Part shown: piece by piece, positions 1 through 36,575 of the stretch
Layout of the letters: every line of letters starts with the position of its first letter
How positions within the stretch are numbered: the stretch's first letter is position 1
Assembly: GCA_028872875.1 (NCBI GenBank)
Contig: JAGWOC010000027.1
Span: 1 to 36,575 of the forward strand
Source: Chloroflexota bacterium
Lineage (GTDB): Bacteria > Chloroflexota > Dehalococcoidia > DSTF01 > JACRBR01
DNA: 36,575 nt
Direction: 5' to 3'
Translations under genes and position numbers: made by a program
The notes under the pieces: generated by a model
The model's database searches: none
Seen by the model: the letters and a program-made list of their open reading frames with translations, nothing else
What the model was told of the DNA's origin: nothing

Positions 1-1206
1 GCCCGGCACGGGTACGAAGCGGCCGTCCGTCACGCGGTACAGCACCAGTCCCGCCTCCGCCGCGGTATCGCCGGCGCGGTCACCCTGCGCGTCGAACGAG
101 ATCGCGCCCGTAAGGCCCAGCATCTTCTCGGCGCGAAGCGCCGACGCAAGCTTCGCGCGGTCGATCCGCAGCGAGCCGCCAGCGCCGGGCGTAGCGACCG
201 CGTTGATCGCCGCGAGCAGCACGCTGGCGGCGTCGTACGACTCGAGCACGAACGCGCTGCCGGGCGCGCGCTGAAACTTCGCCTGGAACTTCGCGACGAA
301 CGCGGCGTCCGGCTGCGGCCCGCCCGAGATGATCGCGCCCTCCGCCGCGGCCCCGGCCGCCTGCACGAAGTCGCGGACGCTGAGCGCGCCATCGGGCGCC
401 ATGTACGTGCCGCTGTACTGCTGCGTCCGCAGCTCCTTCACCAGCAGCGCCGCCTCCGGGTCCAGGCCCTCGAAGACGACCAGGTCCGGCTTCGCGGCGG
501 TGATGCGCCTGACGATCGGGCTGAAGTCCACCGTCCCGCGGCTGACCCGCTCGCGGGATGGCACCGTGCCGCCCAGCGACTCGAATGCCTGCACGAACGC
601 CCGTGCCAGCTCCTTGCCATATGGCTCACCGTCGTCGACGACGACGGCCCGAGCGGCCTTCGCGACGCCGCGCGCGTAGCGGGCCTGCACGGTTGCCTGC
701 CGGTCATCGCGCCATGCCGTGCGAAAGAAGTACCGCTCGCCCTGGCGCGATAGCTCGACGCGCGTCGCCGAAGGCGAGATGTGGACCATGTGCGCCGCCT
801 CGTACAGCCGGTCTGCCGCCTGCGCGCCTGTCGTGCACATCGGCCCGACCACGCCCGCGACCGTGGGGTCGGCGATGAAGCTGCGTGCCACGGCGACCGC
901 CTTCTCGGCATCCGTGCACCCGTCGTCCCGGCGCACCACCGTGACCGCGTGACCCTGCACACTGGCGCCGCGGTCCGCGACCGCCAGGCTCGCCGCGTCG
1001 GCGATGTCCTGGCCGATGCTCTGCTGGTCCCCCGTCAGCGCCGCGGAGACGCCAATCGTGATCGGGGCGCCCGCCGGTATGATGATGTCCGGCGCCGGGG
1101 TGCTCACCGGCGTCACGGCGGCGGTCGGCGTGCCAGAGCCGGAGCCGGAGCACGCTGCGAGCGCCAGCGCAACCGGGAGAAGAAACGGGGCCAGACGAAG
1201 TCGCAT
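1..1206 (-). CDS. ABC transporter substrate-binding lipoprotein, LivK/leucine-binding type (C-terminus beyond window)
   Basis: The frame stays open from an ATG at 1206 down to the left edge, giving 402 codons without a stop. The N-terminus is a lipoprotein signal peptide (MRLRLAPFLLPVALALAACS) with a lipobox LAAC and Cys19, then a Ser/Gly/Thr/Pro-rich linker. The mature part follows the type I periplasmic binding fold used for branched-chain amino acids and amides: an early IGVSAALTGD segment, AGVVGPMCT near residue 115, and a second lobe with ILESYDAA-like residues (VLESYDAASVLLAAI). It should be tethered outside the membrane and deliver an amino-acid-like ligand to a Liv-type permease. No permease adjoins it inside the window; the complete liv operon is 30 kb away and has its own binding protein. 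The ligand cannot be read from sequence. Confidence 0.88.
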   Translation of the reverse strand, partial: MRLRLAPFLLPVALALAACSGSGSGTPTAAVTPVSTPAPDIIIPAGAPITIGVSAALTGDQQSIGQDIADAASLAVADRGASVQGHAVTVVRRDDGCTDAEKAVAVARSFIADPTVAGVVGPMCTTGAQAADRLYEAAHMVHISPSATRVELSRQGERYFFRTAWRDDRQATVQARYARGVAKAARAVVVDDGEPYGKELARAFVQAFESLGGTVPSRERVSRGTVDFSPIVRRITAAKPDLVVFEGLDPEAALLVKELRTQQYSGTYMAPDGALSVRDFVQAAGAAAEGAIISGGPQPDAAFVAKFQAKFQRAPGSAFVLESYDAASVLLAAINAVATPGAGGSLRIDRAKLASALRAEKMLGLTGAISFDAQGDRAGDTAAEAGLVLYRVTDGRFVPVPG

Positions 1207-1309
1207 CCAGGTACTTCCAGGGAGCGCCGCGTCTGCGCCCCAATCGCGGTCCGGGGTATTATCCGCGTGTGCGCCCGCTGCCGCCAACGCCGCGCATCGG
1301 GAAACGTGT

Positions 1310-1711
1310 ATGACGATCGAGAAAGCCTTCGCCATCAAGGCGAGCCCGCACGACATCTACGCCGCCCTCGAGCGCGACATCGCCACCGCCCCGCGCGGTG
1401 ACGGCCAGTTCGAGGTGCTGCGGCGCGAGCGGGACCGCGAGATCGAGATGCGCGTCACCATCGGCGACATCCCTTGCTGGCTCACCTATCGGCTCGACCC
1501 CGGTGCCGGGTACACGGAGGTCGTCGCGCTGCTCACGCCATTCGGCTTCAAGTACGCGTTCTTCCGGATCATCACGCTCGGCCTGCGCAACCAGGGGTTC
1601 GAGCTCGCGCTCGTGCAGGGTCTCGCGAACCTCAAGCAGGCGGTCGAAGCGCCGGACGCTGCCGAGGCCGGCGGTGACGGCGCAACCTCCGGGGACGTGG
1701 CGGATGCCTGA
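1310..1711 (+). CDS. small SRPBCC/START-like protein, function unknown
   Basis: This 133-residue protein begins MTIEKAFAIKASPHDIYAAL, the usual opening of SRPBCC (Bet v1/START-like) proteins: a first beta strand, then a short helix after a P-x-x-I-Y/W motif. The rest alternates strands (FEVLRRERDREIEMRVTIG, CWLTYRLDPGAGYTEVVALLTP) and ends with a long helix (GFELALVQGLANLKQAVE), which fits the helix-grip fold. Such proteins bind hydrophobic ligands or act as small cyclases or chaperones; the ligand here is unknown. The last 8 bases overlap the start of the acyl-CoA synthetase gene, so the two are probably cotranscribed and translationally coupled. No signal peptide is visible. The open frame extends further upstream, but the fold begins at this ATG. 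Confidence 0.72.
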   Translation: MTIEKAFAIKASPHDIYAALERDIATAPRGDGQFEVLRRERDREIEMRVTIGDIPCWLTYRLDPGAGYTEVVALLTPFGFKYAFFRIITLGLRNQGFELALVQGLANLKQAVEAPDAAEAGGDGATSGDVADA

Positions 1712-3152
1712 CGCCGGGCCCGCGACGGACCGCGCGCGCGATCCGACCGCGCCCGCGCTCGAGGCGTTCTTCACGCCCCAGAGCATCGCCGTCGTCGGTG
1801 CCTCGCGGGACCCACTGAAGCTTGGGTACGTGCTGCTCGACAACATCACCCGCGCGCGCTTTGCTGGACCGGTCTACGCGGTGAACCCCCATGCGGACGC
1901 GGTGCTCGGCGTCCCTGCGTTCGCCCGCGTGGATGAGATCCCCGGCCCCGTCGATCTCGCCGTGCTCACCATCCCGGCCGCCGCGGTCGAATCCGTGATC
2001 GTCGACTGCGCGCGAAAGCGGGTGCGGGCCGCGGTCGTGATCACCGCTGGCTTCCGCGAGGCCGGTGCCGAGGGCGCGCGCCGCGAGCAGCGGATCGTCG
2101 AGCTGGCACGGGCCGGCGGCGTGCGCATCATCGGGCCAAACTCGCTCGGCATCATCAACACCTTCGCCAGCCTGAACGCCACGTTCGCCCAGGCCCAGCC
2201 CGACCGCTACGAGATCGCCGTCATCAGCCAGTCCGGCGCCATGGCGACGGCCATCCTCGACTGGGCGCGGGCGATCGATGTCGGGTTCTCGAAGTTCGTC
2301 TCGCTGGGGAACATGGCCGACGTCAGTGAGGTCGAGCTGCTCTCGTACCTCTGCGACGACCCGCAGACGAAGCTCATCGTCGCCTACCTCGAGGGCTTCA
2401 CCGACGGCCGCCGCGTGCTCGACATCGCCCACCGCGTCACCGCCGCCAAGCCGCTCGTGATGATGAAGGTCGGCCGCAGCGCCAGCGGCGCCCGCGCCGC
2501 GCAGTCGCACACCGGCGCGCTCGCCTCCACCGATGCCGTTGTCGATGCCGCGCTGCGCCAGGCGGGCGTCGTACGCGCCTACACGATGGAAGAGTTCTTC
2601 GATTACACGCTGGCCTTCTCGTACCTGCCGTTGCCGCGCGGCCTGCGCCTCGCCATCATCACCAACGCCGGCGGGCCCGGCGTCATGGCGGTGGACGCGG
2701 TCGAGCGCTACGGCCTCGAGCTCGCCCGTCTCTCGCCCGACGCCCGCGCCCGGCTCGCCGCGTCGCTGCCCCCCGCCGCCTCGTCCGCCAACCCGATCGA
2801 CGTGCTCGGCGACGCCCCCGCTGACCGCTACCAGCTTGCGATCGGGGTGGCGCTCGAAGACCCCGGCGTCGATGCCGTGATCGTGCTGCTGACGCCGCAA
2901 GCCGTGACCGAGCCGGAGCGGACCGCGCGCCTCATCACGCACCTGGCGCGGACAAGCGGCAAGCCGGTCGCCGCCGTGTACATGGGCGGCGACGCGGTCG
3001 CACGCGGGCGGCTCATGCTCGACAGCGCACACGTCCCCGCCTACCACTACCCCGAGCGCGCTGTCCGCGCGATCGGCGCGGTGGCGCACTACGCGAGCTA
3101 TCTGCGCGATATCGGCGGTGCTGCGCGCGATGGCACGCCGCCCGAGGCGTGA
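1704..3152 (+). CDS. acyl-CoA synthetase (ADP-forming) alpha subunit-like CoA-binding protein
   Basis: The 482-residue product matches the alpha part of ADP-forming acetyl/acyl-CoA synthetases (Acd), which interconvert acyl-CoA + ADP + Pi and acid + CoA + ATP. Residues about 20-120 are a CoA-binding Rossmann domain (SIAVVGASRDPLKLGY near 27-42). Residues about 170-300 are the succinyl-CoA-ligase-like domain with ISQSGAMATAILDWA and the signature SHTGALAS, where His269 would be the transient phosphohistidine. Residues about 310-470 form the flavodoxin-like third domain (IITNAGGPGVMAVD). The ATP-grasp beta subunit is neither fused nor adjacent, so the enzyme needs a partner from elsewhere or has another acyl-group role. 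ATG 1704 was chosen because it overlaps the upstream gene by 8 bases and precedes the CoA domain by a short linker. Confidence 0.87.
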   Translation: MPDAGPATDRARDPTAPALEAFFTPQSIAVVGASRDPLKLGYVLLDNITRARFAGPVYAVNPHADAVLGVPAFARVDEIPGPVDLAVLTIPAAAVESVIVDCARKRVRAAVVITAGFREAGAEGARREQRIVELARAGGVRIIGPNSLGIINTFASLNATFAQAQPDRYEIAVISQSGAMATAILDWARAIDVGFSKFVSLGNMADVSEVELLSYLCDDPQTKLIVAYLEGFTDGRRVLDIAHRVTAAKPLVMMKVGRSASGARAAQSHTGALASTDAVVDAALRQAGVVRAYTMEEFFDYTLAFSYLPLPRGLRLAIITNAGGPGVMAVDAVERYGLELARLSPDARARLAASLPPAASSANPIDVLGDAPADRYQLAIGVALEDPGVDAVIVLLTPQAVTEPERTARLITHLARTSGKPVAAVYMGGDAVARGRLMLDSAHVPAYHYPERAVRAIGAVAHYASYLRDIGGAARDGTPPEA

Positions 3153-3194
3153 GCCTCGTGCTGATCCATCTTGCTTGTGCTACATCCTCGAACC

Positions 3195-3216
3195 GGGCGG
3201 CCACATAGGGCCGCCC
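3195..3216. repeat. REP-like GC-rich hairpin between convergent genes
   Basis: GGGCGGCC and GGCCGCCC form a perfect 8-bp stem around the loop ACATAG, followed by CCTACAG. It lies between the end of the acyl-CoA synthetase gene and the end of modB, which converge on it. There is no T-tract, so it is either a dispersed REP-type element or a weak bidirectional terminator. Confidence 0.6.
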
Positions 3217-3263
3217 CTACAGACGCCGCCCATCGTTTGATGTGGCCTCACGTTGCACCGGCA

Positions 3264-4106
3264 CTACGCGCGGTTCCGCGCGGCACCGCGCGCCAGCACG
3301 CGCAGCAGCAGCAGCAGCACGGCCGCCGCCGCGACGAGGATCACCGACAGCGCGATCGGGACGTCGATCGACTTGCCCGAATCGAAGGCGTTGATGATCG
3401 CCAGCGGCATCGTGCGCGTCCGCCCCTCGAAGTTGCCCGCGAAGATCAGCGTCGCGCCGAGCTCGCTCAGCGCCCGCGCCCAGCAGAGGATCGCCCCGGC
3501 GACGAGCGACGGCCAGGCGAGCGGCAGCGTCACGCGGAAGAACGTGCGCAGCGGCGAGGCGCCCAGCGTCGAGGCCACACCCTCGTACACCGGCTCTACG
3601 CTCTCGAACCCCGCTTTTGCCGTGCGGATGTAGAACGGGGCCGACACGAAGAGCTGCGCCAGCACGACGGCCGCCGTCGTGAATGCGACATCGATGCCCC
3701 AGCGGTCGAGCAGTTGCCCGGCGACGCCCTGCCGCCCGAGCGCGACCAGCAGCGCTACGCCCGCCACCGTCGGCGGCAGCACGATCGGCAGGTCGATCAG
3801 CAGGTCGAGCGCCATCTTGCCCGGGAAGTCGCGCCGCGCGAGCAGGTAGGCCAGCGGCGTCCCCGCCAGCACCGCCGCGACGAGCACGACCGTGCTCGTC
3901 AGGGCGCTCAGGCGGAGCGCGTCGAGGGCACTCGGCGACGTGAGGTTGGCCGCCAGCTCACCGCTGGACCCGGCACGCCAGGCGAGCGCCGCGATGGGCA
4001 CGGCGAAGAACGCGGCAAAGAGCAGCGCGGGCGGGCCGAAGATCCACCCGAGCCCCAGCCGTCCACCGGGGCGCGCCGCTCCCAGCGTCCGTGTCGTCGC
4101 CGTCAT
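3264..4106 (-). CDS. modB: molybdate ABC transporter permease ModB
   Basis: The 280-residue polytopic membrane protein has about six transmembrane segments (for example WIFGPPALLFAAFFAVPIAA near 21-40 and LSVILVAAAAVLLLLLRVLA near the C-terminus). It carries the family's LIDLPIVLPPTVAGVALL segment and the EAA-type loop (GVASTLGASPLRTFFRVTLP) that docks the ATPase, followed by RALSELGATLIFAGN. ModB is the pore of the molybdate or tungstate importer. It begins one base after the modA stop, so the two are one transcript. No modC ATPase gene follows; the next gene is convergent. An ATPase from another locus must energise it. The final codons lie in a palindrome (3267-3282) that recurs after the metallo-hydrolase gene. 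Confidence 0.93.
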   Translation of the reverse strand: MTATTRTLGAARPGGRLGLGWIFGPPALLFAAFFAVPIAALAWRAGSSGELAANLTSPSALDALRLSALTSTVVLVAAVLAGTPLAYLLARRDFPGKMALDLLIDLPIVLPPTVAGVALLVALGRQGVAGQLLDRWGIDVAFTTAAVVLAQLFVSAPFYIRTAKAGFESVEPVYEGVASTLGASPLRTFFRVTLPLAWPSLVAGAILCWARALSELGATLIFAGNFEGRTRTMPLAIINAFDSGKSIDVPIALSVILVAAAAVLLLLLRVLARGAARNRA

Positions 4107-4107
4107 G

Positions 4108-4959
4108 TCAGTGCGATGACGCCACCGGCGTCAGTCCGTTCAGCGCCAGGATCGCCTGCCCGTTGACCGAGAGCAGGAAGTCGATGAACGCCTGCGCCGC
4201 ATCCGGCCGCTTCGCCCCCTTCGTGATCGCGACGGGGTAGTCGGCGATGACATTGTACGCGTCCGGGATGGCCACCATGAACACGTCGGGCATGATCGCC
4301 TTCGTCACGTCGGAGGTGTAGACGATGCCGGCGTCCGCCTCGCCCAACTGTACCTTGGCGACGACCGCCTTCACGTCCGATTCGTCCGAGACCACGTTCG
4401 CGAGCACGCGCTTCGCGAAATCGGCGCCGAACGCGGGGTCCGCCGCCATCTTCGCGATCGCCTGCCGCGCGTACGTACCGACGGGCACCCCGTTCGCCGC
4501 GAGCACGAGCTTCACCCCCGGCTTCGCGAGGTCCGCCGGCGTCTCGATCTTCGCCGGGTTCGACTTCGGCACGATGATCGTCAGCCGGTTCCGTGCGAAC
4601 GCGACGCCCGCGTCGCGCACCACGCCGGCCTTGAGCGCTTCCTGCATGTTGGCCATGTCGGCCGTGGCCAGCACGTCGGCGCGCGCGCCCTGCGCGAGCT
4701 GCGTGCGTAGCGTCGGGCTGCCGGCGAAGTTGAAGGTGATGTCGATGCCCGGGTGCGCCTGCCGGAATGCGGTCGCCTCAGCGTGGAACGCATCGGTCAG
4801 CGACGCCGCGGCGAATACGGTCAGCGTGCCGGAGCGCAGGCCCGCCCCGGGCGTCCCCGCCCCACCGGACTGCGCCTTCCCGCCGCACGCGCTCGCGATG
4901 ATGCTTGCCCCGGCCACCAGCACGGCGGCGGCCAGGGTCAGACGCCCGATCTGCGGCAT
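4108..4959 (-). CDS. modA: molybdate-binding lipoprotein ModA
   Basis: The 283-residue protein has a signal peptide with a lipobox ending at Cys25 (IASAC) and a Gly/Ser/Ala linker, then the ModA core: LTVFAAASLTDAF (Ser ligand region), FNFAGSPTLRTQLAQGARAD, LATADMANM, and later VGTYARQAI and ADAGIVYTSDV. These segments build the oxyanion pocket that binds molybdate or tungstate in this family. It should be membrane-anchored and feed ModB, whose gene starts one base downstream. A good ribosome site (AAGGGGTGA) precedes ATG 4959. The window encodes at least one molybdoenzyme (the TtrA-like protein at 22.7 kb), so molybdate uptake is relevant, though no direct link is shown. Confidence 0.94.
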   Translation of the reverse strand: MPQIGRLTLAAAVLVAGASIIASACGGKAQSGGAGTPGAGLRSGTLTVFAAASLTDAFHAEATAFRQAHPGIDITFNFAGSPTLRTQLAQGARADVLATADMANMQEALKAGVVRDAGVAFARNRLTIIVPKSNPAKIETPADLAKPGVKLVLAANGVPVGTYARQAIAKMAADPAFGADFAKRVLANVVSDESDVKAVVAKVQLGEADAGIVYTSDVTKAIMPDVFMVAIPDAYNVIADYPVAITKGAKRPDAAQAFIDFLLSVNGQAILALNGLTPVASSH

Positions 4960-5000
4960 GCGTCACCCCTTCCGGCGGCCGGGGCCGGTTCTCCCGATGG

Positions 5001-5076
5001 TAGCGCGGCGTGACCGCGCGGGACACGGGCCAGATGGCCCGGGTGGACGGCCCATCGGCCCGCGCGGTTCCGCGCG
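5001..5076. repeat. cluster of GC-rich hairpins downstream of the metallo-hydrolase gene
   Basis: Three imperfect or perfect dyads lie side by side: TAGCGCGG/CCGCGCGGGA around 5001-5023, GGGCC-AGAT-GGCCC at 5027-5040, and CGCGCGG-TT-CCGCGCG at 5061-5076. The last ends next to the stop codon of the minus-strand hydrolase and could end its transcript, though there is no T-tract. The 16-base palindrome at 5061-5076 is identical to 3267-3282 at the modB stop codon. They look like a dispersed REP-type family. Confidence 0.5.
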
Positions 5077-5769
5077 CTACGCCGGCGGGCGTGGCGCCGT
5101 CCGCCGCCGCTCCAATTCCATGCGCACGTACGGATTCCGCTGGCGCTCCTGCCCGATCGTGGTCTGATCCATGTGCCCCGGCAGCACGATCGTATCGTCA
5201 GGGAGGGCCAGCAGGCGGTCGACGATGCTGCGCATCTCCTCGTCGTAATCGCCCCCCGGCAGGTCCGTGCGCCCGATCGAGCCCGCGAAGAGCGTATCGC
5301 CGCCAAACAGCACGCCGTTGGCGTAGAAGCATACGCTGCCCGGCGTGTGGCCGGGCGTGTGGATCACGCGCAGCTTCAGACCGTCGACGTCGACCTCGTC
5401 TCCATCGGCGAGCAGGGCGTCGGGTGGCGGCGGGTCCGCGATCTCCGCGCCCAGCCAGCGCCGCGCCGATGCGGCGGTCGAGGCGACGAGCGCGGCGTCG
5501 CCCGGATGCAGCAGGAACTTCGCGCCGGTGGCTTCGCGCACGGGCCCGACGCCCAGGACGTGGTCGATGTGCCCATGCGAGTTGGCGATCAACTTGATGG
5601 AGACGCCCATGTCGCGGGCCATCGCCAGCACCTCGCCTGGCTCGTCGCCCGGGTCGATGCAGATGGCCTCGCCCGTGCGCCGGCTGCCGATCACCCAGCA
5701 GTTCTCCTGAAACGCCCCGACGACGATGCCGCGGACGACGACCTCGCTGACGCCGGATTCTGTTTCCAT
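5077..5769 (-). CDS. MBL-fold metallo-hydrolase, glyoxalase II-like
   Basis: The 230-residue protein has all the metal ligands of the glyoxalase II/YcbL group: S-H65-G-H67-I-D69-H70, H141 in HTPGHTPGS, D158 in GGDTLF and H199 in LPGHM. It lacks the C-terminal helical substrate domain of classical glyoxalase II, so it belongs with the short bacterial forms that hydrolyse S-D-lactoylglutathione-like or other thioesters. The first motif residue is Ser instead of the commoner Thr, which is tolerated. There is no signal peptide, so it should be cytoplasmic. It is divergent from the TPR gene. No strong ribosome site precedes ATG 5769, but the protein starts where the family starts. Confidence 0.9.
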   Translation of the reverse strand: METESGVSEVVVRGIVVGAFQENCWVIGSRRTGEAICIDPGDEPGEVLAMARDMGVSIKLIANSHGHIDHVLGVGPVREATGAKFLLHPGDAALVASTAASARRWLGAEIADPPPPDALLADGDEVDVDGLKLRVIHTPGHTPGSVCFYANGVLFGGDTLFAGSIGRTDLPGGDYDEEMRSIVDRLLALPDDTIVLPGHMDQTTIGQERQRNPYVRMELERRRTAPRPPA

Positions 5770-5895
5770 GCCGAGAGTGTACGGAGTCTCTCTCCAGGGA
5801 GCGAGATCCGGCTCGTCCCGGCCGCGTACGGATCATGTCATGCGCCCTGCGGATAGGCCGCCCACAGACGATACTTGAACGGGCCAATCCACGCC

Positions 5896-5924
5896 TTGTG
5901 ATCGCTGGATCCAGGCTCTACAAT
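5896..5924 (+). promoter_or_regulatory. sigma-70-type promoter for the TPR protein gene
   Basis: TTGTGA (5896-5901) and TACAAT (5919-5924) are separated by 17 bases, a close match to the housekeeping consensus in otherwise GC-rich DNA. It would start transcription near 5931, about 36 bases ahead of the gene at 5967, which has the ribosome site GAGGGA at 5959-5964. Confidence 0.7.
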
Positions 5925-5966
5925 CACCCGATATTCCGCGCTGACCAGGGAAGTTCCGAGGGACGC

Positions 5967-6803
5967 ATGACTTACGACACGCAAGACGCATCGCGCATGA
6001 AGCGCGTCCGCACCGAGCAGGCGATCCAGTTCGCCATGCAGAGCCGCTGGGACGACGCCATCACCGCCAACCGCGCGATCCTGACCGCCTTCCCCGAAGA
6101 CGCCGAGGCGTACAACCGGTTGGGCAAGGCCCTCAGCGAGCGGGGCAAGATCAAGGAGGCACGCGAGGCCTACCAAAAGGCGCTTGAGCTCGAGCCGACG
6201 AACACCATCGCCCGCAAGAATCTGGAGCGGCTCGCGGCCGCCCGTGCCAAGGCCGAGCCCGATAAGGCGCACCAGGTCGATGCCAGCCTCTTCATCGAAG
6301 AGATGGGTAAGACCGGTGTGACCATCCTTGCTGGCGTCAACATGAAGATGCTCGCCACCCTCTCGGCCGGCGACGAGGTCGCCCTGAAGCCCGCCGGCTC
6401 GCGCCTCTCGGTCGAGACGATGGCTGGCGACTACATCTCCGACATCGAGCCGAAGCTGGCGATGCGCCTCTCGAAGCTGATGGACGGCGGCAACAAGTAC
6501 GCAGCAGCCATCGCCGGGATTCGCGACAACAGCGTCCGCGTGATCATCAAGGAGACGTTCCAGCATCCGACGCAGGTGGGACGCCTCTCGTTCCCCGCGG
6601 GCAAGGCTGGCGAGGGCATCCGCCCGTACACCAAGGAGAGCATGGTCCGCTCCGACATGGACGAGGAGGACGAAGCCGTCGATGACACGGAGGAGTGGGA
6701 GGACGTGGACGCGGAGCCGGAGGCCGAGGTGGAACCGCGGGAGATGGGCCTGTTCGACGCCGCCCGCGCCGAAGAGCGCGACGACGGCGAGTTCGAGGAG
6801 TAG
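5967..6803 (+). CDS. TPR-repeat protein with acidic tail, function unknown
   Basis: The 278-residue protein has about two tetratricopeptide repeats at residues 15-90 (AIQFAMQSRWDDAITANRAI, then AYNRLGKALSERGKIKEARE), which usually bind a partner protein. A beta-rich middle part (about 130-215) contains GDEVALKPAGSRLSVET, a helix APKLAMRLSKLMDGG-like segment (EPKLAMRLSKLMDGGNKY) and VRVIIKETF. This pattern is reminiscent of HIRAN-like domains, but that is inference. The last 50 residues are strongly acidic (DMDEEDEAVDDTEEW onward) and probably disordered. It has no signal peptide. A strong promoter lies upstream and the next gene follows 98 bases later on the same strand. I do not recognise a named family. 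Confidence 0.85.
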   Translation: MTYDTQDASRMKRVRTEQAIQFAMQSRWDDAITANRAILTAFPEDAEAYNRLGKALSERGKIKEAREAYQKALELEPTNTIARKNLERLAAARAKAEPDKAHQVDASLFIEEMGKTGVTILAGVNMKMLATLSAGDEVALKPAGSRLSVETMAGDYISDIEPKLAMRLSKLMDGGNKYAAAIAGIRDNSVRVIIKETFQHPTQVGRLSFPAGKAGEGIRPYTKESMVRSDMDEEDEAVDDTEEWEDVDAEPEAEVEPREMGLFDAARAEERDDGEFEE

Positions 6804-6901
6804 CGGCCGCGCCCATCCCGGTCCTCGCGAGCCGCGCCGGGCCGCTCCCTCGGCGCCGCCTGGAGGCCCCGGGCGGGAAGCCTGGTGATCGGAGCGCCCC
6901 C

Positions 6902-7636
6902 ATGTCCCCACGCACCGGACCGAGGATCGGCGTCACCCGCTGGGAAGACGTGCCGGGCGAGGCCGTCGAGCGCTACTGGGGCCGCCTGCGCGAAGCCGGC
7001 GCCGAGGTCGTCGACCTGCGCGAAGACACCGCCGCCCGCATCGGCGAGATCGCCCCTACCCTCGATGCGCTGATGCTCACCGGCGGCGTCGACGTCGACC
7101 CCGGCCGCTATGGTGCGGCGCGGCACCCGAAGGTGCAGGAGACGCACCCGGCCCGCGACGAGATGGAGATCGCGTACCTGCAGGCCGCCCTGCGCCGTGA
7201 GCTGCCGGTTCTCGCTATCTGCCGCGGCCACCAGCTCCTCAACGTCGCCCTGGGCGGCACGCTCCTGCAGCACGTCGAAAGCGGCGAGCATCGCGCCGAC
7301 TATCACGCCGAGGGCTTCCCCTCACGCTGGCACGACGTGCGGATCGAAGATGGCTCGATCCTGGCCGCGACCCTCGGGGCAACGCGCTTCGTCATCAATT
7401 CCCGCCACCACCAGGCCGTGCGCGCCGAAGACCTCGCGCCGGGCCTGCGGCCGGTGGCCTTCGCCGAAGACCACGGCGCTGACCTCATCGAGGGCGTCGT
7501 CAGCGAGCGGCACCGCTGGGTCGTCGGTGTCCAGTGGCACCCCGAACGGCTGGAGGAGCATCGCCCGGATTTCGCGCCCCGCATGCGCCCGCTGTTCGAG
7601 GCATTTGTGCGCGAGGCGCGCGCCGTGCGCGCGTAG
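6902..7636 (+). CDS. gamma-glutamyl-gamma-aminobutyrate hydrolase family protein (peptidase C26, PuuD-like)
   Basis: The 244-residue cytoplasmic protein is a class I glutamine-amidotransferase-like hydrolase. Cys107 sits in the nucleophile elbow AICRGHQLLNVALGG, and His213 with Glu215 in VQWHPE complete the triad. The early LMLTGGVDVDP motif and INSRHHQAV (165-173) are typical of the PuuD/YvdE group, which cleaves gamma-glutamyl bonds, for example in gamma-Glu-GABA during putrescine breakdown. No other putrescine genes are nearby, so the exact substrate is open. It converges on the LCP gene with only four bases between the stop codons. Confidence 0.9.
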   Translation: MSPRTGPRIGVTRWEDVPGEAVERYWGRLREAGAEVVDLREDTAARIGEIAPTLDALMLTGGVDVDPGRYGAARHPKVQETHPARDEMEIAYLQAALRRELPVLAICRGHQLLNVALGGTLLQHVESGEHRADYHAEGFPSRWHDVRIEDGSILAATLGATRFVINSRHHQAVRAEDLAPGLRPVAFAEDHGADLIEGVVSERHRWVVGVQWHPERLEEHRPDFAPRMRPLFEAFVREARAVRA

Positions 7637-7640
7637 CGTC

Positions 7641-8747
7641 TCACCCCGCCACGTGCGCCGCCACCAGCAGCTCCGCTGCCCGCTGGCCAGCCGCCGGGTC
7701 GCCGAACGCGTCCGCCACGATCTGCTGCACCTTCGATGGCACGAGCAGCAGCAGCGCTCCCGCGCACCAATTGCACGGGACGGTCGCGTCGCCGAGCGAC
7801 AGCGTCTTCAGGTCGCCGCTCGGCACCTGCTTCAGCATCGCCAGCACCCCGGCCGACTGCCGCATGCTCAGGTCCGTCCCGATCGCCTGGCGGTAGGCGC
7901 GCCAGACCGACGGGACGCGAAGGAGCGAGCTGGGAGACGTCGCGTCGGCGATCAGCGCCCGGGCCACGCGCTGCTGGCGCAGGATGCGGTCGAGGTCCGA
8001 CGAGCCCTGGCGGATGCGCCCGTACGCGACGGCCTGGTAGCCGTTGAGGTGCTGCCGGCCGGCAGGGAAGTACTGCGGCACGACGTGGATGTCGTCGTCG
8101 GAGTAGTTGGACTGACCGAACGCCTTCGGGTTGTCGATGGTCACGCCGCCCATGGCGCTGATCAACTTCTCGGCCCCGTACTGGTCCCAGGTGACGTAGT
8201 AGTCCACCTTGATCCCCAGGTTGTGCTCGATGGTGAGCATCAGCGCCTTTGGTGCTGCCGTCGGATGCTTCGCCGACCAGTCCCAGAAGTAGGCCGTGTT
8301 GACCCGGTCGCGCGTCCAACCACCGCCCTGCTTGGGCACCTGCATCATCGAGTCGCGCGGGATGCTCAGGAACACGGCCCGGTGCGCGTTCGGGTCGATA
8401 CGCAGCAGCAGGATCGTGTCGGTGCGGCTGGGGCCGGTGTCCGTCGGCCGCCGGTCCAGCCCCGTCACCAGGACGATGAACGGGCGGTCCGGCAGCCCGA
8501 AGATCAGTGGCGCGCCGCCCGGAAAGGGCACGGAGAGCCGCGCCGATGCGACCGGGATCGGTTGCACCGCCGTGACCACCGCCGCGACGAGATACGCCAC
8601 GGCCAGCAGGAGGATGTTCCGGAGCCAGTGAGAGCGCTTCTTCCGCCTCGGCGCCGGGATCGGAGGTGACGGGCGCGGGCCGCCCGGGACCGGCCGTTCC
8701 CGTAGCTGCCCGTAGGCTTCGATGTCTTCCATGACCCGGGCCATCAT
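7641..8747 (-). CDS. LytR-CpsA-Psr (LCP) family cell-envelope protein
   Basis: The 368-residue protein has a short Pro/Arg-rich cytoplasmic tail, one transmembrane helix (about 42-63, LRNILLLAVAYLVAAVVTAV) and an extracytoplasmic LCP domain. The family signatures are present: FIVLVTGLDRRP, SRTDTILLLRIDP (Arg108, Asp110) and LSIPRDSM (Arg131), then VDYYVTWDQYGAEKLISAMGGV and AYGRIRQGSSDLDRILRQQ. LCP enzymes transfer undecaprenyl-linked glycopolymers to peptidoglycan or other acceptors, so this organism probably decorates its wall or surface. No LytR_C domain follows. ATG 8747 is one of three clustered ATGs (8747, 8744, 8732); none has a strong ribosome site, so the start is uncertain by a few residues. 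Confidence 0.93.
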   Translation of the reverse strand: MMARVMEDIEAYGQLRERPVPGGPRPSPPIPAPRRKKRSHWLRNILLLAVAYLVAAVVTAVQPIPVASARLSVPFPGGAPLIFGLPDRPFIVLVTGLDRRPTDTGPSRTDTILLLRIDPNAHRAVFLSIPRDSMMQVPKQGGGWTRDRVNTAYFWDWSAKHPTAAPKALMLTIEHNLGIKVDYYVTWDQYGAEKLISAMGGVTIDNPKAFGQSNYSDDDIHVVPQYFPAGRQHLNGYQAVAYGRIRQGSSDLDRILRQQRVARALIADATSPSSLLRVPSVWRAYRQAIGTDLSMRQSAGVLAMLKQVPSGDLKTLSLGDATVPCNWCAGALLLLVPSKVQQIVADAFGDPAAGQRAAELLVAAHVAG

Positions 8748-8765
8748 ACCCGACGCTCGTTGGAC

Positions 8766-8827
8766 GCCTCAGAATGAACATGAGGCGCGGGGACGATGCC
8801 CGGCCAGACGGCCCGTAGGGACGGGCC
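8766..8827. promoter_or_regulatory. two inverted repeats between divergent LCP and ispF genes
   Basis: GCCTCA-N9-TGAGGC (8766-8786) is a perfect 6-bp dyad about 20 bases upstream of the LCP start, where an operator would sit. GGCCCGT-AGGG-ACGGGCC (8810-8827) is a perfect 7-bp hairpin ahead of ispF and resembles the other GC-rich hairpins in the window. No binding protein can be named. Confidence 0.35.
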
Positions 8828-8855
8828 TGAGGGCAGGGCCCGGTACACTCACGCC

Positions 8856-9323
8856 ATGAGGGTCGGCCAGGGGTTCGACGCGCACGCGTTCGCCGAGGGA
8901 CGCCCGCTGATGCTCGGCGGCGTCGAGGTGCCGCACGCGCGCGGCCTCGCCGGCCACTCTGACGGCGATGCGCTGCTCCACGCGCTCATCGATGCCCTGC
9001 TGGGCGCCGCCGGCCTCGGCGACATCGGCGGCATGTTCCCGCCGTCCGACGAGCGCTGGCGGGGCGCCGCGAGCCTCGACCTGCTTGCGGCCGTCTTGCG
9101 GCGGGTGCGGGCGGCCGGCTTTCGCGTCGTCAACGTCGATGCCACGGTCGTCGCGGAAGCGCCACGGCTGGCGGCTCACGTCGATACGATGCGGGCGAGG
9201 ATCGCGTCGGCGCTGGAGGTGGAGGTCGGGGCCGTCAGCGTCAAGCCGAAGACCTCCGATGGGCTGGGCTTCACGGGCCGCGGCGAAGGCATTGCCGCGT
9301 TCGCCGCCGTGTTGCTAGAGTAG
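8856..9323 (+). CDS. ispF: 2-C-methyl-D-erythritol 2,4-cyclodiphosphate synthase
   Basis: The 155-residue length and sequence match IspF, which cyclises CDP-methylerythritol 2-phosphate in the MEP route to isoprenoids. Metal ligands Asp8 and His10 (GFDAHAF) and His42 (GHSDGDALLHAL) are present, as are GDIGGMFPPSDERWRGA, the conserved VNVDATVVAEAPRL segment and the C-terminal KPKTSDGLGFTGRGEGI motif. The enzyme is a cytoplasmic trimer. No ispD is adjacent; the cysteine genes follow on the same strand after about 190 bases. ATG 8856 gives the exact family N-terminus (MRVGQGFDAH). Confidence 0.97.
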   Translation: MRVGQGFDAHAFAEGRPLMLGGVEVPHARGLAGHSDGDALLHALIDALLGAAGLGDIGGMFPPSDERWRGAASLDLLAAVLRRVRAAGFRVVNVDATVVAEAPRLAAHVDTMRARIASALEVEVGAVSVKPKTSDGLGFTGRGEGIAAFAAVLLE

Positions 9324-9433
9324 ATACGACGCGGCCGGATTCCGGCCCGGCACGAGGACACTGTGGCGATGCTCTCCTTCCGCGATCGCGCCATGCGCCC
9401 CACGACCCACGGGGCGTCGTGCTGTTGTCCGAT

Positions 9434-9459
9434 GGGGCGATCCGCCTAGCGGACGCCCC
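9434..9459. promoter_or_regulatory. hairpin in the cysE leader
   Basis: GGGGCG-A-TCCGC and GCGGACGCCCC pair over 11 bp with one bulged A and loop CTA, in the 190-base gap between ispF and cysE. It could end ispF transcription or act in the cysE leader. No T-tract follows, and no known riboswitch or T-box consensus is visible. Confidence 0.35.
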
Positions 9460-9514
9460 GCCCAGCGCCGACAAGCCCCCGGACACCCATGCGAAGGAGG
9501 AGGACGCCGTCCTC

Positions 9515-10309
9515 ATGTCTGTCCTAGAGTCGGTCAAGCGTGATATCAACGCGATCCTCGAGCGCGACCCCGCGGCGCGCGGCCGGCTCGAGGTCGTCGT
9601 CGCCTACCCCGGCTTCCACGCCCGCGAGCTGCACCGGCTCGCGCACACGCTGCATCGCCGCGGCGTGCCCGTCATTCCGCGTCTGCTCTCGAACGCGAGC
9701 CGCTTCCTGACCGGCATCGAGATCCACCCTGGCGCCCGCATCGGCGAGGGGCTGTTCATCGACCACGGCATGGGCGTCGTGATCGGGGAGACCGCGGAGA
9801 TCGGGGACGACTGCCACATCCTGCAGGGTGTCACGCTCGGCGGCACCAGCATGCACCGCACGAAACGCCACCCGACGCTTGGCAACCGCGTCGTCGTGGG
9901 CGCCGGCGCCAAGCTCATCGGCGCCATCGAGATAGGCGACAACGCCCGCATCGGCGCCGGCTCCGTCGTCGTCACCAGCGTCCCCGCGAACGCGACGGTG
10001 GTCGGCGTCCCCGGCCACGTCGTCGCCGTCCACGACCCGGGAGGCGACACGATTGCGCGTCTGCCCGATCCCGAGTGGGACCGCATCGACGTGCTCGAGC
10101 GCCAGATCGAGCGCATGGACCGCGAGATGCGCACGCTCCAGCAGCGCCTCGACCGCGTCACCGCCGACGCCGCCAGCGACACCGGGGCGGCGCCCGGAGA
10201 GCCGCTCCACCTGCACCGCCGCCGCAGCGACGACGGCCCGCGGCCGCAAGATGGCGGCGACGCGCCGGTGGACGGCCCGGCCCCGGCCAGGAAGGCTGCC
10301 GGCGGTTGA
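9515..10309 (+). CDS. cysE: serine O-acetyltransferase
   Basis: The 264-residue protein makes O-acetylserine, the carbon acceptor for cysteine synthesis. The N-terminal helices are short (MSVLESVKRDINAILERDP, YPGFHARELHRLAHTLHRRG), as in Gram-positive and cyanobacterial CysE. The left-handed beta-helix follows: GIEIHPGARIGEGLFIDHG, GVVIGETAEIGDDC with the catalytic His/Asp region, VTLGGTSMHRTKRHPTLG and NVVVGAGAKLIGAIEIGDN-type hexapeptides. A 70-residue tail has a coiled coil (VLERQIERMDREMRTLQQRL) and a disordered end. The start at 9515 was chosen because the family begins there and GGAGGAGG lies 11 bases upstream; the frame opens earlier at 9419. The stop overlaps the cysS start. Confidence 0.95.
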   Translation: MSVLESVKRDINAILERDPAARGRLEVVVAYPGFHARELHRLAHTLHRRGVPVIPRLLSNASRFLTGIEIHPGARIGEGLFIDHGMGVVIGETAEIGDDCHILQGVTLGGTSMHRTKRHPTLGNRVVVGAGAKLIGAIEIGDNARIGAGSVVVTSVPANATVVGVPGHVVAVHDPGGDTIARLPDPEWDRIDVLERQIERMDREMRTLQQRLDRVTADAASDTGAAPGEPLHLHRRRSDDGPRPQDGGDAPVDGPAPARKAAGG

Positions 10310-11685
10310 TCCGCGTTACCAACACGCTCACCCGCTCCCTCGAGGACTTCAAGCCGCAGGGCGACCCTGTAACGATGTACGTCTGCGGCATCACGCCCTA
10401 CGACGAGTCGCACATCGGCCACGCCATGAGCTACGTCGTCTTCGACGTGCTCAAGCGCTACCTGCGCTGGCGCGGCTATCGCGTCAAGCACGTCCAGAAC
10501 TTCACCGACATCGATGACCGCATCATCGAGCGTGCGAACCGCCTCGGCATCACGACCGGCGAGCTCGTCGAGAGGTACATCGCGAAGTACATGGACGACA
10601 TGCGCGACCTGAACGTGCTGCCGGCCGACGAGTACCCGCGCGCCACGCGCGAGGTGCCGGGCATGATCCGCATCATCGAGGGCCTGATCGAGAAGGGGTA
10701 CGCGTACCAGGCTCCCTCGCCGCAGAGCGAGTGGTCCGATGTGTACTATCGCGTCTCCGCGAAGGCCGACTACGGCAAGCTCTCGCACCGCACGCAGGAA
10801 TCGCTGCTCGCGGGCGCCCGCGTCGAGTCCGGGGAGGAGAAGGAGAACGCCGCGGATTTCGCGCTCTGGAAGGGCGCCAAGGCCGGCGAGCCGTCGTGGG
10901 ACAGCCCGTGGGGCAAGGGCCGGCCCGGCTGGCACATCGAGTGCTCGGCCATGTCCCTGCGCTACCTCGGCGAGCACATCGACATCCACGGCGGCGGCGA
11001 GGACCTGATCTTCCCCCACCACGAGAACGAGATCGCCCAGAGCGAGGCCTACACGGGTGTCGTGCCCTTCGTGCGCTACTGGCTGCACAACGCCTGGGTG
11101 AAGATGGGCGACGAGAAGATGAGCAAGTCGCTGGGCAACTTCATCACCATCCGCGACGGGCTCAACAAGGTCGGCGGCGACGGCCTCCGGCTCTGGATCC
11201 TGACCTCGCACTACCGGAAGCCGCTGACCTTCACGGAAGAGACGCTCGAGGCGGCGAAGAACGGGGCCGCGCGCCTGCGCACCGCCGCCCGCGCGTCGAC
11301 AGGCGACGGCGACGGCGGCATCGCCCTCGCGGACGCGCGCGAGCGCTTCACCGCCGCGATGGACGATGACCTGAACACGCCACAGGCGCTCGCCGTGCTC
11401 TTCGACCTGGCGAAGGAGATCAACCGTGCGCGCGAAGGGGGCGGTGGCGTCCGCACCGCTCAGGCCCTCCTGCTGGAGCTGGCGGACGTCCTGGGCCTCC
11501 GCCTCGAGCAAAACGAGGAGCCGATCGCGGCGGCGCCGTTCATCGAGCTGCTGGTCCAGGTCCGCGGCGAGCTGCGCGCCGCGAAGCAGTGGCAGCTCGC
11601 CGACCGCGTCCGGGACGGCCTCGCCGCCCTGCACATCGCCCTTGAAGACGGCGCGCAGGGCACTACCTGGAAGCTCGACGCCTGA
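10306..11685 (+). CDS. cysS: cysteinyl-tRNA synthetase
   Basis: The 459-residue class I synthetase charges tRNA-Cys. It shows the zinc ligands Cys27 (YVCGITPYD), Cys213 (HIECSAMS), His238 and Glu242 (FPHHENE), the ATP motif HIGH at 36-39 and KMSKS at 271-275, followed by the helical anticodon-binding part. The start is TTG at 10306, giving MIRVTNTLTRS, which is where CysRS proteins normally begin; the next ATG would remove the first strand. TTG overlaps the cysE stop as TTGA, and GGAAGG lies about 10 bases upstream, so the two genes are translationally coupled. Linking serine acetylation to tRNA-Cys charging is a well-known arrangement. Confidence 0.97.
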   Translation: MIRVTNTLTRSLEDFKPQGDPVTMYVCGITPYDESHIGHAMSYVVFDVLKRYLRWRGYRVKHVQNFTDIDDRIIERANRLGITTGELVERYIAKYMDDMRDLNVLPADEYPRATREVPGMIRIIEGLIEKGYAYQAPSPQSEWSDVYYRVSAKADYGKLSHRTQESLLAGARVESGEEKENAADFALWKGAKAGEPSWDSPWGKGRPGWHIECSAMSLRYLGEHIDIHGGGEDLIFPHHENEIAQSEAYTGVVPFVRYWLHNAWVKMGDEKMSKSLGNFITIRDGLNKVGGDGLRLWILTSHYRKPLTFTEETLEAAKNGAARLRTAARASTGDGDGGIALADARERFTAAMDDDLNTPQALAVLFDLAKEINRAREGGGGVRTAQALLLELADVLGLRLEQNEEPIAAAPFIELLVQVRGELRAAKQWQLADRVRDGLAALHIALEDGAQGTTWKLDA

Positions 11686-11688
11686 GCG

Positions 11689-11705
11689 CCGCGCGACCCG
11701 CGCGG
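11689..11705 (+). terminator. possible terminator hairpin after cysS
   Basis: CCGCGCG-ACC-CGCGCGG is a perfect 7-bp stem that begins four bases after the cysS stop. There is no T-tract, so factor-independent termination is not certain. Confidence 0.4.
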
Positions 11706-11806
11706 GGCAAGGGGGCCGGCGGGCATGCCGTGCGACCGTGGGGAAAGGGCCGCGCCACGAGGGTTCGTATGTGGGCGTTGGCGCGGGGCTCGCGGCCTCT
11801 TGCTGA

Positions 11807-11835
11807 TTGACTTTTTGGCTCCGGCGGCGTAGCCT
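11807..11835 (+). promoter_or_regulatory. promoter of the riboswitch transcript
   Basis: TTGACT (11807-11812) and TAGCCT (11830-11835) are 17 bases apart, in a locally AT-richer stretch. Transcription would begin around 11842, just before the first conserved riboswitch block. The -10 match is only moderate. Confidence 0.6.
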
Positions 11836-11842
11836 GAGGGTG

Positions 11843-11975
11843 ACAACTGCATAGAGCCGAACCCGCCCGAATTCGGGCGGGGCGGGGGAACCAACGACCC
11901 GGGGTGAATCGCGCGGCGACGCGCGTAGGCGAACTCCTTCGAGCCGAACCCGTCAGCTAACCCCGCAGGCATAAA
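11843..11975 (+). ncRNA. c-di-AMP riboswitch (ydaO/yuaA class)
   Basis: The conserved single-stranded and helical blocks of the ydaO/yuaA class appear in order: GAGCCGAACCC (11854 onward), a palindromic GC-rich stem CCCGCCCGAATTCGGGCGGG, GGGGGAACCAA (11884-11894), GGGGTGAATC (11901-11910), a GCGCGGCGACGCGC stem, and the diagnostic 3' block CCGAACCCGTCAGCTAACC followed by CCGCAGGC (11944-11970). This class binds cyclic di-AMP and in known cases turns genes off when the ligand is abundant; typical targets are potassium transporters and cell-wall hydrolases. A terminator stem follows within 20 bases, so control is probably by transcription attenuation. The controlled gene is the small zinc-ribbon-like gene at 12053. 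Confidence 0.93.
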
Positions 11976-11989
11976 GAGGAGGGTGAAAC

Positions 11990-12020
11990 CGGCTGAAGGT
12001 TCGCGCCTTCGGCCGTTTTT
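11990..12020 (+). terminator. intrinsic terminator serving as the riboswitch expression platform
   Basis: GGCTGAAGG (11991-11999) pairs with CCTTCGGCC (12006-12014, one G-U pair), extendable by C11990-G12015, with loop TTCGCG, directly followed by TTTTT. It lies between the aptamer and the gene, as in attenuating c-di-AMP riboswitches. Confidence 0.9.
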
Positions 12021-12052
12021 GTCCTCAGCGTACGTAGCCTTCGGAGGTCGCG

Positions 12053-12352
12053 GTGGCCATCGACTACAGCCGCAGGAAGCAGGTCCGCAAGGGGGTCACG
12101 AAGGGCCAGTACGAAGCGATTACCGAGGCGATGCGGCTCATCGTCGAAGAGGACCGGGAACGCGGCATCGACAGCCATTCCGAGTTTGTCTGCGCCGCCT
12201 GCGCCCGTCCCCGCACGATGGTCGGCTCCGTCGAGTACGACGGTCTGCGCCTCTGCAACGACTGCGCGACCGCGTTCGAGGTCGCGCGCGTGGACCACAC
12301 GGCAGGTAGCTGCGCTGAGTTCGTGTCGGCGCGCGCGGCCGGCCGGAACTGA
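12053..12352 (+). CDS. small four-cysteine zinc-ribbon-like protein under c-di-AMP riboswitch control
   Basis: The 99-residue protein starts at GTG with GGAGG five bases upstream. The N-terminal 40 residues are basic then helical (RRKQVRKGVTKGQYEAITEA, MRLIVEEDRERG). The centre carries C47-A-A-C50 and C68-N-D-C71, spaced 17 residues apart, a pattern expected for a zinc ribbon or treble-clef knuckle. A fifth cysteine (C87) lies near the end. No catalytic domain, signal peptide or membrane segment is seen, so a cytoplasmic regulator, nucleic-acid or protein adaptor is plausible, but I do not recognise the family. It is the only gene between the riboswitch terminator and a second large hairpin, so it is probably monocistronic. 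c-di-AMP control suggests a role in envelope or osmotic homeostasis (inference). Confidence 0.85.
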   Translation: MAIDYSRRKQVRKGVTKGQYEAITEAMRLIVEEDRERGIDSHSEFVCAACARPRTMVGSVEYDGLRLCNDCATAFEVARVDHTAGSCAEFVSARAAGRN

Positions 12353-12385
12353 CGATCGACTGTCAGGACAGCCTCCTCCTCCAAC

Positions 12386-12420
12386 GGCAAGGGCCGCCGA
12401 GCAATCGGCGGTCTCTTGCC
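12386..12420. terminator. large hairpin between convergent genes
   Basis: GGCAAG (12386-12391) pairs with CTTGCC (12415-12420), and CCGCCGA (12394-12400) pairs with TCGGCGG (12405-12411) around a GCAA tetraloop, with a small internal loop. It lies between the convergent zinc-ribbon and cyclophilin genes and probably ends both transcripts, though long T-tracts are absent. Confidence 0.65.
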
Positions 12421-12448
12421 ATCCGGGGGCCGCTGCTGGAGCGGTGAC

Positions 12449-13273
12449 CTAGGAGCTCAGGATGCTGATGCCGGTGATGCGTGTGCCTGCCGGCGGGTTC
12501 TGCTGCGCCAGCGGGTCGCGCGGCGGCAGCTTCGACAGCACGTCCAGGCCCGAGAGCACCTTGCCGAACACGGTGTACTGCCCGTCGAACGTGGGTTCGG
12601 GTGTCGTCGTGATGAAGAACTGGCTCCCGTTGTTCGGCTGACCGGCCCCGGGTGGCCGCGCCGCCGCGAGCACGCCGGCGCTGTCGAAGCTCGATGCCAG
12701 CGCCGGTGTTTGCTCCAGAGGCAGCGTGTACCCGGGCCCGCCCGTGCCAAGTCCGGTCGGGTCGCCCGCCTGCACGAAGTGCACGGTGCCCTGCTTGTCC
12801 GCGATCACGCGGTAGAACGTGTTCCCGTTGTAGAACCCCTGCTGGGCGAGGAAGACGAAGTTGTTGACAAGCTCCGGTGCCTGCTTCGGGAACAGCTCGA
12901 CCTTTACGTCGCCCTTGTCCGTCTTGATGACGGCGGTGTAGGTCTTGTTGAGGTCGATGCTCATCGGCGGCGGCGCCGCATACTGCTTGATAGCCGAGGC
13001 CGCACCGGTCGTGCTCGTCGCGCCCGCCTCCGGCGTCGTCCGGATCACGGGCTGGCCACGCGGGCTGCTGCTGGTCGGGGTGTTGTTGCGCAGGAGCGCG
13101 GTGAAGCCGATGCTCCCGATCATGACGACGGCGCCGATCACGGCGAAGAGCTTGTAGTTGTGGAAGACCCGGAAGAAGCCCTTGGGCCGCAGGTCGAGCG
13201 GCGCTGCGGACTCGCCCTCGCGGTAGACCTTCGTGCGGCGTTTACGCTGCACCAGTTGCTTCTTGCGTGGCAT
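12449..13273 (-). CDS. membrane-anchored cyclophilin-type peptidyl-prolyl isomerase
   Basis: The 274-residue protein has a very basic N-terminus (MPRKKQLVQRKRRTK), one transmembrane helix at about 41-60 (KLFAVIGAVVMIGSIGFTAL), a Ser/Thr/Pro linker and a cyclophilin domain from about 112. Diagnostic segments are VELFPKQAPELVNNFVFLA, FYNGNTFYRVI (Arg155, the catalytic arginine), VQAGDPTGLGTGGPGY, NNGSQFFITT and FDGQYTVFGKV. The domain would face outside and help fold secreted proteins. The tryptophan of the cyclosporin site is absent, as in many bacterial members. A 7-bp hairpin (13321-13340) lies upstream of the start. Confidence 0.94.
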   Translation of the reverse strand: MPRKKQLVQRKRRTKVYREGESAAPLDLRPKGFFRVFHNYKLFAVIGAVVMIGSIGFTALLRNNTPTSSSPRGQPVIRTTPEAGATSTTGAASAIKQYAAPPPMSIDLNKTYTAVIKTDKGDVKVELFPKQAPELVNNFVFLAQQGFYNGNTFYRVIADKQGTVHFVQAGDPTGLGTGGPGYTLPLEQTPALASSFDSAGVLAAARPPGAGQPNNGSQFFITTTPEPTFDGQYTVFGKVLSGLDVLSKLPPRDPLAQQNPPAGTRITGISILSS

Positions 13274-13409
13274 ACGGCCTGTCTCTCTCCGGTGGTGGGT
13301 CGTACTGCATCATAGCATCCGCTTCCGAAGCCGCGGAAGCAGCCCTACACGGGGAACGCGCGGCGCCGGGCTCCTGTTGCAGGCGCGCGCGGCCCGGCGG
13401 GAGGCGACG

Positions 13410-13438
13410 TTTACCGGCGCGCACGTCCGTCGTATAGT
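13410..13438 (+). promoter_or_regulatory. promoter of the tRNA-Arg gene
   Basis: TTTACC (13410-13415) and TATAGT (13433-13438) are 17 bases apart, and the tRNA begins 9 bases after the -10 box, as expected for a tRNA promoter. Confidence 0.75.
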
Positions 13439-13446
13439 GTTGGCAC

Positions 13447-13521
13447 GCCCCCGTAGCTCAGTGGATAGAGCGCCAGCCTCCGGAGCTGGAAGCACAGGTT
13501 CGAGTCCTGTCGGGGGTACCA
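13447..13521 (+). tRNA. tRNA-Arg (anticodon CCG)
   Basis: The cloverleaf is complete. The acceptor GCCCCCG pairs with CGGGGGT (one G-U), D-stem GCTC/GAGC, anticodon stem CCAGC/GCTGG with loop CTCCGGA giving anticodon CCG (reads CGG, Arg), a 4-base variable loop, and T-stem ACAGG/CCTGT around TTCGAGT. The discriminator is A and CCA is encoded. Its last 25 bases are repeated at 26123-26147 (22 identical), which marks it as a likely integration site. Confidence 0.97.
13497..13521 (+). repeat. tRNA 3'-end direct repeat, left copy (putative att site)
   Basis: The 3' end of the tRNA-Arg gene (GGTTCG, three variable bases, then 16 bases ending TACCA) recurs in the same orientation at 26123-26147. 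The 3' half of a tRNA gene is a classic attachment core for tyrosine integrases. The functional tRNA stays intact at this end. Confidence 0.6.
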
Positions 13522-13710
13522 TACCTCCACGGTTCTGTCAGACCTCAAGATCCGGACACCTAAGGGCCGTCGTGAGTCGGGCGGGTTCGCATCGCCACGC
13601 CTACGCTGCAAATCTGACCCAACCGTCGCGTTCGCATTCTAGCCATTTGGCGGCGGGAAACCCGCTGATCGGGCCTTGGCAATCAGCACTCTGGGGCTCA
13701 ACGTCCGGGT

Positions 13711-14667
13711 ATGAGACCCGGCATCCGTCGCACGATCAAGGGCGCCGTGGCCCTGCTCGCCGTCTCCGGCGGGCTGCTCGCGGGCGCCTGTCTGAATGGC
13801 CGCGTTGACGGCTCCGTCCGCCTGAACGACCGGGTGGACGTGGCCGCGCTGCGTCCCTCGCCCGAGGCCACGCGGGCCGACGGTACCCTGCGCATCGCGA
13901 TTGCGGGGATCATGTCGCCATCCCGGACGCTGGTCGCCTACGACCAGCTCGTGAGCTACCTCCAGACGCGCCTCGGCATGCGCGTGGTGGTCGACCAGGG
14001 TTCGAGCTACGCCGAGGTCAATGAACTGCTGCGGACGGGCCAGGCCGACGTCGCGTTCATCTGTTCGCGCGCGTATGTGGAAGGCCACACCCAGTTCGGC
14101 CTCCAGCTCCTGCTGGCGCCCGAGGTGCAAGGCAAGCTCACGTACGAGTCCTACCTCATCGTGCCGTCGGACAGCGCGGCGACGTCGCTTGCGGACCTCC
14201 GCGGGAAGCGGTTCGCGTTCTCCGACCCGCTTTCGAACTCCGGCCGGCTGGCTGCGGAGTACCAGGTGTACCTCGCCGGTGAAACGCCGGACACCTTCTT
14301 CGGGAGCCACGAGTACACCGGGAGTCACGACAACTCGATCCTCGCTGTCGCCGACCACATCTTCGATGGCGCGGCGGTCGACAGCCTGGTCTATCAATAC
14401 GTCGTGGCGCGAAGCCCGGACGTCGGCCGGAGGACGAAGGTGATCGCGGAGTGGGGCCCGTACGGCATGCCCCCTGTCGTGAGTTCTCCGCTCCTGCCGC
14501 CCACGCTGCGGGATCGGGTGCGGGGCGCGCTCCAGACGATGGACCAGTCGACGGATGGGCGCGTCGCGCTGGCCGCCCTCGGCATCGGCCGGTTCGTGCC
14601 GATCGACGATCATGCGTACGACTCGATCCGTTCCATGCTCGCGGCGCTCCGCGAGGCGGGGCGATGA
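13711..14667 (+). CDS. PhnD-like (phosphonate/phosphite-type) substrate-binding lipoprotein, probable sensor partner of the kinase
   Basis: The 318-residue protein has a lipoprotein signal with Cys27 (GLLAGAC) and a PhnD-type binding fold: LRIAIAGIMSPSRTLVAYDQ, then LVSYLQTRLGMRVVV, AEVNELLRTGQADVAFICS, YLIVPSDSAATSLADLRGKRFAFSDP and SNSGRLAAEYQVYL. In this family the fold binds oxyanions such as phosphonate, phosphite or other small anions. No ABC permease or ATPase adjoins it. Instead its stop codon overlaps the start of a histidine kinase (ATGA), so it most likely presents a ligand to that kinase. TtrS of enterobacterial tetrathionate sensing contains a PhnD-like periplasmic domain fused to its kinase; here the two seem to be separate proteins. 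The ligand is not known. The ribosome site before ATG 13711 is weak. Confidence 0.88.
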   Translation: MRPGIRRTIKGAVALLAVSGGLLAGACLNGRVDGSVRLNDRVDVAALRPSPEATRADGTLRIAIAGIMSPSRTLVAYDQLVSYLQTRLGMRVVVDQGSSYAEVNELLRTGQADVAFICSRAYVEGHTQFGLQLLLAPEVQGKLTYESYLIVPSDSAATSLADLRGKRFAFSDPLSNSGRLAAEYQVYLAGETPDTFFGSHEYTGSHDNSILAVADHIFDGAAVDSLVYQYVVARSPDVGRRTKVIAEWGPYGMPPVVSSPLLPPTLRDRVRGALQTMDQSTDGRVALAALGIGRFVPIDDHAYDSIRSMLAALREAGR

Positions 14668-16616
14668 TCGCGCGCATGCGGCGGCGGCTCTGGCAGGTGG
14701 CGGGCGCGGTCAGCGTGCGCTGGAAGATCATGGGCATCGTCATCGCCGTGGTCGCCATCCTGGGGAGTGCGGTGACCTACCAGCTTGTGATGGCCGACGT
14801 ACAGTCCATGCGGGCACAGATCGGAGAGAAGGGGCTCGCGATGTCGAAGGCGCTGGCGGCGCGCGGCGCCGACCTCGTGCTCACGAACCAACGGTACGCG
14901 CTCTACGAGCTGGCGACGGAAATCCAGCAGAGCGACCGCGACGTGCGCTATGTGTACATCACCGACCCGGCGGGCAAGCCGATCGTGCAGACCTTTGGTG
15001 CGGGGTTTCCGCGCGGCCTGCTCGCGCTGCCCACGCCGGATCCCGGCGCCCCCCAGGCGGTGCGACGGCTCTCCACCGAGGAAGGCGTCGTGCAGGACGT
15101 GGCCGTGCCGATCCTTGGCGGGCGTGGCGGCTTCGCGCACGTGGGCATGTCGGAAGCACGTGTGCAAGGCCACGTCAACAAGGACATCTGGACGAGCCTG
15201 GCGATCATGGCCGGCATGGTGCTCGTGGGCGGCGCCGGCGCCTTCGGCCTCGCGACCGTGCTGACGCGCCCCGTCGGAAAGCTCGTCGAGGCGACGGAAG
15301 CGGTGGGCCGCGGCGAGTTCGATACGGTGGCGCCGGTCTGGGCCACGGACGAGATCGGCCGGCTGGGGATCGCCTTCAACGCGATGACCTCACAGCTACG
15401 CGAGTCAGCGGAGACGCTGCTGGAACGGAACCGCCACCTGGAGGCGCTCAACGCGGTCGCCTCGGTGACGAACCGATCGCTGGACGTCTCGGCGGTCCTG
15501 GAAGCGGCGCTCGACGAGGTGTTGGAGGTGTCGGCAGCCGGGGCGGGATGGATCCTCCTGCTGAGCCATGACGCTGGCCCGCCAGACGGCCCGTACGAGT
15601 TCCAGGTCGTCGCGCGGCGCGGCGTCGAGTCGGGCGGGCCCCCGGGCGCGTTGCTCCGCCAACCAGCGCCGTGCCCGTGCTCGGTCGATGCCATGAACCC
15701 GGGCGATCCGGCGGAGGTACGTGTCGGATGTCCGCTCGCCGGACAACTGATCCCTCGGGACGCGGAGGGATCGGAGATCGTCTGCGTGCCGCTTCGGTCA
15801 CGAGGGGTGCCGGTAGGCGTGCTGAACCTCCTGTACCCGAGCCCTGTCGCGCTGAGCGAGCGGGAGCGGCGCCTCCTGCTTGCGATCGGCGACCAGGTGG
15901 GCGTGGCGATCGAGAACGCACGGCTGCTGGCAGAGCTCCGGGAGAAGGAGATCGTACGCGGGCAGTTGCTCCAGCAGGTCATCGGCGCCCAGGAGGACGA
16001 GCGCAAGCGGATCGCCAGGGAGCTCCACGACGAGACCGGCCAGTCGCTGACCTCGGTGTCAGTGATGCTCAAGAGCCTGGAGAGCATGACCCCGCCGGGC
16101 GAGCTGCGCGCACGTGTGTCGGAGATCCGGGCGGTGGCGGCCAACGCGGTCGAGGACCTGCACAGCCTGGCGTTTGAGCTGCGGCCGAGCGTGCTCGATG
16201 ACGCCGGCCTCGCGCCGGCCATCGAGCGCTACGCCCGTGACTTCTCGGAGCGGCACGGGATCGCGCTGGACGTGCACATGAGTGGCATCCACGGTCGCCT
16301 GCCCGCATCGGTGGAGACCGCACTGTACCGGATTACGCAGGAGGCGCTGACGAACGTCGCGCGGCACGCCCACGCGACGCATGCGTCGCTCGTCATCGAG
16401 CGCCGCAACGGCTCGGTGCTGCTGCTGATCGAGGACGACGGGCGCGGGTTCACGCGGAAGCCGGCGGGTGGGGATGGGCGCGAGCACCTGGGCATCCACG
16501 GGATGGAGGAGCGCGCCGCGCTGGTGGGTGGCACGCTGACCATCGAGACAGAGGACGGCGCTGGCACATCGGTCTACGTGGATGTGCCCGCGGGAGAGGA
16601 AGCCAGGGACCCATGA
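14664..16616 (+). CDS. membrane sensor histidine kinase, HAMP-GAF-HisKA_3 type
   Basis: The 650-residue kinase has transmembrane helices at about 22-43 and 175-200 that flank a roughly 130-residue extracytoplasmic domain, then HAMP (about 200-255), a GAF domain (about 275-420), the HisKA_3 dimerisation helix with phosphoacceptor His455 (RIARELHDETGQSL), and an HATPase domain with N-box QEALTNVARHA (Asn564), G1 DDGRGF (591-596) and HLGIHGM. This is the NarX/DegS/LiaS class that pairs with NarL-type regulators. The GAF domain has a cysteine set, C337-P-C339, C356 and C374, that could sense redox state or bind a metal cluster (inference). It overlaps by ATGA with the binding protein upstream and with the response regulator downstream, forming a tight three-gene signalling operon. 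Confidence 0.95.
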   Translation: MIARMRRRLWQVAGAVSVRWKIMGIVIAVVAILGSAVTYQLVMADVQSMRAQIGEKGLAMSKALAARGADLVLTNQRYALYELATEIQQSDRDVRYVYITDPAGKPIVQTFGAGFPRGLLALPTPDPGAPQAVRRLSTEEGVVQDVAVPILGGRGGFAHVGMSEARVQGHVNKDIWTSLAIMAGMVLVGGAGAFGLATVLTRPVGKLVEATEAVGRGEFDTVAPVWATDEIGRLGIAFNAMTSQLRESAETLLERNRHLEALNAVASVTNRSLDVSAVLEAALDEVLEVSAAGAGWILLLSHDAGPPDGPYEFQVVARRGVESGGPPGALLRQPAPCPCSVDAMNPGDPAEVRVGCPLAGQLIPRDAEGSEIVCVPLRSRGVPVGVLNLLYPSPVALSERERRLLLAIGDQVGVAIENARLLAELREKEIVRGQLLQQVIGAQEDERKRIARELHDETGQSLTSVSVMLKSLESMTPPGELRARVSEIRAVAANAVEDLHSLAFELRPSVLDDAGLAPAIERYARDFSERHGIALDVHMSGIHGRLPASVETALYRITQEALTNVARHAHATHASLVIERRNGSVLLLIEDDGRGFTRKPAGGDGREHLGIHGMEERAALVGGTLTIETEDGAGTSVYVDVPAGEEARDP

Positions 16617-17272
16617 GCAAGATCCGGATCGTTCTCGCGGATGACCACGCCGTGCTGCGGGCGGGCCTGAAGCTGCTGCTCGGCTCCGAGCCGGACATCG
16701 AGATTTCGGGGGAGGCGGCCAGCGGGGAGGAGGCGCTGGCGCGCGCGGCGGAGCTGCGGCCAGACGTCGTGGTGATGGACCTCCGCATGAGCGATGCGCA
16801 ACTGGACGGCCTCGAAGCGACCCGCGCCATCAGCGCCCTGCCGGACGCCCCGAGGGTGCTCGTGCTTTCGATGTACGACGACCCGGCGTTCATGGACCAG
16901 GCGCTCGCCGCGGGGGCCGCCGGGTACGCGCGAAAGCGCGACGCGGATACGGAGCTCCTCTCCGCTATCCGGGCGGTCGCGCGGGGCGAGGCGTACCTGG
17001 CGCCGGCGTTGACGACGGTGATGCTCCGTCGCATCGCCGCGCAGGAGGCTGGCGAGCGGCCGGCGGCGGGCGAGCTGAGCGCGCGGGAGCTGGAGGTGCT
17101 CCGGCACCTGGCGCTGGGCTACAACCACCGCCAGATCGCCGAGACGCTCGGCCTCAGCGTGAAGACCGTGGAAACCTACAAGGCGCGCGTGATGGAGAAG
17201 CTGGGCGTCCATGGCCGCGCGGGGCTCGTGCGGTATGCGCTGGCGCACGGCCTGCTGACCGACGAGAGCTGA
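16613..17272 (+). CDS. response regulator, NarL/FixJ family
   Basis: The 219-residue protein has a receiver domain with Asp10, Asp11, phosphoacceptor Asp56 (VVVMDLRM), Ser86 and Lys108, then a linker and a LuxR-type helix-turn-helix at about 152-215 (LSARELEVLRHLALGYNHRQ, then IAETLGLSVKTVETYKARVM). The loop after Asp56 is a few residues longer than usual (MSDAQLDGLEAT). It is the cognate partner of the kinase whose stop codon it overlaps. Likely targets are promoters of this locus. TtrR, which drives the ttr operon in enterobacteria, has the same domain layout. The repeats at 17547, 18157 and 20392 are candidate binding regions. Confidence 0.95.
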   Translation: MSKIRIVLADDHAVLRAGLKLLLGSEPDIEISGEAASGEEALARAAELRPDVVVMDLRMSDAQLDGLEATRAISALPDAPRVLVLSMYDDPAFMDQALAAGAAGYARKRDADTELLSAIRAVARGEAYLAPALTTVMLRRIAAQEAGERPAAGELSARELEVLRHLALGYNHRQIAETLGLSVKTVETYKARVMEKLGVHGRAGLVRYALAHGLLTDES

Positions 17273-17701
17273 GCGACACGGGCCGCGGCCTCAGGACACG
17301 CCTTCGAGACGCAGGCGTTCGCCGCGCGGCGATGGCCATTCGGCGGGAGGCGTAGGCAGCCTGGCCCGCACCTCTTGCACGTTTTCCTGACAGGGATGCG
17401 GGGCATTCCCCCACATTGCCTGACGGCTCCAGTCGTGAGCGGTGAACGACGCGCTGTCAGGTGGCGCGCCGCCGGCGGACGGGCGCTTCCGACGCCCCGC
17501 ATGTGGCAGGCCGAACTCACGACCAACGGCCACGCGCCCACCGGGCCATCCGGCCATCACGAGCGCACGTTCCACGATCGAGACTGGGTGGGTGGACCGC
17601 GGGAACCGTAAGGGCCTTCGGACACGTACGCCCGGCCCGCGCGATTCGCGGTCGGAGGTGGGAGCACGTCACGCTCATCGCCATTCGAGGAGGCGTCCGC
17701 G
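17273..17701. other. 429-base intergenic region, no confident gene
   Basis: No reading frame here looks like a real protein. The stretch holds an inverted pair CCTGAC/GTCAGG (about 17419-17462), the diverged repeat copy at 17547-17602 and, at its right end, the AGGAGG-type ribosome site (17687-17693) for the HxlR-type gene. Confidence 0.6.
17547..17602 (+). repeat. diverged copy of the locus repeat, upstream of the HxlR-type gene
   Basis: CATCCGGCC and CGAGACTGG, the two anchors of the repeat, are present with a 23-base spacing (24 in the copy at 18157), followed by a GGGT-GG-ACCGCG block like that of the other copies. The middle part has diverged. It ends 100 bases before the HxlR-type gene. 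Confidence 0.5.
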
Positions 17702-18154
17702 CTGGTCGGTGTCCGCGGTGCACAGCCGGAGCCGTACTGCCCGTACTTCCGCCACGCCGTGGAGCTCATCGGCCGGCGCTGGACGGGCGCGATCCTGCGC
17801 GCGCTGCAGGCGGATGTCCGTCACTTCAGCGCGCTCGTCGGCACCATCCCCGGCCTGAGCGACCGTATGCTCTCGGAGCGCCTGCGGGAGCTCGAGGCCG
17901 AAGGGCTCGTCCAGCGACAGGTCATCCCGGAGATGCCCGTGCGCGTCGAGTACGGCCTGACGGCAAAGGGGCGCGCGCTGGGCGAGGTGTTCGCGGCGAT
18001 CAGCGCCTGGGCCGCCGCATGGCATGACGACGCGCCGTTCGCTGCCGAAGCTACCGGCCCGCTTGACACGACGCGCCTGACCGGTCACGCGGCTCTTCCG
18101 CTCGCACCGGCCAGACGGCACGAGAAAGTGGAAACCAGCGGCGGGTGTGGGTAA
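17702..18154 (+). CDS. HxlR-family winged-helix regulator, apparently with a CTG start
   Basis: The 150-residue product is a winged-helix HxlR-type regulator: YCPYFRHAVELIGRRWTGAI with the usual early Cys, FSALVGTIPGLSDRMLSERL as recognition region, ELEAEGLVQRQVIPEMPVRV and YGLTAKGRAL as the wing. This frame is open from 17612 but has no ATG or TTG, and its only GTG (17759) lies inside the DNA-binding domain. CTG at 17702 is preceded by GAGGAGG with an 8-base gap and gives a normal family length, so it is the best start. A sequence error or lost start is the alternative. HxlR regulators often respond to reactive electrophiles or redox signals through the cysteine. It lies between the two kinase genes and is likely part of the locus regulation. 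Confidence 0.75.
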   Translation: MVGVRGAQPEPYCPYFRHAVELIGRRWTGAILRALQADVRHFSALVGTIPGLSDRMLSERLRELEAEGLVQRQVIPEMPVRVEYGLTAKGRALGEVFAAISAWAAAWHDDAPFAAEATGPLDTTRLTGHAALPLAPARRHEKVETSGGCG

Positions 18155-18156
18155 GG

Positions 18157-18219
18157 CATCCGGCCGTGGCAGCGTGCGCGGCGCACCGACGAGACTGGTC
18201 GGGTAAGGGACCGCGACGC
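18157..18219 (+). repeat. locus repeat, copy upstream of the second histidine kinase
   Basis: This 63-base segment is about 90% identical to 20392-20453 (five mismatches, one gap). It contains a perfect dyad GTGCGC-G-GCGCAC at 18174-18186. It begins three bases after the HxlR-type gene ends and stops 64 bases before the kinase gene. Confidence 0.8.
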
Positions 18220-18282
18220 GTGCAAGCAGTTGGGTTCAGGGCCCCGGATCCCGGGCAGGCGCTGCAGTGAGGACAGTCTGGA

Positions 18283-19821
18283 GTGGAGAATTGCAGCCGG
18301 CCGTACTCAATACGCCTCATCGCTCCCCTGATGCGCCTCCCACAACGCCTGCGCGACCGGCGCTTCTGGGAAATCCAGTTGTTGGTGCTGGTGGCGGCTG
18401 CGCCCCACTACATCATCGAGTTGGTCGGGTTCACCGAGCCCTTAGAGACCTTAGACGGCCTCGCCATCACACTGAACGTCATCCCGCTGCTCTACGCCGC
18501 CATCGCCTTCGGCTGGGAAGGCGCGTTCCTGACTGGCCTCTTGATCAGCGCCGTTGTTTCGCCGGGGATCGCGGTCTGGCACCACTCTAGCCTCCACTGG
18601 ATCGGCGAGGTTGGCCAATTGATGGTCGTGCTGCCGATGGGGCTGCTGGTTGCCTGGCGCGTTGACCGCGAGGCGCGGCAGCGGCAGCGAGCGGAGCAGA
18701 CCAGCGCGGGCCTGCGGCTGCTCAACGAAGCAGGGGTGCTCCTTGGCCAGACGATCGAGCTGGAAGAGCGGTTACCTGCCGTCTTGCGGCGGCTGCGGGA
18801 GGGGCTCGCGGTGGAAGCGATCTGGCTGTCGCTGGAGCCGGAGTCAGCGGACCAGGCTGGCATGCTCATCGTGGAGCCGCTGCAGAAGGAGTCGTCGGTC
18901 AGGGCCCTCCCGCCCGATATCCTCCAGCCAGGCGCCGCGAGCAGCGAAGCCGCTTGTCGCCGGGAGCGAGTCGTTACGGTTCCCCTGATGACGGAAGGAC
19001 GAGTCCTGGGGTCGCTGGGGATGATGGCCCCCGAAGGTCGCGATCCCACGCCCGAGCAACTCGACCTGCTGGCGACGGCGGCGCAGGAGGTTCGCGTGGC
19101 TATCGAGAACGCGACGTTGTACCGAGAGCGGCAGGAGAGCCTCGAGTCCTATGCGCGGCAGGTGACGCAGGCGCAGGAGGAGGAGCGCCTGCGTATCGCC
19201 CGTGAGCTGCACGATGAAACCGCCCAGGAACTGGTGCACCTCGTGCGCAAGCTGGAGGGGATCGCAGCATTCGCCGACCGCACCCCGACCTGGTACCAGC
19301 ACGACTTGCTGCGATGGGCCCGGGAGACCCTGCGATCGGTCCGTCGCTTCAGCCGGGATCTCCGTCCATCCGTGCTGGATGATCTCGGGCTGGTGCCGGC
19401 CATCGAGCTAGCCCTGGAGGGTGCGAATGGAAGCCTCGCCGGGGGCGCACGGCTGAGCGTAACGGGCCGACCGCGGCGTCTTGACTCGGCGGTGGAGATT
19501 GCGCTCTTCCGCATCGCTCAGGAAGCCTTGCACAACGTGGAGAAGCACGCTGCGGCTACCTCCGCGACGGTCGAACTGCGGTTCGCGGACGATGCTGTCC
19601 GACTCGCGGTCAGCGATGACGGTCGCGGTTACGATTTCCCCGGGAACGTGTCGGAGTTGGCTCGCGCTGGCAAGCTGGGCGTCCTGGGGATGAAGGAGCG
19701 AGCGGAGCTTATCGGCGGGGTGTTTGCGGTGCGCTCTACTCAGGGCGGAGGGTGCCAAGTGACGGTGGAAGTGCATGAGCAGGTGCAAGGTGGGCGCTCC
19801 CGTGGCCCCGACATCCGTTGA
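18283..19821 (+). CDS. membrane sensor histidine kinase with GAF domain, orphan
   Basis: The 512-residue kinase has an N-terminal membrane module of about four helices (around 32-50, 60-76, 80-97 and 108-126) with almost no extracytoplasmic domain, then a GAF domain (about 150-280), HisKA_3 with His310 (RIARELHDETAQELVHL), and HATPase with QEALHNVEKHAA, DDGRGYDFPG and LGVLGMKERAEL. It may sense a membrane-soluble or redox cue. No response regulator follows; it could share the NarL-type regulator encoded at 16613. GTG 18283 has GAGG ten bases upstream; ATG 18331 is an alternative that still keeps all helices. It is preceded by the locus repeat. Confidence 0.92.
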   Translation: MENCSRPYSIRLIAPLMRLPQRLRDRRFWEIQLLVLVAAAPHYIIELVGFTEPLETLDGLAITLNVIPLLYAAIAFGWEGAFLTGLLISAVVSPGIAVWHHSSLHWIGEVGQLMVVLPMGLLVAWRVDREARQRQRAEQTSAGLRLLNEAGVLLGQTIELEERLPAVLRRLREGLAVEAIWLSLEPESADQAGMLIVEPLQKESSVRALPPDILQPGAASSEAACRRERVVTVPLMTEGRVLGSLGMMAPEGRDPTPEQLDLLATAAQEVRVAIENATLYRERQESLESYARQVTQAQEEERLRIARELHDETAQELVHLVRKLEGIAAFADRTPTWYQHDLLRWARETLRSVRRFSRDLRPSVLDDLGLVPAIELALEGANGSLAGGARLSVTGRPRRLDSAVEIALFRIAQEALHNVEKHAAATSATVELRFADDAVRLAVSDDGRGYDFPGNVSELARAGKLGVLGMKERAELIGGVFAVRSTQGGGCQVTVEVHEQVQGGRSRGPDIR

Positions 19822-19972
19822 GCATCAGTCTGCCTTCTTCCAGTCAGAACGTGCGTCGGCATCCCCTGGCGGGACGCCGCGCGAATATGGTGACGTTGCG
19901 CGGGTCAGGCGGCAGCCGCCCAACTAACTCCGCGGTCGCTCCTCCCGGTCGTCGGCGAATCTTCGCCGCTGC

Positions 19973-20200
19973 CTGGCCGTAGGCGCCCGCGAGCGCGGCA
20001 AGGTCGAGCACGTTCACGACCCCGTCCATGTTGACGTCGGCCGGCTTGATCGCGCAGTAGCTGGAACGAAATCGCGACGCGCTGATCAGGCGCACAACAT
20101 CCGTCTCCCGTACCGCACGCGTTCACCGTGCACCGGCGGCGCGCCGGCGCAACCCCGCCGCGACGGCCTTTGGCTGCGGGGCCGTGTGGCAGGCGAGGCA
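19973..20200 (-). pseudogene. decayed remnant of a secreted cytochrome/dockerin-type protein
   Basis: Reading the minus strand, three protein-like pieces follow one another: GGRCLACHTAPQP with a c-type heme site CxxCH (20200-20186), CTVNACGTGDGCCAPD (20132-20085), and an EF-hand dockerin repeat ADVNMDGVVNVLDLAALAGA-YGQ (20041-19973). The first and last share a frame but are split by a TGA at 20123, and the middle piece lies in another frame. No start codon or signal peptide can be assigned. The dockerin piece resembles the intact repeats of the gene at the right edge of the window. Together with the repeat at 20392 this accounts for the 649-base gap between the second kinase and the ferredoxin gene; I see nothing else in it. 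Confidence 0.45.
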
Positions 20201-20391
20201 CCGTCCGCCCGTCCCGCGCGGCGCGCGGGTTTCCCTGACAACGTGGGCGCGTGTTGCCGAAACGCCTGACGGCCTCAGCGCGAGAGGACTGTAAATCACC
20301 ACATAACGCGCGGATCGCCGCCAACGCCCTCCGCCCATCTCGCCGCAGACGGCAGGCGAAAGTGGGGATCAACGGAGGGCTGCAGCGCAGC

Positions 20392-20453
20392 CATCCGGCC
20401 GTGGCAGCGTGCGCGCCGCACCGGCGAGACTGGCCCGGAAGGGACAGCGACGC
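20392..20453 (+). repeat. locus repeat, copy upstream of the ferredoxin (TtrB-like) gene
   Basis: This 62-base copy matches 18157-18219 at about 90%. It ends 18 bases before the ATG of the ferredoxin gene and runs into its strong ribosome site (AGGAGAGGAGG). The central dyad is GTGCGC-G-CCGCAC, with one mismatch. Its position suggests promoter or operator function for the molybdo-oxidoreductase operon. Confidence 0.8.
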
Positions 20454-20470
20454 AGGAGAGGAGGCGCGTA

Positions 20471-21373
20471 ATGCCCGACGAGGAACTGGCCGTCAAGAGC
20501 GCCCCGCCCCCGGGGGCGAGACGACTGTCACGGCGCCGGATGCTCGTGCTGGGCGGGCTCGGCGGCTCGGGGGCCGTGGCGGCACTGCTCACGCGCGGCG
20601 TCGAGGCCGCGGACCCGCCGGCGCCTTCCGCGCCGGCCACCACGAAGGCACTGGCGCCCGTGCCCGGCGACCGGACGAGCGTCCTGATCCGCATGCAGGA
20701 CGACCTCCAGCGCGCGATGGCGAAGCCCATCGAACAGCGCAAGTGGACGATGGTGCTCGACCTGACGCGCTGCATCGGCTGCTCCGCCTGTACGGTCGCC
20801 TGCAAGGCCGAGAACAACCTCCCGCCCGGCGTCGTGTACCGGCCGGTGCTGGAGGAGGAGATCGGCACCTACCCGAACGTCCGCGCGCGCTTCACGCCGC
20901 GGCCGTGCATGCAGTGCGATGAGCCGCCCTGCGTGCCGGTCTGCCCGGTGGCCGCGACCTACAAGCGCCCGGACGGCATCGTCGAGATCGACTACGACCG
21001 CTGCATCGGCTGCCGCTACTGCATCGCGGCCTGTCCATACAGCGCGCGCACGTTCGACTTCGGGCTGTTCTACACGTCCAGCGCGCCCGAGAAGGCGCCG
21101 TACGAGCGTGAGCCCTCGCACGAGTACGGGCGGTCGTGGACGCGCAAGGGAGACAGCTCGCCGATCGGCAACGTGCGGAAGTGTCACTTCTGCATCCAGC
21201 GCCTTGAGGCCGGCATGCTGCCTGCCTGCACGACGACGTGCGTGGGGGTGGCGACGTTCTTCGGGGACCAGAACGACCCGCAGAGCCTGGTATCGGAACT
21301 GATCGCGTCGCCGCGCGCGCAGCGGCTCAAGGAAGACCTCGGCACGAAGCCCAAAGTCTACTACCTGATGTGA
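20471..21373 (+). CDS. ttrB: tetrathionate reductase subunit B-like four-cluster ferredoxin
   Basis: The 300-residue protein has a twin-arginine signal ([13 protein letters not shown]), so it is exported folded. Sixteen cysteines fall into four [4Fe-4S] sets typical of DMSO-reductase-family electron-transfer subunits: C101/104/107/111, C146/149/154/158, C178/181/184/188 and C238/241/253/257. It passes electrons between the NrfD-type membrane subunit and the molybdenum subunit. Length, Tat signal and gene order (B-C-A) match TtrB, but PsrB/NrfC-type proteins are close relatives. The operon B-C-A is tight: 8 bases to the next gene and a 4-base overlap after that. A strong ribosome site lies 6 bases upstream. 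Confidence 0.85.
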
Positions 21374-21381
21374 GGTGATCG

Positions 21382-22656
21382 ATGCAAGCGACGATGCCAC
21401 AATCACGACCGTCACGGCCGTCGCTCGGGTTGTCCATCGCGGGCGTCGTCTGGGTCGCCGCGTTGGGACTCGGGCTGGTGGGCGTGGTCTTGCGCCTGGC
21501 GACGGGCGAAGTACACGCGGGCTACGGGAGCTACATCCCGTGGGGCCTCTGGGTGGCCGCCTACGTGTACTTCATCGGCCTCTCCGCGGGGGCGTTCCTC
21601 ATCTCGGCCCTGGTGTACGTAGCCGGTGTGAAGCGCCTGGAACGCATCGGTAAGCTGGCGCTCTTCACGGCGCTGGTGACGCTCTTCATGGCGCTGATCA
21701 CCATCTGGTTCGACATCGGCCACATGGAGCGCTTCTGGGAGGTCTACGTCTACGGCAATCCGTCTTCGATGATGGCGTGGATGGTCTGGCTGTACACGGC
21801 GTACTTCCTGCTGATCATCGCCGAGAACTGGTTCGCGCTGCGCGCGGATCTGGCCGCAATGTCGCGGCAGGGCGGCCTCCGCGGCGTGGTCGGGCGAACG
21901 TTGACCTTCGGCCGGACGGACGTGGGCGACGAGGCGGTCCAGCGCGACCGAGGGACGCTCCGCGTGCTGGGCACGATCGGCGTTCCGTTGGCGATCGCCT
22001 TTCACGGCGGCGTGGGCGCGCTGTTCGGCGTGATCGCCGCGCGACCGTTCTGGAACTCGCCGATCTTCCCGATCGCGTTCATCGTCGGGGCGCTGGCGTC
22101 AGGAGGCGCGCTGATCACCTTCGTGACGGCGTTCTTCTGGCCGGACCGCGGCACGCAGGAGCACCGCGACCTGGTGTCGTTCCTCGGGCGCATGGTGCTG
22201 GCGCTGCTGGCGCTCTACCTGCTGCTCGAGTGGGCGGAGTTCAGCGTGGGGCTGTACGGTCAGGTGCCCTCGGAATCGGACCCCTACCGCCAGATCATGA
22301 CCGGGCCGTACTGGTACGTATTCTGGTTTGTACACGTCCTCGTTGGCGCGCTCGTGCCGCTGGCGGTGCTGCTGTTGAGGCCCCGGTCGATGCGTTGGGT
22401 CGGTGCCGCCTGCGGGTTGATCGCCGCGGCATTCATCGCGGTGCGCCTGAACGTCGTGATCCCCGGGCTGATCATCCCCGAGCTGAAGGGACTGAACACG
22501 GCGTACGTGGAGCCGCACCTGAGCTTCACGTACTTCCCGAGCCTGATGGAGTGGCTGGTGCTGCTCTTTGTGGTCGCCATCGGCGTGGGCATCTTCTACG
22601 CGGGGAACAAGCTCCTGCCGCTCGCGACCGGTGATGAGAGTGAGGTGCAGCGATGA
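21382..22656 (+). CDS. ttrC: NrfD/PsrC-type quinone-interacting membrane subunit (TtrC-like)
   Basis: The 424-residue protein has about nine to ten transmembrane helices, for example LSIAGVVWVAALGLGLVGVV at 17-36, WGLWVAAYVYFIGLSAGAFL near 54-73 and LMEWLVLLFVVAIGVGIFYA near the end. It shows the NrfD-family features near the outer face: GSYIPWGLW, the G-x-SAGAFL turn and the WFDIGHMERFW segment. Such subunits exchange electrons with the menaquinone pool and may couple this to proton movement. It is longer than enterobacterial TtrC. It carries no heme ligand set of the cytochrome b type. The stop overlaps the catalytic-subunit start (ATGA). Confidence 0.86.
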   Translation: MQATMPQSRPSRPSLGLSIAGVVWVAALGLGLVGVVLRLATGEVHAGYGSYIPWGLWVAAYVYFIGLSAGAFLISALVYVAGVKRLERIGKLALFTALVTLFMALITIWFDIGHMERFWEVYVYGNPSSMMAWMVWLYTAYFLLIIAENWFALRADLAAMSRQGGLRGVVGRTLTFGRTDVGDEAVQRDRGTLRVLGTIGVPLAIAFHGGVGALFGVIAARPFWNSPIFPIAFIVGALASGGALITFVTAFFWPDRGTQEHRDLVSFLGRMVLALLALYLLLEWAEFSVGLYGQVPSESDPYRQIMTGPYWYVFWFVHVLVGALVPLAVLLLRPRSMRWVGAACGLIAAAFIAVRLNVVIPGLIIPELKGLNTAYVEPHLSFTYFPSLMEWLVLLFVVAIGVGIFYAGNKLLPLATGDESEVQR

Positions 22657-25600
22657 AGGACAAGAACATCACGGTCCCGGACAGCGGCGCAGACACCGGC
22701 CTCACACGGCGGGACTTTGTGAAGGCGGGCGCGTTCCTTGGCGGCGTATCGGTGCTGGCATCGCAGGTGCCCTGGCTGATGCGCGCCGGGCGCGATGGCG
22801 GCGGGCTGCGGTACCTGCGGCCGACCGAGGTCTACCCGCTGGCGCAGCCGGAGAACATCATCTACTCGGTGTGTCTCCAGTGCAACACGCAGTGCACGAT
22901 CAAGGCGAAGCAGACGCAGGGGATCGCCGTCAAGCTCGACGGGAATCCGTACAGCCCCTTCAACCTGCTCCCGCAGATCGACTACGCCACGCCGCCCGCC
23001 GATGCGGCACGCGTGGACGGCAAGGTGTGCCCGAAAGGCCAGTCGGGCGTCCAGTCGCAGTATGACCCGTACCGCATCCGCAAGGTGCTCAAGCGCGCCG
23101 GGCCGCGCGGCTCCGGCAAGTGGAAGACCATCCCATTCGACCAGGCGGTCGCCGAAATCGTGAGCGGTGGCAAGCTCTTTTCCGACATCGGGGAAGACCG
23201 GCAGGTCATGGGGCTCAAGGACGTGTTCGTCCTGCGTGACGCCGCGGTGGCCAAGGCGATGTCGGCCGACGTCGCGGAGATCCAGTCCGGGAAGATGACG
23301 GTGGCGGCGTTCAAGACGAAGCACCGTGACCACCTGGACGTCCTCATCGACCCGGATCACCCGGACCTGGGGCCGAAGAACAACCAGTTCGTGTTCATGG
23401 CGGGGCGCATCGAGCCGAGCAGAGATACCTTCGCCCAGCGCTTCACCACGGGAGGCCTGGGGTCGGTGAACTGGTACAACCACACGTCGATCTGCGAGCT
23501 GAGCCACCACATCGCGTACCTCTGGTCGACGGCCCAGTACACCAAGGGAAAGTGGGCGCCTGGAGTGGCGCACTGCAAGCCCAACTACGCGGAGTCGGAG
23601 TTCGTCATCTTCTGGGGCACCGGCGCGTTCGAGGCGAACTTCGGCCCGACGCCGATGGCAGAGCAGGTGACGGCCGGGCTCGCCAGCGGGCGGCTCAAGA
23701 TCGCCGTGGTCGACCCGAGGCTGTCGAAGACGGCCGCCAAGGCGTGGCGCTGGCTGCCCGCGGCGTCGGGCGGCGACCTGCCGCTGGCGCTCGGCATGAT
23801 CCGCTGGATCTTCGACAACCAGCGGTACGACGCGCACTTCCTCGGCGCCGCCAACAAGGCGGCGGCGACGGCGCTCGGCGAGCCGAGCTGGACCGGCGCC
23901 TCGTGGCTCGTGCGGCTCGATGCCGCGGGCACACCCGGGCGCTTCCTGCGCGCCGCGGACGCGGGCCTTGCACCGCCGGCGGGCGTGGCGGCTGCGGACG
24001 CGTTCGTCGTGAGCCAGGGCGGCAAGCTCGTCGCCGTCGACCCGTACGACGAGAAGGCCGCGGTGGTGGGAGACCTCTTCGCGGAGATGGACACGCCCGC
24101 AGGCCAGGCGAAGACCGCGCTGGCGCTCCTGCGCGACGCCGCCGCCGAGCGGACCGTGGAGGAATGGAGCAAGCTGGCCGGCGTGCCCGCCACGCACGTC
24201 ACCGACGTGGCGAACGAGTTCACGAGCCACGGCAAGCGCGCGGCGATCGACTTCTACCGGGGCGTCGTCGCGCACACGAACGGGTTCCACGCGGCGCAGG
24301 CACTGATCGCGCTGAACCTGCTCATTGGCAACCCGGACTGGAAGGGCGGACTCTCCGCCGGCGGCGGCGCCTGGAACGCGATGGGTGGCAAGAAGTGGCA
24401 GCCGTTCGACCTCGGCACGCACCCCGGGAAGCTTGCGGCGTTCGGCGTGAAGCTGACGCGCGAGGGATCCTCGTACGACCATTCGACGCTGTTCTCGACC
24501 TACCCGGCGCAGCGGCCATGGTTCCCGCTCACCTCCAACATCTACCACGAGGTGATCCCGGCAGCCGGAGCGAAGTACCCGTATCCCATCAAGATCCTCT
24601 GGCTGCACATGGGGAACCCGTTCCTGCTCGCCCCTGCCGGTAGCGCGCAGATCCCGATCGCCCGCGACCTCGACGCGATCCCGCTGCTCATCGCGACGGA
24701 CATCGTCGTCGGCGACTCCACGATGTACGCGGACTACCTGTTCCCGGATACCTCGTACATGGAACGCTGGGCAGCGCTCGGCCCGCCGCCGAGCGTCGTC
24801 ACCAAGACCTCCCTGGTACGCCAGCCGGCGGCGCCGCCGGTGCCGGAGACCGTGACAGTGGACGGCGAGCCCATGCCCATCTCGATGGAGGCGGTGATGA
24901 TCGCCGCGGCCAAGCGGCTGGGCGCGACCGGCTTCGGCGCCGGCGCACTGGGCAGCGGCTGGGCGCTGAACCGGCCCGAGGACTTCTACCTCAAGCTGGC
25001 GGCGAACGTCGCAGCCGGCGATTCCGCCACGGATGCCGTGCCCGACGCCTCGGACGCCGACCTGGCGCTCTTCAGGGCGGCGCGGCGTCATCTGCCCGCG
25101 GCGGTCTTCGACGAGGCGAAGTGGACGCGGGCCGTGGGCGCGGACAACTGGCGCCGCACGGTCTACGTGCTCGCCCGCGGCGGGCGCTTCGAGGCGGCGT
25201 CGAAGGCGTACGCCGGGGCGCTCCTGGGGCACCGCTTCGGCAAGCTCTGGAGTGTGTACTCAGAGCCGGTCGGGACGACGCGCGACAGCATGACCGGCCA
25301 GGCCTTCGCCGGCGTGCCGCGGTACCAGCCGCTGCAGGACAGCCTCGGCAAGCCGCTGGCGAGCGACGGCTATCCCTTCGACATGCTCTCCTTCAAGGAG
25401 ATCTTCGGCGCCAAGCGGACGGTCTCGAACTACTGGTCGCAGTTGGCGCTGCTGCCGGAGAACTTCGTGCTGATCGCCAAGTCCGATGCCGCGCGCCTGC
25501 GGCTCAGCGACGGCGACAGGGTGAGGATCGTCTCGCCCAGCAACCCGGAAGGAGCCTTCGACCTGGGCGCGCTCGGCAAGCGCTCGATCGAGGGAAAGGT

Positions 25601-25847
25601 GCGCGCCATCGAGGGGCTGCGCCCCGGCACGATCGAGGTCTCGCTGTCGTACGGGCACTGGGGGTACGGCGGCTCCGACGTCGTGGTGGACGGCAGCACG
25701 GTGCGCGACGACGCGCGCCGGACCACGGGCCTCTGCACGAACGCGGTGCTCTTGCTCGACCCGGCGATGAAGACGACGCCGCTGACCGACCCGATTGGCG
25801 GCAGCGCGAGCTTCTTCGACACGAAGGTCAAGCTGCAGAAGGTGTGA
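22653..25847 (+). CDS. ttrA: molybdopterin oxidoreductase, tetrathionate reductase TtrA-like catalytic subunit
   Basis: The 1064-residue protein has a twin-arginine signal (LTRRDFVKAG), a [4Fe-4S] motif C74-x2-C77-x3-C81...C126 (VCLQCNTQC, GKVCPKG), and bis-MGD domains through to the C-terminal HGDRV-like segment (LSDGDRVRIVSP). Cys281 in HTSICELSHH is the likely molybdenum ligand (codon TGC, so not selenocysteine). Several stretches resemble enterobacterial TtrA as I recall it: LALGMIRWIFDNQRYDAHFL, GEPSWTGASWLV, NRPEDFYLKLAANVA, and the GGRFEAAS...MTGQAFAGVP region. TtrA reduces tetrathionate; relatives (SrdA, and more distant ArrA/PsrA) act on selenate, arsenate or polysulfide, so the substrate is not proven. 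It needs molybdate, the ferredoxin and the membrane subunit encoded just upstream. Confidence 0.88.
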   Translation: MKDKNITVPDSGADTGLTRRDFVKAGAFLGGVSVLASQVPWLMRAGRDGGGLRYLRPTEVYPLAQPENIIYSVCLQCNTQCTIKAKQTQGIAVKLDGNPYSPFNLLPQIDYATPPADAARVDGKVCPKGQSGVQSQYDPYRIRKVLKRAGPRGSGKWKTIPFDQAVAEIVSGGKLFSDIGEDRQVMGLKDVFVLRDAAVAKAMSADVAEIQSGKMTVAAFKTKHRDHLDVLIDPDHPDLGPKNNQFVFMAGRIEPSRDTFAQRFTTGGLGSVNWYNHTSICELSHHIAYLWSTAQYTKGKWAPGVAHCKPNYAESEFVIFWGTGAFEANFGPTPMAEQVTAGLASGRLKIAVVDPRLSKTAAKAWRWLPAASGGDLPLALGMIRWIFDNQRYDAHFLGAANKAAATALGEPSWTGASWLVRLDAAGTPGRFLRAADAGLAPPAGVAAADAFVVSQGGKLVAVDPYDEKAAVVGDLFAEMDTPAGQAKTALALLRDAAAERTVEEWSKLAGVPATHVTDVANEFTSHGKRAAIDFYRGVVAHTNGFHAAQALIALNLLIGNPDWKGGLSAGGGAWNAMGGKKWQPFDLGTHPGKLAAFGVKLTREGSSYDHSTLFSTYPAQRPWFPLTSNIYHEVIPAAGAKYPYPIKILWLHMGNPFLLAPAGSAQIPIARDLDAIPLLIATDIVVGDSTMYADYLFPDTSYMERWAALGPPPSVVTKTSLVRQPAAPPVPETVTVDGEPMPISMEAVMIAAAKRLGATGFGAGALGSGWALNRPEDFYLKLAANVAAGDSATDAVPDASDADLALFRAARRHLPAAVFDEAKWTRAVGADNWRRTVYVLARGGRFEAASKAYAGALLGHRFGKLWSVYSEPVGTTRDSMTGQAFAGVPRYQPLQDSLGKPLASDGYPFDMLSFKEIFGAKRTVSNYWSQLALLPENFVLIAKSDAARLRLSDGDRVRIVSPSNPEGAFDLGALGKRSIEGKVRAIEGLRPGTIEVSLSYGHWGYGGSDVVVDGSTVRDDARRTTGLCTNAVLLLDPAMKTTPLTDPIGGSASFFDTKVKLQKV

Positions 25848-26122
25848 GACAGCCGACACGTGCGGGACACGATCGCCCAAGTCGTGCGTCCGCCAGGCAG
25901 CGGGGCGGCCTCCGTGCCATCACGATGAGGTCGGTGCGGGAAGGCTCGGCGGTCGCGTACGTGGCAAAGGCTCCCTGCGAGCCCTTCCCGGGCCCGTCGG
26001 GAGCCTCTGCGCCGCTCCATGCGATCCCTATTCCGTTTCGTTGCGGCGCGTTGGCGGGCGTTCTACGCCGCCCCCCGGATTAGCTCCTCAGGTGCAAACC
26101 ATCCCGGCCGGGTGACAATTAC
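25848..26122. other. intergenic region with a hairpin and a tRNA-like 5' remnant, no gene
   Basis: No credible coding frame is seen. GGCTCCC (25969-25975) pairs with GGGAGCC (25999-26005), a possible end of the ttrBCA-like transcript without a T-tract. At 26071-26086, CCCCCCGGATTAGCTC resembles the 5' end of a tRNA gene (acceptor strand plus D-stem) and lies 77 bases before the CCA of the tRNA 3'-end repeat, so a decayed tRNA copy is possible. Confidence 0.5.
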
Positions 26123-26147
26123 GGTTCGGCCCCTGTCGGGGGTACCA
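26123..26147 (+). repeat. tRNA-Arg 3'-end direct repeat, right copy (putative att site)
   Basis: The segment GGTTCG-GCC-CCTGTCGGGGGTACCA, read with its three variable bases, matches the 3' end of the tRNA-Arg gene (13497-13521) at 22 of 25 positions, including 16 identical bases through the CCA. It is in the same orientation, 12.6 kb away, and sits just beyond the oxidoreductase operon. The sequence upstream cannot fold into a proper cloverleaf, so it is not a functional tRNA. Confidence 0.7.
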
Positions 26148-26177
26148 CGCGTCCCGGCGCCGGGCGCTGGCCGGCCG

Positions 26178-27230
26178 TCAGGCGCCGCGGAGCGACGGGA
26201 TCGAGGAGGCGTCGGCGACCGCGAGACCGGAGCGCGCGAGCCCCTGCGCCTGCGCCCCTGTCGCCTCGAAGCCCGTGCCGACGGTGCCGCCCTCGAGGAA
26301 GCGTGCGTAGATCCCCTCGACGATCACCGCCAGCTTGAAGTACGCCAGCACGATGTAGAAGTCCAGGTTCGCCAGGTCGCGGCCGCTCTTCGCGGCGTAG
26401 CGCGCGATCGCCTCCTCGCGCTTCAGGAAGGCCGGCAGCGCGGTCACCGCGCCCGAGATCCCCTGCGCCGTCCCCTCGCCCTCGGCCGGTGCCCAGTACA
26501 TGTACTGCATGCCGACATCGGCCAGCGGGTCGCCGAGCGTCGCCATCTCCCAGTCGAGGACCGCCGCGATGTGACCGTCGGGGCCGATCACGCAGTTGTC
26601 GAGGCGGTAGTCGCCGTGCACGATCGCCGCGCCCGACTCCGGGGGGATCCACGCGTTCAGCCGCCGCGCCAGCTCCTCCAGCTCGGGCACGTCGCGCGTG
26701 CGGTGCTGCTCGATCTGGCCGGTGAAGCGCCGCACCTGCCGCTCGATGAACCCCTGCGGCTTGCCGAAGTCCGCGAGCCCGACCGACGCAGGGTCGATGG
26801 CGTGCAGCAGCACCAGCGTGTCCACCAGCTCCTCGCCCAGGCGCCGCTGTGTCGCCGCGTCGTAGCGGCTCGCGACCAGAGCGGCGTCCGTCGGGACGAG
26901 CCCCTCCACGTACTCCATGATGTAGAACGGCGCGTCGTTGACGGAGACGTCCTCGCACAGGGCGATCGCGTCGGGCACCGGCACCGGCGTCGGCGCGAGG
27001 GCGGAGATGACGCGGAACTCTCGCTTCATGTCGTGTGCCGTCGGCATCACGTGCGACAGCGGCGGCCGGCGCAGCACCCACGACCGGTCGCCCGCGGAGA
27101 GCCGGTAGGTGATGTTCGACCGCCCGTGGCCGATCACCTCCGCCTCCAGCCGTTCGACCGGCGCCACGTGCTCGCGGAACCACGGCAGCAGGCGCGCGAC
27201 GTCGATCCCCTTCGGGGCCACGTCGCTCAT
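26178..27230 (-). CDS. APH-fold phosphotransferase, acyl-CoA-dehydrogenase-associated (ACAD10 N-terminal-like)
   Basis: The 350-residue protein has the aminoglycoside-phosphotransferase/choline-kinase fold: a GHGRSNITYRL loop, WVLRRPP, the catalytic HGDYRLDN (Asp207) and metal-binding VLDWEMATLGDP (Asp226). Within this fold the text (FYIMEYVEG, DPLADVGMQYMYW) belongs to the group that accompanies acyl-CoA dehydrogenases and resembles the kinase part of ACAD10/ACAD11, which phosphorylate 4-hydroxyacids for fatty-acid breakdown. No acyl-CoA dehydrogenase is adjacent. It should not be read as an antibiotic-resistance gene. A good ribosome site (GGGAGG) precedes ATG 27230. Confidence 0.88.
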   Translation of the reverse strand: MSDVAPKGIDVARLLPWFREHVAPVERLEAEVIGHGRSNITYRLSAGDRSWVLRRPPLSHVMPTAHDMKREFRVISALAPTPVPVPDAIALCEDVSVNDAPFYIMEYVEGLVPTDAALVASRYDAATQRRLGEELVDTLVLLHAIDPASVGLADFGKPQGFIERQVRRFTGQIEQHRTRDVPELEELARRLNAWIPPESGAAIVHGDYRLDNCVIGPDGHIAAVLDWEMATLGDPLADVGMQYMYWAPAEGEGTAQGISGAVTALPAFLKREEAIARYAAKSGRDLANLDFYIVLAYFKLAVIVEGIYARFLEGGTVGTGFEATGAQAQGLARSGLAVADASSIPSLRGA

Positions 27231-27343
27231 GTCTGCCTCCCGCCGTCCAGCCGCTGGGCGCGTCTCACAGGGGAGACCCTACGCCACAGCGAAGCTGACC
27301 GCAACGCGGGCGAGCGAGGCGCCGGACCGGCGCCCGGCGGCCG

Positions 27344-27787
27344 CTATCCGCGGACGAGCAGGACCGGCAGGTTCGTCTCGTGCAGCACCTGCTCGGCGAC
27401 GCTGCCGAACATCAGCCTTCCGATCCCACGCCGCGAGTGCGTGGACATGGCGATCGCGTCGACGCCCAGCTCCCTCGCCGCGGCGACGATCTGGCGCGCC
27501 GGCTGCCCCTGCCGCACCGTCGTGTGCACGGCCGCGCCCGTCCCGGCGAGCTGCGCCGCCACCCGCTCCAGGTAGGACTGCGCTTGCTCCAGGAAGAGCG
27601 AGCGGATCGTCTCGTCCGCCGACGCCTTGCCGATAGCGCCGCGCTCGCTCCAGTCCGCGGACGCGGACTCGACGATGCGCAGGAGCGTCAGGTCCGCGCG
27701 CATCGCCCGCGCCAGATCCGCGGCGTACGGGATGACCGCCTCACCTTGCGGTGTGCCGTCGAGTGTGACCAACAGGTGCTTGAACAT
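27344..27787 (-). CDS. universal stress protein (UspA family)
   Basis: The 147-residue protein is a single Usp domain: FKHLLVTLDGTPQGEAVIPY at the start, LTLLRIVES, then DAIAMSTHSRRGIGRLMFGS with the glycine-rich ATP/phosphate loop and VAEQVLHETNLPVLLVRG. The first glycine of the usual G-2x-G-9x-G(S/T) motif is replaced, so nucleotide binding is likely but not certain. ATG 27787 was chosen because it has the ribosome site GGAGGGGAG and begins the domain; the frame opens 37 codons earlier. It lies 113 bases downstream of nothing else on its strand and upstream of the phosphotransferase gene, possibly cotranscribed with it. Confidence 0.94.
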   Translation of the reverse strand: MFKHLLVTLDGTPQGEAVIPYAADLARAMRADLTLLRIVESASADWSERGAIGKASADETIRSLFLEQAQSYLERVAAQLAGTGAAVHTTVRQGQPARQIVAAARELGVDAIAMSTHSRRGIGRLMFGSVAEQVLHETNLPVLLVRG

Positions 27788-27933
27788 GCTCCCCTCCGGT
27801 TGATGCCGTGCGTCGCGGCGCACGGCGGTGCTGGGGGCGAGCATCCCCGCCTGTCCGGAGGGCGGCTGCACCCCGACCCGTGTTACCCAAACCCACATGA
27901 ACTATCGGCCGCATCGGGACTTCTCGTGATACC

Positions 27934-28902
27934 ATGCCGCGAATGTTTCGATGGATCGTGGCCGCCGCCCTGGCCGGGGCCGCGCTGGCCGGCTGCCGCG
28001 GCGCTGGCGCCGGCCCCACCGGCACCCCGTCGCCGTCCCGCGTCGTCGTCGCCACCGAGACCGCCGCCGCCGGCTGCGCTCCGGCCCGCGCGCACGCCGC
28101 GGGCGACACGAACGAGACCATCACGGAGGGCGGCGCCAGCCGCAGCTATATCCTCCACATCCCGCCGGGCTACGACGGCGCCGCCCGGACGCCGGTGGTG
28201 CTCCTGTTCCACGGCTTCGCGCTGAGCGCCGAGTTCATGCGTTCGTATACGAAGTTCGAGGACGTGGCCGACGCACATCGCTTCATCGTCGTCATCCCCG
28301 ATGGCACCGGCTCGCCCCGGTTCTGGAACAGCAACGGCGTGCCGGGCGGGCCCGATGATGTGGGCTTCGTGCGCGACCTGCTGGCGAAGCTCAGCGGCCA
28401 GTTGTGCATCGAGCCCGCGCGGGTCTATGCGGCCGGGTACTCGAACGGCGGCGGCATGGCCCAGCTCGTCGCCTGCAGCCTGCCCGGCGAGATCGCGGCC
28501 GTCGCGCTCGTCGCGTCCGAGTACGGTCCGTGCCCCGCCGCCGTGCCGCTGATCGCTTTCCACGGCACCGCCGACCCCGTGCTGCCGTTCGAGGGAGCCC
28601 CGGCGAGCGGTGCTGCCGGCGCGAGCTTCCCGCCCATCCGCATGGTGGTGTCCGCGTGGGCGGCGCGTCTCGGCTGCGACCGCCTGCCGACGATCTCCCG
28701 CCCAGCCCCTGACGTCGAGCTGTCGACGTTCCACAACTGCATCGCGGGCGACGCACAAGCGCTTTTGTACGCGGTGCTCGGCGGCGGCCACACCTGGCCC
28801 GGCGCCGCCTTCCCCATCGACGCCGTCGGCCCCACCACGCAGGAGATCAGCGCCTCGGCCGTGATCTGGGACTTCTTCGCCGCCCATCCGAAGGTACCGT
28901 AG
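27934..28902 (+). CDS. secreted PHB-depolymerase/feruloyl-esterase-like lipoprotein
   Basis: The 322-residue protein has a lipobox with Cys21 (LAGC) and a Pro/Ser/Thr-rich linker, then an alpha/beta-hydrolase domain of the LpqC/PHB-depolymerase group: RSYILHIPPGYDG, PVVLLFHGFALSAE (oxyanion region), the nucleophile elbow AAGYSNGGGMA (Ser170), HGTADPVLPFEG (Asp214) and GGGHTWPG (His286). It should act outside the membrane on polyester or feruloyl-type esters; the natural substrate is open. ATG 27943 (residue 4) is an alternative start. It is divergent from the universal stress protein gene. Confidence 0.9.
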   Translation: MPRMFRWIVAAALAGAALAGCRGAGAGPTGTPSPSRVVVATETAAAGCAPARAHAAGDTNETITEGGASRSYILHIPPGYDGAARTPVVLLFHGFALSAEFMRSYTKFEDVADAHRFIVVIPDGTGSPRFWNSNGVPGGPDDVGFVRDLLAKLSGQLCIEPARVYAAGYSNGGGMAQLVACSLPGEIAAVALVASEYGPCPAAVPLIAFHGTADPVLPFEGAPASGAAGASFPPIRMVVSAWAARLGCDRLPTISRPAPDVELSTFHNCIAGDAQALLYAVLGGGHTWPGAAFPIDAVGPTTQEISASAVIWDFFAAHPKVP

Positions 28903-28919
28903 GCCACCGGCCCGGGGGC

Positions 28920-28949
28920 TTGACGGACATATGTTCTGTATGAGATAGT
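28920..28949 (+). promoter_or_regulatory. promoter of the comM-like gene with a LexA-like box, probably leaderless
   Basis: TTGACG (28920-28925) is followed after 18 bases by TG-A-GATAGT, an extended -10 match (28941-28949). Between them, GGACATATGTTC (28925-28936) differs by one base from the GAAC-N4-GTTC core of the Gram-positive LexA box. The start point would fall about at the ATG (28957), and no ribosome site is present, which points to a leaderless mRNA. Confidence 0.5.
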
Positions 28950-28956
28950 CCCAACC

Positions 28957-30483
28957 ATGGCGCTGGCCAAGGTGCTCTCGTGTGCGGTCGTCGGGCTCGA
29001 AGGCGAGATCGTCGAATGTGAGGTCGACGTCTCGCGCCGCGGCCTGAACGGGCTGGCGATGGTCGGGCTGCCCGATGCCGCGGTCAAGGAGGCGAAGGAC
29101 CGCGTCGAGTCGGCGATCAAGAACTCCGGCTTCCGCTTCCCGAACGGTCGCATCGTCGTGAACCTCGCGCCCGCCGACCTGCGGAAGGAAGGACCGACGT
29201 ATGACCTGCCGATCGCCATCGGCATCATGGCCGCCGCCGGGCAGGTGGTCGCCGATTTCGCGGCTGCCGTGTTCCTCGGTGAGCTCTCCCTCGATGGCCA
29301 GGTGCGGCACGCGCAGGGCATCCTGCCGATGCTGGCGCTGGCGCGGGAGCGCGGCATCCGCACGGCGTACGTGCCCTCGAAGGATGCGGCGGAGGCGGCG
29401 CTGTTGCCGGACATGACGATCTTCGCCGTCGAGACGCTCGCCGCGCTGCTCAACCATCTCGCCGGCTCCGCGCCGATCGCTCCGACGGCCCCGACGGGCA
29501 TCCCGGAGTCGCGCGACCTGTCCTGGGAGGGGACCGACTTCGCCGACATCAAGGGCCAGGAGCACGTCAAGCGCGCGCTCGAGGTTGCGGCCGCGGGCGG
29601 ACATAACGTGCTGTTGTCGGGGCCGCCGGGCAGCGGCAAGACGCTCCTCGCGCGCGCCATGCCGTCGATCCTGCCCCGCATGTCGGCCGACGAGACGCTG
29701 GAAGTGACGAAGATCTACTCCGTCGCCGGACTCCTCCCCTCGGACACGCCGCTCGTCGCCCGGCGGCCCTTCCGGGCGCCGCACCACACGATCTCGCACG
29801 CCGGGCTCGTCGGCGGCGGCCGCAACCCGCGGCCGGGGGAGATCAGCCTGAGCCATCGTGGCGTGCTCTTCCTCGACGAGCTGCCGGAGTTTGGCCAGCA
29901 GGTGCTGGAGGTGATGCGCCAGCCACTGGAGGACAGGCTCGTGACCATCTCGCGCGCCCAGGGGTCGATTACCTATCCCGCGAACTTCATGCTCGTGTGC
30001 GCCCAGAACCCGTGCCCGTGCGGCTACGCCGGCGACCCGACGAAAGAGTGCTCGTGCTCATCGTCCACCGTCACCCGCTACCAGAAGCGCGTGTCGGGCC
30101 CGCTGATGGACCGCATCGACATCTTCATCGAAGTGCCGCCCGTGGAGTACGAAAAGCTGTCCGGAGAGGCGTCCGGCGAGCCGTCGTCGGCGGTGCGCGA
30201 GCGTGTCGAGGACGCGCGGCGCGTGCAGCGCGCGCGCTTCGAGGGCACGCGCACGATCTGCAACGCCGAGATGGCGCCGAGCGAGGTACGCGAACACTGC
30301 CAGACGCGCATGGACGAGCAGGCGCACGCCCTGCTGCGCCTGGCGATGGCGCAGCTCTCGCTGTCGGCGCGGGCGTTTCACCGCATCCTCAAGCTGGCGC
30401 GCACCGTCGCCGATCTCGACCACGCGGAGATCATCGGCGCCCACCACCTGGCTGAAGCGGTGCAGTACCGCCAGCACGGGTAG
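28957..30483 (+). CDS. comM: ComM/YifB-family Mg-chelatase-like AAA+ ATPase
   Basis: The 508-residue protein has the N-terminal Lon-like (ChlI) domain (about 20-140, VSRRGLNGLAMVGLPDAAVKEA), then the Mg-chelatase AAA+ core with Walker A GPPGSGKT (222-229), FRAPHHTISHAGLVGGG, Walker B GVLFLDELPEF, the four-cysteine insertion CAQNPCPCG...ECSCS, and the C-terminal helices (LSARAFHRILKLARTVADLD). ComM is a hexameric helicase that promotes branch migration during natural transformation; the protein is widespread even in non-competent bacteria. The gene has its own promoter with a LexA-like box. It ends at a strong terminator facing the liv operon. Confidence 0.95.
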   Translation: MALAKVLSCAVVGLEGEIVECEVDVSRRGLNGLAMVGLPDAAVKEAKDRVESAIKNSGFRFPNGRIVVNLAPADLRKEGPTYDLPIAIGIMAAAGQVVADFAAAVFLGELSLDGQVRHAQGILPMLALARERGIRTAYVPSKDAAEAALLPDMTIFAVETLAALLNHLAGSAPIAPTAPTGIPESRDLSWEGTDFADIKGQEHVKRALEVAAAGGHNVLLSGPPGSGKTLLARAMPSILPRMSADETLEVTKIYSVAGLLPSDTPLVARRPFRAPHHTISHAGLVGGGRNPRPGEISLSHRGVLFLDELPEFGQQVLEVMRQPLEDRLVTISRAQGSITYPANFMLVCAQNPCPCGYAGDPTKECSCSSSTVTRYQKRVSGPLMDRIDIFIEVPPVEYEKLSGEASGEPSSAVRERVEDARRVQRARFEGTRTICNAEMAPSEVREHCQTRMDEQAHALLRLAMAQLSLSARAFHRILKLARTVADLDHAEIIGAHHLAEAVQYRQHG

Positions 30484-30500
30484 CAAGCCGCGACGTCGTG

Positions 30501-30530
30501 GGGGGCAGCGGCGTGCGCGCCGCTGCCCCC
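30501..30530. terminator. strong bidirectional hairpin between comM-like gene and liv operon
   Basis: GGGGGCAGCGGCG (30501-30513) pairs perfectly with CGCCGCTGCCCCC (30518-30530) over 13 bp with loop TGCG. It sits between two convergent transcription units and probably stops both; T-tracts are absent. Confidence 0.75.
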
Positions 30531-30557
30531 TCCAGATGAACGCGTCCTCGCGCCGCG

Positions 30558-31880
30558 CTAGCGCACGGCGCCCTCGAGGACCTGGCCGAAGCGCTCCCAG
30601 GAGCCCTTCGCAACGTTGTACTTCTCGAGCTGCATCTGCTCGATCGGCGCCCAGTCCTTCTGCGCGTCCGAGGTGGTGATGGTGATCCCTGGCAGCGTGT
30701 ACGGGCTGCTGTAGTTCATGTTATCCGCGGCCTTCATCAGGCCCTCGCGCGTCAGGTTCTGGCCTGCCTGCTTGATGGCCTGCACGAGTGTGTCGGCCAC
30801 GGCGAAACCATAGAAGTTGAAGACGTTGTTCGGGTCCGCGCCCGGCGCGTACTTGGCCAGGATGTCCTTGTACTGCACGACGGTGGCGTCGCTCGCCCAC
30901 GCGGGGTCGGATGGGTCCTTCAGGTACGCCGCGCTGATCACGCCATCCGCGCCCGCGCCCGCCGCCTTCATCGTGTTCAGGTCCACGGACACGCTGTTGT
31001 CGATGATCAGCGGCTTCCAGTTCAGTTGGGCCGCCGCCTTCATCGCCTGCGCCGCGAACTTCGGCGTCGCGACGACGATGAAGACGTCCGCGCCGGTGTT
31101 CTTCAGCGTCGTCACGTGCGGCGAGACGTCTGGTTCGCTGGTCTCGTAGGACTCCTCCTTCACGATCATTTGGGACGCGCTGGCGCCCAGGCCGGTCTGG
31201 AGCCCCTTCAGGTAGTCCTTGCCATAGTCGTCGTTCTGGTAGAGGACGGCGATCTTGGCGTTCGGCTTGCTGGCGAGCAGGTACTTCGCGTAGATGATCG
31301 CCTCGGACTGGTAGTTGGGCTGCCAGCCGATCGTGCACGGGTACTTCGGGTGGTCCAGCGCCCAGGTCGCCGCGCCCGTGGCGACGAAGATCTGTGGCAC
31401 GCCCCTGTCGTTCAGGTACTGGCGGATCGCCGTGTTCGGCGGCGTGCCCAGCGGGTTGAAGTCCGCGAAGACGTGGTCCTGCTCGACCAGCGCCCGCGTC
31501 TGCTCGACGGTCTTCGGCGGGCTGTAGCTGTCGTCGAGCGATGTGAACTTGATCTTGCGGCCGTTGATGCCGCCCTGGTCGTTCACCCACTTGAAGTACG
31601 CGTCTTCCGCCTTCGCGATGACCGCGTAGGCCGACGCGGGGCCGCTGTAGGCGTCGGTGTTGCCGATGGAGATCTCCGTCGCCGTCACGCCTTCCGTCTG
31701 ATTCGCCGCCTTGTTGCACTGCGCGGCTGCGGCGACGCTCGGGCTGGGCGACGCGGCGGGCGCCGTGGCGCCGCCAGGCGCCTGGGTCGGCGTCGTGGAC
31801 TTGCTGCTGCTGCCGCATGCCGCCGCGAGCAGTACGCCCGCGAGCACCATCGGCACCGTGAGCCATCGATAGCCTTTCAT
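30558..31880 (-). CDS. livK: branched-chain amino acid ABC transporter substrate-binding lipoprotein
   Basis: The 440-residue protein has a lipoprotein signal with Cys22 (LLAAAC) and a Ser/Thr/Pro linker, then the type I periplasmic binding fold (ISIGNTDAYSGPASAYAVIA, INGRKIKFTSLDDSYSPPKT, IAVLYQNDDYGKDYLKGLQT). It binds branched-chain amino acids or related amides and hands them to the LivH/LivM channel. ATG 31880 was chosen since it has the near-perfect ribosome site AAAGGAGGT seven bases upstream; the frame opens 21 codons earlier. It is the last gene of the operon, 96 bases after livM. The strong site may give the higher yield that binding proteins need. Confidence 0.95.
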   Translation of the reverse strand: MKGYRWLTVPMVLAGVLLAAACGSSSKSTTPTQAPGGATAPAASPSPSVAAAAQCNKAANQTEGVTATEISIGNTDAYSGPASAYAVIAKAEDAYFKWVNDQGGINGRKIKFTSLDDSYSPPKTVEQTRALVEQDHVFADFNPLGTPPNTAIRQYLNDRGVPQIFVATGAATWALDHPKYPCTIGWQPNYQSEAIIYAKYLLASKPNAKIAVLYQNDDYGKDYLKGLQTGLGASASQMIVKEESYETSEPDVSPHVTTLKNTGADVFIVVATPKFAAQAMKAAAQLNWKPLIIDNSVSVDLNTMKAAGAGADGVISAAYLKDPSDPAWASDATVVQYKDILAKYAPGADPNNVFNFYGFAVADTLVQAIKQAGQNLTREGLMKAADNMNYSSPYTLPGITITTSDAQKDWAPIEQMQLEKYNVAKGSWERFGQVLEGAVR

Positions 31881-31976
31881 GACATGGACCTCCTTTCTCT
31901 CTCGACCTGACGCGGGAACACCTCGACCCGCGTCCAACTGCATCCTGCCCGTCGACCCGATGTTACCGGATGCCGG

Positions 31977-33029
31977 CTATCCTCCTTCCCCCGGTCCGGC
32001 GCGCGGTTCCTGATCGGCGAGCGTTGGTGGCACCGCGCCCGCCGCCCCGTGGTTCACGGTGCGTCCCCTGACGAGCGAGAGGGCCTTCCGTCCGGCCGTG
32101 GCGAGGAACCCTGCGACGCCCGTCGGCATGAGGTACATGAACACCACGAGCACGACGCCTTCGACCACACCCGGCGCCGCCCGTGAGATGTCCTGCGAAT
32201 AGCTCGGCAGGAACTCGATGAAGACGGCCCCGAGCGCCGGCCCTATGATCGTGCCGGTGCCGCCCACCACCATCCCGACCACGAGGTTGAGCGAGAGCAG
32301 GAAATCGAACGAGTCCGGCGCGACGTAGGCGACGACGAACGCGCTCAGGCTGCCCGCGATCCCGGCGTAGAACGCGCTCATCCCGAAGGCGAGCGTCTTG
32401 AACCGGGCGATCGGGATGCCCGCCGCCTCCGCGGCGACCTCGTTGTCGCGGATCGCCACGAAGGCGCGGCCGACGCTGCTGCGCAGCACCACCCAGGCCG
32501 CGATGTACAGCACCAGCGCCACGACGGCCGTGAAGTAGAACAGCCACTGGTCCGACGTCAGCGCGCCGATGGGCGAGTGCGGCTTCGTCAGGACGAGCCC
32601 CTGCACGCCGCCGGTCACGGACTCCCACTTCTTCAGGATCTGCGGCACCGAGATCGCCAGGGCCAGGGTCGCCAGCGCCAGGTACAGCCCGGAGAGCCTG
32701 AGGGCCGGGATCGCGAACAGGAAACCGACGAGGCCCGCCGTGAGCCCGGCCAGCGGGATCGTCGCCCAGTACGGCGTGCCCGCGTGGTACATCAGCGCCC
32801 CCGTCACGTACGCCCCGACCGCGTAGAACGCGCCGTGCCCCAGCGAAAACTGGCCGTTGTAGCCCGTGACGATGTTGAGGCCCAGGATGGCGATCAGATA
32901 GATCACCACGAACGTGAACTGAAAGATGCGGTAGCCGCCGGCCATCCACGGCGGGACGATGATCAGCAGCAGCGCGGCGCCCAGCCACGCGAGGCTCGAC
33001 ACGCGGGCGCGCTGCCAGATGCCCCCCAC
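31977..33029 (-). CDS. livM: branched-chain amino acid ABC transporter permease LivM
   Basis: The 350-residue membrane protein has about ten helices and the LivM signatures: LGLNIVTGYNGQFSLGHGAF near 49-68, the LRLSGLYLALATLA segment, VGRAFVAIRDNEVAAEAAGI (ATPase-contact loop) and VVGGTGTIIGPALGAVFIEF. It forms the heterodimeric channel with LivH. It starts at GTG three bases after the livH stop. A 40-residue hydrophilic tail ends the protein. Confidence 0.96.
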   Translation of the reverse strand: MGGIWQRARVSSLAWLGAALLLIIVPPWMAGGYRIFQFTFVVIYLIAILGLNIVTGYNGQFSLGHGAFYAVGAYVTGALMYHAGTPYWATIPLAGLTAGLVGFLFAIPALRLSGLYLALATLALAISVPQILKKWESVTGGVQGLVLTKPHSPIGALTSDQWLFYFTAVVALVLYIAAWVVLRSSVGRAFVAIRDNEVAAEAAGIPIARFKTLAFGMSAFYAGIAGSLSAFVVAYVAPDSFDFLLSLNLVVGMVVGGTGTIIGPALGAVFIEFLPSYSQDISRAAPGVVEGVVLVVFMYLMPTGVAGFLATAGRKALSLVRGRTVNHGAAGAVPPTLADQEPRAGPGEGG

Positions 33030-33032
33030 GGC

Positions 33033-33914
33033 CTACACCCTCCTCGCCGCGGCCTGGCCGAAGAGGCCCGTGGGCTTGAAGACCAGGACGAGCACGATGA
33101 TCGCCATCGCCACCGTCAGGCTCAGGTCTGTGCCGATGAACGAGACATAATTCCCGATCATCGCCTGCGCGACGCCGACGAGCAGCCCGCCCAGCACGGC
33201 GCCGCCTGGGCTCTCGAAGCCCCCAAGCGTCGCTCCCGCGAACGCGAACAGCAGCAGCCCTTGCATCATGTTCGGGTCGAGGAAGACGATCGGCGCCACC
33301 AGGACGCCGGCCGTCGCACCGACGACTGCCGCCAGCCCCCAGCCGAGCGCGAGCATCCACGTCGTGTGGATGCCCATCAGCTCCGCCGGCTCGCGGTTCA
33401 TCGCCGTGGCCCGCATCGCCAGCCCCAACGCCGTGAACCGGAAGAAGACCGCCAGCAGGGCCATCAGCAGCAGCGCGACGCCAAAGACGCCGACGCTCTG
33501 CTGGCTGATCACGACCCCGGAGACCTGCCAGGTCCCGCTCGGGAACGGGCTCGGGAACGTCTTGAGCTGGAACCCCCAGATCCCGCCCGCGAGGTTGTTG
33601 AAGATCAGCAGCAGGCCGACCGTGACGATCACGATCGTCAGCACCGATGCCTTCTCGACCGGCCGGATGAGCACGCGTTCGATCGTGACGCCGCCGAAGA
33701 ATGCCAGGGCGAGCGTCAACGCGAATGCGGCCCAGAACGGCATCCCCTTGTCGATAAGCTCCCAGGCGATGAACGTGCTGAACATCGCCATCTCGCCCTG
33801 CGCGAAGTTCACGACCTCGGTCGACTGGTAGATCAGCACAAGCGCCAGCGCCAGGCTGGCGTAGATGGCGCCCGTCGACAGGCCCGCGATCAACAACTGC
33901 GCGAATTCCCGCAC
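33033..33914 (-). CDS. livH: branched-chain amino acid ABC transporter permease LivH
   Basis: The 293-residue membrane protein begins FAQLLIAGLSTGAIYASLAL and has about eight helices, with the LivH signatures STEVVNFAQGEMAMF, LGLAMRATAMNREPAELMGI (coupling loop) and GATLGGFESPGGAVLGGLLV. It starts at GTG with AGGAG about ten bases upstream. It lies 18 bases after livF and pairs with LivM. Confidence 0.96.
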   Translation of the reverse strand: MREFAQLLIAGLSTGAIYASLALALVLIYQSTEVVNFAQGEMAMFSTFIAWELIDKGMPFWAAFALTLALAFFGGVTIERVLIRPVEKASVLTIVIVTVGLLLIFNNLAGGIWGFQLKTFPSPFPSGTWQVSGVVISQQSVGVFGVALLLMALLAVFFRFTALGLAMRATAMNREPAELMGIHTTWMLALGWGLAAVVGATAGVLVAPIVFLDPNMMQGLLLFAFAGATLGGFESPGGAVLGGLLVGVAQAMIGNYVSFIGTDLSLTVAMAIIVLVLVFKPTGLFGQAAARRV

Positions 33915-33932
33915 GGTCCGCCCGCTCCTCGC

Positions 33933-34640
33933 TCAGTAGCCGAGATAGGCCTTCCGCACGGCCTCGTTCTCGCGTAGCTCGTGCGCCGGCGCTTCGATGA
34001 CGACCCGCCCCGTCTCGATCACGTAGCCGTAGTCGGCGATCGACAGGCTCAGCGTCGCGTTCTGCTCCACCAGCAGGACCGTCGTGCCTTGGTCGCGGTT
34101 GATCGTCGAGACGATCTTGAAGATGTCGCGCACCAGGAACGGCGCCAGCCCCGTCGATGGCTCGTCGAGGAGGAGCAGGCGCGGGTGCGCCATCAACGCC
34201 CGCCCGATCGCGAGCATCTGCTGCTCGCCGCCCGAGAGCGAGCCGGCGGCCTGTTTCATCCGTTCGCGCAGCCGCGGAAAGTAGTCATACACGCGCAGCA
34301 GGTCCTCCCGCACCCCCCTGCGGTCGCTCCGTGTGAACGCACCGAGGCGAAGGTTCTGCTCCACGGTCAGGGCGGTGAACAACTGCCGCCCCTCGGGCAC
34401 CAGCGAGATTCCTCGCCGCACGATGCTCGCCGCTGACTTGCGGTCGATCCGCTCGCCGTCGAGCTGAATCAACCCGTGCGTTGGCTTCAGCAGGCCGGAG
34501 ACGGCGCGCAGGATCGTCGACTTGCCGGCGCCGTTCGCGCCGAGGATCGTCACGGTTGTGCCCTGGGGCACATGCACGTTGACCCCGCGCAGGGCGGTGA
34601 CCGGGCCGTACGCCGCTACCAGGTCGCGTATCTCGAGCAT
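33933..34640 (-). CDS. livF: branched-chain amino acid ABC transporter ATP-binding protein LivF
   Basis: The 235-residue ATPase shows Walker A GANGAGKST (34-42), the LivF-type Q-loop region GISLVPEGRQLFTALTVEQN, signature LSGGE (135-139), Walker B LLLLDEPSTGLAP (155 onward) and the H-loop replaced by VEQN, as is normal for LivF. It energises the LivHM channel together with LivG from the cytoplasmic face. It follows livG after 92 bases. Confidence 0.96.
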   Translation of the reverse strand: MLEIRDLVAAYGPVTALRGVNVHVPQGTTVTILGANGAGKSTILRAVSGLLKPTHGLIQLDGERIDRKSAASIVRRGISLVPEGRQLFTALTVEQNLRLGAFTRSDRRGVREDLLRVYDYFPRLRERMKQAAGSLSGGEQQMLAIGRALMAHPRLLLLDEPSTGLAPFLVRDIFKIVSTINRDQGTTVLLVEQNATLSLSIADYGYVIETGRVVIEAPAHELRENEAVRKAYLGY

Positions 34641-34732
34641 CCTGCCCCATGACTGCGTCGGACCACTGACGCGCCTACGCTACACCACAGCCTGCTTGCC
34701 TGGGAAGACTCCCGCCGTCCCGCCGCCATCGA

Positions 34733-35506
34733 TCATACGGCCGGCCGCTCCTCACCAAGGTACGCCTCGATGACCTTCCGGTCGGCCTGGACCTGCTGCG
34801 GCGTCCCTTCCGCGATCGTTCGCCCGAAGTCGAGCACCACCACGCGGTCGGACGCCGCCATCACCAGGCCCATGTGGTGCTCGACGAGCAGCACCGTCAC
34901 CTTCAGGTCGTTCCGCATGCTGACGATGAGCTGCCGGAGCTCGTCGACCTCCTCGTGGCTGAGGCCGCTCGCCGGCTCGTCGAGGAGGATCAGCCGCGGC
35001 GTAGAGGCGAGCGCGCGCGCCACATCGACGCGCTTCTGGAGGCCGAACGGGAGCGACGACGCCACCTGGTGCTGCACGTCCCGCAGCCCGAGGAACTCGA
35101 TCACCTCGGCGGCGCGCAGGTGCCGTCGCCGCTCCGTGCGCCAGCGCGCCGGCACGGAGAACCGCGATGCGATGCCTCCGAGCTGCCCCTCCGTGTGCAG
35201 TCCGATCAGCAGGTTGTCGAGCACGGTCATCGTCTTGAACAGCTCGGCTTGCTGGAACGTGCGCGCGATGCCGGCCTTCACCACATCGTGGCGCGCGAGG
35301 CGCAGGATCTGGCGCTGGCCGTAGGCGATGGCGCCGTGATCGGGCGGGACGAAGCGGCTGATGCAGTTGAGCACCGTCGTCTTGCCGGCGCCGTTCGGCC
35401 CGATCAGCCCGACGATCTCGCCCTCTTCCACGTCGAAGGACACGTCCTCGAGGGCGAGGATGCCGCCGAACCGCTTCGTCAGACCTCGGACCTCGAGCTT
35501 GGGCAC
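34733..35506 (-). CDS. livG: branched-chain amino acid ABC transporter ATP-binding protein LivG
   Basis: The 257-residue ATPase has Walker A GPNGAGKT (36-43), the LivG-specific IARTFQQAELFKTMTVLDNL segment, a degenerate signature LPFGLQKRV (normal for LivG), Walker B LILLDEPASGLSHEE (172 onward) and VEHHMGLVM. It is the first gene of the operon (order G-F-H-M-K), starts at GTG with GAGG close upstream, and is preceded by the operator-like dyad at 35573-35594. Confidence 0.96.
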   Translation of the reverse strand: MPKLEVRGLTKRFGGILALEDVSFDVEEGEIVGLIGPNGAGKTTVLNCISRFVPPDHGAIAYGQRQILRLARHDVVKAGIARTFQQAELFKTMTVLDNLLIGLHTEGQLGGIASRFSVPARWRTERRRHLRAAEVIEFLGLRDVQHQVASSLPFGLQKRVDVARALASTPRLILLDEPASGLSHEEVDELRQLIVSMRNDLKVTVLLVEHHMGLVMAASDRVVVLDFGRTIAEGTPQQVQADRKVIEAYLGEERPAV

Positions 35507-35572
35507 ACGACCTCGCGGGACACAGTACCTCCCGGTACTTGCCGGGTGCGTCTACCATGTCCTGACGGCCGC

Positions 35573-35594
35573 TTATGTGCAACCGGTAACATAA
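35573..35594. promoter_or_regulatory. inverted repeat upstream of the liv operon, candidate operator
   Basis: TTATGT-N10-ACATAA is a perfect 6-bp dyad in an AT-rich island between livG and the next gene upstream. On the minus strand TTGCGT and CATAAG with a 16-base gap give a weak promoter match overlapping it. An amino-acid-responsive repressor could bind here, but none can be named. Confidence 0.45.
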
Positions 35595-35606
35595 CGCAAC
35601 CGTCCC

Positions 35607-36575
35607 TCACGGACATGCCGTGACCTGCTGGCCGTACACGCTGGCGGCCAGCGAGAGGTCGAAGATGTTGATCTTCCCGTCCGCGTTCTCGTCGAGCCGG
35701 GCCGGCGCCGGCGGGGTCACCTGGCCGTAGTACTGGGCGGTCGTGCTCAGGTCAAAGATGCTGACCTTGCCGTCGCCGTTCACGTCCGCGCGCATGATGC
35801 GGCAGAAGTTGAACGGGTCCTTGCCCAGCGCGATCTTCTGCGCGTCGGTGTAGCCGTTGCACACGCTGTCGTCCGCGCACTGGCGCGGCACGACGGTCGC
35901 GCACGGCGCGAAGGCAGATGTGACGTGGTCCGGCCCCGTGATCGTCGCCGTCACGATCGCACCCGGCGGCACGAAGACGCCGACGATCGCGTTCAGCGTG
36001 AAGGCGCCGCCGGCGTCCGTCGTGTCGTCGAACGCGGCGATGTAGGTGCCGCCGGGTGTCGCCGGGTTGCAGGTCGGGTTCCAGAAGACGTCGACCCGGT
36101 ACACCGTACTGGGCGCGCCCACGCCTTTCACCTGGACGGTCGTGCTCGCGCCACCGCTTGCGGCATGGGCGATGGTCGCGGGGAACGCCGGCTGACAGAC
36201 GATGAGGATCGAGGCCGCGGCCGAACCTGAGGTCACGGTGACGACGGTGCCGGCGGTGTTGCCGGACAGCGGCGTGATGACGCTGCTGGCCGAGCCGCCG
36301 GTGGTCGTGGTGTTGATCGGGTTCGCCGTGCCGAGGGCGACGACGCTGAACGTCACCGAGGTGCCGTCCACGACGTTGTTGCCGGCCGAGTCCGTGACCT
36401 TCGCGGTCACGGTCGAGGTCGACTTACCGTCGCAGGGGATGGCCGCCGGCGAGGCCGTCAGGGCGATCGTCGCCGGGGCGCCGGTGACGGTGACGTTCTG
36501 CGAGACCGAGAAGCTCGCTGGGGCCGCCATCGTGGTGTCCTCAGCGGCCGTCGGGGCCGCGCTGACCGCGATCGG
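35607..36575 (-). CDS. secreted Ig-like/dockerin-type repeat protein (N-terminus beyond window)
   Basis: The frame is open from the right edge to the stop at 35607, giving 323 codons of the C-terminal part. It contains Ig-like (invasin/BIG-type) modules: ATIALTASPAAIPCDGKSTS, TVTAKVTDSAGNNVVDGTSV, then a carboxypeptidase-regulatory-like stretch (YIAAFDDTTDAGGAFTLNAI). The end carries two calcium-binding dockerin-type EF-hand repeats, ADVNGDGKVSIFDLSTTAQY and LDENADGKINIFDLSLAAS, each followed by YGQ. Such proteins are exported and surface-associated; the repeats may mediate cell-surface assembly. A second, decayed dockerin piece lies at 19973-20050. ATG 36530 exists but falls inside the modular region, so it is unlikely to be the true start. 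Confidence 0.85.
   Translation of the reverse strand, partial: PIAVSAAPTAAEDTTMAAPASFSVSQNVTVTGAPATIALTASPAAIPCDGKSTSTVTAKVTDSAGNNVVDGTSVTFSVVALGTANPINTTTTGGSASSVITPLSGNTAGTVVTVTSGSAAASILIVCQPAFPATIAHAASGGASTTVQVKGVGAPSTVYRVDVFWNPTCNPATPGGTYIAAFDDTTDAGGAFTLNAIVGVFVPPGAIVTATITGPDHVTSAFAPCATVVPRQCADDSVCNGYTDAQKIALGKDPFNFCRIMRADVNGDGKVSIFDLSTTAQYYGQVTPPAPARLDENADGKINIFDLSLAASVYGQQVTACP

Follow-up and report, generated by a model that had tools for sequence, protein, structure and literature searches.

A three-gene sensory system of the ArrX/AioX receptor family beside a TtrA-lineage molybdoenzyme on a tRNA-targeted island in Chloroflexota

A lipoprotein receptor, a histidine kinase and a response regulator (X, S and R) share one Chloroflexota locus with the three genes of a respiratory molybdoenzyme (B, C and A), which raises the question of what the receptor senses and which compound the enzyme turns over. 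We analysed this locus in a window of 36,575 nucleotides (the whole of the stretch under study, on contig JAGWOC010000027.1) from a draft genome of 3.4 Mb. The first-pass annotation had suggested a possible split TtrS-type system next to a TtrBCA-like enzyme, seemingly assembled independently, with the ligand receptor detached from the kinase. The separate receptor and the linkage with TtrBCA-like genes held up in our analysis, while the origin from TtrS and the independent assembly did not. The reading that we favour, with moderate confidence, is an arsenic-type respiratory island, in which X would sense an oxyanion, the XSR system would switch on BCA, and BCA would reduce arsenate.

Gene content and borders of the island

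All the genes of the locus were encoded on the plus strand and were assigned by Pfam and NCBIfam searches. X (13711-14667) is a lipoprotein with a Phosphonate-bd domain (PF12974, E 1e-61), S (14664-16616) a histidine kinase with HAMP, GAF, HisKA_3 and HATPase_c domains, and R (16613-17272) a NarL/LuxR-type response regulator that combines Response_reg (REC) with GerE. Further downstream lie B (20471-21373; Fer4_11), a TtrB/DsrO-like iron-sulfur subunit of the 4Fe-4S ferredoxin type, C (21382-22656; PF03916, E 1e-42), a quinone-interacting membrane subunit of NrfD type, and A (22653-25847), a molybdopterin enzyme recognised by the NCBIfam TtrA model, a tree and an active-site alignment. ATGA overlaps join X to S (14664-14667), S to R (16613-16616) and C to A (22653-22656). 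The genes, the overlaps within XSR and the domains of kinase and regulator agreed with the first-pass annotation, from which two genes between R and B were absent: an HxlR-family regulator (hxlR, 17684-18154; PF01638, E 7e-27; start codon uncertain) and a second membrane kinase, S2 (18283-19821; GAF, HisKA_3 and HATPase_c; membrane location from hydropathy). X had also been described as a PhnD-like lipoprotein lacking transporter genes, and we indeed found no ABC transporter gene inside the island; X, S and R are contiguous, as in the ArrXSR and ArrTSR systems. Outside the island, the window carries molybdate-transporter-like ABC substrate-binding and permease genes (SBP_bac_11 and BPD_transp_1; 3267-4959, minus strand).

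This gene set occupies a genomic island of 12.6 kb (13522-26147) next to a tRNA-Arg(CCG) gene (13447-13521, plus strand; ARAGORN and Rfam tRNA), the integration target, with X starting 190 bases 3' of that gene. The last 25 bp of the tRNA gene (13497-13521) form the left att-like repeat, and a plus-strand copy of this 3' end, identical at 22/25 positions, closes the island at 26123-26147; no other match in the window came closer than 9 mismatches, against 3 for this copy, and shuffled sequences gave none. In the same-genus genome G304, the cyclophilin gene, the tRNA-Arg gene and an APH-family gene are joined directly with the insert absent, and the flanks are 94.7% and 91.6% identical to those of the window. 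Empty sites of the same kind were present in G305 and G291, with the tRNA intact in all three genomes, and X and A were not found in G277 (same genus) or G291 (same family). No integrase was detected among the Pfam-scanned ORFs of the island, which does not argue against insertion, since genomic islands without an integrase exist. Only two tRNA genes were found at 46 other XSR-BCA loci, neither of them at the edge of the cluster, and tRNA insertion is therefore particular to the lineage of the window. On our favoured reading the XSR-BCA cassette was acquired horizontally, and the island shows that a sensory system and a respiratory enzyme can be gained in a single insertion at a tRNA gene.

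The island also contains a 97-nt repeat in two plus-strand copies, one upstream of S2 (18112-18208) and the other upstream of B (20346-20442), which are 81% identical and the only full copies genome-wide; no Rfam family matched it. The Rfam matches in the window were limited to the tRNA and a c-di-AMP riboswitch (ydaO/yuaA leader, 11845-11986, plus strand; 93.7 bits, far above the gathering score). A weak dockerin-like fragment lies within the island (19844-20095, minus strand) and a dockerin/Ig-like protein near the end of the window (35610-36530, minus strand).

Receptor, kinase, regulator and predicted operator

We compared X with solved structures by phmmer and found ArrX as the best match (6x6b, E 4e-52), followed by AioX (1e-32) and PtxB (3e-19). 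The AF2 model of X (mean pLDDT 88) gave the same ranking in Foldseek, with ArrX first (39% identity, TMt 0.94) and then AioX, PtxB and PhnD. All seven pocket residues of AioX (Y88, C106, Y131, S161, S163, H192 and D210 in AioX numbering) are kept in X as Y100, C118, Y145, S175, S177, H206 and D224; they are not fully diagnostic, as the phylum's more distant PhnD-like proteins share six of the seven and lack only the first tyrosine. Near residue 68, the loop of X has the SP motif of ArrX and not the AioX form. In the receptor tree, a fully supported branch separated X, ArrX, AioX and all XSR receptors from the PhnD-like proteins of the phylum; ArrX, AioX and the X of the window are long branches there, and their relative order is unsure. 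X is thus nearer to ArrX and AioX than to PhnD or PtxB, and on these comparisons it is a member of the AioX/ArxX/ArrX receptor family.

The origin of X as a detached TtrS domain was rejected. E. coli TtrS was not recovered by phmmer from X, and it entered the receptor tree with an absurd branch length of 10; in TtrS, moreover, the PhnD-like domain and a HisKA kinase form one protein, and the window has separate genes and a HisKA_3 kinase.

ArrX binds arsenate with a Kd of 1 uM and phosphate with 150 uM, and leaves tetrathionate, thiosulfate and selenate unbound, while selectivity within the family is not fixed by the pocket residues (PMC5908839). The ligand of X is most likely arsenate. The characterised relatives of this sensor recognise the compound that their own enzyme turns over, and the receptor can therefore serve to predict the true substrate of the enzyme directly and to test it.

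Hydropathy placed two transmembrane segments in S around a periplasmic part of about 135 aa, which in relatives of S carries sCache_3_2. R is of NarL/FixJ type and has no AAA+ domain, in common with ArrR (PMC5908839). We searched the window for a candidate R operator with a matrix constructed without window sequences. The best match (17397-17415, TGCGGGGCATTCCCCCACA, 9.9 bits) lies upstream of hxlR/S2 and the second-best (20222-20240, CGCGCGGGTTTCCCTGACA, 7.6 bits) upstream of B-C-A, while the third reached 5.8 bits. Both are imperfect palindromes, and relatives have clear ones: TCAGG-N5-CCTGA, with one mismatch allowed, was found upstream of B genes at 13 of 38 loci (0.5 expected), and TGTCAGG-N5-CCTGACA, with at least 12 of 14 positions matching, in 18 upstream regions (0.15 in shuffles), counts that are not all independent because some rows are related genomes. 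This conserved palindrome resembles the FixJ-like site tcaggtttttccctga noted 5' of Chrysiogenes arrA (PMC5908839), and R is its predicted binding protein.

From these parts we infer the following route. Outside the membrane, X would bind an oxyanion, most likely arsenate, and loaded X would activate S through the periplasmic domain of S. S would then phosphorylate R, which would bind TGTCAGG-N5-CCTGACA upstream of B-C-A and of hxlR/S2 and switch on the exported molybdoenzyme. Electrons from quinol would pass through C and B to A, and BCA would most likely reduce arsenate. Control of the enzyme by the adjoining XSR system is probable.

Molybdoenzyme linkage, BCA and the arsenic context

The first-pass annotation had proposed a survey for co-occurrence of the triplet with TtrA-like genes. 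In 301 genomes of the phylum, which include related and hence not independent genomes, relatives of X (at least 40% identity) were present in 18 of the 30 genomes with a TtrA-like A and in 5 of the 271 without (Fisher P 6e-17). A wider scan with an alignment query recovered 79 loci from Chloroflexota, Methylomirabilota, Rokubacteria, Zixibacteria, Bacillota, Nitrospirota, Desulfuromonadales, Methanoperedens and others. Among the 69 XSR loci of HisKA_3 type, the window included, 36 had a TtrA-like A and 18 another MopB protein; in 11 the flank was too short, and 4 had no such gene within flanks of 8 kb or more on each side. A molybdoenzyme therefore accompanied 54 of the 58 informative loci, and the adjoining respiratory molybdoenzyme is a feature shared with ArrXSR and ArrTSR. 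The receptor separate from its kinase and the LuxR-type regulator were conserved beside TtrBCA-like genes, and the possibility that such triplets stand mainly beside unrelated genes was not borne out, with no phosphonate uptake genes seen in the loci examined.

The other MopB proteins were ArrA-like, PhsA-like or of other types, and included a near-full-length ArrA (1193 bits) at locus L129, where the catalytic domain class of the kinase and the DNA-binding domain class of the regulator are those of S and R. HisKA_3 kinases with LuxR-type regulators hence also serve ArrA loci, and AioXSR, ArxXSR, ArrXSR and the Melioribacter roseus ArrTSR were described earlier, which speaks against an independent assembly in this locus. 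Beyond the HisKA_3 group, HisKA kinases are the partners of many X proteins, often without a molybdoenzyme nearby, and X as such is therefore broader than this use.

This linkage bears on whether X might sense phosphate or phosphite and so place the enzyme under phosphorus status. The family of X does bind phosphate, weakly, and PtxB and PhnD come next in rank, but neither phosphonate nor phosphite genes were noticed next to the triplets, 54 of the 58 informative loci have a respiratory molybdoenzyme, and ArrX prefers arsenate over phosphate 150-fold (PMC5908839). We regard a phosphorus sensor as very improbable, and continue with arsenate as the favoured ligand.

A scored 470 bits on the NCBIfam TtrA model (NF011567), under its curated cut-off of 1750 (E. 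coli TtrA, 2075), and 82 bits on the ArrA model (NF041714), under its cut-off of 1600. B, which has a twin-arginine-like N-terminus (10 protein letters), scored 182 bits on DsrO and 179 bits on TtrB, both below cut-off. In the tree, A grouped with TtrA and apart from ArrA and Psr/Phs (100% SH-aLRT), within a clade of 46 sequences from Chloroflexota and Bacillota, of which 33 have XSR nearby; its neighbours were E. coli TtrA, an Azospirillum enzyme, a Salmonella plasmid enzyme and a haloarchaeal enzyme. This tree came from a quick search under the LG model, with several long reference branches, and did not include Pyrobaculum or SrdA sequences. The model scores and the tree make A a relative within the TtrA lineage. 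Enzymes of this lineage are usually annotated as tetrathionate reductases. The sequence of A does not reveal its substrate, since identity to E. coli TtrA is no more than 28% and ArrA lies far away in the tree. The lineage also takes in SrdA and an archaeal arsenate reductase (PMC7331816, PMC10100899).

The molybdenum-ligand loop of A, HTSICELSHHIA, has HTxICELSHHIA in common with HTNICELSHHIA of the Salmonella plasmid enzyme. ArrA-type proteins have HSAICAE, E. coli TtrA has HGAYCGLAYRA, and the XSR-linked enzymes of the larger sister subclade carry HTTVCQGS. The Salmonella enzyme belongs to a TtrA-like B-C-A set in the ars island of an IncHI2 plasmid, divergent from arsR (L201, 8013-12817).

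Arsenic genes recurred at other XSR loci as well. At L128, whose A sits in the same 10-member clade as the A of the window, Acr3 (458 bits, above cut-off) lies two genes upstream of X beside XSR-BCA. Acr3 homologues (54-78% identity) were found at L078, L081, L133, L169, L136, L147, L149, L126 and L182, and arsA/arsD at L147 and L153. In the phylum sample, 3 of 30 genomes had Acr3 within 15 kb of A against 0.065 expected; this comparison uses approximate genome sizes, and one of these Acr3 hits falls under the family cut-off. At genome level, co-occurrence with Acr3 was significant for A (P 0.0025) and not for X (P 0.14). The island of the window has no ars genes, and the Acr3 of this genome is on another contig. 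Genes 3' of A at another locus (L084), considered as arsC and acr3, were rejected, as the NCBIfam scan assigned them to zinc/manganese transport. On the sequence evidence, a role in sensing arsenate and in turning over arsenic compounds is likely.

These observations also weigh on the substrates that compete with arsenate. If the system were one for sulfur oxyanions, X would sense tetrathionate or thiosulfate and BCA would be a tetrathionate reductase, a functional parallel to TtrSR-TtrBCA; the scores of A, B and C on the TtrA, TtrB and TtrC models, the B-C-A order, the lineage of A and the PhsA-like enzymes at some XSR loci all fit this. It is nevertheless unlikely, given an ArrX-type receptor from which TtrS was unfound, the failure of ArrX, AioX and ArxX alike to bind tetrathionate and thiosulfate (PMC5908839), a loop that differs from TtrA and matches an ars-island enzyme, and the recurrent Acr3/ars genes. 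Selenate, with BCA as an SrdBCA-like reductase, seems less probable still. SrdA falls in the same lineage as A (PMC7331816), the srd operon is named in B-C-A order, and X matches a putative selenate-binding family weakly (75 bits, cut-off 250), but the receptor is again of the ArrX type, which does not bind selenate (PMC5908839), and it is arsenic genes that recur nearby. X might also sense an arsenic oxyanion while BCA carries out arsenite oxidation or acts on a related compound, e.g. thioarsenate. The AioX and ArxX sensors do serve arsenite oxidases (PMC5908839), and the direction of an enzyme is unreadable from sequence; on the other side, the loop of X is ArrX-like and not AioX-like, and A is of neither the ArrA/ArxA nor the AioA type by model scores and tree. 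We give this version about as little credence as selenate, and retain arsenate reduction as the preferred reading.

Relation to described systems

Three-component X-S-R systems are known as AioXSR, ArxXSR and ArrXSR (PMC5908839), and in M. roseus an ArrTSR system lies directly 5' of a TtrA-type locus with ars genes nearby (PMC5492636). The architecture is therefore of a known kind, though thinly studied, and a similar arrangement has been described once before. Likened by description and not by sequence, M. roseus has a PhnD-like receptor, a kinase and a regulator upstream of a TtrA-type molybdoenzyme, as in the window; it belongs to a different phylum, its ars genes are adjacent whereas the island has none, and no tRNA island or operator was described for it. 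Its ttrA transcript was raised on arsenate, without clear statistical support (PMC5492636). ArrXSR of Chrysiogenes arsenatis shares with the window a receptor of ArrX type encoded apart from the kinase (39% identical in the structural alignment), a NarL/FixJ-type regulator and similar operator half-sites (PMC5908839), but serves ArrAB, whereas the XSR of the window adjoins a TtrA-lineage enzyme. AioXSR and ArxXSR have the X-S-R gene set, the receptor family and the pocket residues in common with it; AioR and ArxR, unlike R, are regulators of AAA+ type that act at RpoN promoters, and these receptors bind arsenite and go with Aio or Arx enzymes. The enterobacterial TtrSR-TtrBCA system resembles the window in the B-C-A order, the lineage of A, the LuxR-type regulator and a PhnD-fold sensing domain, and differs in its fused receptor and HisKA kinase and in the identity and loop of TtrA noted above. 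Finally, the BCA set of the Salmonella IncHI2 plasmid CP082712 has the B-C-A order, an A 34% identical to that of the window and the near-identical loop, but no XSR, arsR standing divergent instead.

New in this study are the tRNA-Arg(CCG) island with its att-like repeat and three empty-site relatives, the 54/58 linkage, the shared operator palindrome, the Acr3/ars proximity and the match to the ars-island loop. In the open-access literature (subscription papers excluded), we found no prior report of the tRNA island, the spread in Chloroflexota or the shared operator. If arsenate is right, surveys of arrA miss arsenate reduction by groundwater Chloroflexota. A bolder generalisation, about which we are divided and lean slightly to the sceptical side, is a widespread and transferable non-Arr arsenate respiration in Chloroflexota and their neighbours, in which one XSR family and one operator would serve exchangeable molybdoenzymes (TtrA-lineage, ArrA or PhsA-like), and many 'tetrathionate reductase' annotations there would be arsenic enzymes.

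Several variants were seen among the surveyed loci. Complete BCA sets without XSR occurred at L097, L098, L102 and L103, in relatives with small genomes from the same class (probably Dehalococcoidaceae), with A about 45-48% identical. We set aside an identity of these homologues with OmeA/OmeB of the organohalide respiration complex, because OmeA/OmeB have as their partner HupX, a product of the hup operon (PMC6005880), and each of these loci has a B gene of its own. FmdE-family genes made up 15 of the 84 neighbour ORFs scanned at XSR-BCA loci, which also included MobA and MoaA genes; none of the three was seen in the island of the window. At L075, L108, L110, L135 and L136, XSR was linked to a distinct MopB group that did not fall near the ArrA, TtrA or PhsA references and has the molybdenum-ligand loop HGxYCSDA. 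Two tandem XSR modules preceded a single BCA set at L124, L133 and L169, and two Methanoperedens loci (L179 and L182) had two X-S units and two ArrA-like enzymes, the former with a kinase of HisKA type and a regulator with an archaeal-type DNA-binding domain.
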